Assembly (NCBI GenBank): GCA_016869275.1
Contig: VGEO01000003.1
Span: forward strand, 1-64,000
Length of the DNA stretch: 64,000 nt
Direction: 5' to 3'
Source: Alphaproteobacteria bacterium
Lineage (GTDB): Bacteria; Pseudomonadota; Alphaproteobacteria; SHVV01
Shown one piece after another: positions 1-64,000 of the stretch. Below the pieces are notes generated by a model. That model made no database searches. It was not told the origin of the DNA and saw only the letters and a list, made by a program, of their open reading frames with translations. Within the stretch, counting starts at the first letter, position 1, and every line of letters starts with the position of its first letter. Made by a program: the position numbers and the translations under genes.

Positions 1-1068
1 CCGGCGGCGGCATCGGTTCCGCGCGCACCGGCGGCTCAAACCCCGCGCGCGTCGATCGTCCCCGCGCCGGTGCGCCGGCCAGTACCGGCGGCAAAACCGA
101 CAGCACCGTCGGTTCCGGCGCGGCCCGGTCGTGTTCTCGCCGCGCCCGCGACCCGCAAGCGCGCGGTCGAGCTCGGCATCGATCTCGGAACCATCGCCGG
201 CACCGGTCCGCGCGGGCGCGTTACCAGCGACGATGTCGAGCGCGCTGCGAAGAAGCCCGCGGCCCCGGCGCGCGCTCCGTCGCGTGTGGCACCGGCCGCC
301 GCGAGCATCCCGACCGCCGCCTCGGCCCGACCGGCGGCCCGGGCGAAGATCGTCGTACCGCCGGCTGATCGCCGCGATGAGGTACGGCCGCTCCGCGGTC
401 TCCGTCGCCGCATCGCCCAGGCGATGAACGACAGCCTCACCGTCCCTCACATTTGGGACTGGTACACGGCCGACGCCTCGAAGCTCGTGGCCGCGCGTGC
501 GAGCTTGAAGGACGAGTTCGCCAAGGACGGGGTCAAGCTCACTTACCTGCCGTTCTTCATCAAGGCGGTGGTGGCGGCGCTCAAGAAATTTCCCTCGTTC
601 AACGCCACCCTCGACATGGCGAAAGAAGAGATCGTCCACCGCAGCCGCTACAACATCGGCCTCGCCATGGCGACCGACGATGGCCTGATCGTTCCGGTCA
701 TCCACGACGCCGACATGAAGTCGCTGTTCGACCTGGCGGTCGAGATCGCCGAACTCGCCCAACTCACCCGCTCCCGCAAGATCTCGCCCGACCGCCTAGC
801 CGACGGCACCTTCAACATCACCAACTTCGGGAGCTACGGCGCCCGCATGGGAACGCCGATCATCAAGCCGCCGCAGGTCGCGATTTCGGGCTTCGGCGCG
901 ATCCACGACGATGTCATCGCCGTCGACGGCCAGCCGGCGGTGAGGCCGGTGCTGCCGATCATCACCTCGACCGATCATCGCGTGAACGACGGCGAGCATC
1001 TGGGGACGTTCGTGCTCACGCTCGCCGGCTTGTTGGGCGATCCGATCCGGCTGCTGGGCCGGCTTTAG
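1..1068 (+). CDS. 2-oxoacid dehydrogenase E2 (dihydrolipoamide acyltransferase), 5'-truncated by window start
   Basis: Frame open from base 1. Peripheral-subunit-binding segment (ATRKRAVELGIDLGTIAGTGPRGRVTSDDVE), catalytic domain and C-terminal DHRVNDGEHLGTF; followed directly by an lpdA homologue. Confidence 0.93.
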   Translation, partial: PAAASVPRAPAAQTPRASIVPAPVRRPVPAAKPTAPSVPARPGRVLAAPATRKRAVELGIDLGTIAGTGPRGRVTSDDVERAAKKPAAPARAPSRVAPAAASIPTAASARPAARAKIVVPPADRRDEVRPLRGLRRRIAQAMNDSLTVPHIWDWYTADASKLVAARASLKDEFAKDGVKLTYLPFFIKAVVAALKKFPSFNATLDMAKEEIVHRSRYNIGLAMATDDGLIVPVIHDADMKSLFDLAVEIAELAQLTRSRKISPDRLADGTFNITNFGSYGARMGTPIIKPPQVAISGFGAIHDDVIAVDGQPAVRPVLPIITSTDHRVNDGEHLGTFVLTLAGLLGDPIRLLGRL

Positions 1069-1077
1069 GCGGCCCCC

Positions 1078-2502
1078 ATGGTCATCGGCCAGATCGCCGA
1101 GCAGGCCGACCTCGTCGTCGTCGGCGGCGGTCCCGGCGGTTACATTGCGGCGCTGCGCGCGGCGCAACTCGGCCGCAAAGTGACGCTGGTCGAGCGCGAG
1201 GGCGAGGACGGCGTCGGCGGCGTCTGCCTGAACGTCGGCTGCATTCCGTCCAAAGCCATCATCGAAGCCGCCGACCAAGCGCACCGGATCGGCGAAGCCG
1301 CCACACTCGGCATCAAGGCGTCCTGCCAGGGCGTCGACATGGCGGCGCTGCAGCGTTGGAAGCGCGACGTCGTCAAGGGCTTGACCAACGGCGTGCGCGG
1401 GCTCTTGAAACAGGCCGGTGTCCGCGTGATGAAGGGCGAGTTCCGCTTTACCCGCCCGGACGAAGGCGCGGTCGCGATCACCGGCATGCCGGCCAATTTC
1501 GTCAAGTTCAACGATATGATCCTGGCGACCGGGTCGCGGCCGGCGGCGCTCACCGGGTTCAAGGTCGACCAGACCACGATCCTCGACTCGACCGGCGCGC
1601 TGGCGCTCGAGACGTTACCGGCCGCGGTCGCGATCGTCGGTGGCGGGTACATCGGCCTCGAAATCGGGATCGCGCTCGCCAAGCTCGGGAGCCGGGTCAC
1701 GATCGTCGAAGCGCTGGCCGGGATCCTCCCGACCATGGACCGCCGCCTGGTGCGGCCGGTCGAAAAGCGGCTGGCCGAGCTCCAGGTCGAAGTGATCGCC
1801 AACGCCAAGGCCAAGAGCTTCGACAAGGGAACGCTGGTCGTCGATGCCCCGGGCGGCGAGAAGCTGGTCGCGGTCGAAAAGGTGATCGTCGCGATCGGCC
1901 GCCGCCCCAACAGCGACGATCTGAGCCTCGAGCGCGCCGGGGTCAAGGCCGACAACCGCGGGCTCTTGCCGGTCGCGCCCGACCGCCGCTTGACGCCGCA
2001 TTTGGCGGCGGTCGGCGACATCACCACCGGGCCCGCGCTAGCGCACAAGGCGTCGGCCGAAGGCATCGTCGCCGCCGAAGCGCTCTCGGGCAAGAAAGTC
2101 GCATTCCAGCCGCAGGCGATCCCGGCCGTCGTCTTTTCCGATCCCGAGATCGCCACCGCCGGCATGACCGCTGACGAGGCGAAAGCCGCTGGGATCGAGA
2201 CCGCGGTCGCGACCTTTCCCTTGGCTGCCTCGGGCCGCGCCAAGACGCTCAATCAGACCGAGGGCTTCCTCCAGATCGTCGCCGACCGCGACCGTAAGAA
2301 CATCGTCGGCGTCCACATCGCCGCGCCGCACGCCTCGGACCTGATCGCCGAGGGCGTGCTCGCGATCGAGATGGGCGCGACGGTCGAGGACCTCTCCCTC
2401 ACCATTCACCCGCACCCGACGCTCTCCGAGCTCTACCTCGAAGCCGCCCATGTCGGCGCCGGCCAACCGATCCACATCGGCGGGCGGGCGAAAGGCACCT
2501 AG
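1078..2502 (+). CDS. lpdA: dihydrolipoyl dehydrogenase (E3)
   Basis: GGGPGGYIAALRAAQLG, redox-active GGVCLNVGCIPSK, C-terminal IHPHPTLSE; adjacent to E2. Confidence 0.95.
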   Translation: MVIGQIAEQADLVVVGGGPGGYIAALRAAQLGRKVTLVEREGEDGVGGVCLNVGCIPSKAIIEAADQAHRIGEAATLGIKASCQGVDMAALQRWKRDVVKGLTNGVRGLLKQAGVRVMKGEFRFTRPDEGAVAITGMPANFVKFNDMILATGSRPAALTGFKVDQTTILDSTGALALETLPAAVAIVGGGYIGLEIGIALAKLGSRVTIVEALAGILPTMDRRLVRPVEKRLAELQVEVIANAKAKSFDKGTLVVDAPGGEKLVAVEKVIVAIGRRPNSDDLSLERAGVKADNRGLLPVAPDRRLTPHLAAVGDITTGPALAHKASAEGIVAAEALSGKKVAFQPQAIPAVVFSDPEIATAGMTADEAKAAGIETAVATFPLAASGRAKTLNQTEGFLQIVADRDRKNIVGVHIAAPHASDLIAEGVLAIEMGATVEDLSLTIHPHPTLSELYLEAAHVGAGQPIHIGGRAKGT

Positions 2503-2511
2503 CCTAAGTCT

Positions 2512-3227
2512 CTATGGCTCGCGCGCGAGCGCGGCGCGGATGAGCGGGCGGACGATGGCGATGGCATCGTCGGCCGCCATGCCCGGCACTAGCGCCGGGT
2601 CGAAATGCGCCCGGATCATGATCGCATCGGTGGCGCTGATCTTGGGGTGGAAATAGCGGTACGAGAACAGCGACGGCCGCGGCGGCAGGTTGGAATCGTT
2701 GAAGAGCCCGGTCACCAGCTGCGTCACTTCTTCGACGATGCAGGCTTCGATCTCGATCGGCGCCAACGCGAGGTTGACGACGGCGTGGCCGCCGATCACC
2801 TCGTCGCGATCGTTGACGACGGCGAGCCCGAAGCAGGCGCTCCGCCGCGCCTCGATCGAGCGCTTGAGCGCGCCGCCCGTGCGCGCCGCGGCGAAGGCGA
2901 AATATTCATCGGCCGACAACATGCGGAGTGGAGATTGCCGCCGGTTTCGACGATCGCGATCTCGAGGCCGGTGAGGCCGCTGAGTTCGACGCCGAGCGCC
3001 TCGGCGCGCCCGCGGTAGCTGGTATCGCCGTGAACGCGGATGCGGACCGCTCCGACCCACTTCTGGACCGGCCGCGGATCGGGGTCGTATTCGGCCCCGA
3101 ACGCGATGACGCGGTATTTGCGAATGAGCGCTTCGGCGCGGGCGTCGGCGTCTTCTTGCCCGCCGACCGGCGGGGCGGCGAGCGCGATGAGAACCGCCGC
3201 GAGTGCGGCTGCGACGAGCGAACGCAT
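2512..3227 (-). pseudogene. DUF2927-like exported protein split by a frameshift
   Basis: N-terminal half with signal peptide (MRSLVAAALAAVLIALAAPPVGGQ...GLEIAIVETGGNLHS) in one frame. C-terminal half (MLSADEYFAF...ACIVEEVTQLVTGLFNDS...HFDPALVPGM) is in another frame; they join near 2925-2940. Confidence 0.65.
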
Positions 3228-3286
3228 GCCTGACGCTATCACGCCGGCGCCAACCGCCGGCGTCACGTTCGAGCGATAGCAGTGGG

Positions 3287-3892
3287 TTAGCCGACGGTCC
3301 GCCTGAGTTTGGCCGCGAGTTCGTCGGGTTTGAGGCCGGGTTTCAGCACCTCGGCGAACTTGCCGTCCGGATCCATCACGTAAAGGAAGCCGGCGTGCTC
3401 GATCATGAACTCGCCGTCCTTGTTGCGCTCGCCCTTGGCCGCATAGGCGCGATAGACCTTCTTGATCGCTTCGATCTGCGCCGCGGTGCCGGTCAGGCCG
3501 ATGAAGCGCGGATGGAAATTGGCGAGATACGCCTTCATCGCCGCCGGCGTGTCGCGTTCATCGTCGACGGTGACGAACAAAGGCTGGATTTTTTCGAGCG
3601 TCGGCTTCGGCAGACTGTCGAGCGCCGCGGTGACGGTCTGAAGCTCGGTCGGACACACGTCGGGGCAATTGGTGAAGCCGAAAAACACCACCATGTATCG
3701 GCCGCGATAGTCGGCATCGGTCACCGCCCGGCCGTCGTGATCGACCATCGCGAACGGGCCGCCGACCTTGGTCGCGGCGAAGTCCTCGAGGATGCGGACG
3801 CCGCGCTCCGGCCCGAACGCGGCGACGATCAACGCCGCCCCGCCGACCACGACGATCAGCGCATAGAGAAAGACGCGCACCCACACCAGCAT
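3287..3892 (-). CDS. SCO1/SenC family copper chaperone / thioredoxin-like protein
   Basis: VVFFGFTNCPDVCPTELQ CxxxC motif, VTVDDERDTPAAMKAY, N-terminal TM anchor. Confidence 0.92.
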   Translation of the reverse strand: MLVWVRVFLYALIVVVGGAALIVAAFGPERGVRILEDFAATKVGGPFAMVDHDGRAVTDADYRGRYMVVFFGFTNCPDVCPTELQTVTAALDSLPKPTLEKIQPLFVTVDDERDTPAAMKAYLANFHPRFIGLTGTAAQIEAIKKVYRAYAAKGERNKDGEFMIEHAGFLYVMDPDGKFAEVLKPGLKPDELAAKLRRTVG

Positions 3893-3972
3893 GACACCCG
3901 CCCGAACCGTTGTGCCATGAATATAAGGGGGGCGAGATTGAAAAAAAAGGACGTGCGCCCTACCCTTGCCGC

Positions 3973-4131
3973 ATGAACGATCGGTCGGCCGCCGCCGCCC
4001 AGCGGTTCAACCGCCTCGCGGCTTACATTTTTCTCGGCGCGCTCGCGCTCGCGCTCGCCGCGTTCCCGTTCGTGCGCGATATCGCGCTGTTCGAGCAGGT
4101 CTATACCTGGATCTGCGCGCCGTTCCTCTAA
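3973..4131 (+). CDS. small single-TM membrane protein
   Basis: 52 aa with one hydrophobic helix; the internal ATG at 3973 is preferred over the ORF-track start at 3910. Confidence 0.4.
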   Translation: MNDRSAAAAQRFNRLAAYIFLGALALALAAFPFVRDIALFEQVYTWICAPFL

Positions 4132-4204
4132 AAAGGCCGCGAAGCCCCTTTTTCGCGCCCGGGCCGGCGGCTAAAGTCCGCCCCATCCCAGAGGGAGGAA
4201 CAAG

Positions 4205-5389
4205 ATGGCCGCCGATAAGCGCGGGGCCGCGGACGCCCCGCGCGAGACCTTTCCCGATATCCGCGAGGCGGTGCGCCGGCTGTGCGCCGGATTCCCGGGC
4301 GAATACTGGCGCAAGGCCGACCGCGAGCGCGCCTATCCCAAGGAGTTCGTCGACGCGCTCACCCAGTCGGGTTTCTTGGCGGCGCTGATCCCGGAAAGTT
4401 TCGGCGGCAGCGGCCTCGGCATTCGCCAGGCCGCGGCGATCATGGAGGAAATCCACAAGAGCGGCTGCAACGGCGGCGCCTGCCACGCCCAGATGTACAC
4501 GATGGGCACCATCCTCCGGCACGGCAATGCGGCGCAGAAGCAGGCGTATCTGCCGAAGATCGCGTCGGGTGCGCTCAGGCTCCAGGCGTTCGGCGTGACC
4601 GAGCCCACCAGCGGCACCGATACGCTCAGCTTGCGCACGACAGCGGTCCGCGACGGCGACCACTATGTCGTCAACGGCCAGAAAGTGTGGACGTCGCGCG
4701 CCGAGCACTCCGACCTGATGCTGCTCCTGGCGCGCACCACGCCCAAGGACCGGGTCAAGAAGCGGACCGAGGGGCTCTCGGTCTTCATCGTCGACATGCG
4801 CGAGGCGCTCGGCCGCGGCCTCGCCATCAAGCCGATCCGCGCCATGATCAACCACGCGACCACCGAAGTGTTCTTCGACAACCTCCGCGTTCCGGCTGCC
4901 AATCTGATCGGCGAGGAGAACAAAGGGCTTTACTACATTTTGGATGGCATGAACGTCGAACGCATCCTGATCGCCGCCGAGTGCATCGGCGATGCGCGTT
5001 GGTTCATCGCCAAGGCCTCGGCCTACGCCAAGGACCGGGTCGTGTTCGGGCGGCCGATCGGCCAGAACCAGGGCATCCAGTTTCCGATCGCCAAGGCCTA
5101 CGCCGCCTCGGAAGCGGCAGCGCTGATGGTGGAGCGGGCCGCGACGCTGTTCGACGCCGGCGAGCCGTGCGGAGCCGAGGCCAACATGGCGAAGCTGCTC
5201 GCCGCCGATGCGTCGTGGCAGGCGGCCGACATGTGCCTGCAAACCCACGGCGGCTTTGGCTTCGCCGAGGAGTACGACGTCGAGCGCAAGTTCCGCGAGA
5301 CCCGGCTATACCAGGTCGCGCCGATCTCGACCAACCTGATCCTGTCCTACATCGCCGAGCACGTGCTCGGCCTGCCGCGTTCTTATTGA
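4205..5389 (+). CDS. acyl-CoA dehydrogenase
   Basis: FGVTEPTSGTDTLSLRTTA, GQKVWTSRAEHSDLMLLLART, THGGFGFAEEYDVERKFRETRLYQVAPISTNL. Confidence 0.93.
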   Translation: MAADKRGAADAPRETFPDIREAVRRLCAGFPGEYWRKADRERAYPKEFVDALTQSGFLAALIPESFGGSGLGIRQAAAIMEEIHKSGCNGGACHAQMYTMGTILRHGNAAQKQAYLPKIASGALRLQAFGVTEPTSGTDTLSLRTTAVRDGDHYVVNGQKVWTSRAEHSDLMLLLARTTPKDRVKKRTEGLSVFIVDMREALGRGLAIKPIRAMINHATTEVFFDNLRVPAANLIGEENKGLYYILDGMNVERILIAAECIGDARWFIAKASAYAKDRVVFGRPIGQNQGIQFPIAKAYAASEAAALMVERAATLFDAGEPCGAEANMAKLLAADASWQAADMCLQTHGGFGFAEEYDVERKFRETRLYQVAPISTNLILSYIAEHVLGLPRSY

Positions 5390-5413
5390 GGGTCGCGTAC
5401 GGAGGTCCTGCCT

Positions 5414-6532
5414 ATGTCCGGTGCTCTCGACGGCGTGCTGGTGCTCGCGCTCGAACAAGCGGTGGCGGCGCCGTTCTGCACCGCCAAGCTCGCCGATGCC
5501 GGCGCACGCGTCATCAAGATCGAGCGCGCCGAGGGCGACTTCGCCCGCTATTACGACACGTTGGCGGCGGGCGGGTGCACGTTCTTCGTGTGGCTGAACC
5601 GCGGCAAGGAATCGCTGGTCCTCGACATCAAGAACAAAGAGGATGCCGAACTCCTGCGCCGGATTGCGCTCAAAGCCGACATCTTCATCCAGAATCTACT
5701 GCCCGGCGCCGCCGAGCGCGCCGGCGTCGGCTCGCGCCAGCTCCGCCAACTCAACCCGCGCCTCATCACCTGCGACATCACCGGCTACGGCGAGGAAGGC
5801 CCCTACCGCGAGATGAAGGCCTACGACCTTTTGGTCCAGGCCGAATCCGGAATCGCCGCGATCAGCGGCGGGCCCGAAGCGGCGGGGAGGACCGGGGTCT
5901 CGGTCTGCGACCTCACCACCGGCGCCAATTGTTACGCGGCGATCCTCGAGGCCGTGATCCGTCGCGACCGCACCGGCCAAGGCAGCGCCCTTTCGCTGTC
6001 GCTGTTCGACTCGATGGCCGACCTGATGACGCCGCAGCTCCTGCAGACCGAGGCCGGCAAGGAGCCGCCGCGGATCGGTTTTAGCCACACCTCGATCGCC
6101 CCCTATGGCGCCTATCGCACCAGCGACGGCCCGATCGTGATCGCGGTTCAGAACCCGCGCGAATGGGCGGCGTTCTGCGCGACCGTGCTCGAGAAGCCCG
6201 AGGTCGAGAAAAACCCGAAGCTCGCGACCAACATCCTTCGGTGCGAGAACCGGTCCGACCTCAATGCCGCGATCGATGGCGTATTCGCCCGGCTCACGCG
6301 CACCGAGGTCGCCAAGCGGATGACCGCGGCCGGCCTCGCGTTCGGCAATTTGAACAGTTGCCGCGATGTGCTGAAACACCCGCAGTGGCGGCGTCTGCCG
6401 GTGGGAACGCCCGGCGGCGAGGTCATGGTGTCGGCACCACCGCATCGGATCGCCGGGCGGCCGCACACACTGGGCCGGGTGCCGGCGATCGGCGAGCATT
6501 CGGGGGCACTCCGACGCGAGTTTGCGGCGTGA
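5414..6532 (+). CDS. family III (CaiB/BaiF) CoA-transferase
   Basis: ALEQAVAAPFCTAKLADAGARVIKIERAEGDFARYYD and NRGKESLVLDIKNKED. Confidence 0.93.
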   Translation: MSGALDGVLVLALEQAVAAPFCTAKLADAGARVIKIERAEGDFARYYDTLAAGGCTFFVWLNRGKESLVLDIKNKEDAELLRRIALKADIFIQNLLPGAAERAGVGSRQLRQLNPRLITCDITGYGEEGPYREMKAYDLLVQAESGIAAISGGPEAAGRTGVSVCDLTTGANCYAAILEAVIRRDRTGQGSALSLSLFDSMADLMTPQLLQTEAGKEPPRIGFSHTSIAPYGAYRTSDGPIVIAVQNPREWAAFCATVLEKPEVEKNPKLATNILRCENRSDLNAAIDGVFARLTRTEVAKRMTAAGLAFGNLNSCRDVLKHPQWRRLPVGTPGGEVMVSAPPHRIAGRPHTLGRVPAIGEHSGALRREFAA

Positions 6533-6552
6533 CCAGGGCGCGAGCCGGCGCC

Positions 6553-7404
6553 GTGAGCGAGGACGACCTCGAGACGCTCCGCGCCTGGGTCGGGCGCACG
6601 GTCGAGGCCGAGGATATCGTCACGCCGAACCCGCTGGCGCGCGCCGCGGCTACGTTGGACCGCGACGACCCGCCGCCCCGGCCCGGCGATCCGGTGCCGC
6701 CGGCCTGGCACTGGTTCTTCTTCCTGCCGACCGAGCGTCAGGCCGACCTCGGCGCCGACGGCCATGCGCGCCGCGGCGATTTCCTGCCGCCGGTGCCGCT
6801 CGCGACCCGGCTGTGGGCGGGCGGACGGATGCGTTTCGAACGACCGCTTCGCGTCGGTCAGGCGATCCGGCGCCGCTCCGAGGTGATCCGGGTCGACCCC
6901 AAGACCGGCCGCTCCGGCCGGCTCGTGTTCGTGACCGTCCGCCATACGGTGAGCGGCCCGGACGGCGTCGCGACCACCGAGGAGCACGACATCGTCTATC
7001 GCGATCCGCCGCGGCCGGGCGCCAAAAGCCCGGACCCGCAGCCGGCGGCAACGCAGTCATCGTGGCGGCGCTCGATCCGCGCCGACGCGACACTGCTGTT
7101 TCGGTTTTCGGCGCTCACGTTCAACGGCTACCGGCTGCACTACGACCACCGCTATTGCGACGAGCACGGCTATCCGGGCCTCGTGGTGCACGGGCCGCTC
7201 ACGGTGATCCTCCTCTTGGACCTCGTCCGCCGCGAGCGGCCCGAACTCGTGTTGAAGTCGCTCGACTATCGGATGCTGCGGGCGCTCTACGACACCCAGC
7301 CGTTTACGCTCGCCGGCAAGCACGGGAGCGGACACTCGCTGGAATTGTGGGCGGCCGACGATCACGGCGCACTCGCGACCTTGGCCAGCGCGACCTACGC
7401 CTGA
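6553..7404 (+). CDS. MaoC / FAS1-like (HTD2-type) acyl-CoA hydratase/dehydratase
   Basis: DFLPPVPLATRLWAGGRMRFERPLRVGQ, LVFVTVRHTV, EEHDIVYRD; C-terminal YCDEHGYPGLVVHGPL hotdog signature. GTG start chosen after the end of the CoA-transferase. Confidence 0.82.
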   Translation: MSEDDLETLRAWVGRTVEAEDIVTPNPLARAAATLDRDDPPPRPGDPVPPAWHWFFFLPTERQADLGADGHARRGDFLPPVPLATRLWAGGRMRFERPLRVGQAIRRRSEVIRVDPKTGRSGRLVFVTVRHTVSGPDGVATTEEHDIVYRDPPRPGAKSPDPQPAATQSSWRRSIRADATLLFRFSALTFNGYRLHYDHRYCDEHGYPGLVVHGPLTVILLLDLVRRERPELVLKSLDYRMLRALYDTQPFTLAGKHGSGHSLELWAADDHGALATLASATYA

Positions 7405-7413
7405 GCCGTACGC

Positions 7414-8517
7414 CTACGCTTTGATGTCCTCGAGGAACCAGGCATCGGGAAGCTCGGTGCCGATGCCGCGGGCTTTGGCGTTCCGATAGATGAGCCCGCC
7501 AGCGGCGGCGAACTGCAGGCCCTGGTTGCCGTGGTTGTAGTAGAAGGTGATCTCGTCGGCGCGGGTGCGGCCGGGCACGCGCTCGGTCGCGAGGTCGACG
7601 AACTCGGGGTAGGCGGCGGTGTCGAGCCGCTGGGCGCCGCCCGCCGGCAGCCGCGCCATCTCGGCCTCGGTGCCGCCGACATAGGCCGCGTAGGAAAGGC
7701 CCAAGTCCGAGCGGTTGCGCGCCGTCTCGCGCGCCGGCGCGATCGTCGCCACGCCCTGGCGGATCTTGACGTCGAAACGGGCTTCGGCGGCGCGGCTGAT
7801 CTCCTGGGTGCCAACGCAGGTGACATGGGTCCCCGGTTCGAGCCAGTCCGCCTCGAACACCGGCGTCATCGCGTTGGTGCAAGTGGCGAGGATGTCGACC
7901 CCAGCGACCGCTTCGCGTGCCGTTGCGACCGCGACGACATCGATCCCGAGCTTGGCGCGAAGTTCGGCCGTTGCCGCTTCGCGGTTGGCGGCGGTCGGGC
8001 TGTAGATCTTGGCGCGTTCGATCGGGCGGATCGCGCAGAACGCTTCGAGGCAGGTCCGTGTCATGCCGCCGGCGCCGATCAGGCCGACGGTCTTGGCATC
8101 GATCCGCGCCAAGTACTTGGCGCCCAAGCCTGCCGAGGCGCCGACCCGGACATGCTGGATGTGGCCATCGTTCAGGATCGCCAGCGGCGCGCCGGTGTCG
8201 GTCGAAAACAGGAGCACCAAGCCCAGATACGTGCCGGGCTCGATGCAATGCTGCTCTTCGCGGATGGTGCCGTCGGGGCGGCGCTCCCATGCCGCGATCT
8301 CCGAGATGATACGGAGCGCGCAGATGCCATCGTGGGCGCCCTCCATCGAGCCGAACCGGAAGTAACCGTCGGGGCGGGCCGCCGGGAACAGGAGGTCGGT
8401 TTTCGGCCGGATGATCGAGCGCCCGGTGGCGAGCCCGAGGAACGCTTTTTCGAGGACCCCGATGCAGTCCGGGACCGCGATCAGCCCCGCCTGCATCGCG
8501 TTGTCGATCAGGAGCAT
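7414..8517 (-). CDS. ornithine cyclodeaminase / mu-crystallin family protein
   Basis: NDGHIQHVRVGASAGLGAKYLARIDAKTVGLIGAGGMTRT Rossmann segment. Confidence 0.88.
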   Translation of the reverse strand: MLLIDNAMQAGLIAVPDCIGVLEKAFLGLATGRSIIRPKTDLLFPAARPDGYFRFGSMEGAHDGICALRIISEIAAWERRPDGTIREEQHCIEPGTYLGLVLLFSTDTGAPLAILNDGHIQHVRVGASAGLGAKYLARIDAKTVGLIGAGGMTRTCLEAFCAIRPIERAKIYSPTAANREAATAELRAKLGIDVVAVATAREAVAGVDILATCTNAMTPVFEADWLEPGTHVTCVGTQEISRAAEARFDVKIRQGVATIAPARETARNRSDLGLSYAAYVGGTEAEMARLPAGGAQRLDTAAYPEFVDLATERVPGRTRADEITFYYNHGNQGLQFAAAGGLIYRNAKARGIGTELPDAWFLEDIKA

Positions 8518-8524
8518 GGCGGGC

Positions 8525-9217
8525 TCAGGCCGGGAAGCCCTTGGCCTTGGCGCCCATGCCGTCGAAGAGGCCGAGCATGCGCTCGCGCCACGCATGGACC
8601 GGGTCGGCAGGATCGAGGAGCTTGAACGGGCTCGTGCACCGCGCCCACATGAAGCCGCCGATCACGATGTAGTCGGCGTAGGCGGGCTTCGGTCCGCAGA
8701 TGAACGGTTGCTCGGCGACGACGCTCCGGACCGATTCAAGCGCCGCGCGGAAGCCGGCGAGCCGCTCCTCGCGGCCCTTTTGCACTTCGGCCAGCGCCTT
8801 ACCGAACCGCTGCTCGCGCGTCTTCTGGAAATAGGGTTTGTCCTCGGGGCAAAGCCCTTGGAAAACGTCGGCGATAATGAGCGAACCCAAGTTCGGATTC
8901 TGGACCTTGTCGCCCCACATGTTGATGAAGCGTGCCATCGAGCGGCCGACTTCGCCGCCGAACAGCGACGGCCGGTCGGGGTAGGTGTCTTCGAGATAGC
9001 CGGCGATGGTCCAGGAATCGAACACGACGCGCTCGCCGTCCTGGATGACTGGGACCTTGTCCTGGCCGCTGAAGGCGATCTTGTCCTTTTCGGTGAACTT
9101 GACCGGCACGAAGGTGGCGGCGAGCCCCTTGTGCGCGAGGGCGAAGCGCGTGCGCCAGCAATAAGGACTGATGCGCCGGTCGTCGGCCGCCTGCAACTCG
9201 TAAAGCGTGATCGCCAT
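8525..9217 (-). CDS. glutathione S-transferase family protein
   Basis: N-terminal thioredoxin-like fold (SPYCWRTRFALAHKGL...KVPVIQDGERVVFDSWTIAGYLE). Confidence 0.88.
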   Translation of the reverse strand: MAITLYELQAADDRRISPYCWRTRFALAHKGLAATFVPVKFTEKDKIAFSGQDKVPVIQDGERVVFDSWTIAGYLEDTYPDRPSLFGGEVGRSMARFINMWGDKVQNPNLGSLIIADVFQGLCPEDKPYFQKTREQRFGKALAEVQKGREERLAGFRAALESVRSVVAEQPFICGPKPAYADYIVIGGFMWARCTSPFKLLDPADPVHAWRERMLGLFDGMGAKAKGFPA

Positions 9218-9283
9218 GGTGGTCGGGGTCCTCCTTTGAGGGAACGTTCGACCTTAACGCTTCCCGCGCCGTTCGCACCGGCC

Positions 9284-9328
9284 AAAAAAAACGACGCCGG
9301 CTCATGCGGGGGGAGCGGAGCCGGCGTC
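9284..9328 (-). terminator. rho-independent terminator (minus strand)
   Basis: Perfect 11-bp inverted repeat GACGCCGGCTC (9293-9303) / GAGCCGGCGTC (9318-9328), followed on the minus strand by 8 U (A-run 9284-9291). Confidence 0.75.
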
Positions 9329-9591
9329 AGGAGGAAGATCGGGCGGGTTCGGCTGCGTTCGGGAATGCGGCGGGGGGATACCCTTCCCTCGGCAACCGAA
9401 CCCTTTGGGCCCGTGCGTGATATGTAGGTCGCGTTTGCGGCATTTTCGAGGCGGCTTTCAGGTCATTGTGGGGCATCGTTTTTTCGCCCCTGGCGTTGCC
9501 GCGCAGGCTAGCCGCGCTTGGCCCTGCGGCGTCGCCGCGCTTGATGGCCCCTGCGGCTTCGCCGCGCTTGGATATGGAAGGATGAATCCCG

Positions 9592-10299
9592 ATGTCGAGC
9601 CGCACCCTGAACCTCCCGGAAGCGCTCTCCAACTATGTCCGCGACGTCGCCGTCCGCGAGCCCGAGATCCTCGCCAAGCTCCGGGCCGAGACCCAGAACG
9701 TCCAGTATTCGATGATGCAGATCACGCCCGAGCAGGGCGCTCTGATGCGGCTGTTGATCGAGTTGACCGGGGCCCGGCGCACGCTCGAGGTCGGGGTCTA
9801 TACCGGTTATAGCGCGCTCGCGGTCGCGCTCGCACTCCCGCCCGAGGGGCGGATCATCGCATGCGACGTCAACGAGGAATGGACCGGGATCGCGCGGCGC
9901 TATTGGCGCGAAGCTGGGGTCGAGGCCAAGATCGATCTCCGCCTCGGCCCTGCGGTCGCGACCTTGGACCGCCTGTTGGCGACCGGCGAGGCCGGGCGCT
10001 TCGACTTCGCGTTCATCGACGCCGACAAGCCCAACTACGAGCGCTACTACGAACGCTGCCTCGAACTGGTGCGACCGGGCGGCTTGATCGCCATCGACAA
10101 CGTTTTGTGGGGCGGGAGCGTCGCCGACCCCGCCGATGCGAGCGCGATGACCGAGGCGATCCGGGCGCTCAACCGCAAGCTGCGCGACGACGATCGCATC
10201 TCGCTCGCCCTGGTCCCGATTGGCGACGGCCTGACGCTCGCCCGCAAGCGCGAGTCCGTTGCAGCCGCCCGAACGCCCGTAATAAGATCGTCGCAATAG
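9592..10299 (+). CDS. class I SAM-dependent O-methyltransferase
   Basis: LEVGVYTGYSALAVALALPPEGRIIACDVNEEW, FDFAFIDADKPNYERYYERCLELVRPGGLIAIDNVLWGG. Confidence 0.95.
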   Translation: MSSRTLNLPEALSNYVRDVAVREPEILAKLRAETQNVQYSMMQITPEQGALMRLLIELTGARRTLEVGVYTGYSALAVALALPPEGRIIACDVNEEWTGIARRYWREAGVEAKIDLRLGPAVATLDRLLATGEAGRFDFAFIDADKPNYERYYERCLELVRPGGLIAIDNVLWGGSVADPADASAMTEAIRALNRKLRDDDRISLALVPIGDGLTLARKRESVAAARTPVIRSSQ

Positions 10300-10347
10300 G
10301 GAGGGCCCACCAGCCGTGAGCGGGAGAATATCCGCACCGGAGGTTGC

Positions 10348-10746
10348 TTGAGCGGAGTAGTCAATTTCGACCGCTCCCGCTCCGGGCTACCCGGAGTCCA
10401 ACTCCGTAAGTCGCAGCGCTACGGCGGCCATAGCCCGGCCGGGTTCTTCGACCGCGCCGAGCTGAACGCGATGCTGGCGCTCTATAGCAGGATGGTGATG
10501 GCCGGGGTGTGGCGCGACTATTCGATCGAGACGACGAATTTTGGCGCCGAGTTCGGTGTCTACCGCTCGAGCTTCGAGCGCCCGGTCTATCGCCTGGTCA
10601 AGCTCGGCAAGCGGGCGCGCGAGGGCGGGTTCGCCGTGATCGAGCAGGGTCGCGTCGTCAAACGCGCCGCGGTCTTGATCGACCTTCTGCATTGGCTCGA
10701 ACAGGCGCAAGCCAAGGCGCCCCGGCTGTTCGTGGTCGGCGCCTGA
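10348..10746 (+). CDS. DUF2794 family protein
   Basis: FDRAELNAMLALYSRMVMAGVWRDYSIE...PVYRLVKLGK pattern; TTG start preceded by CCGGAGG. Confidence 0.7.
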   Translation: MSGVVNFDRSRSGLPGVQLRKSQRYGGHSPAGFFDRAELNAMLALYSRMVMAGVWRDYSIETTNFGAEFGVYRSSFERPVYRLVKLGKRAREGGFAVIEQGRVVKRAAVLIDLLHWLEQAQAKAPRLFVVGA

Positions 10747-10774
10747 GCGGCGCGTCGCCGTTCCTCTTCGCTTC

Positions 10775-10812
10775 AAAAAAAACGCCCGGCGTTGCCGCCG
10801 GGCGTTTCGGTT
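10775..10812. terminator. bidirectional rho-independent terminator
   Basis: A-run, then AACGCCCGGC (10781-10790), GTTGCC loop, GCCGGGCGTT (10797-10806), between convergent genes. Confidence 0.85.
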
Positions 10813-10830
10813 CTTAACGTTTTGGGCGGT

Positions 10831-11547
10831 TTACTTCCGTTCGCCCAAGAGCTGCAGCAGCATGATGAACAGGTTGATGAAGTCCAAATAGAGCTGCAGC
10901 GCGCCGAAGATCGCCTTCTTGCCGGCAGTCTCGGTGTCATCCTGCGCCGAATACTCCTCCTTGATCCGCTGCGTATCCCAGGCGGTCAGGCCGACGAACA
11001 CGATCACGCCGATCACCGAGATCGCGAACTGGAGCGCGCTCGAGGCGATGAAGATGTTGACGAGGCCGGCGATCAGGATGCCGATCAGGCCCATGATCAG
11101 GAACGACCCGAACTTCGACAGGTCGGTCTTGGTGGTGTAGCCGTAGAGGCTCATCGCGCCGAAGGTGCCGGCGGTGATGAAGAACACGCGGGTGATCGAC
11201 AGCCCGGTGTAAAGCGCGAAGATCGAGGCGAGCGACAGCCCGAACAACGCCGCGAAGCCCCAGAACCAGGCTTGCGCGGCCGCGGCGCTCATCCGATGCA
11301 GCCGGGCCGACAGGAAGAACACGATGCCGATCGGCGCCAGCATCACCACCCATTTGAGCGGCGTGCCGAAAATGACGTTGAATACCGACGGGGTGTAAGC
11401 CACCGCCGCGGCGATCAGGCCGGTCAGGAACAGGCCCGACGCCATGTAGTTGTAGACCTGGAGCATGTAGCTCCGCAGGCCCGCATCGACGCGGACGGCC
11501 TCGGCCGTCCGCGCATCAATTCGTGTTGCTCTCAGTTCCTCAGCCAT
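10831..11547 (-). CDS. Bax inhibitor-1 / YccA family membrane protein
   Basis: Seven hydrophobic segments, ending DTQRIKE...KKAIFGALQLYLDFINLFIMLLQLLGERK. Confidence 0.95.
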   Translation of the reverse strand: MAEELRATRIDARTAEAVRVDAGLRSYMLQVYNYMASGLFLTGLIAAAVAYTPSVFNVIFGTPLKWVVMLAPIGIVFFLSARLHRMSAAAAQAWFWGFAALFGLSLASIFALYTGLSITRVFFITAGTFGAMSLYGYTTKTDLSKFGSFLIMGLIGILIAGLVNIFIASSALQFAISVIGVIVFVGLTAWDTQRIKEEYSAQDDTETAGKKAIFGALQLYLDFINLFIMLLQLLGERK

Positions 11548-11696
11548 GTGTTTGCTCGCAATCCCCAGACATTGTTGGCCGGCTCAACGTCCGGCGGTCG
11601 CCCCCATATATTGCGCAAACCTCGCCTTTTTCAAGCCGATTCGACGCCCGCCCCGCGGCCGCGGACCCCGGCGCTATGTCCCTATGACCATAGGGA

Positions 11697-14235
11697 TTAT
11701 TGGGCGCGGAGCACCCGGGCCGGTTTCTGACCGAGCGCCCACCAAGTGCCCAAGAAACCCAAGAGCGCGGTCAAGGCGATCCCGCCGATCGCGGTCACGG
11801 TCGCGGCAGCCGGCGCGAACGCCCAGTCCGAGCGCATGACCTCGGTCACGACGACGTAGGCGGCGACCGTACCGATCACGACCGCGATCGCTGCCGTGAC
11901 GACCCCGAGCAATACGAACTCGAGCAGGTAACCGACGACGAGATTGGAACGGGTCGCGCCCAGCACCTTGAGGACCACCGAATCGTAAACCCGGCGGCGA
12001 TGCCCGGCGGCGACCGCGCCGGCCAGCACCAGGACCCCGGCCGCGACCGCGAGCGAGGCGGCGCCACGGACGCCGGCCGCGACCTCTTCGAGGAAGCCCG
12101 CGATCCGTTCGGAGATGTCGCGGACCTTGATCGGCGAGATGTTGGGAAACTTCTCGGTAATGGCGCGGAACAAGGGCTCCTCGGCTGCCGGCGTCGCGCG
12201 CGCGGTCGCCAAGTGCGTATGCGGCGCGGCATCGAGCGTGCCAGGCGCGAACACGGTCACGAAGTTGATGCCGAGGTCCATCCAATCGATGCGGCGGAGG
12301 TTGACGACCTCGGCCGTGATCTCGCGGCCCAGGACGCTGTAGGTCATGGTGCCGCCGATCCCGATGCCCAAGCCGCGGGCGATATCGGCGTCGATCGAGA
12401 TGATCGGCGGGCCGCGGTAGTCAGGCGCCCACCACGCGCCGGCGACCAATTGGGTGCGCTTGGGCATGACGGTAGCGTAGGTGAGGCCGAGTTCGTTCCG
12501 CGTCACCCACTGCGCCTCGGGCGCGACCTTGACCTCCTCGACCGGGGTCTCGTTGACCCGCGTCAGGCGCCCGCGCAGCATTGGTACCCGCTCGACCGCC
12601 CCGGTACCGGGCACGGCGGCGACCGCGGCCTCGAAGGCGGCGCCCTGATCGGGCTGGATGTCGATGAAGAAAAACGCCGGCGCGTCCTGCGGCACCCGCT
12701 CGGCGACCTGGCGCGCGAGGTTGACCTGGATCAGCGCGACCGCGATCAACACGGTGAGCCCGGCGCCCAGCGACACGATCACGGCGGCGGAGGGCGAACC
12801 GGGGCGGCTCAAATTGGCCATTGCCAGCCGCAAGAGCGGCCGGCTCGGCCGCGGCATCCGCGCGACCAGGGCGACGACGCCCGCCGCGAGCACCCGGAAC
12901 GCCAACAGCGCGCCGACCGCACCCAGCACGAACCATTTGGCGAGATAGGGCTGGCCGACGCCGAATACCGCCAGCAGCACGAGCGCCGCCGCCGCGCCGG
13001 CGATCGCGATCAGGTAGGGGAGCCGCGGCCAGCGCCGCGCCGGCTCGACCAGATGCCGGAACAAACCGGCGACCGGAACTTCGCGCGCGAGCGCGAGCGG
13101 CCATAGCGCGAACACGAACGCGATCAGCCAACCGAACGCGGCGGCGAGCGCCGCCGGCTTCCAGTAGAAGCCGATCTCGGCCGGGACCGGCAGCCGATCG
13201 CCGATCGCGGCGTTGGCGAGCCACGGCGCGGTCGCGCCGAGCGCGATCCCGATCGCGATCCCAAGCGTCGCCAGGATGAAGACTTGCACGAAGTAGATGC
13301 GAACCACGGTCGCGCCCGACGCGCCGACGCACTTCAGGATCGCAATCGTCGCGGTCTTGCCGGCCAGGTAGTTGGCGACCGCGTTGCCGACGCCGATGCC
13401 GCCGACCAGTAGCGCGGTGACGCCGACCAGGGTGAGGAACACGGCGAAGCGGTCGACGAAGCGGGCGACGCCGGGCTGCGCCTGCGAGGTATCGCGGAAC
13501 TGCCAGGTTTGGGTCGGATACGCCGCTTTGAGCCGCTCGGCCACCCGGCGCGCGCTCTGCCCTTCCGCGAGTTTGACGCGATATTTGTAGCGGACCAGGC
13601 TGCCTTCGCGAATCAGCCCCGCGGCATCGAGCGTCGCATCGGCGACCAGGAGCCGCGGTCCGAACGTGAACGCGGTCGCGACCCGATCCGGCTCGCGGAC
13701 GATGGCGGCGCGGATGACGATCTCGATGTCGCCGACCTTGACGACATCGCCGATCGCCAGATCGAGGCGCGCCAGGAGCGATTCTTCGACCGCGGCGCCG
13801 TAGCGCGGGCCCGCCGGCGCGAGCGCTTCGGCCAACGGCTGCCGCGGCTCGAGCGTCACCTCGCCGAAAAGCGGATAGGCCGGCGAAATCGCCTTGAGCT
13901 CGACCAGCGTCCGCCGGCCCGATTTTTCCGCCGCCGCCAGGGCGCGGAGCTCGCGCACCATCGCAACCGCTTCGGCATCGCGGCCGATGTCGGCCACGAT
14001 CGCCGGATCGAGCGCGTAGGAAGAAACCGCGATGTCCATGTCGCCGCCGAGCAGGACTTGCGCCTTGCCGCGCAAGCTCTCGGCGATCGCCGCGGCGAGC
14101 GTGCCGACGCCCGATACGGCGGCGACGCCCAACGCCAGACAGGCGAGAAAAATGCGAAAGCCCTTGAGCCCGCCGCGCAGCTCGCGGAGCGCAAAGCGGC
14201 CCGCGAGCGCCCAGGCGCCGACCGAGAACGCGCTT

Positions 14236-14243
<8 letters not shown>
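11697..14243 (-). CDS. FtsX-like ABC transporter permease (YbbP type)
   Basis: MAESAFSVGAWALAGRFALRELRGGLKGFRIFLACLALGVAAV, two FtsX-like cores; adjacent to the ATPase. Confidence 0.92.
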
Positions 14244-14986
<743 letters not shown>

Positions 14987-14988
<2 letters not shown>

Positions 14989-15661
14989 GAACCGTACCGG
15001 GGCATTCCCATCATATAGGCGAGCCGGCGCTCTTTTTACACGGCGGCACCGGGTTTTGGCCGTTGTTTTTGCGCTGTTCGCCGTCCTGCTGTTCGATTCG
15101 GGCCGCGCCCACGCGATCGTGATCGTAGCTTTGGGCGACAGCCTGACCGCCGGGTACGGCCTGCCGCCCGCCGACGCCTTCCCGGTTCAGCTCGAAAAAG
15201 CGCTCAAAGCGCGCGGGATCGCCGCCCGCATCGTCAATGCCGGCGTCTCCGGCGATACCACCGCCGGCGGGCGTGCCCGGCTCGAATGGGTGCTCGCCGA
15301 CAAGCCCGACCTCGTCATCGTCGAGCTCGGCGGCAACGATGCGCTGCGCGGGATCGACCCCCAGCTCACCCACGACAATCTCGATGCCATCCTCGCCCGC
15401 CTCAAAGAGCGCGGCATCGCGACGCTGCTCGCCGGCATGCGCGCGCCGCCCAATTACGGCGCCGACTACGTGGTCGCGTTCGATGCGATTTTTCCGAAAC
15501 TCGCGGCCAAGCACGGTGTCGCGCTGTTCCCGTTCTTTCTCGACGGCGTCGCCGCCAAGCCCGAGCTCAACCAGAACGACGGCATCCATCCCAACCGCGC
15601 CGGGGTCGCCTTGATCGTCGAGCGGATCGTGCCGGCGATCCTGCCGTTGGTGACGCGTTAG
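14987..15661 (+). CDS. tesA: arylesterase / thioesterase I (SGNH hydrolase)
   Basis: ALGDSLTAGYGL, GGNDALRG, DGIHPNRAG blocks; N-terminal signal segment; divergent from the YbbA/YbbP-type pair as in other bacteria. The true start may be further downstream. Confidence 0.9.
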
Positions 15662-15665
15662 CCCA

Positions 15666-16229
15666 ATGCACCGCCTGTTCGTCGCGATCGATCTCCCCGA
15701 CGCGGCCAAGACCCGCCTCGCCGGTCTGTGTTCGGGAATCCGCGGCGCGCGCTGGGTCGAACCCGAGCAGATGCATTTGACGCTCCGCTTCATCGGCGAG
15801 GTCGACGGCCCGCTGTTCGACGACATTCGGCTGGCGCTCGGCCGCATCGAAAGCGAGAGCTTCGCGCTGACGCTGGACGGCCTCGGGGTGTTTCCGATGC
15901 GCGGCCCGCCGCACACGCTCTGGGTCGGGATCGCGCCCAATCCGGCGCTCATGCGCCTCCAGGCCAAGGTCGAGGCCGCGCTGGTCGCGCTCGGGCTCGA
16001 GCCGGAGCGGCGGAACTACCATCCGCACGTCACGCTGGCGCGGCTCAAGGGCGCGCGCGCCTACCAGGTGAGCGAGTACGTGAGCTACCAGGGCCCATTT
16101 CGCGCCCTGCCGTTCCCGGTCGCGACGTTCCAACTTTACCAGAGCTTCCTCGGGAACGGCGGCGCCCTGCACCGGGTCGAGATGATCTACCCGCTCGCGG
16201 CGCCGGCGCGGGCCGTAACGGCGTCATGA
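15666..16229 (+). CDS. thpR: RNA 2',3'-cyclic phosphodiesterase
   Basis: Two HxTxR/L motifs: HLTLRFIGEV and HVTLARLKG. Confidence 0.92.
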   Translation: MHRLFVAIDLPDAAKTRLAGLCSGIRGARWVEPEQMHLTLRFIGEVDGPLFDDIRLALGRIESESFALTLDGLGVFPMRGPPHTLWVGIAPNPALMRLQAKVEAALVALGLEPERRNYHPHVTLARLKGARAYQVSEYVSYQGPFRALPFPVATFQLYQSFLGNGGALHRVEMIYPLAAPARAVTAS

Positions 16230-17047
16230 CCTTCCGCTCGATCGTCGTCTTGACCGGCGCCGGGATTTCGGCAGAGTCGGGCTTGGGCACGTTTCGCGAC
16301 GCCGACGGGCTGTGGACCAAGTACGACTTGGCCGAAGTCGCGACGCCCGAGGGCTTCGCCCGTAACCCGGCCTTCGTCCATGAATTCTACAACGCCCGCC
16401 GGCGCAACCTGTTGGGCGCCGCGCCCGATGCCGCGCACGCCGCGCTCGCGCACCTCGAAGCCCAAGGGCGGGCACGCGTCACCATCGTTACCCAGAACGT
16501 CGATTCGCTCCACGAACGCGCCGGATCGCGGAGCGTCATCCACATGCACGGCGAGCTCTTGAAGGTGCGCTGCCATGCCGCCGAGCACGTGCTCGATTGG
16601 CCGGGCGATTTGTCGGTCGAAACCCGCTGTCCGCGCTGCGGCGATGCGGCGGTCGGGCCGGCCGGCAGGCTCGGCTATCTCCGCCCGCACGTCGTCTGGT
16701 TCGGCGAAATGCCGTTCGCGATGGAACGGATCGGCGCGTTGTTGGGCGAATGCGACTTGTTCGTCGCGATCGGCACCTCGGGGAACGTCTACCCGGCGGC
16801 CGGGTTCGTCGATAAGGTGCGCGGGATCGGCGCGGCGCACACGGTCGAACTCAACCTCGAGCCTTCGGACGGCGCCAGCCGCTTCGCCGAGGCGATCTAC
16901 GGACCGGCGACCCGGGTCGTGCCGGCGTTCGTCGAGCGATTGCTGCAGGACGGCGCTAGCACCCGCCCCATCGAGGAGGCGGGGACGGCTAACGGCGCGC
17001 CAGATGGTACGCCCGCGAATTCGATCTTCGGAAAATCTACTCTCTAG
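16226..17047 (+). CDS. cobB: Sir2-family NAD-dependent protein deacylase
   Basis: LTGAGISAESGLGTFR, TQNVDSLHERAGS, HMHGEL, LRPHVVWFGE; ATGA overlap with thpR. Confidence 0.93.
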   Translation: MTFRSIVVLTGAGISAESGLGTFRDADGLWTKYDLAEVATPEGFARNPAFVHEFYNARRRNLLGAAPDAAHAALAHLEAQGRARVTIVTQNVDSLHERAGSRSVIHMHGELLKVRCHAAEHVLDWPGDLSVETRCPRCGDAAVGPAGRLGYLRPHVVWFGEMPFAMERIGALLGECDLFVAIGTSGNVYPAAGFVDKVRGIGAAHTVELNLEPSDGASRFAEAIYGPATRVVPAFVERLLQDGASTRPIEEAGTANGAPDGTPANSIFGKSTL

Positions 17048-17472
17048 GCGCCCGCGGCGGCATCGTCGGCTTCGGCTTCGATCGCCTCCATGTCGGCGTC
17101 GGAGAGACCGAAGTGGTGGCCGATCTCGTGGATCAGGACGTGGCGCACGACCGCGTCGAGCGTATCGGACCCCTCGCACCAGTAGTCGAGGATCGGGCGG
17201 CGATAGAGTAGGATCATGTCGACGTCGTGGGCGACGTCGCCCATGCCTTTGTGGCCGAGGTCGATGCCGCGGTAGAGCCCGAGAATGTCGAACGGGCTCT
17301 CGATCTCCATTTCGCGCATCGTCTCGTCGTCCGGAAACTCCTCGATCCGGATCGCGACGTTATCAACCAAGTCGCGCAGCCGCTTGGGGATCGCGCCCAT
17401 CGCCCGATCGGCGAGCCGTTCGAAATCGGCGAGCGTCGGCGGCGCGCGGTCCCAGTCCGCTCGATCGTTCAT
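17044..17472 (-). CDS. metallopeptidase family protein (minimal zincin)
   Basis: [11 protein letters not shown] zinc motif (HExxHxxGxxD). Confidence 0.88.
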
Positions 17473-17550
17473 GCGCCGGCCCCGTTGCCGCTTGCCGGTA
17501 CGCCCCAAACCGGGCGAGGCTCGCGCTCCGTCGCCCCTAAGGAGGTAGCC

Positions 17551-17850
17551 ATGGCCCGACCGCAAAAGCTCGCCCCCGCCGCGCGCACCCGCGCGCTCCG
17601 TACCCTCAAAGGCTGGAAATCGGTGGCCGGCCGCGATGCGATCGCCAAGACCTTCAAGTTCGACACCTTCAATGCCGCGTTCGGATTCATGAGCCGCGCA
17701 GCGCTCATCGCCGAAAAGATGGATCACCACCCCGAGTGGTTCAACGTCTACAACCGGGTCGAGGTCACGCTCGCGACCCACGACGCCGGCGGCGTTACCG
17801 AACTCGACGTCGAGCTCGCGCGGGCGATGAACGCGATTGCCCGCGCCTAG
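17551..17850 (+). CDS. phhB: 4a-hydroxytetrahydrobiopterin dehydratase
   Basis: [42 protein letters not shown]; strong Shine-Dalgarno AAGGAGGT upstream. Confidence 0.93.
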
Positions 17851-17851
17851 A

Positions 17852-18613
17852 TCAGCGCGGCGCCATCCGGATCGCGGCGTCGAGCCGGATCACCTCGCCG
17901 TTCAGCATCTGGTTCTCGAGGATATGGACTACGAGCGCCGCGTATTCGGCGGGATCGCCCAGGCGGTTCGGGAACGGCACGCTCGCGGCCAGCGACTGCT
18001 GCGCTTTCTCGGGCAAGGTGCGCAGCAACGGCGTCAGGAAGATGCCTGGCGCGATGGTCATGACGCGGATGCCGAAGCTCGCGAACTCGCGCGCCAAGGG
18101 CAGCGTCAGGCTGACGATACCGCCTTTGGACGCGGCGTAGGCGACCTGCCCGATCTGGCCGTCATAGGCGGCGACCGACGCGGTGTTGACGATGACGGCG
18201 CGCTCGCCGCCGGCGAGCGGCTCGAGCGTTTGCATGCGCGCGGCGGCCAAGCGGACGAGGTTGAAGGTGCCGATCAGATTGATGTTGATCACCTTGGCGA
18301 ACGCAGCGAGCGGCAGCGGGCCGTCCTTGCCGACCGCCTTGCCGGGCGTGCCGACGCCGGCGCAGTTGACGAGGATGCGGGCCGGTCCGTGCGCCGCTTC
18401 GGCCGCGGCGACCGCGGCTTCGGCGGCGGCGGCGTCGGATACGTCGCAAATCACGGCACGGGCACCGGTCTCGGCCGCGTAACGCTCGGCGTTGGCGCGG
18501 TCGAAATCGAGGATCGCGACCTTGGCGCCCTCGCCGATCAGCGCCTTGACCGTTGCCGCACCGAGCCCCGAGGCACCGCCGGTAACGAGTGCCGCTACGC
18601 CGTTGATGTTCAT
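17852..18613 (-). CDS. SDR family oxidoreductase (HSD17B10-like 3-hydroxyacyl-CoA dehydrogenase)
   Basis: ALVTGGASGLGAATVKAL, NCAGVG, YAASKGGIVSLTLPLARE. Confidence 0.92.
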   Translation of the reverse strand: MNINGVAALVTGGASGLGAATVKALIGEGAKVAILDFDRANAERYAAETGARAVICDVSDAAAAEAAVAAAEAAHGPARILVNCAGVGTPGKAVGKDGPLPLAAFAKVININLIGTFNLVRLAAARMQTLEPLAGGERAVIVNTASVAAYDGQIGQVAYAASKGGIVSLTLPLAREFASFGIRVMTIAPGIFLTPLLRTLPEKAQQSLAASVPFPNRLGDPAEYAALVVHILENQMLNGEVIRLDAAIRMAPR

Positions 18614-18672
18614 CGTTCCACCCCCGCCAATAACGCCGTTGTCTTAGCAGAGCGCCGCCCCACATAAAACCG

Positions 18673-19032
18673 ATGACCGCCGAACGAGACCCCGATCCCG
18701 GCAAACTCGCCCGCGACCGTGCGACGGTACGGCGCGGCTTTTGGCCCAAGGCCAAGCGCACGCTCGGGCAGGTGCCGTTCCTCGATCAGGCACTGGCGGC
18801 TTATTACTGCGCGGTCGATCGGCGGACGCCGGCCTACGTCAAAGCGATCCTCTTGGGTGCGATCGCCTATTTCGTGATGCCGGCCGACGTCATTCCCGAC
18901 TTCATCGCCGGGCTCGGCTACACCGACGATGCAAGCGTGCTGGTAGCGGCGATTACCGCCGTGAAGCGGCACCTGACGACGGACCACCGCGCCCGCGCCG
19001 CGCAGGCGCTCGAACGGCTGCGCGCCGAGTAA
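18673..19032 (+). CDS. YkvA / DUF1232 family protein
   Basis: KAILLGAIAYFVMPADVIPDFIAGLGYTDDASVLVAAI. Confidence 0.92.
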   Translation: MTAERDPDPGKLARDRATVRRGFWPKAKRTLGQVPFLDQALAAYYCAVDRRTPAYVKAILLGAIAYFVMPADVIPDFIAGLGYTDDASVLVAAITAVKRHLTTDHRARAAQALERLRAE

Positions 19033-19036
19033 TGCC

Positions 19037-19987
19037 TCAGGTGACTTTGGTGGTCGTGGCCGCGTCGCGGTCGCGCTTGCGGATCTGCGCCTCGCGGCGC
19101 GCGATATAGAAGGACGAGAGGAAAATGATGCCGCCGCCGACCCAGGTCCAAAGGTCGGGCACCTCGCCGAACAGCAAGAACGCGAGCAGCGCGACGAACG
19201 GGAGCCGCGTGAAATCGTAAGGCAGCACCGCGGTGGTGTCGCCGAGGGCGAAGGCGCGCACGGTGAGCCAGTTGGCGGCGGTCGCCGCGAAGCCCATGCC
19301 GGCGAGCCACAGCCACTCTGTCGGCGTCGGCCAGGTCCACACGAACAGGGCGGGGATCAAGGCGAGCGGCGTGAGAAACAAGAGATTGATCGCGACCACG
19401 CGGTTGGTCGCCTCGGTCCGCGACAGCATCTTGACCAGCACCGTCGCCAATGCGCCGGCGAGCGCCGAGGCGACCGCGGTGATCTCGCCAATGCCGATCG
19501 AACTAACCCCCGGCCGCAACACCAGGAGCGCGCCGCCGAACCCGATCAGGGTCGCGGTCCAGCGCCGCAATCGTACGACTTCGCGCAGGAACACGATCGC
19601 GGCAACGGTCGCGAAGATCGGGGTCATGAACGAAAGCGCGGTCGCCTCGGCCAGCGGAATCTTGGTGATGGCGTAGAACCACGTCAGCATCGAGGTGAGC
19701 CCCACCACCACGCGCCAAAAATAGAGCCGCGCCGCTTCGCCCAGGCGATCGAGCACGCCGGCCCGGAACATGAACGGCGCGATCGCGACCAGCCCGAAAA
19801 AGGTGCGGAAGAACACGATCTCGAACGGGTGAAGGTTGGCGCTCAAGTCGCGGACGACGATGGTGATGGCGCCCCATATCACGCACGCGCCGACCATCGC
19901 CGCCGCTGCCCGGGTCGGTGCCGGAAGTGCGCCTAGGCGCGCGCGCCAGTGCATCGGATGGAACGCGGTCGCAACGGTCGGGGACAT
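19037..19987 (-). CDS. EamA/DMT family transporter
   Basis: About ten TM segments with two EamA-like repeats; start uncertain (20029 or 19987). Confidence 0.9.
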
Positions 19988-20155
19988 CCGTCGTACTTGG
20001 ACCCACGGGCGCGCCTCGACCAGCGCCACGGCGATGCCCCTGCCTTGCGAAAAACGCAGGCCCGGGGCACTTTTACGCGCGCGACTGGAATCATGGGAAC
20101 CGGAGTCGGCCGAGGGGGAATCGATGCCGTCGATGCGATCGGGGCGGGTAGCGCG

Positions 20156-22120
20156 GTGAATTCTATTCCAAAACCGCTATGGACGCCTTCGCCCGAGCGT
20201 GTCGCAAACGCCAATCTGACGCGGTTCATGGCCGAGGTCCGGCGCGACTTCGGCGCCGATGTCGCCGACTACGAAAGCCTCTACCGCTGGTCGCTCGCCG
20301 CGCCGGATGCGTTCTGGCGCGCGCTGTGGTCGTTCGGCGGGATCATCGCCGAGACGCAAGGGACGGTGGTGGTGCGCGACGTCGACAAGCTGCCTGGCGC
20401 GACCTGGTTTCCTGAAGCCAAGCTCAACTTCGCCGAGAATCTGCTGCGCCGGCGCGATCGGACGCCGGCGCTCGTCTTTCGCGGCGAGAACGGCGCAACC
20501 CGGACGGTGAGCCACGGCGACCTCTACGACGCGGTTTCGCGGCTGGCGCTGGCGCTGCTCGCCGACGGCGTCGCGCCCGGCGATCGCGTGGTCGGATTTC
20601 TCCCCAATATCCCCGAGGCCGCGATCGCCATGCTCGCCTCGCTCTCGATCGGCGCGGTGTGGTCGTCGTGCTCGCCCGATTTCGGGATCCGCGGCGTGAT
20701 CGACCGCTTCGGCCAGATCGCACCCAAGGTGCTGTTCGTCGCCGACGGCTATTTCTACAACGGCAAGATCCTCGATTCGCTCGAACGTGTGCGCGGCGTC
20801 GCCGCCGAGCTCGGCGGGCTCACGCGGCTGGTCGTGGTGCCGTTCGTCGCGGAGCGGCCGTCACTCGCCGGCTTGCCGGCGGGAACGACGCGATGGGACG
20901 ATTATACGACCCCGTTCCGCGCGCAACCGATCGCGTTCCGGCGCCTGCCGTTCAACCACCCGATCTACATCCTCTATTCGTCGGGAACGACCGGCGTCCC
21001 TAAGTGCATCGTCCACGGCGCCGGCGGCACCTTGCTCCAGCACTTGAAGGAACATCTTCTCCACGCCGACGTGAAGCCGGGCGATCGGCTGTTCTACTTC
21101 ACGACCTGCGGTTGGATGATGTGGAACTGGCTGATGTCGGGGCTGGCGTCGGAAGCGACGCTCATGCTTTACGATGGTTCTCCCTTTCACCCCGATGGCA
21201 ATGTTCTGTTCGACTTTGCCGCCGCCGAGCGCATCAATGTGTTCGGGACCTCGGCCAAGTTCATCGACGCTTGCGCCAAGGCCGATCTTTCGCCCAAGGA
21301 CCGTTACGACCTCGGCGCGCTCGAGACGGTGCTCTCGACCGGCTCGCCGCTCCGGCCCGAGGGCTTCGACTGGGTCTATGCCCGCGTCAAGCCAAACGTC
21401 TGCCTGTCCTCGATCTCGGGCGGCACCGACCTGATCGCGTGTTTCGCTGCCGGCAATCCGATCGGCCCGGTGTGGCGGGGCGAGATTCAGGTGCGCGCCC
21501 TCGGCATGAAGGTCGAAGTGTTCGACGAGCAGGGCCGGCCGCTCGTCGGCGAGAAGGGCGAGCTCGTCTGCACCCAGGCCTTTCCATCGATGCCGGTGAT
21601 GTTCTGGAACGACCCCGACGGCGCCAAGTATCGCGCCGCGTACTTCGAGACCTACCCCAACGTCTGGCGACACGGCGACTGGGTCGCGCTCACCGAACAT
21701 CGGGGATTGATCATCTACGGCCGCTCCGATGCCGTGCTCAACCCCGGCGGCGTGCGCATCGGCACCGCCGAGATTTACCGCGAGGTCGAACAGATCGACG
21801 ACGTGCTCGAAGCGCTGGTGATCGGCCAGGACTGGGACGGCGACGTCCGCATCGTCCTGTTCGTCAAGCTGCGGCCTGGCCGCCCCCTCGACGACGCCCT
21901 CGTTACGCGTATTAAAAAACAGATCCGCGACAACGCAACGCCCCGCCACGTCCCGGCCAAGATCCTGGCTGTCGCCGACATCCCGCGCACCATCAGCGGC
22001 AAGATCGTCGAGCTCGCGGTCCGCAACGTCGTCCACGGCCGCCCGGTCAAGAACGTCGACGCCTTGGCCAACCCGGAAGCGCTCGAATATTTCAAGAATC
22101 GCCCTGAGCTTACAATCTAA
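20156..22120 (+). CDS. acetoacetyl-CoA synthetase (acetoacetate-CoA ligase)
   Basis: [82 protein letters not shown] start at 20156, or an upstream ATG at 20093. Confidence 0.93.
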
Positions 22121-22312
22121 GATTGTAAGTTAACGTTAATGATCTCTCTAAAGTCGTTGACGGCACCACGGTTGAGGGAACTCCCGGAGAGCGGAGCGCA
22201 ATCGTCCGGAGCGCGTCTTGTCCGAATCGCTCGCTATTCTAAGAAAAAGCCTTGAACTCGTTGAGTTAACGCACAAAGTTTCGAATCAATAAAAACGTTC
22301 AGGGACGAAACC

Positions 22313-22678
22313 ATGGCTGCCGGCCGCGCCCTCGCGACCAACGACCGACCGATGCCGCTTCCGAACCGCCGCCACGCGCGCGCGGTCAAGCGCAACGGCC
22401 ACGGCATCGCCGTGCCGGTGGCATTCGCGGCCAACGATGTCGAACGGGTCGAGGCACGCTTCGAAGCGCTGGGCCGACGCAGCCCGTGGCGCTCTTACGG
22501 TACCTGGCAGGACGGCCACCCGGCGCGGCTTGTCGTCTATCGCTTCGGCAAGGCGGCATCGCGCATGATGGTGACGCGCTTCTCGGACGGCACCTTCGAC
22601 GTCAACGACGGCGAGGGCCGAGCGGTGCTGCGGCGCGCCGCGATGCCCGAGGTCCTCGAGCGGATCGTCCGCGAGTAA
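22313..22678 (+). CDS. uncharacterised small protein (paralogue A)
   Basis: Clean ORF with coding-like composition; C-terminal half aligns with the next ORF. Confidence 0.65.
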   Translation: MAAGRALATNDRPMPLPNRRHARAVKRNGHGIAVPVAFAANDVERVEARFEALGRRSPWRSYGTWQDGHPARLVVYRFGKAASRMMVTRFSDGTFDVNDGEGRAVLRRAAMPEVLERIVRE

Positions 22679-22830
22679 CCGGCCCGGACCGCGCCGAAAA
22701 GCCGGTCGTTTTCAAGAATTTGCCTCACAAAGGCTCACGTTCGGGTGAGCACACGGCCGCGTGCGTTGTGTGTGACCGAGCCGCCTCCGATGTCCAGACG
22801 TGGGAGCGAGAGGGATAAAGGGGGAAACAC

Positions 22831-23142
22831 ATGTCCGGTCTCGCGATGGCAACCAAGCCGACGCCGACCCTCGCGCAAGCGGCGCGCGCGGGCTTCACGA
22901 TCGACGAAATCGATGAAATCGAGAGCCACCTCGCGACCTTCTCCGAAGGGCGCTGGCGCTATTTCGCGACCTGGCAGTCGCGACCCGAGCAGCTGGTCGT
23001 CTATCACGTCGGGATCGGCAGCGCGTGCGTAACCCTCGCCCGCCACGGCGACGGCACCTACGACGTCATCAGTGAGGACGGCCGCGTCGTCCGCTCGTCC
23101 GCGAATCTCGGCGACGCGCTCGACAGCGTGCTCGACAGTTAG
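22831..23142 (+). CDS. uncharacterised small protein (paralogue B)
   Basis: WRYFATWQSRPEQLVVYHVG...DGTYDVISEDGRVVRSS aligns with WRSYGTWQDGHPARLVVYRFG...DGTFDVNDGEGRAVLRR of paralogue A; AGGGGGAAA upstream. Confidence 0.7.
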   Translation: MSGLAMATKPTPTLAQAARAGFTIDEIDEIESHLATFSEGRWRYFATWQSRPEQLVVYHVGIGSACVTLARHGDGTYDVISEDGRVVRSSANLGDALDSVLDS

Positions 23143-24953
23143 CCCGCGTTTTCGGCGTGGAGCGCACCGCCGCGGTGAAGGCGGCGCGCGATGTCCGCGG
23201 TCTGATGCTGTGCCCGCTGGGTCGGCGCGTGCGCGGCGATATAGCGCGCCACCGCGACCAACACATGATGCCCTTCCGCGGCCCCGTTCCACCCCTCGAA
23301 CTCGCGCACGCCGGCCTCGAACATCTGGAACGCATGGAACCCCGCATCCTCGCGGAGCAGCGCGTGCCCGAGCGCGGCGACGATGCCGCGCGGCGCGTGC
23401 CCGAGCGCGAGATAGCGGGCGACGATCGCCGCGGCGCGATCGACCTGGCTCTGGCGATCCATGGCATCGAGCAGCGCCGCCGTGAGCGCCGCGCCATCGG
23501 ACGGCAGCCCGGCGAAGTCGTCGGCCCGCGACCCCGGCAGCCGCGCCGGCGGCACGTTGAGAAAGCGTTCGAGATAGATCGCCATCGCGCCATGATAGAG
23601 GCCGCGCAATAGCGCGAGGTCGCGCCCCGCGGCCGACCCCTCGCCATAGACGCGGCGGAGCGCGGCGTGCAGCGCGTGCGCGTAGGTGAAGGCGTGATGC
23701 GCGGTCTCCCAATCGCCGTGCTCGTTGGCGGTCCCGAACTGGGCGACGCGGAGCGCCGCGGCGTAGGCGAGGGTGCGGCCGAGCGTAGCCGGGGTGGCGC
23801 CCGCGCCGAGCGCACGATCGAGCGCGGCGACGATCGCGGCCGGATCGTCGCCCAGCAGCGCGCGGGCAAGCCCGGCGTGGTCGGACCACGACACGGTCGC
23901 GGCGCCGCCCTGCGCGACCGCGGCGTCGAGACCCTCGAACGCGCGGGCGAGCAGCGGTACCAGGTCGACCGGGTGGCGCCAGCTGTTCGATTCCTCTTCG
24001 CCGCGCGCGGCGACGAGGTCGCGCACGATCGTCGGCAGCACGATGTCGGCCAAGTCCCAGCCGACCAGGTCCAGGCACTCGGACGCTTTGTTGATGAAAT
24101 CGAGCGTGTGCCCGCCATCGGCAAAGAAGCGATCGGTGGCGGCGGTCAAGACGAGATCGGCCAGGTCGCGCGGCGTCGCCCCGCCGGCGATCGCGGTCAA
24201 GAGCGTACGCTCGCCGCCGTTCCGATGGCGGACCAGCGTCCAGCGCCGGAGCCAGCGTTTGAGCGTCGCCGGTTCCTGCGCCGCGCCGTCCAAGGCTTGG
24301 CGTTCGCGCCGCGGCGCCTCGCCGGCGGCATCGTCGGCGATCCGCCGGATGCCGTGAAAAAGCGCGAGATAGCGATCCTCCGCCTCGAGCCACGGTAGGA
24401 CGTTGGCAAGCGCCGTCAGCACCGTCATCCCGGTGCTCCAGCCGTCGCGGTTGCGGGCACCGAACACGATCGCGTCGTTGACCAACTCGCGCGGGTTGAC
24501 GCCCTGATCGAGCAACGCGAGGACCGCTTTGGCCGCGACCAGCCCGAGGTTGTGGGCCATCGCTTCCTTCAAGCGCCCGCGCCAGTAATTGGCTTCGAAC
24601 GGATAGCCGCAATCGGCGGCGACCCAGACCTCGCCATCGCAGACTTCGGCGCTGCCCACGGGAATGTCGTCCGCCCACAGATCGAAGGTGCCGCCGCTCG
24701 CCAAGTCGAAGCGGGCATGATGCCAGTGGCAGGTGAGAACCCCGTCCTCGACGCTGCCTTTGTGAAGGGGAAAGCCAAGATGCGGGCAGCGATTGTCGAG
24801 CGCATGCACGTGGCCGGCGTGGTAGACGACCAGGATCGGGCAGCGCCGGCCCGGCACCACCATCGTGCCCTTGGCCTTGAGCTCGTCGAGCGTACCGACG
24901 CGAACGTAAGCGCCGGCACCGTGACCGGAACGCGCCTCGGCCGCGCCTGACAT
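23139..24953 (-). CDS. Rieske [2Fe-2S] domain protein with large helical C-terminal domain
   Basis: Rieske motif CPHLGFPLHKG...CHWHHARFDL near the N-terminus, followed by about 480 aa rich in Ala/Leu. Confidence 0.85.
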   Translation of the reverse strand: MSGAAEARSGHGAGAYVRVGTLDELKAKGTMVVPGRRCPILVVYHAGHVHALDNRCPHLGFPLHKGSVEDGVLTCHWHHARFDLASGGTFDLWADDIPVGSAEVCDGEVWVAADCGYPFEANYWRGRLKEAMAHNLGLVAAKAVLALLDQGVNPRELVNDAIVFGARNRDGWSTGMTVLTALANVLPWLEAEDRYLALFHGIRRIADDAAGEAPRRERQALDGAAQEPATLKRWLRRWTLVRHRNGGERTLLTAIAGGATPRDLADLVLTAATDRFFADGGHTLDFINKASECLDLVGWDLADIVLPTIVRDLVAARGEEESNSWRHPVDLVPLLARAFEGLDAAVAQGGAATVSWSDHAGLARALLGDDPAAIVAALDRALGAGATPATLGRTLAYAAALRVAQFGTANEHGDWETAHHAFTYAHALHAALRRVYGEGSAAGRDLALLRGLYHGAMAIYLERFLNVPPARLPGSRADDFAGLPSDGAALTAALLDAMDRQSQVDRAAAIVARYLALGHAPRGIVAALGHALLREDAGFHAFQMFEAGVREFEGWNGAAEGHHVLVAVARYIAAHAPTQRAQHQTADIARRLHRGGALHAENAG

Positions 24954-25024
24954 GCGGTCCCTCGTCGTTGTGCGCGGCGCGATCATAAGTCGCTTTGCCG
25001 CCGGCCGCGAGTCGCGCCCCGATA

Positions 25025-26002
25025 CTACGTCGTCAACACGATCTTCCCGGTCGATTTGCGCCCGAGCAGGGTCGCAAGCGCGATGCGCGCGTCGGCCAGC
25101 GGGTACGTGAACGAGACATGGCTCGTGAGCTTGCCGGCTTCGAACCACGCCAGCAGCTCGCGGTACGAGTCCGCGAACACCGCGGGCTTGTGCGTGCGAT
25201 AGGTGCTCCACGCGAAGCCAAGCACCGCGATGTTCTTGACCAGGACGATGTTGGTCGGCGCCTGCGCGATGCGGCCGCTCGCGAAACCGATCACGAGGAT
25301 CCGCCCTTCCCAGGCGATGCAGCGGAGGCCGGTATCGAACGCATCGCCCCCGACCGGATCGTAGATGACATCCGCGCCGCGGCCTCCGGTCAGCGACTTG
25401 ACCCGCTCGCGCATGTCTTCGGCGGCGTAATCGATCAGGTCGTCGGCGCCGTGATCCTTGGCGATCGCAAGCTTGTCGGCGCCGCGCGCCGCCGCGATGA
25501 CGCGGGCGCCCATGAGCTTGCCGGTCTCGACCGCGGTGACGCCGACGCCGCCCCCCGCCCCCAGCACCAGGAGCGTTTCGCCCGCTTTCAGCGCAGCCCG
25601 GTACTTGAGGGCGAGGTGCGACGTTCCGTAGGTGACCGGAAACCCGGCGCCCTGAACGTAACTCATGCGCGCGGGCATGCGCATCGCCCACGCCGCTTTG
25701 GTGACGACCGCTTCGGCGTAGCCGCCGGTCCCGGTGGTCGCGAACACCCGATCTCCGGGCTTGAACGCGGCGACGCCGGGACCGCACGCCTCGACGTCGC
25801 CGGCGACTTCCATGCCGGGCACGAACGGCGGCGTCGCCTTGTGTTGGTAGGTGCCGGCGATTTGCAGCGAATCGGGGAAATTGATCCCGGCGGCGCGGGT
25901 CCTGATCCTGATTTCGCCCGGGCCCGGCTCGGGGATGACGATATCCCGGAGTTCGAGCGTGTCGAGGCCGCCGAGCTTGGTGCAAACGATCGCTTTAACC
26001 AC
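25025..26002 (-). CDS. NADPH:quinone oxidoreductase family protein (zinc-independent MDR)
   Basis: LVLGAGGGVGVTAVETGKLMGARVIAAARG, GADVIYDPVGGDAFD, STGKIVLTT end. Confidence 0.93.
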   Translation of the reverse strand: MVKAIVCTKLGGLDTLELRDIVIPEPGPGEIRIRTRAAGINFPDSLQIAGTYQHKATPPFVPGMEVAGDVEACGPGVAAFKPGDRVFATTGTGGYAEAVVTKAAWAMRMPARMSYVQGAGFPVTYGTSHLALKYRAALKAGETLLVLGAGGGVGVTAVETGKLMGARVIAAARGADKLAIAKDHGADDLIDYAAEDMRERVKSLTGGRGADVIYDPVGGDAFDTGLRCIAWEGRILVIGFASGRIAQAPTNIVLVKNIAVLGFAWSTYRTHKPAVFADSYRELLAWFEAGKLTSHVSFTYPLADARIALATLLGRKSTGKIVLTT

Positions 26003-26011
26003 GTGGTTCTC

Positions 26012-27046
26012 CTAGGACGATGACAAGGCGACGCGCGCGACGATGGTGCCGGTTTCGACGCCGCGCCAATTCCTGAGCAGCGGGTCGAGATAGGGGCCGA
26101 GGGCGACCTTGGCGGCGGCGTCGAAAGCGCCCAGCCGGTCGAGCAGGACCGCCAACGCGGTGTCGCGCGCGCGTGCCGCTCCGTCATCGACCTTGAGCGC
26201 GAGCCCAAGCCCGCGGGCCGGCCACGCCGCTGCCATCACGCCTTCGGCGCCGCTCTTGATCAGGACCGCGCCGCCGGTCGCAGCCATCGCATCGGTCGCG
26301 AACCGGCCCTGGCCCGCCACCATCGCCGGATGCGCCGTCATGGCCGCGCCGACCCGGCGCGCCGCGGCTGCCCGCGCTGGCGGCAGCCGGTCGGGCGAAC
26401 CGAACCGTGCCAGCAGAAGCGCCAGCGTCGCGAGCGGCATCGCGATCGTCGGGATCGAGCAGCCATCGATCGCGGTCGGCGCGACGCCGAGATCGCAGTC
26501 GCCGACCTCGCTCAATATTCGGCGCATATAGAGCTGGACCGGGTGATCCGGACGCTCGTAGCCGGCGAGCGATTGGCCCCAGTGGCGCACGGTCGTGAGG
26601 ATCGCGAGGTGGTTGCCCGAGCAGTTGTTGTGAAGCGCGCTCGGCGCCTCGCCGCCGCGCACCAGCGCATGCACTGCCGCCTCGGAAAACGGCGGGTGGG
26701 CGCCGCACGCGAGCGCCGCCGGGTCGAGCGCGAGCCGCGCGAGCCAGCGGCGGGCGGTCTCGACATGAATGGCTTCACCGGCATGCGAGCCGCTCGCAAG
26801 CGCAAGCTCCGGGGCGGTCAGCGCGAAGGCGTCGGCGGCGCCGCTTTCGACCGTGGCCAACGCCTGCAGGGGCTTCACCGCCGAGCGCAGGTAAATGGCC
26901 CGTTCGGGATCGCCGAAGGCATGAACGATCGCGCCGTCGGCGTCGACGACGACGCCCGCGACGCGATGAATGCTTTCGACCAGCGTACCGCGGCGGACCT
27001 CGACCTCGATCGGCGGGGCCGCGCGCCGGTTGCGATTGGTCCTCAT
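26012..27046 (-). CDS. asparaginase (rhizobial AnsA / L-asparaginase II family)
   Basis: RSAVKPLQALATVESGAADAF, ASGSHAGEAIHV, LHNNCSGNHLAIL, CGAHPPF. Confidence 0.92.
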   Translation of the reverse strand: MRTNRNRRAAPPIEVEVRRGTLVESIHRVAGVVVDADGAIVHAFGDPERAIYLRSAVKPLQALATVESGAADAFALTAPELALASGSHAGEAIHVETARRWLARLALDPAALACGAHPPFSEAAVHALVRGGEAPSALHNNCSGNHLAILTTVRHWGQSLAGYERPDHPVQLYMRRILSEVGDCDLGVAPTAIDGCSIPTIAMPLATLALLLARFGSPDRLPPARAAAARRVGAAMTAHPAMVAGQGRFATDAMAATGGAVLIKSGAEGVMAAAWPARGLGLALKVDDGAARARDTALAVLLDRLGAFDAAAKVALGPYLDPLLRNWRGVETGTIVARVALSSS

Positions 27047-27073
27047 GCCCAAGCCCGCTAAGCTCGACCCGCC

Positions 27074-27658
27074 ATGACGTTGCCCGCGACCGCCGGAAGC
27101 GCCGCCGCTCCGCCCCGCCTGCGCGGGTATTTCGGGATCGGGGTCGAACGCGTGTCGAAGCCGATGAACGTCGGCAACCTGTTCCGCACCGCGCACGCCT
27201 TCGGCGCCAGTTTCGTCTTCACCATCGCCGCCGCGTACTCCGTCAGGGCGGCGAGGTCCGATACCTCGCTCGCGCCGAAGCACCTGCCGTTTTACCGGTT
27301 CGATTCGGTCGAGTCGATGCAGCTCCCGGCCGGCTGCCAGCTGGTCGGAATCGAGATAACCGAGGACGCGGTTGCGCTCCCGACGTTCCACCATCCGCTC
27401 TCGGCCGCTTACGTCCTCGGACCCGAGCGCGGCTCGCTCTCGCCGGCGCTGCTCGCGCGCTGCACGCGCGTGGTGCGGATTCCGACCGCCTTCAGCTTGA
27501 ACGTCGCCACCGCCGGCGCGGTCGTGCTTTACGATCGCCTGCTGACGATGGGGCGCTTCGGCGAGCGGCCGCTGGGCTCGCAAGGCGAGACCGCAGCGCC
27601 GCCCGCGCACGTACACGGCCGGCCGATCTCGCGCCGCAAGCGGACCGGGGCTCCCTAA
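27074..27658 (+). CDS. TrmH/SpoU family RNA methyltransferase
   Basis: NVGNLFRTAHAFGA, YVLGPERGSLSPALLARC, IPTAFSLNVATAGAVVLYDR. Confidence 0.93.
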   Translation: MTLPATAGSAAAPPRLRGYFGIGVERVSKPMNVGNLFRTAHAFGASFVFTIAAAYSVRAARSDTSLAPKHLPFYRFDSVESMQLPAGCQLVGIEITEDAVALPTFHHPLSAAYVLGPERGSLSPALLARCTRVVRIPTAFSLNVATAGAVVLYDRLLTMGRFGERPLGSQGETAAPPAHVHGRPISRRKRTGAP

Positions 27659-27706
27659 TCACAAGCCCTATGGAATTCGAGCGCGCCGCACGCTACTTGT
27701 AGTGCC

Positions 27707-28213
27707 ATGCGGCTTGCTCTTGTCTTGGCGATGACGATCACGGCGGCGCTATCGGTGCCGGCCGGCGCGCAGGCGCCCAAGCAACTGAGCGCCCACAAGG
27801 ACTGGACGACCTTTACCTATGCCGAAAAGGGCAAGAAAGTCTGCTACGCCGCCGCCAAGCCCGTGGACAGCGAACCCAAAGCCGTCAAACGCGGCGAGAT
27901 TTTCTTCCTGGTGACGTTGCGGCCGGCCGAGAAGGTGGTCGACGAAGTGAGCATGGTCGCGGGCTATCCGTTCAAGGACCGGAGCGAGGTCGTGGTCGAG
28001 ATCGACGGCAAGAAGTTCGACCTCTTCACCGATACTGAAACTGCGTGGGCACAGGCGGCGCAGACCGATAAGGCGATCGTCCAGGCGATGGTCAAGGGCA
28101 ACGACCTCGTCGTCCGCGGCACCTCGGCCCGCGGCACCAAGACCGTCGATCGCTATTCGCTGCAGGGCTTCAAAGCCGCCCACGAAGCGATCCTCAAGGC
28201 TTGCGCCGGCTGA
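27707..28213 (+). CDS. invasion-associated locus B (IalB)-like exported protein
   Basis: Signal peptide then [21 protein letters not shown]...[18 protein letters not shown]. Confidence 0.85.
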
Positions 28214-28266
28214 ACCGACCGAGTCGCCGGGCCGGCCTCCGCGCACTATCTTCCCGTGATCGCCCC

Positions 28267-29391
28267 ATGACCGACGCCACTAGCCCACGCCCAGCCCTGA
28301 TCGGGCTCACGCGCGACGAACTCGCCCTGGCCCTCGGCACCATCGACGTGCCGGCCAAGGAAGCGCGCATGCGCGCGAACCAGCTCTGGCATTGGATCTA
28401 TTATCGCGGCGCCACCCGGTTCGACGCGATGACCAGCATCTCGAAGCCGCTCCGCACCCGGCTCGAGGCGCATTTCATCGTCGGCCGGCCGGCGGTCGAG
28501 CGCCACTTGCTCTCGGTCGACGGTACCCACAAGTGGCTCTTGAAGTTCGACGACGGCCAGGAGGTCGAGAGCGTTCTGATCCCGGAGACGGACCGCGGCG
28601 CGCTCTGCCTGTCTTCGCAAGTCGGCTGCACGCTCACGTGCAAGTTCTGCCACACCGGGACCCAACGGCTGGTCCGTAATCTGACCGCAGCCGAAATCGT
28701 CGGCCAGATCTTGAACGCCCGCGACACCATCGGCGAGTGGCCGTCGCCCGCCGGCGGCCGCATCCTTTCGAACATCGTCGTCATGGGCATGGGCGAGCCG
28801 CTCTACAACTACGAGAACGTCGCCAAGGCGCTCGCGATCGCGATGGACAACGAGGGCATCGCGATTTCGCGCCGGCGCATCACGCTCTCGACCGCGGGCG
28901 TCGTCCCGATGATCGAGACGGTCGGGCGCGAACTCGCGGTCGGACTCGCGATCTCGCTGCACGCGGTCAGGGATGAGCTTCGCGACGTCCTGGTCCCGCT
29001 CAACAAGAAATACCCGATCGCCGCGCTCCTCGAGGCATGTCGGCGCTACCCCGGCAGCTCGAACGCCCGCCGCATCACCTTCGAGTACATCATGCTGAAG
29101 GATGTGAACGACTCGCCCGCCGATGCGCGCGAGCTGGTGCGGCTGATCGCCGGGATTCCGGCCAAGGTCAATCTGATCCCGTTCAACGCGTGGCCGGGTG
29201 CGCCATACGAATGCTCGACGCCGGCAGCGATGGCGGCGTTCGCCGACATTGTCAACCGCGCCGGCTATTCTTCGCCGATCCGGACCCCGCGCGGCCGCGA
29301 CATCATGGCGGCGTGCGGCCAGCTCAAGTCCGAGAGCGTCAAGGCGCGGCGCCTGCTCGCCGCCGCAGCCCCGCCGATCCCCGCCGGGTGA
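28267..29391 (+). CDS. rlmN: 23S rRNA (adenine-C2) methyltransferase
   Basis: Radical-SAM CKFCHTG in [53 protein letters not shown]. Confidence 0.96.
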
Positions 29392-29455
29392 AGCGCCCGC
29401 GCTCCGGCCGGGTGAGGCGTTCGCGCGCCGGCCGAGTGAAGCGCCCGCGCGCCAC
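29384..29455 (+). repeat. 24-bp direct tandem repeat, 3 imperfect copies
   Basis: CCGGGTGAAGCGCCCGCGCTCCGG / CCGGGTGAGGCGTTCGCGCGCCGG / CCGAGTGAAGCGCCCGCGCGCCAC. Confidence 0.85.
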
Positions 29456-29993
29456 CGCAATGCCGACCGAGCACCGCCCGCGCGCGCCGGTCCTTCCCGA
29501 CGTTCTCGGCCCCGGCCTCGCCGTCGTCTTCTGCGGCTCGGCGGTCGGGCTCAAGTCGGCCCAGGTCGGCGCCTACTACGCCGGGCCGGGCAACAGGTTC
29601 TGGCCGACTCTCGCCGCTGTCGGCCTGACGCCGAGGCGGCTCGCGCCCGAGGAATACGCCACGGTCCTCGACTACGGCATCGGCTTGACCGACCTGACCA
29701 AGACCGAGTTCGGCGCGGATGCGGCGCTCTCGGGCCGGGCCGACGATCCCGGCGCGCTCGCTCGCAAGATCGAGAACCACCGGCCGTGCGCACTCGCGTT
29801 TAATGGTAAGCGTGCCGCAGCCGTCTTCGTTCTGCGGCAGTTCGGTCGCTTGATTTCGACCTACGGTTGTCAACCGGAGCGGATCGGAACAACCGCGATT
29901 TTCGTCCTGCCCTCGACGTCCGGCGCGGCTGCGCGCTACTGGACCGTGCGTCCGTGGATCGAGTTAGCAGAGTTTTTATGCGCGCGGCGATAG
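29388..29993 (+). CDS. mug: G:T/U mismatch-specific DNA glycosylase (Mug/TDG family)
   Basis: [57 protein letters not shown]. Start is GTG 29388 (GTGA overlap with the rlmN stop) or ATG 29460. Confidence 0.88.
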
Positions 29994-30011
29994 AGACGGG
30001 AACGGAACGCG

Positions 30012-30755
30012 ATGTCCCAGCACCAGAACGATGGTCGGCCCCCATCGGCAGGCGCCGCCACGGCCGAGCCCGCGGGATCGGCGCCGCTCGACGGCGCGCC
30101 CATCTCCTTCCTCGACATGGTGCTCGGTGGCGACTAGCTGCTCGCGCTTGTCGTCAGTTTGGTCGCGAGCGCTTTCTTCGTCGTACCGTTGTGGATCATC
30201 CTCAAACGCGCCGGCTTTTCGCCGTGGTTGTCGCTGCTGGCGCTGACCGGGATCGGCGGCTTGATCGTCGAGATCTTGCTCGCGGTCCTGGCATGGCCGG
30301 CGCTGGCGGTACAGCCGGCCAAACGGGCGCGGCGCGTGATCGGTTTGATGTTCCTTATTCCGATCTCGGTCGTGATCCCGCTGGTGCCGGTGCTGTTTTG
30401 GATGCCGGCGCGCATCCTTCGCAAGGCCGGCTATTCGGGGTGGTGGGTGATTACGCTCCTGATCCCGATCGTCGGCTTTTTCATGGTCTGGGTGTTCGCG
30501 TTCGTGCGGTGGCCCGCGCTAAGCGCTGCCGGCAGCTACCAGCCCGCGCGGCTGGCTACCGCGCCCGCTGCAACCGCATCCGAGACGCCGGCGCCAAAGC
30601 GTGTGCGCCGGCGAACGGGGGACGCCAACGCGGCGAAACCGGCCTATCGCTATGCCAAGGACGGGCCGGCGGCGCGGTTGGCGGCAGCGGTGTTCGGCGC
30701 CGGCGCGATCGTCGTACCGGAAAGCGGCGACATGAATCCGCGGCAGAAAGCCTGA
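30012..30755 (+). pseudogene. multi-TM membrane protein interrupted by an in-frame TAG
   Basis: MSQHQNDGRPPSAGAATAEPAGSAPLDGAPISFLDMVLGGD, TAG at 30135-30137, then the same frame continues LLALVVSLVASAFFVVPLWIILKRAGFSPWLSLLALTG... to 30755. Confidence 0.6.
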
Positions 30756-30785
30756 GGCGGGGCCACCCCGCCACCGTCTGCCGCG

Positions 30786-31085
30786 TCAGCCGCGCGGCAG
30801 CGCGCGAACGATCTTGCGGTAGTCCGCCTCCGAAAAGGCCTTGAGCGTCGTCGTCCGGACGTTGCCCTTGGAGGCCAGCGTCAGGGCGAATTTGGCCGCC
30901 GCCTCGTCGTTGGGAAACTCAGCGATCGCGACGATGTCGTAGGCCCCCATCGTCAGAAAGAACTGCCGAAAGCGGCCGTTCAAGCGCCGCGCCAGCGCTT
31001 TGGCGGCGTTGAGCCGCTTGGGCGAGTCTTTGACGTTACGCGCGCCCTGCTCGGTATAGGTCGAGAGGATGATGTAGATCGCCAT
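30786..31085 (-). CDS. GYD domain-containing protein
   Basis: LSTYTEQGARNVKDSPKR...FLTMGAYDIVAIAEFPNDEAAAKFALTLASKGNVRTTTLKAF. Confidence 0.93.
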   Translation of the reverse strand: MAIYIILSTYTEQGARNVKDSPKRLNAAKALARRLNGRFRQFFLTMGAYDIVAIAEFPNDEAAAKFALTLASKGNVRTTTLKAFSEADYRKIVRALPRG

Positions 31086-31169
31086 GAGATCCTCCTGTTT
31101 TGCGTCGGCCGGTGCCGACGCACCATCTTAGCCCGTCGCGGGTCCCGCCGGCCGACCGTGTCCGTGCCA

Positions 31170-31197
31170 TTGCCGAGCGCCGGGCGATGCCTATACT
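31170..31197 (+). promoter_or_regulatory. putative sigma70-type promoter of argG
   Basis: TTGCCG - 16 bp - TATACT, 35 bp before the argG ATG. Confidence 0.45.
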
Positions 31198-31231
31198 GCC
31201 GCGCTTTCGCCAACCAACCGGCGGCCGGTCC

Positions 31232-32440
31232 ATGAAAGACGACGTGAAAAAAGTCGTGCTCGCCTATTCCGGCGGGCTCGACACCTCGGTGATCCTGCGC
31301 TGGCTGCAGGAGACCTACCGTTGCGAGGTCGTAACCTTCACCGCCGATCTCGGCCAGGGCGAGGAACTCGAACCGGCGCGGGCCAAGGCCGAACGGATGG
31401 GGGCCAAGGAGATCTTCATCGAGGATCTGCGCGAGACCTTCGTCAAGGACTACGTGTTCCCGATGTTCCGGGCCAACGCGCTCTACGAAGGGCTCTATCT
31501 GCTCGGCACCTCGATCGCGCGGCCCTTGATCGCCAAGCGCCAGATCGAGATAGCGGCCAAGGTCGGGGCCGACGCGGTCGCCCACGGCGCCACCGGCAAA
31601 GGCAATGACCAAGTCCGGTTCGAGCTTTCCTACTATGCGCTCAATCCGCACATCCGGGTGATCGCACCGTGGCGCGAGTGGCAGCTCACCTCGCGCACCA
31701 AGCTGCTCGAATACGCCGAAATGCACCAGATTCCGATCGCCCGCGACAAGCGGGGCGAGCCGCCGTTCTCGGTCGACGCCAACCTCCTCCACACCTCGAG
31801 CGAGGGCAAAATCCTCGAGGACCCGTGGGTCGAGGCCGACCCGATCGTCTATTCGCGGACCCGCTCGCCTGAGGAAGCGCCCGACCAGCCGCATTATGTC
31901 GAGATCGAGTTCGAGCGCGGCGATGCGGTCGCAGTCGACGGCGTCAAACTGTCGCCGGCCGCGCTGCTCGCGCGGCTCAACGCGCTCGGTCGCGAGCACG
32001 GAATCGGGCGGCTCGATCTGGTGGAGAACCGCTTCGTCGGCATGAAGTCGCGCGGCGTCTACGAAACGCCGGGCGGCACCATCTTGCTCGCCGCCCACCG
32101 CGGCATCGAAAGCATTACCCTGGATCGCGGCGCCGCCCACTTGAAGGACGACGTCATGCCGCGCTACGCCGAGCTCATCTACTTCGGGTTCTGGTTCTCG
32201 CCCGAGCGCGACATGCTGCAGGCGCTGATCGACAAGAGCCAAGAGAGTGTCACCGGGACGGTGCGGCTCAAGCTCTACAAGGGGAGTGCATCGGTGGTTG
32301 GGCGCAAATCGCCGAACAGTCTCTATTCGCTCGCGCACGTCACGTTCGAAGAAGATTCGGTCTACGACCAGCGCGACGCGGCCGGCTTCATCAAGCTGAA
32401 TGCGTTACGGCTTCGGCTGCTGCGGAGCCGGAAGCGCTAG
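31232..32440 (+). CDS. argG: argininosuccinate synthase
   Basis: [45 protein letters not shown]. Confidence 0.97.
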
Positions 32441-32609
32441 GCACGGACGGTCCAGCCCGCCGGGCGACGACATCGCGGACCAAGCCGTAGACGTAGCCGG
32501 CACGAAGCCGCATTCGACCGTTCCGGCCGAGCGCGCCCCGTGGTGAAGGAGCGTGGTCTTCCCTACTCGATGACCGCCGGTCACGATCAATGGATGCCCG
32601 GGTTTAAGA

Positions 32610-33506
32610 TTACTGATCCAATTCTAATCCCCTTTGCCGACAAGCTGCTTCGTAGGTGTTCTCCAGCAGGCAAGCGATGGTCATCGGCCCGACCCCGCCA
32701 GGGACGGGCGTGATCGCGCCGGCTACTTCGACCACTTCGGCGAACGCCACATCGCCGACGATGCGGTCCTTACCGTCTGAGCCGGTCACCCGGTTGATCC
32801 CGACATCGATCACGGTCGCCCCCGGGGCGACCCAATCGCCGCGCACAAATTCAGATCGCCCGATCGCGGCCACCACGATCTCGGCGCGCCGGCATTCCGC
32901 GGCGAGGTCGCGGGTCCGGGAGTGGGCGATCGTGACCGTGCAGTTCGCGCGGAGGAGAAGCTGCGCGGCCGGGCGCCCGACCAGGTTCGAGCGGCCGACG
33001 ACCAGCGCGCGACGCCCGTCGAGCGTGCCGAGGGTCCGTTCGAGCAGGATGAGGCAGCCTCGCGGCGTGCACGGCACCAGCCCGTCGCGGCCGGCGGCGA
33101 GCCGGCCGATATTCTCGGGGTGGAGCCCATCGACGTCCTTGGCGGGGTCGAGCGCGTCGATCACGGCGTCGGCGGCGATCGTTTTGGGCAGCGGCAGCTG
33201 GACCAGAATGCCGTTGACGGCGGGGTCGCCGTTCATGACGCCGACCCGGGCCAGGAGATCGGCTTCCGACGCCGTTGCCGGCAACTTGACGTCGATCACC
33301 CGGATGCCGGCGGCGGCCGCGGCTGCGCCCTTGTTGCGTACGTAGATCGCGCTCGCCGGATCGTCGCCGACCAGGAACACCGCGAGCGTCGGGGTGAGCC
33401 CGTGGTCGGCCTTCAAGGCAGCGACCCGCTTGGCCAAGTCGGCCCGCCGCTCGGCCGCGACGGCCTTGCCGTCGATCACCGTGGCGCGGCGCGCGGAAAC
33501 CGCCAT
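32610..33506 (-). CDS. folD: bifunctional methylenetetrahydrofolate dehydrogenase / cyclohydrolase
   Basis: [73 protein letters not shown]. Confidence 0.97.
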
Positions 33507-33507
33507 C

Positions 33508-33660
33508 CTAAGGACCAGCGCCGTACCGGACGGCGAGCGCGGAACGCTCGCCCGCCATCGCCACCGTCCCCTCGATCGCGTCGCGCCCGGCCTTGGCCGT
33601 CACGCGCACCGCCACCTCGAGCCCGGTGGGGCCTAGCGCGAGGGGCGAGCGCGAGGGCAC
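33508..33660 (-). pseudogene. 3'-truncated DUF167 (YggU-like) gene fragment
   Basis: GTG start 4 bp past the YggT stop; [50 protein letters not shown] looks like the N-terminal half of DUF167, ending next to the folD ATG. Confidence 0.55.
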
Positions 33661-33663
33661 CGA

Positions 33664-33954
33664 TCAACCGTAATAAGCGATCAGGCGTTTGATTAGATAG
33701 AGCCCGAGCAGGAGCGCGAGCGGCGCGAGATCGACGCCGCCCAAATTCGGGAGCGCGCGCCGGAGCGGACGCAGCGCCGGCTCGGTAATGCGGGCGAGAA
33801 AATCGCCGACCGTGAAGACGAACTGGTTGCGGCGGTTGACGACGTTGAAGGCAACCAGCCACGACAGGATCACGGCGATGATCAGCGCCCACATGTAGAG
33901 GTCGATGACGATGAACAGGACCTCGACGATCGGGTGCATGGGCGCGGTCGGCAT
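33664..33954 (-). CDS. YggT family membrane protein
   Basis: MHPIVEVLFIVIDLYMWALIIAVILSWLVAFNVVN...LGGVDLAPLALLLGLYLIKRL. Confidence 0.93.
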   Translation of the reverse strand: MPTAPMHPIVEVLFIVIDLYMWALIIAVILSWLVAFNVVNRRNQFVFTVGDFLARITEPALRPLRRALPNLGGVDLAPLALLLGLYLIKRLIAYYG

Positions 33955-34046
33955 CGATCAGAGTGGGAGCGGCGGCGATCCAGGCGAACACTATACATTC
34001 GTCGTTTCGACGCCAAGCCGAGGCGCGGCCGCGGCGCGTGCCGCCC

Positions 34047-34075
34047 TTGACCTTTCGGAAGCGCCCACCCATTAT
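34047..34075 (+). promoter_or_regulatory. putative sigma70 promoter of tRNA-Ala
   Basis: TTGACC - 17 bp - CATTAT about 50 bp upstream of the tRNA. Confidence 0.55.
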
Positions 34076-34124
34076 CCGCGCCGCCGTGGCGCTTTTCGGT
34101 CGCCGCGGCAGGTTTCGCGAACGT

Positions 34125-34200
34125 GGGGCAGTAGCTCAGTTGGGAGAGCGCGACGTTCGCAATGTCGAGGTCAGGGGTTCGATTCCCCTCTGCTCCACCA
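34125..34200 (+). tRNA. tRNA-Ala (anticodon CGC), CCA encoded
   Basis: 76-nt cloverleaf: GGGGCAG/CTGCTCC acceptor, CGACG-TTCGCAA-TGTCG anticodon arm, AGGGG-TTCGATT-CCCCT T arm, ACCA end. Confidence 0.95.
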
Positions 34201-34255
34201 ACTTTCCCGCCATCCGCCGAACGCGCCCGCGCGGATCGTTCCGCCGGCGGCCCGC

Positions 34256-34978
34256 TCACGGCTCGGTCCGGATCCACGCTTTGATCTTCTCGACCGTCTC
34301 GCGCTCGATGCCATTGTAGCCATGGTGCGCGCGCACCTCGCAGTCGTCGCCGACCGAGATGCCGCCGCGCATGGCAATCAAAGGCGTCTGGTACCTCTCG
34401 TGTGCCCGCTCAGCGCCCCAGAACGGTGTCACACGGCAGATGTCGTTGGCGTGGTGCACCAATAGGTTGCGGCTCTTCAGCCCGCGGGTGTCGAGGCCGG
34501 AGATCTCGCTGAAGGACGAGGTGTGGATGAAGCCGGCGACTCGGCCATCGATCGTGCGCGCGAGGCTCATCGTCGCGCGCGTGCTGGCGCTCGTCCCGAC
34601 GATGTAGATCTTGACGCCAACGAAGCGGCGCTCGATGTCGGCAACGAGCGCGAGCATGCGTTCGGCGGCGCCGGTCGCGTCGGCCGCGATCGCGACGAAG
34701 TCGGAGTCGGCGAACAATCGGCGCGAGCGGATCAGGAAGTTGCCGCCAAAGCTGAACTTGAGCCTTCCGTCTTCGATTCGTGGTTCGAGGCGCCCGCTTC
34801 CGCCCGGCATCAAGACGACGGCGAAGCGTGGTGCCACGGGCGCATCGGTCACCATATAGGGGATCGTTTCGCCGTCGGGCAGGCGTGCGGTCGTCACGAG
34901 TTCGTCGGCCGCAATCGCCGGGCTCAGGCTCGCCGCCCATAGCGCGAGGACGGCGGTCACGCGGGCGAACGCGGTCAT
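34256..34978 (-). CDS. exported alpha/beta-hydrolase-like protein
   Basis: Signal peptide MTAFARVTAVLALWAASLSPAIAA, FAVVLMPGGSGRLE, IYIVGTSASTRATMSLA. Confidence 0.6.
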   Translation of the reverse strand: MTAFARVTAVLALWAASLSPAIAADELVTTARLPDGETIPYMVTDAPVAPRFAVVLMPGGSGRLEPRIEDGRLKFSFGGNFLIRSRRLFADSDFVAIAADATGAAERMLALVADIERRFVGVKIYIVGTSASTRATMSLARTIDGRVAGFIHTSSFSEISGLDTRGLKSRNLLVHHANDICRVTPFWGAERAHERYQTPLIAMRGGISVGDDCEVRAHHGYNGIERETVEKIKAWIRTEP

Positions 34979-35067
34979 GGACGCGCGATCTCCCATTCTT
35001 TGAGCGGGAAAGGCGGCTTGTGGGCGGGGGGGGGATCAAGCAAGCGCCCGCCGCCGCAACGCCGGGC

Positions 35068-35499
35068 TCAACCAGTGGCGATGTACTGGCGCATCGCGTT
35101 GGCTTCGCTCTCGACCTCTTCGAGCCGGCACTTAACGACGTCGCCGATCGAGATCACGCCGCATAGACGCCCGCGGTCGATGACCGGGAGGTGCCGGATG
35201 CGCTTGGCCGTCATCGTCGACATCAGGTCGTTGACCGAATCGCCGACCGAGCAGGTAACCACGTTCCGGGTCATGACGTCGCTCACGTGACGCGTGAGCA
35301 CGCTCGAGCCGTGCAGCGCGAGGTCGCGCACGATGTCGCGCTCCGATACGATCCCCAGCACGCGCGCGCCGTCGTCGGAAATAACGATCGAGCCGATGTT
35401 GCGTTCCTGCAACGTAGCGACGATGTCGGCGACGGTGGCCGTGGGCGGCGCGGTCAAGACCGAGTTGCCTTTGGCGGCGAGGATCGAAGCGACGTTCAT
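35068..35499 (-). CDS. tandem CBS domain protein
   Basis: Two CBS modules: IGSIVISDDGARVLGIVSERDIVR and IRHLPVIDRGRLCGVISIGDVVK. Confidence 0.94.
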   Translation of the reverse strand: MNVASILAAKGNSVLTAPPTATVADIVATLQERNIGSIVISDDGARVLGIVSERDIVRDLALHGSSVLTRHVSDVMTRNVVTCSVGDSVNDLMSTMTAKRIRHLPVIDRGRLCGVISIGDVVKCRLEEVESEANAMRQYIATG

Positions 35500-35691
35500 G
35501 TCATCCCTCCTCTGGTCCGACGGGCGGTCCGGGGCCGCGCGGCGCGGGGGCCGATCCGCCACGATCAGGCTAAAGTCTACGCCCCGCTCGGACCGCGTGC
35601 CAGCGATCCGACCGCGCTCCGGGCCGCGCCTTGCGGGGTCTGGAAAGATGGGTTATCCCCAGGCCGGTTTCTAGCCCACCCGGCCGGCACC

Positions 35692-36384
35692 GTGCCCGAT
35701 CCGATCCTGCTCGTCGTCCATAGCGAACGCTCCGATCCGGGGCGGGTCGCGCGCCAACTCCGGGCGATGGGATACCCGCTCGATTTGCGCCGCCCGAGCG
35801 GCGGCGATCCGCTGCCGCCGACGATGGATGGCCACGCCGGCGCGGTCGTGTTCGGCGGACCGATGAGTGCCAACGACGATGGCGCGCTCGATTATATTCG
35901 CCGCGAGCTCGACTGGATTCCGAGCGTGCTCGACTCCGGAAAGCCCTTCCTCGGCATTTGCCTCGGTGCCCAGATGCTGGCGCGCGTGCTCGGTGCCAAG
36001 GTCGAACCGCACCCCGAGCGCAAGGCCGAGATCGGCTACCACCCGGTGCGGCCGGCCCCGGCCGGCCGGCGCCTGTTCGACCGCGAGGCGCGCTTCTACC
36101 AGTGGCACATCGAAGGGTTCGGGATTCCGGCCGGCGCCGAGCTTCTGGCGACCGGCGACATGTTCGCGAACCAGGCGTTCCGCTACCGGGCCGCGTACGG
36201 CATCCAGTTCCATCCCGAGGTGACCGGCCGGATCATGGAGTTCTGGACCACCGTGGCGGCCCAGCGCCTCACGCTTCCCGGCGCCCAGGCCAAGGACGAG
36301 CAGCTTCGCCACCGACCGGCGAGCGAGCGCCACGTACGCGGCTGGCTCAGGCGGTTTCTCGACGTCTGGCTCGACCGCGGCTGA
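35692..36384 (+). CDS. class I glutamine amidotransferase-like protein
   Basis: GICLGAQMLARVLGA nucleophile elbow, FGIPAGAELLA, GIQFHPEV. Confidence 0.92.
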   Translation: MPDPILLVVHSERSDPGRVARQLRAMGYPLDLRRPSGGDPLPPTMDGHAGAVVFGGPMSANDDGALDYIRRELDWIPSVLDSGKPFLGICLGAQMLARVLGAKVEPHPERKAEIGYHPVRPAPAGRRLFDREARFYQWHIEGFGIPAGAELLATGDMFANQAFRYRAAYGIQFHPEVTGRIMEFWTTVAAQRLTLPGAQAKDEQLRHRPASERHVRGWLRRFLDVWLDRG

Positions 36385-36462
36385 AGCGCCGGCGGCGCGC
36401 TCGTCGTGTCGCTTCGGTCGGCCGGCCGGGCCATGACGTCGAACAAGAAACCGCGCTTTTGT

Positions 36463-36927
36463 TTAGTGCTTCAAGGCCTCGCGGATCAGGACCTTGCCGA
36501 CGGTCTCGTCGGTGATGCGCTGGAGCTGCGCTTTCAGGAGATCGACCTGAAGCTTGCCGCCCTTGATGGCCGCGTTACCGTTTCGCGTCAGATATTCGAC
36601 GTAGTTCGACTGCAGCCGCGGGATCGCGGCGACGAGCTTGTCTTCGCGCTCGCCGCCGGTGGTCTCGAAGTCGAGCCCGATCACGAGCCGGGCGGTCACT
36701 TTGCGCTCGTCGAGCACGGTCACGGTGAACGGGTTGAGCTTGAGGAAGCCGACGTCGCCCGAACTCGCGCCCGAACGTTTGAAGGCGGGCGGCGCGTTGA
36801 TCGCAGGCTTTTTCTGCTCGCCTTCCTTTTTAGCCGAAGCCCACGCCGGCGGGGGAACGGCGGCCAGTGCGACGATGATCGCCGCCGCCAGCGTCGGCAC
36901 CGCCCCTCTGCGCCAAAGTCGGGTCAC
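36463..36927 (-). CDS. exported hypothetical protein (weakly FliL-like)
   Basis: Signal peptide, then LKLNPFTVTVLDERKVTARLVIGLDFET...AAIPRLQSNYVEYL. Confidence 0.5.
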   Translation of the reverse strand: MTRLWRRGAVPTLAAAIIVALAAVPPPAWASAKKEGEQKKPAINAPPAFKRSGASSGDVGFLKLNPFTVTVLDERKVTARLVIGLDFETTGGEREDKLVAAIPRLQSNYVEYLTRNGNAAIKGGKLQVDLLKAQLQRITDETVGKVLIREALKH

Positions 36928-36943
36928 TGAATCTCGCTCCTCG

Positions 36944-38149
36944 CTAGGTCGCGCGCCGCTGTTCGACCAGGACGCCTTCGGCGGCCAGCGCCTCGATCTC
37001 GGCTCGAGAATAACCGGCTTCGGCCAGAATTTCGCGGCCCGAGCCCGAAAAGGCCGGCGGCAAACGCCGGAGCGAAGCCGGGGTCCGGCCGAGCTTGGCC
37101 GGGAACCCGGTGCCGCGATAACCGCCCTCTTCGATCACCATGGCCCGATGGCGCGTATGCGGATGCTCCAGGACCGCCGGCACGTCATTGATGGTAGCGG
37201 CCGGAACGCCGAATTCCAGCAGATCCATGTAGACGTTCTCGCCATCGGCGGCGGCAAACAGCGGGATCAGGACGGCTTCGAGCGCGACACGGTTGGCGAC
37301 GCGGTCGGCGTTGTTGCGAAACCGCGGGTCCTCGCCGAGTTCGGGCCGACCGAGCTTGGCGCACAGGCGGCGGAACTGGCCGTTGTTGAGCGCGGCGAGG
37401 AAGATCGGCCGGGTGCGGGTCTCGTAGCGATCGTAAGGCGCCACGTTCGGATGCGAGTTGCCGGTGAGGGTCGGCGTCTTGCCGGTCATGAACCAGTTGG
37501 CGTTCTGCGGGTGCACCAGCGCGACGCCGTTGTCGTAGAGCGTGGTTTCGATGAATTGACCGCGGCCCGAGTTGGTGCGCTCGTGAATCGCCGCCATGAT
37601 CGCGAACGCCGCCATGTAGCCAGTCGCCTGATCGACCACCGCCACGCCAATGCGGATCGCGCCCGACGCCGGGGTGCCGTTGACGCTCATGAGGCCCGAG
37701 AGCGCCTGGGCAACGCCGTCGTAGCCCGGCAGACCGCCGAGCGGGCCATCGGCGCCGAAGCCCGAGATGCGGCAATAGACCAGGCGGGGAAACTTCGGGG
37801 CGAGCACCTCGTGGTAGCCCAAGCCCCAGCGCTCCATGGTGCCGATCTTGAAGTTCTCGATGACGACATCGGCGTTCTCGAGCAGTTTGAGGACCACCGC
37901 GCGGCCGCGGGGCTGCGCGAGGTCGAGCCCGATCGAGCGCTTGTTGCGATTGACGCCGATGAAGTACGCAGCCACGCCGTCCCGGAACGGCGGCCCCCAG
38001 GTCCGGGTTTCGTCGCCCTGGGGCGGCTCGACCTTGATGATCTCGGCGCCGTGGTCGCCCAGGAGCTGGGTACAGAGCGGCCCGCCGAAGACCCGCGAGA
38101 GATCGACCACCTTGAGGCCGGCGAGCGCGCCGCCGCTTGTTTCCGCCAT
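36944..38149 (-). CDS. family III (CaiB/BaiF) CoA-transferase
   Basis: LKVVDLSRVFGGPLCTQLLGDHGAEIIKVEPPQGDETRTWGPPF, NRNKRSIGLDL, ENFKIGTMERWGLGY. Confidence 0.95.
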   Translation of the reverse strand: MAETSGGALAGLKVVDLSRVFGGPLCTQLLGDHGAEIIKVEPPQGDETRTWGPPFRDGVAAYFIGVNRNKRSIGLDLAQPRGRAVVLKLLENADVVIENFKIGTMERWGLGYHEVLAPKFPRLVYCRISGFGADGPLGGLPGYDGVAQALSGLMSVNGTPASGAIRIGVAVVDQATGYMAAFAIMAAIHERTNSGRGQFIETTLYDNGVALVHPQNANWFMTGKTPTLTGNSHPNVAPYDRYETRTRPIFLAALNNGQFRRLCAKLGRPELGEDPRFRNNADRVANRVALEAVLIPLFAAADGENVYMDLLEFGVPAATINDVPAVLEHPHTRHRAMVIEEGGYRGTGFPAKLGRTPASLRRLPPAFSGSGREILAEAGYSRAEIEALAAEGVLVEQRRAT

Positions 38150-38288
38150 CGACTTCCTCCCGAGACACGGGACACACCCTAGCCACGGCTCGCCACGCTG
38201 GCAACGCGCCGAACCGGCTCGATCTCCCCCGACGCAGCAGAAACTGCGCGATCTCCCCGGATGCGGCGGGGACCGCTAGAGTGCAGCG

Positions 38289-39497
38289 ATGGACTTCGGC
38301 GAGTCGGACGAGATCGCGGCGCTGCGCGCGAGCGTCTTGCGTCTGATCGAGCGCGAGATCGAGCCCGCGATCGGCGCGTTCGAGCGCGCCGGCGCGTTTC
38401 CGCGGCCGATCGTCGAAAAAATGGGCGCGGCCGGCTTGTTTGGCGCCGCGTTCCCGGAACGCTTGGGCGGCAGCGCGAGCGGGTTCGCCGCGGTCGCGGC
38501 GATTGCCGAAACGCTCTCCAGACGCCGGCCCGAGTTCGGCTACCTCATGAATATGCAGGCGATGACCTGCCCGTTCACGATCTTCAACTGGGGCACCGAC
38601 GAACAGGCCGAACGGTTCGTGCCCAATGTGATCCAGGGCCGCCGGCTCGGCATGTTCGCGCTGACCGAACCGGGGGGCGGTTCCGACCCGGCCAGCGCGA
38701 TGCAAACCCGCGCGCGGCGCGACGGCGAGGTCTATCGCTTAAGCGGGGCCAAGACCTTCATCACCATGGCCGACGTCGCCGATGTCGGGGTCGTCTTCGC
38801 CAAGACCGACCCGGACGCCGGGCATCGCGGCATCACCGCCTTCATCGTCGAGCCTCTCGGCCAACCCGGCTACCGCGCCGACCCGATCGCGATGCCGGGG
38901 CTGGCGCCGACGTTCCGGAGCTGCGCCGTTTCGTTCGATGAGGTCGCGGTCCCGGCCGCGAACCGGCTGGGCGCCGAGGGTGAGGGCTTCAAGATCGCGA
39001 TGAACGCCTTGGACTACGGCCGCTTGACCGTCGCTGCGCGGCTTACCGGCCTGGCGCAGGGATGTTTCGAGGCAGCGACGGCTTACGCCAATCAACGCGT
39101 CATCGGCGGCCAGGCGATCGCGCGCTACCAGATGGTCCAGCAGGGGATCGCCGACATGGCGGTCGAGATCGAAGCCGCGCGGCTCTTAGTGGCGAAGCTC
39201 GCCTGGACCATGGACCAGGGTGCGCCCGCGACCCGCGCCGCTGCGCACGCCAAATACTTCGCGCAGACGGTCGCCAACCGAGCGGCCCGGACCGCGGCCG
39301 AGGTGTTCGGCGGCTATGCCCTCACCGATGCCTATCCGATCCAGAAGCTCGCAGCTTACGTCGCCGTCCTCACCGCCGGCGAGGGCACCGCCAACGTGCA
39401 ACGGGTCTTGATCGCCGAGGACGCCCTCGGCCTCAAGGACGCGAACCGCCACCCAGTCAGAAACCGGTTGATTCGACCTGCAAACACAAGCTCTTGA
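38289..39497 (+). CDS. acyl-CoA dehydrogenase
   Basis: FALTEPGGGSDPASAMQTRA, GAKTFITMADVADVGVVFAKTD. Confidence 0.94.
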   Translation: MDFGESDEIAALRASVLRLIEREIEPAIGAFERAGAFPRPIVEKMGAAGLFGAAFPERLGGSASGFAAVAAIAETLSRRRPEFGYLMNMQAMTCPFTIFNWGTDEQAERFVPNVIQGRRLGMFALTEPGGGSDPASAMQTRARRDGEVYRLSGAKTFITMADVADVGVVFAKTDPDAGHRGITAFIVEPLGQPGYRADPIAMPGLAPTFRSCAVSFDEVAVPAANRLGAEGEGFKIAMNALDYGRLTVAARLTGLAQGCFEAATAYANQRVIGGQAIARYQMVQQGIADMAVEIEAARLLVAKLAWTMDQGAPATRAAAHAKYFAQTVANRAARTAAEVFGGYALTDAYPIQKLAAYVAVLTAGEGTANVQRVLIAEDALGLKDANRHPVRNRLIRPANTSS

Positions 39498-39738
39498 CGC
39501 CAATGCCGAACGCCTGGCCGTTTTCCTCGCACCGCTCGAGACGGTTCCGTTCGAAGATGAGGACGCGCGCATCGCCGGAACCGTTCGCGCCCAACTCGAG
39601 CGCGAAGGGACGCCGATCGGCGCCTATGATCTGCTCATCGCCGGCCAAGCGCTTCGTCGCGACGCGACGCTGGTCACGGCCGAAGTCGCGGAATTCGCGC
39701 GGGTTTCGGGCCTTCGCTGGGAGAACTGGGTCGCTTGA
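39472..39738 (+). pseudogene. 5'-truncated VapC-like PIN-domain toxin remnant
   Basis: Stop-bounded frame without usual start: FDLQTQALDANAERLAVFLAPLETVPFEDEDARIAGTVRAQLEREGTPIGAYDLLIAGQALRRDATLVTAEVAEFARVSGLRWENWVA*. This is the C-terminal two-thirds of VapC (IGxYDLLIAGxA, TLVTxxVxEFxRVxGLxxENW). Confidence 0.8.
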
Positions 39739-39742
39739 GCGC

Positions 39743-40894
39743 TCAGCCCTCCTCGAACGCGCGCCGCATCTCGCGGGCGATCACGAGCTGCTGGATCTGG
39801 CTGGTGCCCTCGTAGATCCGAAACAGGCGGACGTCGCGGTAGAAATGCTCGACCGGCGTCTCTGCCATGTAGCCGGCGCCGCCGTGGATCTGGACCGCGC
39901 GGTCGGCGGCGCGGCCGACCATTTCGGAGGCGAAGTACTTGCAGCAGGCCGCGTCCATGGTCGTGCGCTCGCCGCGGTCGTAGCGCCCGGCGGTCTCGAG
40001 CACGAGCGCGCGCGCGGCCGAGGCTTCGGTCCGCGAATCGGCGAGCATCGCCTGGATCAGCTGGAAGTCGGCGATCGGCTTTCCGAACTGCCGGCGGTTC
40101 ACCGCATAGCCGACCGACTCGTGGATCAGGCGCTCGGCCGTGCCGACGCAGATGCCCGAGATATGGATGCGGCCGCGGTCCAAGACCTTCATCGCGGTCT
40201 TGAAGCCCTGACCCTCGCGGCCGCCAATGATGTTCTCGGCCGGCACCTCGACATCCTCGAAAAACACGTCGCAGGTCTTGGTACCGCGCTGGCCCATCTT
40301 GGCGTCGGCCTTGCCGAGCCGGATTCCCTTGCTATCGGCCGGAACGATGAAGGCCGAGACGCCGCCGGCGCCGGGGTCGTCCGGGTCGGTGCGCGCCATC
40401 AGAGTGAAGACATTGGCGTAAGGCGCGTTGGTGATGAAGCGCTTGGTGCCGTTGACGACGTAGCGGTCGCCCTTCCGAACCGCGCGGGTCTTGACGCTGG
40501 CGGCATCCGAGCCGACATCGGGTTCGGTCAGCGCGAACGAGCCGACGATCTCGCCCGAGGCGAGTTTGGGCAGCCATTTCTTTTTCTGCTCGGGCGTGCC
40601 GTCGATGACGATCCCTTGGCTGCCGATCCCGATGTTGGTGCCCATTACCGAGCGGAACGCCGGTGCGGTCCAGCCCAGTTCGAACGCGATCTCGACGTCG
40701 GTCACCATGTCGACGCCGAGGCCGCCATACTCGGCCGGGATGGTGAGGCCGAACAGGCCCAAGCGCTTCAGTTCGGCGCGAATTTCGTCCGGGACCTTGT
40801 CCTCTTCCTCGACCCGCTTTTCGAGCGGCACCAGCCGCTCGCGCACGAAGCGCCGGATGGTTTCTTTCAGGTGAGCGCGCGTCTCGAGATCCAT
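39743..40894 (-). CDS. acyl-CoA dehydrogenase
   Basis: FALTEPDVGSDAASVKTRAVRKGDRYVVNGTKRFITNAPYA, IHGGAGYMAETPVEHFYRDVRLFRIYEGTSQIQQLVIAR. Confidence 0.95.
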   Translation of the reverse strand: MDLETRAHLKETIRRFVRERLVPLEKRVEEEDKVPDEIRAELKRLGLFGLTIPAEYGGLGVDMVTDVEIAFELGWTAPAFRSVMGTNIGIGSQGIVIDGTPEQKKKWLPKLASGEIVGSFALTEPDVGSDAASVKTRAVRKGDRYVVNGTKRFITNAPYANVFTLMARTDPDDPGAGGVSAFIVPADSKGIRLGKADAKMGQRGTKTCDVFFEDVEVPAENIIGGREGQGFKTAMKVLDRGRIHISGICVGTAERLIHESVGYAVNRRQFGKPIADFQLIQAMLADSRTEASAARALVLETAGRYDRGERTTMDAACCKYFASEMVGRAADRAVQIHGGAGYMAETPVEHFYRDVRLFRIYEGTSQIQQLVIAREMRRAFEEG

Positions 40895-40934
40895 CGTCGA
40901 GGCTCCTTCCACCGCCGGACCGCGAGGGCGAGGT

Positions 40935-41561
40935 TCAGTTCGGCTCGTAGACGATCGCGCGGACCGGGGTCGGATTGAAGTTGTTGACCGGGTTGTTCAT
41001 CTGCGGGCAGTTCGACACAACGGCGATGACGTCCATTTCCGCGCGCAGATCGAGATAGTCCCCGGGCCGCGAGATCGACGGGCCCATGTCCATGGCGCCG
41101 TCGGGGGCGACCGGCACGTACATGAAGAAGTTCAAATTGGCGACCATGTCGCGGGGGCCCATGCCGTATTTCTCGAGTTCGGCGAGGAAATTGGCCCGGC
41201 AGTTGTGATCGTCGGGCTTGTTGTAGCGGGTGCGGTTGATCGCCGACGAGCAGCACCCGCCGATGGTGTCGTGGTAGCCGCAGGTGTCGGCCACCACGGT
41301 GAACATCTTGTTGCAGTTGATCGAATAGAGAACGGTGCCCAAGCGAATGAACAGGTTACCGTTGATCTTCATCGTGTCCGCGGCGGCGTAGCGGTCCTCG
41401 TGGTCGGCGGCGTTGTAGCAGAGGAAATCGACCGCCTGCTTGCCTTCGAGATCGACGAAGCGCAGCACCTGGCCCTGCTCGATCGTGCGGCTCCACCCCA
41501 CCTTGGCGGCGATGATCTCGTCGTGGACGATACGTCCCTGCACTTGCTCGTAGGCTTTCAT
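40935..41561 (-). CDS. DUF1989 / urea carboxylase-associated family protein
   Basis: VLRFVDLEGKQAVDFLCYNAADHEDRYAAADTMK, CNKMFTVVADTCGYHDTIGGCCS. Confidence 0.85.
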   Translation of the reverse strand: MKAYEQVQGRIVHDEIIAAKVGWSRTIEQGQVLRFVDLEGKQAVDFLCYNAADHEDRYAAADTMKINGNLFIRLGTVLYSINCNKMFTVVADTCGYHDTIGGCCSSAINRTRYNKPDDHNCRANFLAELEKYGMGPRDMVANLNFFMYVPVAPDGAMDMGPSISRPGDYLDLRAEMDVIAVVSNCPQMNNPVNNFNPTPVRAIVYEPN

Positions 41562-41596
41562 CGTGCGCCTCCTAGGGGGCGGGTCCGCGAGGTCGG

Positions 41597-42016
41597 TTAC
41601 TTCTTGGTCTTGGCGACGACCGCTTCCAGCTCGATCACGAACTCTTCCTTCACCAGACGGTCGATCATCAAGAGCGTGTTCGGCGGATAGGTCGAGGTCG
41701 AGAACAGCTTGGGGAACAGCGCCTTGCGCAGCTCCATAAACTTCGGGATCGACTGCGAATGGACGAGGTAAGTCCGGAACACGATGACGCTGTCCCAGGT
41801 TTCGCCGAGCGCCTTCAATAGGTCGCCCAAGTTGCTGAAGACCTGGTGGAACTGGGCCGCGAAGTCGCCGACGCCAACGATCGCGCCGTCCTTTCCGACT
41901 GCGAGCTGTCCGGCGACGTGGTAGGTGTCGGTTCCGGCCGGCACCAACGTGCACATCGAATAGAGCCCCTGGGCCGGCCCGAGCCCGGGCGGGTTCAAAT
42001 ATTGGACTTTCGCCAT
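41597..42016 (-). CDS. RidA family protein
   Basis: RidA-like fold: MCTLVPAGTDTYHVAGQLAVGKDGAIVGVGDFAAQFHQVFSNL, FVIELEAVVAK. Confidence 0.88.
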   Translation of the reverse strand: MAKVQYLNPPGLGPAQGLYSMCTLVPAGTDTYHVAGQLAVGKDGAIVGVGDFAAQFHQVFSNLGDLLKALGETWDSVIVFRTYLVHSQSIPKFMELRKALFPKLFSTSTYPPNTLLMIDRLVKEEFVIELEAVVAKTKK

Positions 42017-42148
42017 CGCGGCATCCCCTCTGGTGTCGTTTGTCGGACGAGCGCCGCCGGTACGCGGCAGCGCCCCGCGGCTTCATAGCCGCATCTCGCA
42101 GCCGGCCGCAACCCGGACGTAGCGGGAGGCGGGCGCGCCGCGATCCGG

Positions 42149-42154
42149 TATAAT
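42149..42154 (+). promoter_or_regulatory. putative -10 box of the MORN/N0-like gene
   Basis: Perfect TATAAT in a very GC-rich context; no clear -35. Confidence 0.35.
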
Positions 42155-42224
42155 CCCGGCCGAACCCGCCGTGACGGTGGGACTGAGACCCGTCCGAGGA
42201 CGGGACGAACAGGGAGTTGCGATT

Positions 42225-44201
42225 TTGAGCGCGCGGACCCTTCGGGGAGCGGTCAGCGGACTTGTGGCGGTTGCGGCACTCGCCGCCGGCGACGCCTGGG
42301 CGCAGGCGCGACCGATTGAACGCGCCGGACCCGGCTGGATCATCGACCCGGCCGCCAACTGCGGCACCTCCAATCCGTTCGCGACCGGGCGCGAGACCAT
42401 TTCGTGGTCGGGCAAGTGCCTGCGCGGCCGCCTGCACGGGCCGGGAACGCTGATCTGGTTCGAAAACGGGTTCGAGACCGAGCGCGACGAGGGCACGTTC
42501 CGAAACGGCGAGCTCCACGGCGATGCGGTGGTGACCCTCGCCAACAAGACGGTGATCTTCGGCAACTACAAGGACGGCGTCCGCCACGGCGAGTTCATGG
42601 TGGTGACGCCGGACGGCAACTACCTGCAGGGCGTCTACGCCGACGGCGAGTTGATCGAGCAACGGCGGCTCGATCGCGACGCGATCAAACGCTGGCGCGA
42701 GGCCCGCAAGGGCGATCAGCGGTTGGCGAGCATCACGGTCGAGGTGCCGGCGCGGGAGGAGCGTCCGGGGGCCGAGCCGGCCCCGCTGGCGGCCATTCCG
42801 CCCCCAGCCGCGCCCGTTCCCGCAGCCCCGGTTGCCGCCCTGGTGCCGGCCCCAATGGCCGTACCGCCGGTCCCGGTAGCGGTGGCGCCGGCCGTTACGA
42901 TCGCCGCGGTGCCGGCAGCGGCGCAACCGCCGCTGCCGGTCAGGATCCCGGCAACGCCCTTCATCGGTCCGCTCGGCTTGAGCGACCCTTACACGCCGCT
43001 CCCGTTTCCGGTGACCGCGGCGTTGAGCGGCGCGACCTCGGTCGCAGCGCTCCCGCTCGACCCGGCGCTCGCGCAACTCGTGCGCATCGACGGACAACCG
43101 GCGATCGCGCTCGCGACCCAGATCCCGGGCGGGATCAACCTCGCGCCGGGCCCGGTTGCCGCCGCGGCCGGACCGCAGTTCGCCGAAACCCGGATCCTGG
43201 CAAGCCTTCTTCAGTCCTCGCCCGCGCTCCGCGCCGGCGCCGGCTCGCCCGGATCGCGCTCGGCGACGCTGGCGCAAGGGAGCCAAACGCAAGCGACGCG
43301 TGGTGTTCCGATGGCCGATGAACCGATCGTGCTGCGCCCGCCAGGATCCGCGCCGGCGGCGGGCAAGCTCAAGCTGCGCCCGCCGCCCGAGCGGCCCGGC
43401 GCCGGCGTCGCACCGCCGGCGGCTTCGACCCCTGAGCCCGCAGTCGCGGCGCCGGCGCCCGCGCCGGTCGCGGTTCCGGAGCGACGGGTGGCGCTCAACC
43501 TGGGCGGCGCCGACATCCGCGATGCCGCCAAGCTGATCCTCGGCGACATCCTGAACGTCCGCTATTCGATCGATCCCGCGGTGCGCGGCACCGTCTCGGT
43601 TGGAACCCCGCCCGACCTCGCGACCTCGATGCTGGTGCCGTGGCTCCGGACCGCGCTCCAAGTCAACGCCGCCGATCTCGTGGTCACCCCGGAGGGCTAC
43701 CGCGTCCACGCGCTCGCGAGCGCGGCGAACGCCGCCACCTTACCGACGCTTGCTCCGCCGCCGCAGGCCGAGTCGCAGTTCGTCCACGCCTATGCGCTCG
43801 AGCGCGACGGGCGTGAGGCCGAAGCGGCGCCGGTCTACGCCGCGCTCGCTGCCAACTTCCCCGGCTCGGAACTCGCGGCCATGGCCGGCGAGCGCTTGGC
43901 TGCGCTCAACCGACGCCTCGATGCGCCGCGGCGCGAGACCTGGTTGCCGGCGCAGATGTCGATGATCGGCGCCTACCTCTGTTCGCGCCAGGGCTACTAC
44001 CCCAACCAGTCCAAATGGTGCGGGTTCGTGCGCGGCGAGAACGGCGATGCGCTCCGAGTCGAGGTGCGCGAGATCACGTACAACGGCCTGTTCGCCATCG
44101 GCTTCCGCGCCACCACCTGCACCGGCGGCGAGTTCATCGGTCCGACCTCGCACGGCAGGTTGGTGACGGTACCGCGCAACTGCCTGGAAGCGCGCTGGTA
44201 G
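42225..44201 (+). CDS. exported MORN-repeat protein with secretin-N0-like domain
   Basis: Signal peptide; MORN-like units (CLRGRLHGPGTLIWFENG, DEGTFRNGELHGDAVVTL, FGNYKDGVRHGEFMVVTPDGNYLQGVY); Pro/Ala linker; VALNLGGADIRDAAKLILGDILNVRYSIDPAVRGTVSVGTPPDL. Start TTG 42225 or upstream 42171. Confidence 0.75.
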   Translation: MSARTLRGAVSGLVAVAALAAGDAWAQARPIERAGPGWIIDPAANCGTSNPFATGRETISWSGKCLRGRLHGPGTLIWFENGFETERDEGTFRNGELHGDAVVTLANKTVIFGNYKDGVRHGEFMVVTPDGNYLQGVYADGELIEQRRLDRDAIKRWREARKGDQRLASITVEVPAREERPGAEPAPLAAIPPPAAPVPAAPVAALVPAPMAVPPVPVAVAPAVTIAAVPAAAQPPLPVRIPATPFIGPLGLSDPYTPLPFPVTAALSGATSVAALPLDPALAQLVRIDGQPAIALATQIPGGINLAPGPVAAAAGPQFAETRILASLLQSSPALRAGAGSPGSRSATLAQGSQTQATRGVPMADEPIVLRPPGSAPAAGKLKLRPPPERPGAGVAPPAASTPEPAVAAPAPAPVAVPERRVALNLGGADIRDAAKLILGDILNVRYSIDPAVRGTVSVGTPPDLATSMLVPWLRTALQVNAADLVVTPEGYRVHALASAANAATLPTLAPPPQAESQFVHAYALERDGREAEAAPVYAALAANFPGSELAAMAGERLAALNRRLDAPRRETWLPAQMSMIGAYLCSRQGYYPNQSKWCGFVRGENGDALRVEVREITYNGLFAIGFRATTCTGGEFIGPTSHGRLVTVPRNCLEARW

Positions 44202-44292
44202 CGGGCTTGGTCTGGCCCGGAATTTTCGCTACTCTATTTGTCGATCGCGCTGCGGACTCGTGACTTTTATTTGTTGTCTCAAGAGCTCAACT

Positions 44293-45471
44293 ATGCGCCA
44301 TGCCATCGTCCTATGGAGCGCCGGAGCGCTCGCGGCGGTCGCTCTCGCGAGCGCCTCCGCCGCGGCCGGGTCGATCGCGGTCGATAGCGCGACCGGGCGG
44401 ACCAATTACCTGGTCAGCCTCGACGCGATGGTGAGCAGTCTCCGCAACCTGTCGCAGACCTACCTCAACCGCGGCGTCACCAGCTTCACCGGAATCGAGC
44501 TCACCTACGATCCGAGCGTCGACCAGGCCTTGATGTACGGAACCAAGGGCTTCACCCAAGCCGACGCCGACTGGGCTCGCGCCAACTTGCGCATCTACGA
44601 CATCTACCGCCAGCTCGGCGGCAACGAGATCAACCTGAAGCAGCAGTATAGCCGCTCGGGCAACCAATTCTATGTCGGGCTCGACGGCTCGGGCGGGCAG
44701 TGGTTCGCGACCTTGGCCGACGCGCAAGGCTACATGTTCAAGCTGCTGGTCGGGCAGAGCGCCGAGATCCCGAAGGCGGTCAAAGCCGCGCTGCTCGCCG
44801 CCAATTCGAACGATCTCGCGACCGTGGTCGCGCGCGCGCGCGACGCCATGCTCGACGGCCGCGGCGTCGCTGCGACCGGGAGCTCGACGACCGTCACCTT
44901 CACCGGCACCGGCTTCAGCAACACCAACGGCACGCCGGTTGTGATCGCGCCGACCGGGATCACGGTGAGCAGCGTCACGTACGAGAGCTCGACCAAAATA
45001 ACGGCGACGCTCGCGATCGGGCAGTCGGCGCCAGCCGGGCTCACCAAGATACATCTCTTCAATGCCGGCAATACGTTCGTCCCGGTCGATACGTTCGACC
45101 TCCTGGTCGTTAGCGGCACCGGGTCGCTCACCCCGACCGCCGACGATCACGGCGATACGCCGATCACCGCGACCGCGCTCGCGACCGGGACCACCGTCAC
45201 CGGCACGATCGGGACCGCAACCGACAACGACGTCTTTCAGGTGACGCTCGCCGGCGCCGGTACCCTCAGCCTCGCCTCGTCGGGGCCGACCGACGTCAAT
45301 GTCCAGCTCGAGGACGTGAACGGCACCGTCATCGCCGCCGATGCCGACAGCGGCACCTGGTACAATTTCAGCTTGAGCCGCGCGCTCAGCGCCGGGACCT
45401 ATTTCGTGCGCGTGCTGCATTGCTGCCAGGGCACGGGTACCTACAGCGTGACCGCGACCTTCACGCCCTGA
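44293..45471 (+). CDS. secreted protein with IPT/TIG-like and pre-peptidase C-terminal (PPC) domains
   Basis: Signal peptide MRHAIVLWSAGALAAVALASASAAAG; VTFTGTGFSNTNGTPVVI...; DDHGDTPITATAL...GTIGTATDNDVFQVTLAGAGTLSL...AGTYFVRVLHCCQGTGTYSVTATF. Confidence 0.75.
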   Translation: MRHAIVLWSAGALAAVALASASAAAGSIAVDSATGRTNYLVSLDAMVSSLRNLSQTYLNRGVTSFTGIELTYDPSVDQALMYGTKGFTQADADWARANLRIYDIYRQLGGNEINLKQQYSRSGNQFYVGLDGSGGQWFATLADAQGYMFKLLVGQSAEIPKAVKAALLAANSNDLATVVARARDAMLDGRGVAATGSSTTVTFTGTGFSNTNGTPVVIAPTGITVSSVTYESSTKITATLAIGQSAPAGLTKIHLFNAGNTFVPVDTFDLLVVSGTGSLTPTADDHGDTPITATALATGTTVTGTIGTATDNDVFQVTLAGAGTLSLASSGPTDVNVQLEDVNGTVIAADADSGTWYNFSLSRALSAGTYFVRVLHCCQGTGTYSVTATFTP

Positions 45472-45491
45472 TTGCACCGGCGATTCTCGCG

Positions 45492-45521
45492 AAAAAGGCG
45501 TCCGCGGGCGCCTTTTTTTGT
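45492..45521. terminator. bidirectional rho-independent terminator
   Basis: AAAAAGGCG (45492-45500) / CGCCTTTTT (45509-45517) between convergent genes. Confidence 0.85.
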
Positions 45522-45538
45522 TTTCCTGAGCGCGGCGA

Positions 45539-47716
45539 TCAACGCGCCGGGGCGAAGCGCTGGGGCGGCGTGATGCCGGTCTCGCGCAACTCGAGCACGG
45601 TCTGGAAGCGGCGGCTCAGCTCGCGGGTCAGATCGCGCGCCTCCTGCTGATTGCGCACGACGCGCGGCGTCAGCAGCACCAGAAGCTCGGTGCGGCGCAG
45701 ATCGCGCGACTGATTACCGAACAACGGGCCGATCAAGGGCAGATCGCTCAAGCCCGGAATGCCCGATTTGCCCTGGCTGCTCTGCTCGCGGATAAGGCCG
45801 CCCAACGTCACGGTCTCGGCGCTGTTGACGGCGACCGTGCTCACGATCTTGCGCTGCTGGATGGTCGGCGAGTTGATGGTCGAGGTCGTGGTCGCGACCA
45901 CGTCGCTCACTTCCTGGGTGAGTTCGAGCGTGACCAATCCGCTCGCGTTGACCCGCGGCCGCACGTTCAGCTGAACGCCGGTGTCGCGATATTCGACCGT
46001 GTTGACCAGCGGCGCCCCGGTGATCGCGGTGCTCTGCTGGAACTGGGTGGTGATCGGCACCTGATCGCCGACCTGGAGCTTGGCGGTCTGGTTGTCGAGC
46101 ACCAGGATCTGGGGCGAGGACAGCACGTTGACTTCGGTCAACTGGGTCAGCGTGTCGATGATGAACTTGGGACTCGGCCCGTTGGTGAGGGTGAAGGAGA
46201 ATCCTGGCACTACCGACTGGATCGGCAGCGTCGCCGCCGTGGTCAGGATGGTCTTACCGCTGTCGGCCAAATTGAGGCCGCCAGTGTTGAAGAAGTACTG
46301 GACGCCGAAGCGCAGCACGTCGCGGAGCGTGACCTCGACGATGGTCGCCTCGATCAAGACTTGCAGCGGCGTGATGTCGAGCTTGGCTAGCGCGTCTTGA
46401 ATGGACGCGTACTCGCTGCGGTCGGCGCGGATCAGGAGCGCGTTGTTGACGTCGTCGGCGATGATGCGGACGCCCTCGCCCTGGAGCCCAGGCGCGGCCG
46501 CCGGCGGCGGGGGCGCGGACGGCGGCGGCGCGGCCCCGACGGCAGGCGCCGGCTCGCGTTGGGCGCCGCCGGTCGCAGCGACGACGCCGATCGCGCCCGA
46601 GCCGCGGCGCTCACTGGTGAAGATACCGGACAGCGTGCGGGCGAGATCGGCGGCCTTGCCGTTCTGGACGTAGTAGACGAAGAGCTGGCGGCCGGCCACG
46701 CTTTGGCTGCGATCGAGCCGGGCGATCCAGTTGCGCACCTCGTCGAGGTAGCGCGGCTGCTGGGTCAGCGCCAGCACCGCGTTCAGGCGCTCGATCGGAA
46801 TGAAGCGAACGACGCCGGCGAGCGGCCCGCCCTTGCCGCTGCCGAAGACGTTCTCGAGCTCGGCGACCACGGTCTGCACGTCGACCCGCTCCAGCGCCTC
46901 GAGCAGGACCGTGGTGCCGGCCAGCTGGTCCACGTCGAAGATCGCGACCGTGTCGCGGATCAGTCGCTGCTCTTCGCCGGTGGCGCGCGCGACGATCAGG
47001 TTGCGCGCCTCGTCGATGAGCGCGATCCGGCCCTCCGGCACCAGCGGCGTCAGGATGCGCTGTATCGAGGACGCGGCGATGAACTCGAGCGGAATGACGA
47101 GCAGGCTGAACCCGGCCCCGGCCGGCGGCACGGCACCGAGCACGGTGGGCGCCGGCGTCCGCCCGGCCGCTTGGGCGGAGGCGACGCGGTAGATCTCGCC
47201 GACCTTGAGGAGGACAGCGCCGCTCCCGGCCAGGACCGCTTCGAGGGTCGGGATCAGCGCCTGGCGCGAGATCGGCTTCGCGGTCTTGATGGTGGCGGTG
47301 CCGCGGACTTCGGGATCGATCACGTAGTTGCTGCCCAAGAGGTCGCTCATGATCGTCTCGATCACGACCCGGACATCGGCGTTGTCGAAATCGAGCGTGA
47401 TGTCGCCGCGCCCGGGCGCGGTCGAAGCCGGCCGCTCGCCCGCGGCCGTCTGGCTTGCCGGGTGCGGACCGCGCGCGGGGTAGACCTCGACCAGCTTGGG
47501 CCCGCCGGGCGCCGACGTTCCGGCGATCCCCTCGGCCCGACGCGGAATCGAGGGCGGCGGCGCGCCCGGCGACGCACTGGCGGCGCGCGGCGGCGCCGGC
47601 GGCGGGGCGTCGCGCGCAGCCTCATCGGTCGGACCGAGGGTGCAGGCGAACAACCCCCCGACCAGTCCGATCACGGCGCAAAAAGAGACGGCTCGGTTCA
47701 GCACGCTCGCGGACAA
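45539..47716 (-). CDS. gspD: type II secretion system secretin
   Basis: Lipobox LFAC; ITLDFDNADVRVVIETIMSDLLGSNYVIDPEVRGT; N1-N3 repeats; secretin core VPGFSFTLTNGPSPKFIIDTLTQLTEVNVLSSPQILVLDNQTAKLQVGDQVPI. Confidence 0.97.
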   Translation of the reverse strand: MSASVLNRAVSFCAVIGLVGGLFACTLGPTDEAARDAPPPAPPRAASASPGAPPPSIPRRAEGIAGTSAPGGPKLVEVYPARGPHPASQTAAGERPASTAPGRGDITLDFDNADVRVVIETIMSDLLGSNYVIDPEVRGTATIKTAKPISRQALIPTLEAVLAGSGAVLLKVGEIYRVASAQAAGRTPAPTVLGAVPPAGAGFSLLVIPLEFIAASSIQRILTPLVPEGRIALIDEARNLIVARATGEEQRLIRDTVAIFDVDQLAGTTVLLEALERVDVQTVVAELENVFGSGKGGPLAGVVRFIPIERLNAVLALTQQPRYLDEVRNWIARLDRSQSVAGRQLFVYYVQNGKAADLARTLSGIFTSERRGSGAIGVVAATGGAQREPAPAVGAAPPPSAPPPPAAAPGLQGEGVRIIADDVNNALLIRADRSEYASIQDALAKLDITPLQVLIEATIVEVTLRDVLRFGVQYFFNTGGLNLADSGKTILTTAATLPIQSVVPGFSFTLTNGPSPKFIIDTLTQLTEVNVLSSPQILVLDNQTAKLQVGDQVPITTQFQQSTAITGAPLVNTVEYRDTGVQLNVRPRVNASGLVTLELTQEVSDVVATTTSTINSPTIQQRKIVSTVAVNSAETVTLGGLIREQSSQGKSGIPGLSDLPLIGPLFGNQSRDLRRTELLVLLTPRVVRNQQEARDLTRELSRRFQTVLELRETGITPPQRFAPAR

Positions 47717-47762
47717 TCCTTTGGAGAAGCACGTAAATCTAGCGTCAAAACGGCCCGGAGTC

Positions 47763-48257
47763 TCACCTCCGCCGCCCCGGCGTCAACGAAATCCGTTCAC
47801 GATTGGCGCCCGAGCGGAGCGTGAGATGCTCGGGCGTGACCGCCTCGACCGTCCAGTCGTCGAGCGTGTCGCCGGGCCCGATCTCGCGGATCTTGCCGCC
47901 GCCAACCGGTTGCAGCTTGAGCGTGGTGCGGCTACCCGAGGCGATCACCCCGACCAGCCGGTAGCGGCCGAGGATCAGGTCGGAGCGGGCGGCACCGGGC
48001 GTGAGCCGCGCCGGCGTACCTTGTGGCTCGGCGCGGCGCGAAGCGTTGAAGATCGGTCGCGCCGTCGTCTCGGCGAGCGCGGCGAGCGCGGGCAACGCCA
48101 ATGGCGGCGCAGCGCGAGCGGCATCGCCGGCCGGCCCGGCGCTCGGGAGCGGACGCGGCGACTCGTCGAGCGGAATCGAGGCCGTTACCGCGACCGCCGC
48201 CGCCAGCACGGTGCAAACGACGACCAATAGGCGGGTATGGAGGTCGCGCGGAACCAT
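47763..48257 (-). CDS. GspC/GspN-like T2SS inner-membrane protein (TM + HR domain only)
   Basis: N-terminal TM; HR-like LILGRYRLVGVIASGSRTTLKLQPVGGGKIREIGPGDTLDDWTVEAVTPEHLTLRSG. Confidence 0.75.
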   Translation of the reverse strand: MVPRDLHTRLLVVVCTVLAAAVAVTASIPLDESPRPLPSAGPAGDAARAAPPLALPALAALAETTARPIFNASRRAEPQGTPARLTPGAARSDLILGRYRLVGVIASGSRTTLKLQPVGGGKIREIGPGDTLDDWTVEAVTPEHLTLRSGANRERISLTPGRRR

Positions 48258-48823
48258 CAGAACGCCCGCATGAAGCCGACCACCTGCAGCTCGACATCGA
48301 GCGGGCGCGGCGATTCGGCGGTGCGGCCGGTCCGCGCATGCACGAACATCTTGTCTATTACCAGCGCCGGCGTCGCCGTTTCGACCGCGTAGAGCACGCG
48401 CTGCAGGGAGCGCGTGTCGGCGGTGAAGACGATCCGAAGCGGGATGGCGCGGTGGTCACCGCGCCGTTCGACCGGGAGCGAAAAGAAACTGGTCGCGATC
48501 GCTCCCGACTCGGCGACCATCGTCTTCAAGCGTTCTTGCACCAGCGCGCTCGCCGTGGTCTCGCTCGGCGCCTCGATGAAAAGCCCGCTGACGCGCTGAC
48601 CCTTGGCAGCGCGGAGCTGCGCTTCGATGGCCGGCGCTTCCTTCAACAGCCGCTCGTAGCGCGCCAACCGTTCGACGGTCGCCTCGCGCTGGGCGCGGTC
48701 GGCGACAAACTTGCCGATCAGCGGATCGACGAGGCCGGCGTAGGCCAAGACGAGCACTGCCGCCGCGGCCGCCAGCGCCACGGCACGGGCGAGCGGCGTT
48801 AACGGCGCCAACGATCCGATCAT
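48257..48823 (-). CDS. gspM: T2SS protein M
   Basis: N-terminal TM, GspM-like size and topology, between L and C/N. Confidence 0.85.
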   Translation of the reverse strand: MIGSLAPLTPLARAVALAAAAAVLVLAYAGLVDPLIGKFVADRAQREATVERLARYERLLKEAPAIEAQLRAAKGQRVSGLFIEAPSETTASALVQERLKTMVAESGAIATSFFSLPVERRGDHRAIPLRIVFTADTRSLQRVLYAVETATPALVIDKMFVHARTGRTAESPRPLDVELQVVGFMRAF

Positions 48824-49908
48824 GGCTTCGCCACCGTTAGCATGAGCGCGAAGTGTTCGCGGCTGGTGAGCGGATCGCGGGTCACCGGCGTGCGGAAGCG
48901 GACGTTCGCAAACAGCCGCGAGGCCTCGAGCCTCGCCACCAACGCCGCCGCCGACAGCGACAGGCCTTCGATCTCGAGCTCCGATTCGGACAGCGTGAAT
49001 TGAACGAGCCAGGTGTCGTCGGGCAGCAGTCGGGCCAGCTCATCGATCAAGAGCACCGGCGAAGCCGCCTGCGCCTTGATCCGCACGACAGTGCCGGTGC
49101 CGGCGAGTTCGGCTTCGAGTTCGGCCGCGAGCTTGAGTGCGGCTTCGGCCGGCGCGCGCACGCGCGCGACCCGCTCGTCGAGCCGCGCGGTCGCGTGTTC
49201 GTGACGGACGAACGGGAGCGCGGCCAGGATCAGCGCCAAGGCCACGGTCGCCGCCGCGAGCCAGCGGTCGGCCCGCCGATAGCGTGGCAGCGGGCGCAAC
49301 CGCACGGTCGCATCGGCGGTTCGGACCAGCGGCGTCCCTGGCGTGCCGACCACGACCGCGACCGGGCTGACGCCAATCCGCGCGAGGTCGCCGAGCTGCC
49401 GTTCGACGGTTTCGTTGGGTACCACCGTGAGCGCGACCGTCAGGCGGCGGGCAGCGGCGTCGCGGCCGACGACCGCGTAGGTGAACCGGACCTGATCAGC
49501 GCGGAACGGCGTCTGTCGCTCCATCTCGTAGGCCAGGACCTGACGCAAGTTCTCCTCCGCCGCGAGCGGCAGCTCGATCGTCTTGAGGAGCGCCTGGTCG
49601 GGGGCGATCCGGAGTGCGATTCGCTCGAGATCGCCGTTGGCCCGTGCGACGAGACCGGCGACGGTTGCGCGCTCTGCCACGACATCCCTGGGCTCGGCCT
49701 TGGTCGCATGGCCAATCGCCGTGAGCCGGCCAGCGCGGTCGATGCCGATGTCGATTCCGGTCGCGGTCGCATCGATGACGACGAGGTCGGGGTCGAGCCC
49801 GAGCCCCCGGCGAACGCTCGCCGGCAGCAGCGCGCCGAGCTCGGCACCCCACCATGCGAGCGCGAGCGCAAGCACCCGCTCGCGCCCACCGATCAGCAGC
49901 GCCGCCAC
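48820..49908 (-). CDS. gspL: T2SS protein L (PilM/PilN-like)
   Basis: Actin-like ALRIAPDQALLKTIELPLAAEENLRQVLAYEMERQTPFRADQVRFTYAVVG, C-terminal TM and PilN-like domain. Confidence 0.9.
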   Translation of the reverse strand: MAALLIGGRERVLALALAWWGAELGALLPASVRRGLGLDPDLVVIDATATGIDIGIDRAGRLTAIGHATKAEPRDVVAERATVAGLVARANGDLERIALRIAPDQALLKTIELPLAAEENLRQVLAYEMERQTPFRADQVRFTYAVVGRDAAARRLTVALTVVPNETVERQLGDLARIGVSPVAVVVGTPGTPLVRTADATVRLRPLPRYRRADRWLAAATVALALILAALPFVRHEHATARLDERVARVRAPAEAALKLAAELEAELAGTGTVVRIKAQAASPVLLIDELARLLPDDTWLVQFTLSESELEIEGLSLSAAALVARLEASRLFANVRFRTPVTRDPLTSREHFALMLTVAKP

Positions 49909-49981
49909 AGTCGTTGCTCGCGTTTCATCGTTCTGAAAGCTAACACTCGCTTCTGCCGCCAGGCAACGAAGGCGACCGCCC

Positions 49982-50881
49982 TCACTCCGTCGCCGGCAGC
50001 GTTCGCCAATCCAGGAACAGGACCGGCCTGTCGGGACGAAAATGGAGGCCGACGACGGCTTCGCGCCCGACCGTGGTGCCGGCCGCGCCGGTTGCGCGCG
50101 CCTGGATCGCGAAGGCGACTTTGGCCGAGGGCACGAGATAGGGCTGGGCTTCGGCGAGCGGAGGCGGCGGCAGGGCGCCGCACCCGGGCAGGCGCGCGCG
50201 GAGTTCGACGTATTCGCGTGCGAGTCCGGGCCCGTAACCCGGGATCGCCGCCAGCGCCCCGGCCGGCGCCACGGTCGGATCGATCCCCGGTGCGTGGGAG
50301 CGGACCGTGACGAGCCCGTGCAGGCGATCCATGAGCGCGACCGTCATGCCGCGGACCGCGGCCAATTCGGCGGTCGTCTCGAACGGCGCGTCCTTGGCGT
50401 CGTAGCCGGCGCCGGCGCGGCGGTAATCTTCGTCTTCGGCGCCGAGCGGACGTCGTTCGGCGTCGCGATCGCGCCAATCCGCGACCGCGTCGGCCAAGGC
50501 CGCGGCCTCGTTGTCGGCCGCGCCGGCGGCGCGAAAAAGGCCGACCAACAGCGGCGGCGGGGCTTCGTTCAAGTCGACCTTGCCGCCTTCGTCGGCAATG
50601 GCGACCGTAAGCGGAACGCGCTCAAACGTGACCGCGCGCGGCCGGCCGTCGAAGCATGCCCCGGCGCCCGAGCCGGCGATCAGCGTCGCAATGCCGAGAT
50701 GAATTCCGGCCTCGGCCAGGTGCCGCGCTTGGATGCGATCGACCACGTTGCGGGCGAGGTCGGTCTCCTGGCGCGAGACCGCGGCAAGGCCGACCGCCAA
50801 TGCCGAAGCCAAGGCGACAATCCACAGCACGGCGATCAGCGCGATGCCGCTTTCGCGTGCAGCCGGCGGCCAGCCTCGCAT
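49982..50881 (-). CDS. gspK: T2SS minor pseudopilin K
   Basis: ESGIALIAVLWIVALASALAVGLA prepilin-like N-terminus; KVDLNEAPPPLLVGLFRA. Confidence 0.93.
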   Translation of the reverse strand: MRGWPPAARESGIALIAVLWIVALASALAVGLAAVSRQETDLARNVVDRIQARHLAEAGIHLGIATLIAGSGAGACFDGRPRAVTFERVPLTVAIADEGGKVDLNEAPPPLLVGLFRAAGAADNEAAALADAVADWRDRDAERRPLGAEDEDYRRAGAGYDAKDAPFETTAELAAVRGMTVALMDRLHGLVTVRSHAPGIDPTVAPAGALAAIPGYGPGLAREYVELRARLPGCGALPPPPLAEAQPYLVPSAKVAFAIQARATGAAGTTVGREAVVGLHFRPDRPVLFLDWRTLPATE

Positions 50882-51489
50882 CAGCGCACCTCGCGATCGA
50901 GCGCGGGCTGGACGATCAGGGGCGGCCACGGCCGTTGGCCGGCGCGGCGCTCGAACGCGATCCGCACCAAACTCGGCAATGCCGGCTGCTCTCGCCAGTC
51001 GGTGTGCCAGCGGCGGTCGCGATCCGGGGCCTTTTGCCCGAAATAGTCGATTTGCAGGCCGGCGAGCCCGGCAACGAGCACACGCCGGGCGAGCGCGTCC
51101 CGCGCGCCCCACGGCGCTTCGCCGAGGACGAGATCGACCCCGCCGCCGCGGCGTTCGGCCGCAAGCTCGAACGCGCGCACGCCGGGCCGGTCGAGGCCTG
51201 GAGGCAGGACGGCCGCGAACCGGACGCGCGCGCGCTCGCCCTCGAACGCGATGGTCGCGCGCTCGCGGTCCGCGATCAAAGGCTGGGCGTCGGCCAAACG
51301 CTCGCGGACGAACGTCGCCAGCAGCCGCAAGTCCTCGAGCTCGGCCTCGTGGACGTCGGCCCGGTTCAGGCCGAACGCACCGAGCTTGAGACCGGCGACG
51401 CCCGCGGTCGCAACCAGCGCGAGAATGCTGAGCGCGATCAGGAGCTCGAGCAAGGTAAAGCCGCCGTTGCGGCGGGAGCTAGCGCGCAC
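50881..51489 (-). CDS. gspJ: T2SS minor pseudopilin J
   Basis: NGGFTLLELLIALSILALVATAG type IV prepilin signal. Confidence 0.93.
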   Translation of the reverse strand: MRASSRRNGGFTLLELLIALSILALVATAGVAGLKLGAFGLNRADVHEAELEDLRLLATFVRERLADAQPLIADRERATIAFEGERARVRFAAVLPPGLDRPGVRAFELAAERRGGGVDLVLGEAPWGARDALARRVLVAGLAGLQIDYFGQKAPDRDRRWHTDWREQPALPSLVRIAFERRAGQRPWPPLIVQPALDREVR

Positions 51490-51898
51490 GGGCGGTCTCG
51501 CGCGGGCGGAGGCGAAGCGTCGCGAGCCTCACCAGCGGGGTCGACTCGCCGCTACGGGTCACCGTCACCTCGATCGCAACGGCGGTGAACGGCGTCGCCC
51601 TAAGTTTTTGGTCGAGATCGCGTTCGGGCACGATCGTGCTCCGGACGTGAAAGCGGTTGTCGAACACCGCTTCGGCAGTGCCAGAGGCGAGGTCTTCGAC
51701 GGTCGCCCGCGCGAGCTCGGAGTCGGCCAGGAGCGCCGCGACCATACGATCTTCGCTGGCGGCGAGGCTGCGCGTGCCCTGGCCGATCAGCCCGTAGAGC
51801 GCTGCCAACGTCGAGGCGACGATCGCAAACGCGACGATCGCCTCGAGCAGGGTGAAGCCGGCAGCGGGGGCCGCCGGCCGAAACTTACGGGGCGACAC
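51479..51898 (-). CDS. gspI: T2SS minor pseudopilin I
   Basis: AAGFTLLEAIVAFAIVASTLAALY. Confidence 0.9.
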   Translation of the reverse strand: MSPRKFRPAAPAAGFTLLEAIVAFAIVASTLAALYGLIGQGTRSLAASEDRMVAALLADSELARATVEDLASGTAEAVFDNRFHVRSTIVPERDLDQKLRATPFTAVAIEVTVTRSGESTPLVRLATLRLRPRETARAR

Positions 51899-52286
51899 GG
51901 ATGCGTCCGGTCAACGCCTCGACTTCGATCGTGCGCCGATCCTGGCCGCGGGCAAGCGCGACGACGACGCCGTTGGCGCTGCCGTCGGCGAGGAAGCGGA
52001 GCGGGCGGCCGTCGGCCGCGACGACGGTGTCGCGCGGGCGGGGGATCACGCGGGCGCGGCCGGCGAAGCGCACCGTGCTGCTCGCGGCATCGACGATCAC
52101 CTCGATGTCGCGGTTCTCGGCGATCGCCACGTTGCGCGCTTCGTGAAACGCAGCAGCGAACGCGCGCGTCGCCGATCCCAGCGTCGCGCCGCCTAAACCG
52201 ACGGTCGGCGCGACTACAAGCGCCAGCACCGCGGCGATTGCGATGACCAGAAGCAACTCGAACAGCGTGAACCCGGACGCGGGCAC
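51885..52286 (-). CDS. gspH: T2SS minor pseudopilin H
   Basis: ASGFTLFELLLVIAIAAVLALVVAP. Confidence 0.9.
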   Translation of the reverse strand: MPASGFTLFELLLVIAIAAVLALVVAPTVGLGGATLGSATRAFAAAFHEARNVAIAENRDIEVIVDAASSTVRFAGRARVIPRPRDTVVAADGRPLRFLADGSANGVVVALARGQDRRTIEVEALTGRIRVAP

Positions 52287-52291
52287 GGGAG

Positions 52292-52744
52292 TCAGCGCCA
52301 GTTGCCAATATCCCGGTTCTCGCCGTCGCCGCCCTCGCGGCCGTCGGCGCCGAGCGAGTAGATATCGAAGTCACGGCCGTGTTGGCTCGGGATGCGATAG
52401 AGGTAGGCGCGATCCCACGGATCGAGCGGAACTTTCCCGCTCTTGAGGTAGGGGCCGCTCCAGCGCGGCGCGTTGTCGGGCCGCTTCACCAAGACCTCGA
52501 GCCCTTCCGCCTGCGTCGGCAAGCGCCGCATATCGAGGCGGAAGAGGTCTACCGCCGCCTCGAAATTCTGGATCTGGAGCGCGGCGGTGTCCGACTTGCC
52601 GCGCCCCAAGAACGGAAAAATCTGGGTGCCGACCACACCGACCAGCAGACCCAGGATCACCAGCACGACCAGGAGTTCGAGCAGCGTGTAGCCGTCGTCC
52701 GATCGGGAACGGCGGCGGCGGGAACGGTCAAACCGCGAGCGCAT
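52292..52744 (-). CDS. gspG: T2SS major pseudopilin G
   Basis: DDGYTLLELLVVLVILGLLVGVV; LPTQAEGLEVLVKRP...WSGPYLKSGKVPLDPWDRAYLYRIPSQHG. Confidence 0.97.
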   Translation of the reverse strand: MRSRFDRSRRRRSRSDDGYTLLELLVVLVILGLLVGVVGTQIFPFLGRGKSDTAALQIQNFEAAVDLFRLDMRRLPTQAEGLEVLVKRPDNAPRWSGPYLKSGKVPLDPWDRAYLYRIPSQHGRDFDIYSLGADGREGGDGENRDIGNWR

Positions 52745-53972
52745 TGAGCCCGACGATAGCCGAGAAGATCGAAACCACAAGCACGGCGACGATCGCGCCG
52801 AGGACCAGCACCAACGCCGGCTCGAGCAACGCCGTCATTCGTTTCAAAGCGCGGGCGACGTCCTGGCGGTAAAGGTCGGCGACCCGCTGCATCACAACGT
52901 CGATACGGCCGGTCTCGTCGGAGATGCTGGCGAGTTCGATGAGCCGGATCGGCAGCAACGGCTCGGCGCGGACTGCGGCCGCGAAACTCGCGCCTTCGCG
53001 CACGCGGGCAGCGACCGCGCCGAAAGCCGCGGCCAGCGCCCGGTTCTTCACGGCCTCGGTCGCGAGCGGCAGCGCGGTCGCGAGCGGCGTACCGCCGCCC
53101 ACCAGAAGGGCCAGACCGCGCGCGAAGCGCTCGACCTCGAAGCGCAGCGCGAGCGGCCCGAACAGCGGGGCTCGCAGCCACGCGCGATGGACGCGGGCGG
53201 CAAACACAGGCTCTTCGAGCGCGGCCGCGAACGCGACCGCCGCCGCGACCAGCGCGGCGAGCAAGAGCCAGCCGTATTCGCGCACCAGTCCGGCCGCCCC
53301 CATGACCAGCCGGGTTTCGAGCGGAAGCGGGCGCCCCGACTCGCGGAACAAGAGCTCGAACTCGGGCACGACGAAGACCAATAGCAGCCCGACCGACGCG
53401 GCCGCCGCGGCGAGCACGATCAAGGGATAGGTCAGGGCCGAGCGCACGCTCTCTTTGACTTCCTCGGCTCGGCTCGCATAGGCGGCGTACTGCTCGAGCA
53501 CGCGGGGAAGGGCGCCGCCCGCCTCGCCGGCCCGCACCAGTGCGACGATCAAGGTCGGGAGCGCCGCGCCTTCGGCTTCGAGCGCGGCCGAGAACGGCTG
53601 CCCGCGCCGGAGGCGCTCGGCGAGGCGGATCGCGAGGGACTTCACGGTCGGCGTCGCCGCCGCCGCCGCGATGACGCCGAGGACACGATCGAGCGCGAGA
53701 CCGGCATCGAGCAGGGCCGCGGCCTCGGCCGCGAAAGCGGCGAGATCGCGGGGCGCGATCACATCCTTGGTTAAAATGGGCCGTCCCAGAACCGCGCGCA
53801 CGCGCTGGAGAAAGTCGCGCCGCGGGCGCGCCGCCGCGATCGGCACGATCTGGATCGGCAAGCGGTCGCCGGCGCGCAGCAGCGCGACGACCGCCGCTTC
53901 GTTCGCGGCCTCGACCTCGCCTTCGGCCGTTTCGCCGCTCGGCGCGGCCGCCTTGTAGCGAAAACGCGGCAC
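52728..53972 (-). CDS. gspF: T2SS inner-membrane platform protein F
   Basis: MPRFRYKAAAPSGETAEGEVEA, LLVGGGTPLATALPLATEAVKN, GRIDVVMQRVADLYRQDVARALKRMTALLEP. Confidence 0.96.
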   Translation of the reverse strand: MPRFRYKAAAPSGETAEGEVEAANEAAVVALLRAGDRLPIQIVPIAAARPRRDFLQRVRAVLGRPILTKDVIAPRDLAAFAAEAAALLDAGLALDRVLGVIAAAAATPTVKSLAIRLAERLRRGQPFSAALEAEGAALPTLIVALVRAGEAGGALPRVLEQYAAYASRAEEVKESVRSALTYPLIVLAAAAASVGLLLVFVVPEFELLFRESGRPLPLETRLVMGAAGLVREYGWLLLAALVAAAVAFAAALEEPVFAARVHRAWLRAPLFGPLALRFEVERFARGLALLVGGGTPLATALPLATEAVKNRALAAAFGAVAARVREGASFAAAVRAEPLLPIRLIELASISDETGRIDVVMQRVADLYRQDVARALKRMTALLEPALVLVLGAIVAVLVVSIFSAIVGLNALAV

Positions 53973-55700
53973 CTAGACCGCCCGCGACACGCGCATGACC
54001 TCGGCCACCGTGGTGGCACCGGCCGCGACCTTGGCGAAGCCGTCGGCAGCCAGCGTCCGCATGCCGCCGGCGCCGACCGCGCGGGCGATGGTATGCCAAT
54101 CGGCGCGCTCCATGATGAGCGTCCGTACCGCCTCATCGACTGCGAGCATCTCGGCGATCACGGTGCGGCCGACATACCCGGTGCCGCCGCACGCCGGGCA
54201 GCCGACCGCGCGGTAGAATACCGGCGCCGCACCGGCGGGATCGGCGGCAAGGCCAGCAAAAGCGAGTTCATCGCGCGCGGGCGTATACGGCGCGCGGCAG
54301 GCCGAGCACAGCGTTCGCACCAGCCGCTGCGCCACCACCGCGCGCAGGACCGACGCCAACAGGAAGCTCTCGATCCCCATGTCGAGCAGGCGGGTGACCG
54401 CGCTCGCGGCGTCGTTGGTGTGCAGCGTCGTCAGCACGAGGTGGCCGGTCAAAGCCGCTTGAACGCTGATCTCGGCGGTCTCGCGGTCGCGGATTTCGCC
54501 GATCATGAGGACGTCGGGATCGTGGCGGAGGGTCGCGCGAAGCACGTCGGCGAAGGCAAGGCCGATTTGCGGCTTGACCTGAATCTGATTGATCCCGGGA
54601 AATTCGTACTCGATCGGATCTTCGGCGGTGACGATCTTGCGCTCGGTCGCGTTCAAGCGTTTCAGTCCGGCATAGAGCGTCGTCGTCTTGCCGCTGCCGA
54701 CCGGACCGGTCACCAGGACGAGCCCGTGCGCAAGCTGCAGCACGTCGGTCAGGCGCGCGGCCAGCGCCGGGGCGAATCCCAACCGCTCGAAATCGAGCGG
54801 GCCGCGCGATTTGTCGAGCAGGCGCAGCACGACGCTTTCGCCGTATTGGACCGGAATGATCGAGACTCGGACGTCGAGCTCGCGGCCGCGGACGCTGGTG
54901 CGGATGCGGCCGTCCTGCGCGAGCCGTCGCTCGGCGGTGTTGAGGCCCGCCATCACCTTGATGCGATTGACGATGGCGGCGCGCAGGCTTGCCGGAGGCG
55001 GCGCCTGCTCGCGCAAGACCCCATCGATCCGGAACCGGATGCGCAGCCGGTCGACCAGCGGCTCGAGGTGGATGTCGGAGGCGCGCGCTTCGGTCGCTTC
55101 TTCGATCAAGGCATCCACGATCCGGATCACCGGCGCATCGCTCGCGCGGTCGCGAAGGCGCGCGGCATCGGCCGCATAATGGTCGCGGGTATCGGCGTCC
55201 GACCCGGCCGCGGCGCGCGCCTCGCTGCCATCGCCGTAGAGGCGGGCCAGCATCCGTTCGAGTTCGGCCGGGATCGCGACCCACGCTTCGACCTGCTTGC
55301 CAACCAGGAGTGCCATCGCATCCAGCGCATAGCGATCGAGCGGGTCGGCCATCGCCAGCGCGAGCGAGGCGTCGCGCTCTTCGAGCGGCAGGATCCGCGC
55401 TTCTTTCAAGAAACGGGGGGTAACCCGGCCGACCAGGACCGGGTTGTCGGGATAGTGCTCGGTGCGGGCGAGCGGGGCGCCAAGGTGTTCAGCCAGCGCA
55501 CGCGCCATGTCCTCCTCGGAAACGAGCCCGAGCCGCGTCAACACCAGATCCAACCGCTCGCCGGTCGAACGGCCCAAACTTTGGGCGCGGTCGAGCGCCA
55601 GCGAATCGAGTTTCCCGGAATCGATCAGAATATCGGCGAGGTCGCGGGTCACCGGCGGATGAGTGTGCTTTTTCCGTGGGTTAGGTCGCCCGGCTATCAT
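53973..55700 (-). CDS. gspE: T2SS ATPase E
   Basis: GPVGSGKTTTLYAGLKRL, DPIEYEFPGINQIQVKPQIGLAFADVLRATLRHDPDVLMIGEIRDRETAEI, CxxC pair near C-terminus. Confidence 0.96.
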   Translation of the reverse strand: MIAGRPNPRKKHTHPPVTRDLADILIDSGKLDSLALDRAQSLGRSTGERLDLVLTRLGLVSEEDMARALAEHLGAPLARTEHYPDNPVLVGRVTPRFLKEARILPLEERDASLALAMADPLDRYALDAMALLVGKQVEAWVAIPAELERMLARLYGDGSEARAAAGSDADTRDHYAADAARLRDRASDAPVIRIVDALIEEATEARASDIHLEPLVDRLRIRFRIDGVLREQAPPPASLRAAIVNRIKVMAGLNTAERRLAQDGRIRTSVRGRELDVRVSIIPVQYGESVVLRLLDKSRGPLDFERLGFAPALAARLTDVLQLAHGLVLVTGPVGSGKTTTLYAGLKRLNATERKIVTAEDPIEYEFPGINQIQVKPQIGLAFADVLRATLRHDPDVLMIGEIRDRETAEISVQAALTGHLVLTTLHTNDAASAVTRLLDMGIESFLLASVLRAVVAQRLVRTLCSACRAPYTPARDELAFAGLAADPAGAAPVFYRAVGCPACGGTGYVGRTVIAEMLAVDEAVRTLIMERADWHTIARAVGAGGMRTLAADGFAKVAAGATTVAEVMRVSRAV

Positions 55701-55739
55701 ACGCGGGCGGGCGCCGCGGCGCCACGCGGGCGAACAGCT

Positions 55740-56495
55740 CTAGAACATGCCCCCCGGATCCGCGATCCAAACGAGCCAGATCGCCGGTGCCAGATAGGCG
55801 CCGAACGGGATCGGCGCCGCGAGATCGATCCGCTGCTCCCGCCATTGGCGGAGACCGGTCACGGCGAGCGCGGCGAGCGCCGCGGCGAGGACGACGGTCG
55901 CCAGCGGCTCCGGGCCGAGCCATGCTCCGGCCGCGGCCATCAGCTTGGCGTCGCCGAGGCCCAAGCCCTCGCGGCCGCGGAAGCGGCGGTACCCGAGCCG
56001 GATCGCCAGGAACAGCGCAAACGCCCCGCCGGCAGCGAGGGCGTGGCTCGCGAGCCGCTCCGGCGCCAACCACGCGGTCGCGGCGAACCCGGCGAGCGCC
56101 AGGGGCAGCGTTATAGGGTCGGGGAGGACCATGGCGCGGGCATCGGCCGCAGCGAGCGCCAGCAAGGCCCAGCCGAGCCCGGCGGCGAGCCAGACTTGGC
56201 CGCCCCCGAAGCGAGCCACGGCCATGATCGCGATGGCGAGCGCCAGCGCTTCGACGGCCGGCTCGAACCGACCGATGGCGCTCCGGCAGTAGCGGCAGCG
56301 GCCGCCGAGCACGAGCCAGCTCGCGATCGGAATCAAGTCCCTGACCCCCAGGACGTGGCCGCACGCCGCGCACCGCGAGCGTCCGCTCCAGGGGCTGCCG
56401 CCCGCCGCGATGCGGTGGGCGAGGGTCGCGGCAAAACTTCCGAAAACGGGGCCGGCCAGCGTAACGAGAATCGATTGCAACGGCGTTTCGAGCAC
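55740..56495 (-). CDS. gspO: prepilin peptidase (A24)
   Basis: CAACGHVLGVRDLIPIASWLVLGGRCRYC, GLGLGDAKLMAAAGAWLG catalytic loop. Confidence 0.93.
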   Translation of the reverse strand: MLETPLQSILVTLAGPVFGSFAATLAHRIAAGGSPWSGRSRCAACGHVLGVRDLIPIASWLVLGGRCRYCRSAIGRFEPAVEALALAIAIMAVARFGGGQVWLAAGLGWALLALAAADARAMVLPDPITLPLALAGFAATAWLAPERLASHALAAGGAFALFLAIRLGYRRFRGREGLGLGDAKLMAAAGAWLGPEPLATVVLAAALAALAVTGLRQWREQRIDLAAPIPFGAYLAPAIWLVWIADPGGMF

Positions 56496-56585
56496 AGCGA
56501 GTTAAGGCTTTTCCATTGGACCGAGCCACGGCATAGTAATGGAAGCCGAGAGCGCCTGGAGGCGCCGAAACGCTGGGGGGATACC

Positions 56586-57929
56586 ATGGGTTATTCGATT
56601 CGCAAGGCCCTGCGCTGGCTGTCGATCGCAGGTGTCGGGGTGCTGTTGCTGGCGGCCGCCGCGAGCGCGCAACAACTTCCCTCCCAGAGCAAGGATGTCC
56701 ATTTGGGGGTCGCGAGCTGCGCCGGTTCGACCTGCCACGGTGCGGTGACGCCGTGGAAGGACTCGAACGTCCTGCAGAACGAGTACGTGACCTGGACCCG
56801 CCAGGACAAGCACGCCAAGGCCTACGAGGTCCTGCACAACGAAAAATCGAAGCGGATCGCGGCTAATTTGGGGCTCCCTAACGCCCATACTGCCAAAGTC
56901 TGCCTCGACTGCCACGCCGACTACCCGGCGCAAGAGGCGCGTGGGCGCACGTTCCAGGTCTCCGACGGCGTCGGCTGCGAAGCCTGCCACGGCGGCGCCG
57001 TGCGCTGGCTCGGGCTCCACGTCTCCGGCACCTCGACCCACGACGAAAACGTCAAGCTCGGCATGTATCCGACCACCGACCCCGTCAAGCGCGCCGAGCT
57101 CTGCTTGTCGTGCCACTTCGGCAACGAGACCAAGTTCGTCACCCACCGCATCATGGGTGCCGGCCATCCACGCATGAGCTTCGAGCTCGACACCTTCACC
57201 ACGATTCAGCCGGCGCACTTCGTCGTCGACGCCGACTACCGCAAGCGCAAGAAAGTCTGGAACGGCGTCCAGACCTGGGCGATCGGCCAGGCGATCCAGC
57301 TCCGCGACCTGCTGGACGCTTTGACCTCGCCGACCCGGAGCCGCGACGGCATCTTCCCCGAACTCGTGCTGTTCGATTGCCACGCCTGCCATCACCCGAT
57401 GTCGAACGTGCGCTGGCAGCCGCGCGAAAGCGCCAAGCTCGGGCCGGGCATCGTGCGCCTGAACGACTCCAACATGATCATGTTGCGGATCGTCGCCAGC
57501 CACATCGACCCGGCCTCGGGCACCAAGCTCCGCGAGCTCACGATCCGGCTGCACCAGGCCTCGACCCAGGGGCCGCAGCAGACTACCGACGCCGCCAAGG
57601 AGATGCGGACCCTGGTCGGCGGGCTGGTCGACCGCTTCGCCAAGCACAATTTCGAACGCAAGGATGTCGAAGCGCTCTTGAACGGGGTGATCCAAGAAGG
57701 CATCAAGGGCGAGTTCGTCGACTACGCCACCGCCGAGCAGGCGACCATGGCGCTGGCGGCGATCTTGAATGCGATGAAGAACACCGGGCTCGTCAACGAT
57801 GCCCAATTCAAACGCATGAACGACGCCTTGAACGAAGCCTACAACGCCACCGCGAAGGACGAGGCCTATCGTCCCGAAGCGTTCGTCGCGGCGATGAAGA
57901 AACTCAACGAAACGATCCCGCGCTCGTAG
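56586..57929 (+). CDS. multiheme cytochrome c (c554-like family)
   Basis: Signal peptide; CXXCH: CLDCH, CEACH, CLSCH, CHACH; plus one CX4CH (CAGSTCH). Confidence 0.88.
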   Translation: MGYSIRKALRWLSIAGVGVLLLAAAASAQQLPSQSKDVHLGVASCAGSTCHGAVTPWKDSNVLQNEYVTWTRQDKHAKAYEVLHNEKSKRIAANLGLPNAHTAKVCLDCHADYPAQEARGRTFQVSDGVGCEACHGGAVRWLGLHVSGTSTHDENVKLGMYPTTDPVKRAELCLSCHFGNETKFVTHRIMGAGHPRMSFELDTFTTIQPAHFVVDADYRKRKKVWNGVQTWAIGQAIQLRDLLDALTSPTRSRDGIFPELVLFDCHACHHPMSNVRWQPRESAKLGPGIVRLNDSNMIMLRIVASHIDPASGTKLRELTIRLHQASTQGPQQTTDAAKEMRTLVGGLVDRFAKHNFERKDVEALLNGVIQEGIKGEFVDYATAEQATMALAAILNAMKNTGLVNDAQFKRMNDALNEAYNATAKDEAYRPEAFVAAMKKLNETIPRS

Positions 57930-57962
57930 CCGTAGTCTCTCTCTCCTGACACCAAGGCAACA

Positions 57963-57994
57963 GGGCGCGCCCACAGCGCGCGCCCTTCTTCTTG
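57963..57994. terminator. rho-independent-like terminator between convergent genes
   Basis: GGGCGCGC (57963-57970) / GCGCGCCC (57978-57985), then TTCTTCTT. Confidence 0.6.
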
Positions 57995-58002
57995 GGCCGC
58001 GA

Positions 58003-59184
58003 TCACGGGGTACCGGGCGCGAGCACGTCGCGGTAAACGGTAAGCGTCGCTTGAGCGATGGCCGCGACCCCCAGGCGCGCTTCGGCCATGCGCCGGCCAG
58101 CCGCGCCGAGCCGCGCGCGACGCGCCGGGTCGCCAGCGAGCGCGATCACCGCCGCCGCCAGCGCTTCCGGATCGCCCGGCGCGACCAGGAGGCCGTTCTC
58201 TTCATCGACGATGACTTCGCGGCATCCGGGAATGTCGGTCGCCACGACGGCGCGGCCAGCAGCAAGCGCTTCGAGCAGGACCTTGGGCACGCCTTCGCCG
58301 TAGGTCGAGGGCAGGCAGACGACCGCGGCCGCGGCCAGGACCTCGTCCATATCGTCGCGCCGGCCCCACCATTCGACCGCCCCCTCCGCCGCCCAGGCCC
58401 GCAACTGCGCCTCGGGCACCGCGCGCGGGTTGCTCGGGTGCGTATCGCCGACCAATACGAAGCGGACTTCGGCACCGCGCCGGCGCGCGATTCGCGCCGC
58501 CTCGACGAACTCGGCGATGCCCTTGTCCCAGATCAGCCGTGCCGCCAGCAGCGCCAAAGGGACGCCCGCCGCCGCGGGGCGCGGATGAAAGCGATCGAGC
58601 TCGACCCCGGCGCCCGGGATCACCGTTGCCATCCCGCGCGGGAATCCGGCCGCGCTGACGATGGTCTCGAAATCGCCGCGGTTCTGGAAAATAGCCCGCA
58701 CGTTCGGATGGCCAAGCCCGATCCGGAGCAGCGCGAGAACGAACGGCCGTATCAACGCCAAGCTCGGCTCGCGCCCGGCGAACACATGGCCCAATCCGGT
58801 GAATGCCATCACCACCGCAGGCACCGCCAGCAAGCGCGCCAGCACGCCGCCATAGAGGATCGGCTTGATGGTGAGAAGGTGCAGGAGGTCGGGCTTGATG
58901 GCGCGAAAGAGCCGCGTCATCGCGAACAGCGTTCTCAACTCCTCGAACGGATTGCGGCCGCGGCGCGAAACGGGGAGCGGGTGAAAGCGGATTCCCTCGC
59001 GCTCGAGGACGGCGATGTCGAACGACGCGGGCGCCCAAACGTGATCGGTCGGCGCGGCCAAATGCACGCGCGCGCCTTCGGCGATCGCGGCGCGCGCGAT
59101 CTGAATACGGTGCGAAAAAAAGAAATACGCCTCATTGGCGACGAAAAGGATCGTCGTGCCACGGAGGAGCGAGGGGGCCGCCAT
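58003..59184 (-). CDS. family-1/4 glycosyltransferase
   Basis: TTILFVANEAYFFFSHRIQIARAA, LIWDKGIAEFVEAA, LPSTYGEGVPKVLLEALAAGRAVVATDIPGCREVI. Confidence 0.9.
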   Translation of the reverse strand: MAAPSLLRGTTILFVANEAYFFFSHRIQIARAAIAEGARVHLAAPTDHVWAPASFDIAVLEREGIRFHPLPVSRRGRNPFEELRTLFAMTRLFRAIKPDLLHLLTIKPILYGGVLARLLAVPAVVMAFTGLGHVFAGREPSLALIRPFVLALLRIGLGHPNVRAIFQNRGDFETIVSAAGFPRGMATVIPGAGVELDRFHPRPAAAGVPLALLAARLIWDKGIAEFVEAARIARRRGAEVRFVLVGDTHPSNPRAVPEAQLRAWAAEGAVEWWGRRDDMDEVLAAAAVVCLPSTYGEGVPKVLLEALAAGRAVVATDIPGCREVIVDEENGLLVAPGDPEALAAAVIALAGDPARRARLGAAGRRMAEARLGVAAIAQATLTVYRDVLAPGTP

Positions 59185-59209
59185 ACCCGCGCGTCGGCCC
59201 CGGCTCGGT

Positions 59210-62200
59210 CTAATTGGCGGCGGCCGACTTGCGCTCGCCCGGTTTCGCCGGCACGAACTCGCGCGGGCGGATTTCCTCGTGGGTGAACCACGGCCGCCCC
59301 TGCGCGTCGAGATAGAACTTTTCCATCTCTTTTTTCGTGAAAGGCCGCGATCCGAGCCGTCCGAACACCGCGATCTGGCCGCCGGTTTCGTCGACCGCGC
59401 GGTCGCGCTCGAGGCCCTTGGAGAGCGAGAGCGCCGGCCAGCGCGTCTTGCGCCAGGCAATGAGCTCGGGCTTCACCTCGGGGCTGAAGCCGTAGAAATT
59501 GGGCTGCGTCTCGGGCGAGAACAGCTGGATCACCTTGAGCCCGTTCCGGCCGTCGGCGACGTAAGCGAACAGCGACGCATTGGTCGCACCGACCGTTACG
59601 TCGCGCGCGTCGCTGATCGCGCCACCGGCCGTGAACTTCATGTAGACCGTTGGTTTGCGCGGTTTCTCGATATCGATGATGACCAAGCCTTCGGCGCCGG
59701 CCGCTACATAGGCGTAGGTGCGGACCGGCCAAACGCGGTTCGCACCTTTGAGCGGAATTGTCGCCTCGGGAACCGCCGCGGGTTTCGCCATGTTGCTCAC
59801 GTCGAACACCTTGAATCCCTCGGCATCGGTAGCAAACAAGTAGCGGAACTGCAGCGCGGTCGAGGTGCCGTTCCGAAGCGGCAGCACGCCCTCGATCTTG
59901 GGCTTCAATGGATCGTCGAGGTTGAGGACGACGAGGCCGGCGTCAGCGACGATGTAGGTGTAGTAGCCGGCCATGGTGATGTGGCGGGCGCCCTTCAGGA
60001 TGCCGTTCTCGTTCCAGGTGAGGGCGCGAGTGAGGAAATTGTTGCGCGGCTCGCCGTCGGCCAACGTGTTGACGTCGGTGACGATCAGCCCTTCCTCGGC
60101 GTCGGTGATGAAAACGTAGTTGTAGATCGGGTGGAACGGCTGCTCCTGGTTCTCGACCCGCATCAGGTCGCCCTTGTTACGGGCGGCGTGTATGTTCTGC
60201 GCGTTGCCCGGCACTGCGACGCAGGTCGCGTTCTTGCTCGCGATGTGGGTGTCGTGGCCCAGGGGGCCGAACGGCGCCGAGATGATCCGCTGGGAGATGC
60301 CCTTGTTGCCGATCGAGGCGACGTCGTAGACGCGGTAGCCCGAGCGGCCCTCGGCGACGTGGAGATACTCGCCGCGGAGCTGGAGACACCCCGACCGGTT
60401 CGAGCGGTGCGAGGTCGCGGCAAAGTCGAACTCCAACTCGCGGCCGCGATCCAAGTGCTGCTGGTAATAATCGGGGTAGGCATACTTATGGAGGTAGCTG
60501 CCGATCACTGCCTGCGGTTCGTCGAACTCGGTGACCTTGATCGCCTCGATACCGCCCTCCTCGCCGACATAGGCGTGCCAACCGACGAAGGTTGGGAAGT
60601 TGGTGCCGATCGCGAGCGTGTTGGCCATGATCGCGTTGTTGTCGTCGTCGATCGACAAGTGGCAGTCGTTGCAGGTCTTGGTCTCGGTCTTCCGCTCGGT
60701 GTGCGGGAAGTGCGGCGCGAACGCCTGGCTCGAATAGCCGGGCGCCGCGATCGGCGGCTGCTGCACGTAGATGCGCTCGCGGTTGATGTTCTGCGAGGAC
60801 AGCACTAATGCCGAGGTCGAACGGACCGGTGCGACCTTGTTGCCCTTGGTGGTCTGGTGGCGGCCCAAGTGGAAGACGTCGTCGCGCGCGACCTGCGGGT
60901 TATAGGTCGCATAGTTCCGGAGCACGCGGCCTTCGTACTTGTGGGACGCCGTCTTCCAGTTAGCCTGGATCGGCAGGTGGCAGCCGGCGCAGCTCGTGGT
61001 CCACGAGAGATGGCAGGTGAAGCACAGCATCTCGTCATCCTTGTGGGCGCGATCGTCCCTGGCGACGCCGGGGCCCCACTTCAAGGACGCGGTATCCTTG
61101 GACATCAACTTGGCGCGCGCGGCCTTGGGGTTGTACTCCTTGTGGTCGGGATCGACGGTCTGCTTGACCAGGCTCATCTCCCACTCGAGGTTGGGCCACA
61201 GCGCCGAGCGCTGGATCAGCGTATCGCCGCGCCATTCGAAGCGCCGTCGCCCGTCGCCCAGGCGAATGAGCGAGAGGTCGTAGCCTCCACGCAGCGCCGC
61301 CGGACCGCTCGTGACCAAGGTCGGCAATTTGTCGACCGTGCCGTGGCAGTCGGCGCAATCGATCTCGACCGCGTTGGCGACCTCGGTCTGGATGTAGCCG
61401 TTGCCGTGCGCATCCTGGGCGAAGTGGCAGTCGATGCAGTGCATGCCCTTGTCGACGTGGATCGAGGACATGTGCACGGCCTTCTTGAATTTCTGCGGAT
61501 CGTCGTTCGAGACGATCTTGCCGTCGGCGTCCAGCAGGTTGCCCTTGCGGTCGCGTTTATAGATGGCGCGGAAGTTCCAGCCGTGGCCGTGGTAATCGGC
61601 GAACTGGGTGTCCTTGTTCTTGGGATTGACGTCGGTCCAGACGTTTTTCATGAAGTCGACGTCGCCCCACAGGCCGCGGATCGCCGCTTCCTCGGGATTG
61701 CGTTCGTTGATCTTCCGGATCTCGGCGTTCGACGGGTATTTCTGCTGCTTCGGCCACATGTTGGGCGCGTCCGACTCGTAATCCCACATCGTGTAGCCCA
61801 TGAAGCTGTTCACGAAGATGTTGGGCTGGTGCATGTGGCAAACGATGCACTGCGCGGTCGGGATCTGGCGCGAGAATTCGTGCCGGATCGGATGGCCTTC
61901 CTCGTCCTTGGGAATGGTCGGGTCGATGGTCTGGGTCTTGCCCTCGTGGCCGTAGATCGAATAGGGGCCGGAGTGGCGCGGATCGCGGTCGTTGGCGTAG
62001 ACGATGTGGCAGCCGCCACAGCCCGAGGTCCGGTAGTCGCCGGGCTGGTCGTTGGTTCCCATGAACCACATGAACGGGTCGTTGAGGCGCGTCTTGTGGA
62101 TGTTGAGCACCGGGACGGCAATGCGTAAGCCGGTGCCGGGGCCGCGCATCGACTGGCGGATGTCGGGGCGGCCCGGCTCCTCGAGCCGCTGAATCTGGCC

Positions 62201-63085
62201 GAGCGAGTTGGGCAACCCGATCTCGGGGAATTGGGTGACGATGTTGCGGCCGCCGCGCTCGAAGATGCGGAAGATGTCGCCGGGCGGAATGGTCTCGAAG
62301 GCGGGCAGCGGCACCAGCTTCTCGATGATGCCCCACTTCTTCATGTCGGGGGTGTAGCCCGGGCTGGTGATCGCGGCTGGCTGGCCGTCACGGGTATAGG
62401 CCTCGCCGACGATGTAGTTCTTGAACGGCAGGATGCCGTTGTTATACGCGCCGCCGCCCCACAGCATGGCGCCGGTCGACATCAGGTGCCGCTCGGCCGC
62501 CTGGATGATCGGCAGGTGGCAGGCCCCGCAGGCTTCGCGGGCGATCCGGTAGTCGGACGGATTGACGAAGCGGACATACTCGGGGCTTTCCTTGTTGAGA
62601 AGCGTATAGCCGCCCTCGGGGTTGCGGCTGCGCGGGTAGCCCCAGGTCTCGGGCATCCGCGGCATCACGTGTGCCTTCTGCATCGCCCCGACATAGGCAG
62701 CATCGCCGAACAGCAACGGGTCGATTGCGCCGTGGTGGGCCTCTTCACCCGGCTTATGGTGAAGCGCGGCCTTTTCCTTCTTGTAGGTGCGCTCGTACTT
62801 CGATCCTTCCGGCTTGCGCACCGCCGCGTCGCCGCCGTGGCAGTCGGTACAGCCCAGCACGATCGCCGGGTTGGCGTGCATCGTCTTCTGGTCGGTCGCG
62901 GTGTGGCAGGTCATGCAGCCGGCGCTCTTGGCGTCGGCTTGGGCTTGGGTTTGCGATGCCGGCGCCGGCGGCGCGGTCACGTATTTGATGTCGAGCGGCT
63001 TCTCGCCTTCAGAGGCGAAGCCCACTCCCGCCAGGGTCACGCCCAGGGCGACGGTCGCGGCAATGACGAAGCGCATCGCGGTCAT
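59210..63085 (-). CDS. decaheme cytochrome c fused to C-terminal LVIVD-type beta-propeller
   Basis: Signal peptide MRFVIAATVALGVTLAGVGFA; ten CXXCH (CMTCH, CTDCH, CGACH, CGGCH, CIVCH, CIDCH, CADCH, CFTCH, CAGCH, CNDCH); then about six LVIVD-like units (e.g. YNYVFITDAEEGLIVTDVNTL, TYAYVAAGAEGLVIIDIEKPRKP). Confidence 0.9.
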   Translation of the reverse strand: MTAMRFVIAATVALGVTLAGVGFASEGEKPLDIKYVTAPPAPASQTQAQADAKSAGCMTCHTATDQKTMHANPAIVLGCTDCHGGDAAVRKPEGSKYERTYKKEKAALHHKPGEEAHHGAIDPLLFGDAAYVGAMQKAHVMPRMPETWGYPRSRNPEGGYTLLNKESPEYVRFVNPSDYRIAREACGACHLPIIQAAERHLMSTGAMLWGGGAYNNGILPFKNYIVGEAYTRDGQPAAITSPGYTPDMKKWGIIEKLVPLPAFETIPPGDIFRIFERGGRNIVTQFPEIGLPNSLGQIQRLEEPGRPDIRQSMRGPGTGLRIAVPVLNIHKTRLNDPFMWFMGTNDQPGDYRTSGCGGCHIVYANDRDPRHSGPYSIYGHEGKTQTIDPTIPKDEEGHPIRHEFSRQIPTAQCIVCHMHQPNIFVNSFMGYTMWDYESDAPNMWPKQQKYPSNAEIRKINERNPEEAAIRGLWGDVDFMKNVWTDVNPKNKDTQFADYHGHGWNFRAIYKRDRKGNLLDADGKIVSNDDPQKFKKAVHMSSIHVDKGMHCIDCHFAQDAHGNGYIQTEVANAVEIDCADCHGTVDKLPTLVTSGPAALRGGYDLSLIRLGDGRRRFEWRGDTLIQRSALWPNLEWEMSLVKQTVDPDHKEYNPKAARAKLMSKDTASLKWGPGVARDDRAHKDDEMLCFTCHLSWTTSCAGCHLPIQANWKTASHKYEGRVLRNYATYNPQVARDDVFHLGRHQTTKGNKVAPVRSTSALVLSSQNINRERIYVQQPPIAAPGYSSQAFAPHFPHTERKTETKTCNDCHLSIDDDNNAIMANTLAIGTNFPTFVGWHAYVGEEGGIEAIKVTEFDEPQAVIGSYLHKYAYPDYYQQHLDRGRELEFDFAATSHRSNRSGCLQLRGEYLHVAEGRSGYRVYDVASIGNKGISQRIISAPFGPLGHDTHIASKNATCVAVPGNAQNIHAARNKGDLMRVENQEQPFHPIYNYVFITDAEEGLIVTDVNTLADGEPRNNFLTRALTWNENGILKGARHITMAGYYTYIVADAGLVVLNLDDPLKPKIEGVLPLRNGTSTALQFRYLFATDAEGFKVFDVSNMAKPAAVPEATIPLKGANRVWPVRTYAYVAAGAEGLVIIDIEKPRKPTVYMKFTAGGAISDARDVTVGATNASLFAYVADGRNGLKVIQLFSPETQPNFYGFSPEVKPELIAWRKTRWPALSLSKGLERDRAVDETGGQIAVFGRLGSRPFTKKEMEKFYLDAQGRPWFTHEEIRPREFVPAKPGERKSAAAN

Positions 63086-63087
63086 CC

Positions 63088-64000
63088 CTAGTAGGTCAAG
63101 ATCAGGTTGGCGAGCACGGAATAGAAGAAATCCTCGCTGTCGTTTCGCGCACGGTAGATGTCCCTGAAACCGTCGCCCGGCACCAGCACTGCCGCCGACA
63201 GCCGCCCGACGATGTTCTGGATGAAAGTCGGGCGATAGATCAGCGCGATCGACAGGTCATAGCCGATCTCGTCATCGATCGCGTTCTGGTTGCGCAGGAA
63301 TTCGAGCGAATCGGTGGTGTCGAACGAGAGCCGGTTGAAGTTGGTCGAGACACGGAACTCGGGCGTGATATCGAAGTCGGTGCCGACGCCCAACAGGATC
63401 AGGCCGGGGTTGATGAAGTTCGACTGGCCGTGCTCCTTCGAGGTGCGCAGATCGGTGAGCATGCCGTTGCGCGGCGTGAGCGCGATGCCGCCGCCGCCGA
63501 TGAAGGGGATCTGCTGACGTATGAAATAGCTGGTGTCGGCACCGGCGAACTGTGGGTTCTCGAAGATCGCCGAGAAGCCGCTGGCCTTGCCGTCGGTCGG
63601 GTCGTTGTCGCCGGAGGCGTACGCGGCTTGGGCACGCACGCGAACCCAGCTGAAGTCCCACGATACTTCGGCGGCGGCGAAATAGGCGCGAATGTCGGCG
63701 CTCGAGCCGTCGCCGGCATACTGGTTGTGGTCGTCCTTGCCGAAGGCATAGTAGAGCGAGCCGGTCAGGTTGAGCCGGCCGAAATGGCCGTCGCCGTTCA
63801 ACCCCGCGTAGGTCACGCGGTACTTTCGCGGCCGCTGGTCGCCGAGCGGCGCCGGACGTTCCTGGAACTCGTTCTCGTTGAAGAACGGCCGGCGGTCGTT
63901 CTCGCGATTGTCGTTGTGCGCGACCACGGCTTGGCTGGTGAACCCGAGCACCGGCCAATCCTGGCGGAACAAGTTGACGAAGTAGATGTCGTCGTCGCGC
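63088..64000 (-). CDS. outer-membrane beta-barrel protein, N-terminus beyond window end
   Basis: Alternating amphipathic strands (GRLNLTGSLYYAFG, IRAYFAAAEVSWDFSWVRVRAQAAYASG, FRVSTNFNRLSF), C-terminal aromatic NLILTY. Frame open to base 64000 (RDDDIYFVNLFRQDWPVLGFTSQ). Confidence 0.75.
   Translation of the reverse strand, partial: RDDDIYFVNLFRQDWPVLGFTSQAVVAHNDNRENDRRPFFNENEFQERPAPLGDQRPRKYRVTYAGLNGDGHFGRLNLTGSLYYAFGKDDHNQYAGDGSSADIRAYFAAAEVSWDFSWVRVRAQAAYASGDNDPTDGKASGFSAIFENPQFAGADTSYFIRQQIPFIGGGGIALTPRNGMLTDLRTSKEHGQSNFINPGLILLGVGTDFDITPEFRVSTNFNRLSFDTTDSLEFLRNQNAIDDEIGYDLSIALIYRPTFIQNIVGRLSAAVLVPGDGFRDIYRARNDSEDFFYSVLANLILTY

Follow-up and report, generated by a model that had tools for sequence, protein, structure and literature searches.

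A seven-protein multiheme set with an AlgE-like barrel as a candidate NAD(P)H-powered envelope electron line of Proteobacteria

Systems that combine an outer-membrane beta-barrel with multiheme cytochromes are known chiefly from work on metal-respiring anaerobes and iron oxidizers. In MtrCAB, MtoAB and PioAB, the barrel gene lies directly beside a decaheme cytochrome gene, the inner-membrane multiheme donor is CymA, the feed is quinol, and the MtrB and PioB barrels have 26–28 strands. The Geobacter extHIJKLMNOPQS selenite/tellurite cluster (PMC5877670) consists of a porin, which is thought to admit the substrate, several multiheme cytochromes and a cytochrome b. The Uet complex of Ca. Tenderia electrophaga (PMC10734462) contains a barrel, a large multiheme cytochrome (11 haems), separate NHL beta-propeller proteins, triheme carriers and a PPIase. 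The same paper includes the Gallionellaceae cluster 403, a ‘Forkhead-associated protein' with an FHA head and ten haems, listed as ‘Other' only, without context or function. In the literature searched, this table row is the only case of FHA with a decaheme, LVIVD with multiheme cytochromes retrieves no papers, LVIVD with cytochrome retrieves nothing relevant, a paper on magnetite and Sideroxydans does not mention FHA or cNMP proteins, and no published description of the seven-protein set analysed here was found.

The window (the whole stretch analysed, 64,000 nucleotides of an alphaproteobacterial contig) ends within a barrel gene. The minus-strand arrangement reported in the initial annotation, a barrel C-terminus followed by a decaheme ORF, is real, and the ten CXXCH motifs and the LVIVD repeats are present (Table 1). 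The length of 1291 amino acids and the start 3 bp after the barrel stop hold for the ORF, with its ATG 2 nt past the stop codon; the signal peptide probably starts at the second ATG, 63076, which shortens the protein to 1288 amino acids. Extension of the contig past position 64000 yields the full barrel and, in the rest of the contig, an HbpS-like protein, an FHA-anchored second decaheme, a b561-like protein and a FAD/cNMP/Fe-S oxidoreductase. The impression that the cytochrome lacks other multihemes nearby was mistaken, as both the FHA-decaheme and a c554-family gene lie in the neighbourhood. The latter, located on the plus strand of the window, was overlooked in the first reading. The downstream glycosyltransferase, initially counted with the pair, has a homologue near none of the 80 relatives and is rejected as a member; its 485-aa ORF is over-long, with the real start at ATG 59184 (393 aa). 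The genes of the set are annotated as hypothetical proteins.

Table 1. Features of the barrel-decaheme locus and its surroundings.
Feature	Position	Strand	Description
Propeller-decaheme	59210..63076	-	1288 aa (ORF begins at 63085); exported c-type cytochrome with ten haems and an LVIVD beta-propeller at the C-terminus
Outer-membrane AlgE-like beta-barrel, 18-stranded	63088..64000	-	Window holds the C-terminus only
Full barrel gene	63088-64908 (contig C3)	-	606 aa including signal peptide
c554-family periplasmic multiheme cytochrome	56586..57929	+	447 aa, 4 CXXCH + 1 CX4CH, signal peptide; PF13435; orthologue at 58/80 loci
Type II secretion cluster, GspD through prepilin peptidase	45542..56495	-	ORFs; GspD 45626-47395 over curated cut-off

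The set consists of a FAD/NAD(P) oxidoreductase, the b561-like protein, the FHA-decaheme, the pentaheme c554-like protein, the exported HbpS-like protein, the barrel and the propeller-decaheme. It occurs in well over 500 bacterial genomes, in the same order or as two facing cassettes, across the Alpha-, Beta- and Gammaproteobacteria. Across the neighbourhoods of 80 named propeller-decaheme homologues, a barrel homologue is found at 77 and lies directly 5' of the cytochrome gene in every contig that extends far enough; chance adjacency is thus excluded, and the expectation that the pairing is kept in relatives is borne out. At the 30 loci where all seven genes are full-length, the pairwise distance correlations range from 0.85 to 0.94. 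The FHA-decaheme is present in all 28 genomes with the propeller-decaheme among 385 alphaproteobacterial genomes (Fisher 1e-35) and in 9 of 10 among 239 gammaproteobacterial genomes (Fisher 4e-13). Aerobes, for example Sphingobium and Haliea, are among the nearest relatives, and some carriers are Sphingobium isolates with complete megaplasmids.

Exactly ten CXXCH motifs are found in each of the 80 propeller-decaheme homologues. The propeller, correctly placed on the cytochrome itself from the start, is identified by both the PF08309 (LVIVD) profile (49.2 bits against a curated cut-off of 20.2) and the fold of the AF2 model in Foldseek comparisons. The AF2 confidence is high for the propeller and poor for the haem domain, so only the former is usable, haem packing cannot be compared, and the model reveals neither an active site nor the order of the haems; the conserved histidines outside CXXCH outnumber the haems, so that an open catalytic haem is not identifiable. 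Sequence searches of the PDB with the cytochrome profile found no relative. The haem domain has weak local similarity to ExtM, but its 58.4 bits stay below the cut-off of 800, and it is not an ExtM equivalog. The locus further differs from the Geobacter ext cluster in the porin, the fusion of the propeller to the cytochrome and the FAD/cNMP/Fe-S oxidoreductase, and neither rhodanese (ExtH) nor Rieske (ExtO) genes were identified among the conserved neighbours. Unlike in MtrCAB, MtoAB and PioAB, neither decaheme reaches the DmsE-family or OmcA/MtrC-family cut-offs (for the FHA-decaheme, 13.9 bits against 192.2 for the DmsE-family profile TIGR03508), and there is no lipoprotein: the propeller-decaheme has no convincing lipobox, three lipobox-like strings being rejected as lipid anchors because they lie inside signal-peptide cores or upstream. 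The Uet complex, compared by description, shares the combination of barrel, large multiheme and beta-propeller, and differs in the components listed above.

The barrel is modelled by AF2 with 18 long strands (pLDDT 79.6). The top 13 Foldseek matches are all AlgE (E 2e-18, TM-score by target up to 0.72), OprD/Occ porins come next, and MtrB is absent among the 50 PDB matches listed. The fold is therefore shared with these 18-stranded porins, whereas the identity is 11–13%, the N-terminus is long and proline-rich, and the neighbour is a multiheme cytochrome. Of the 70 conserved strand residues, 61 lie on one, polar face, that of the lumen. Alginate_exp (PF13372) scores 25.0 bits on the partial and 20.7 bits on the full barrel, so membership by the curated cut-off of 25.2 is rejected, and the barrel profile has no relative among the PDB sequences. 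PF11854 (MtrB_PioB) matches neither the partial nor the full barrel nor anything else in the same genome, which confirms the absence of MtrB from the source genome; it is present in 1 of 20 carriers tested. With 18 AlgE-like strands instead of the approximately 26 that make an MtrAB barrel wide enough for a decaheme, and no PF11854 match, the barrel is not MtrB. The initial caveat that the complete barrel might come from an unrelated porin or transport family thus turns out half right, given the AlgE-like fold, with OprD/Occ next, outside MtrB/PioB.

Conservation within the set is highest in the propeller-decaheme, with a mean identity of 66%, and lowest in the inner-membrane wire, with 34%. 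In the conduits of Geobacter and Shewanella, the outer-membrane and extracellular cytochromes mutate fastest (PMC12977616), so the conservation gradient of the set is the reverse of that in known mineral-reducing conduits. This is the pattern expected of a substrate-specific enzyme and not of a mineral-facing cytochrome, although tight protein-protein packing, not catalysis, could also be behind the high conservation of the terminal protein. Together with the AlgE-like barrel, this enzyme-like conservation weakens the case for a conduit of the MtrAB type.

A true outer-membrane conduit, as first suggested, in which part of the decaheme (or c554) would sit in or across the barrel and electrons would pass to insoluble or large extracellular acceptors, is possible but rather unlikely. 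The pairing is obligate, several multiheme wires feed it, the propeller fold is of a surface type, and the same inner module feeds a second, unrelated barrel/multiheme pair, all of which such a conduit would explain, as it would the linkage to type II secretion, the route by which Shewanella MtrC and OmcA are reported to be exported. The strand number falls short of the 26–28 of MtrB and PioB, the cytochrome has no lipid anchor, the conservation gradient is opposite to that of known conduits, and haem-copper oxidase (COX1) is encoded in all 20 carriers tested, the named carriers being known mainly as aerobes. Type II secretion genes lie 10.8–20.7 kb from the cytochrome in 9 genomes, and the linkage recurs in several families; they provide a possible route of surface export for the propeller-decaheme but are rejected as an obligate partner, GspD being absent from two complete carriers.

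The remainder of the set looks like an electron supply. The predicted cytosolic oxidoreductase has Pyr_redox, two cNMP and Fer4 domains and 16 invariant cysteines in the alignment of homologues, and it is predicted to hold four [4Fe-4S] clusters and to bind cyclic nucleotides at the two cNMP domains. Five histidines are invariant in the b561-like membrane protein, suggesting two b haems. The FHA-decaheme has 10 invariant CXXCH motifs and 10 further invariant histidines, a pattern that fits ten bis-His haems, and resembles, by description, the Gallionellaceae cluster 403. Its FHA domain exceeds the PF00498 cut-off, but the phosphothreonine-binding Ser is not conserved (N45 at this locus) and the Arg is at 80%, which makes phospho-control through this domain doubtful. 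Genes for cpdA-like phosphodiesterases, CHASE2-cyclases and PP2C/FHA proteins recur beside the set. In three genomes (G061, G378 and G829), the inner module adjoins a non-homologous barrel and pentaheme pair, as expected of an electron supply; with two non-homologous outer pairs served by one inner half, the terminal modules appear exchangeable.

A role in envelope redox chemistry is likely, given the full electron-supply chain next door. Our preferred reading, held tentatively and at somewhat less than an even chance, is that the barrel and the propeller-decaheme form the terminal module of an NAD(P)H-powered envelope line, the cytochrome being a substrate-specific reductase and the barrel a substrate pore or dock. 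In the order and direction that we infer, electrons would pass from NAD(P)H to the oxidoreductase, putatively under cyclic-nucleotide control, then to the b561-like protein, the membrane-anchored FHA-decaheme wire in the periplasm, the pentaheme c554-like carrier and finally the propeller-decaheme, which would act with the barrel and the HbpS-like protein at the outer membrane. The terminal reductase would be either periplasmic, at the barrel mouth, or, once exported by type II secretion, exposed at the cell surface; the barrel would let the substrate in or dock it, rather than sheathe a haem wire as MtrB does. The FHA-decaheme would take the place of CymA, and the NAD(P)H oxidoreductase with its cNMP domains that of the quinol feed.

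The oxidoreductase could run in reverse. In a line running inwards, the propeller-decaheme would oxidize Fe(II), Mn(II) or an organic donor outside the cell or in the periplasm, with periplasmic carriers leading to the quinone pool or an oxidase. This inward direction is consistent with COX1 in the carriers and with the ten-haem ‘forkhead-associated' protein, matched by description, in 27 of 87 iron-oxidizing Gallionellaceae genomes (PMC10734462, Table 1), but is quite improbable: the inner end of the set is a FAD/NAD(P) oxidoreductase, the reduction of NAD(P)+ from such donors would be uphill, and the set has no visible coupling site. Least probable is iron or haem acquisition or defence against redox stress, whereby the barrel would import haem or a chelate, haem would be bound by the HbpS-like protein, and the cytochromes would give reducing power. 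The exported protein has three HbpS stretches and adjoins the barrel at 69 of the 80 loci, and the AlgE/OprD-type barrel with its conserved polar lumen is uptake-like; nevertheless, the recurrent neighbours include no TonB-dependent receptor or haem transporter, and seven redox proteins would be a heavy investment for assimilation.

More broadly, it appears evenly balanced whether the set represents an undescribed, widespread trans-envelope export line of aerobic Proteobacteria, with an NAD(P)H inner module, cyclic-nucleotide and possibly phospho-control, and at least two unrelated barrel/multiheme terminals. The seven-gene version sits in soil, plant-associated, freshwater and marine bacteria that are known mainly as aerobes. 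If NAD(P)H electrons are indeed exported, these bacteria would have a new means of carrying out a reduction at the outer membrane or beyond it. How such systems diversify can be approached directly through the exchange of terminal modules, and the cultured sphingomonads that carry the set make the question testable.

The window is taken from a draft genome of 3.6 Mb (completeness 95.75%, contamination 6.5%), where it covers bases 1-64000 of a contig of 83,483 nt. The initial annotation placed a truncated barrel, a decaheme cytochrome with its own propeller and a glycosyltransferase in one candidate operon for an electron conduit; reading the contig past 64000 yields the complete barrel and another decaheme, fused to an FHA domain (FHA-decaheme). 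The closest named record, 85% identical in its cytochrome, is an alphaproteobacterial MAG from deep Lake Baikal.

Features of the redox locus and its surroundings (window numbering, continued into the contig beyond 64000)
Feature	Position	Strand	Remark
Large exported proteins	42123-45468	+	adjoin GspD
Type II secretion cluster (GspD, pseudopilins, GspF, GspE, prepilin peptidase)	45542-56495	-	adjoins redox set
GspD	45626-47395	-	part of the cluster
c554-family multiheme gene	56586-57929	+	convergent with minus-strand run
Glycosyltransferase	start 59184, not 59460	-	corrected start
Decaheme-LVIVD protein	59210-63076	-	seventh, last of run
Barrel	63088-64908	-	sixth
Exported HbpS-like protein	64893-66779	-	fifth
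Small exported protein	66785-67216	-	fourth
FHA-decaheme (FHA domain, one membrane helix, ten CXXCH)	67310-68995	-	third
b561-like membrane protein	69005-69832	-	second
FAD/NAD(P) oxidoreductase (two cNMP-binding domains, ferredoxin-type clusters)	ORF 69911-72490	-	first in transcription order
Second barrel + pentaheme pair	L144:12759-16162; L147:5260-8758; L158:16884-19899		predicted to be fed by the same inner module; sequence unrelated to window pair

At least 586 genomic stretches in the collection contain a relative of the decaheme-propeller protein, and the best 80 were examined with their flanks. The neighbours are the barrel (77 loci), the HbpS-like protein (69), FHA-decaheme (59), the c554-like protein (58), the oxidoreductase (57) and the b561-like protein (56), counts that are conditional on the cytochrome by which the loci were picked, with many absences being contig ends. 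The barrel-decaheme part of the proposed operon therefore stands, and the glycosyltransferase, a neighbour in 0/80 loci, is rejected as a member. The set is conserved in its parts and linkage, in three layouts: one run, as in the window; a run, in Betaproteobacteria, where c554 and the oxidoreductase follow the cytochrome; and, in sphingomonads, two cassettes that face each other. In the 30 loci where all seven genes (the cytochrome and the six neighbours counted above) are full length, pairwise distances correlate (r 0.85-0.94), shared ancestry of the hosts contributing to the correlation.

Among 385 evenly drawn alphaproteobacterial genomes (five weak partial decaheme-propeller matches left out), 28 encode the decaheme-propeller protein and 36 FHA-decaheme, with both in 28 (Fisher 1e-35, phylogeny ignored); for 239 gammaproteobacterial genomes, the counts are 10, 12 and 9 (4e-13, phylogeny again ignored), and the sole genome there with the propeller protein and without FHA-decaheme is an 88% complete draft (G961). 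The positives are spread over many families. The system is present twice in a gammaproteobacterial genome (G849, loci L161 and L162). The cytochrome is matched by 13 plasmid records from Sphingobium strains, whose megaplasmids are about 1 Mb in size; the only plasmid neighbourhood read (L163; AP027328.1, pTomTYG64a) holds the whole set, adjoining cpdA and a CcmH-like gene.

The inner module (oxidoreductase, b561-like protein and FHA-decaheme) has the hallmarks of an electron supply. In the oxidoreductase, sixteen invariant cysteines form four [4Fe-4S]-type groups alongside Pyr_redox and two cNMP domains. Five histidines are invariant in the b561-like protein, and 55 FHA-decaheme homologues share ten invariant CXXCH and exactly ten further invariant histidines, which fits ten bis-His haems. 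These protein families point to NAD(P)H as the donor and to outward flow, rather than to the rival inward electron uptake. Control by cyclic nucleotides is suggested by recurrent neighbours: 14 loci have a cpdA-like phosphodiesterase, which carries the label CpdA in Sphingobium sp. TomTYG64, and seven have CHASE2-cyclases. A PP2C phosphatase occurs in nine gammaproteobacterial loci, and in seven of them an FHA protein adjoins it. In FHA-decaheme itself, the phosphothreonine residues of the FHA domain are poorly conserved, so phospho-binding is not claimed.

Genomes with FHA-decaheme and without the propeller-decaheme are informative on the terminal module. In two alphaproteobacteria (G061, G378) and a gammaproteobacterium (G829), the inner genes and c554 adjoin another pair, a 600-641 aa multiheme with five CXXCH and a 525-550 aa barrel-like protein that matches no Pfam family and, by profile, is not similar to the window barrel. 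In G053 and G257, no barrel was found near the inner module and c554, and for G002 and G947 the contigs end within the locus. These genomes are most simply read as showing one constant electron supply that serves alternative modules at the outer membrane.

The AF2 model of the barrel has 18 strands at good confidence; AlgE accounts for all of its top 13 PDB matches, OprD/Occ porins come next, and no MtrB is among the 50 matches shown. PF11854 (MtrB_PioB) has no match in the window barrel and is missing from 19 of 20 carriers of the propeller protein, this genome included. On one face lie 61 of 70 strongly conserved strand residues (shuffled mean 46.6; 0/20,000 shuffles as high), and this face is polar (52% vs 28%), indicating a conserved, hydrophilic lumen. 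The pattern is what a selective pore, or a barrel closely fitted to a partner, would show, and it speaks against a simple counterpart of MtrB; a true electron conduit of barrel and cytochromes is a rival, less favoured reading.

The decaheme-LVIVD protein has a cleavable signal peptide, ten haems and no credible lipobox, and its propeller is closest to surface or periplasmic propellers. Among the seven proteins of the set, it shows the highest conservation (identity between classes 0.66 on average and 0.59 at the lowest), and the inner wire, FHA-decaheme, shows the lowest (0.34). This gradient is the reverse of that in Geobacter and Shewanella, where inner-membrane cytochromes evolve slowly and outer-membrane or extracellular ones fast (PMC12977616). 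Of the evidence at hand, we regard the gradient as what best separates a substrate-specific enzyme from a general wire facing minerals; it leans towards the enzyme but does not decide the matter. Separately, ExtM-like cytochromes of 10-12 haems occur at five loci (L031, L042, L044, L045, L041) from alphaproteobacteria and elsewhere in the phylum; the three scanned score 169-238 bits to ExtM, below the 800-bit cut-off. These cytochromes may represent relatives, beyond Geobacter itself, of its selenite system.

GspD is present in 22/28 carriers, compared with 8/25 other genomes and 0/5 genomes with the inner module only. In nine genomes it shares a contig with the cytochrome, 10.8-20.7 kb away (11.8 kb in the window), and the arrangement is seen again in several families of alphaproteobacteria and at a beta locus (L097). 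This hints at surface delivery via type II secretion, a signal confounded by phylogeny; GspD was not found in two complete carriers, so the pathway is not required. The large exported proteins beside GspD are candidate substrates. A protein near the set in L150 (18236-19900) resembles them at its N-terminus.

Named carrier isolates are known mainly as aerobes, and a haem-copper oxidase is encoded in 20/20 carriers tested, so anaerobic mineral respiration is not an obvious use; an iron/haem or stress role is a further rival. A literature search that covered few subscription journals and no preprints returned no publication on LVIVD multihemes and one table row on a ten-haem FHA protein; in Sphingobium sp. 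TomTYG64, the proteins are annotated as hypothetical. From the parts, their conservation, linkage and folds we infer electron order, direction, place and activity: most likely, NAD(P)H would reduce the FAD/[4Fe-4S] protein, and electrons would pass through the b561-like protein, FHA-decaheme and c554 to the decaheme-propeller protein, which would act as a reductase at the outer membrane while the barrel serves as a pore for the substrate or as a dock. By the membership criteria tested, the system lies outside both Mtr and Ext, and we class it as a variant within the known barrel and multiheme envelope redox systems.
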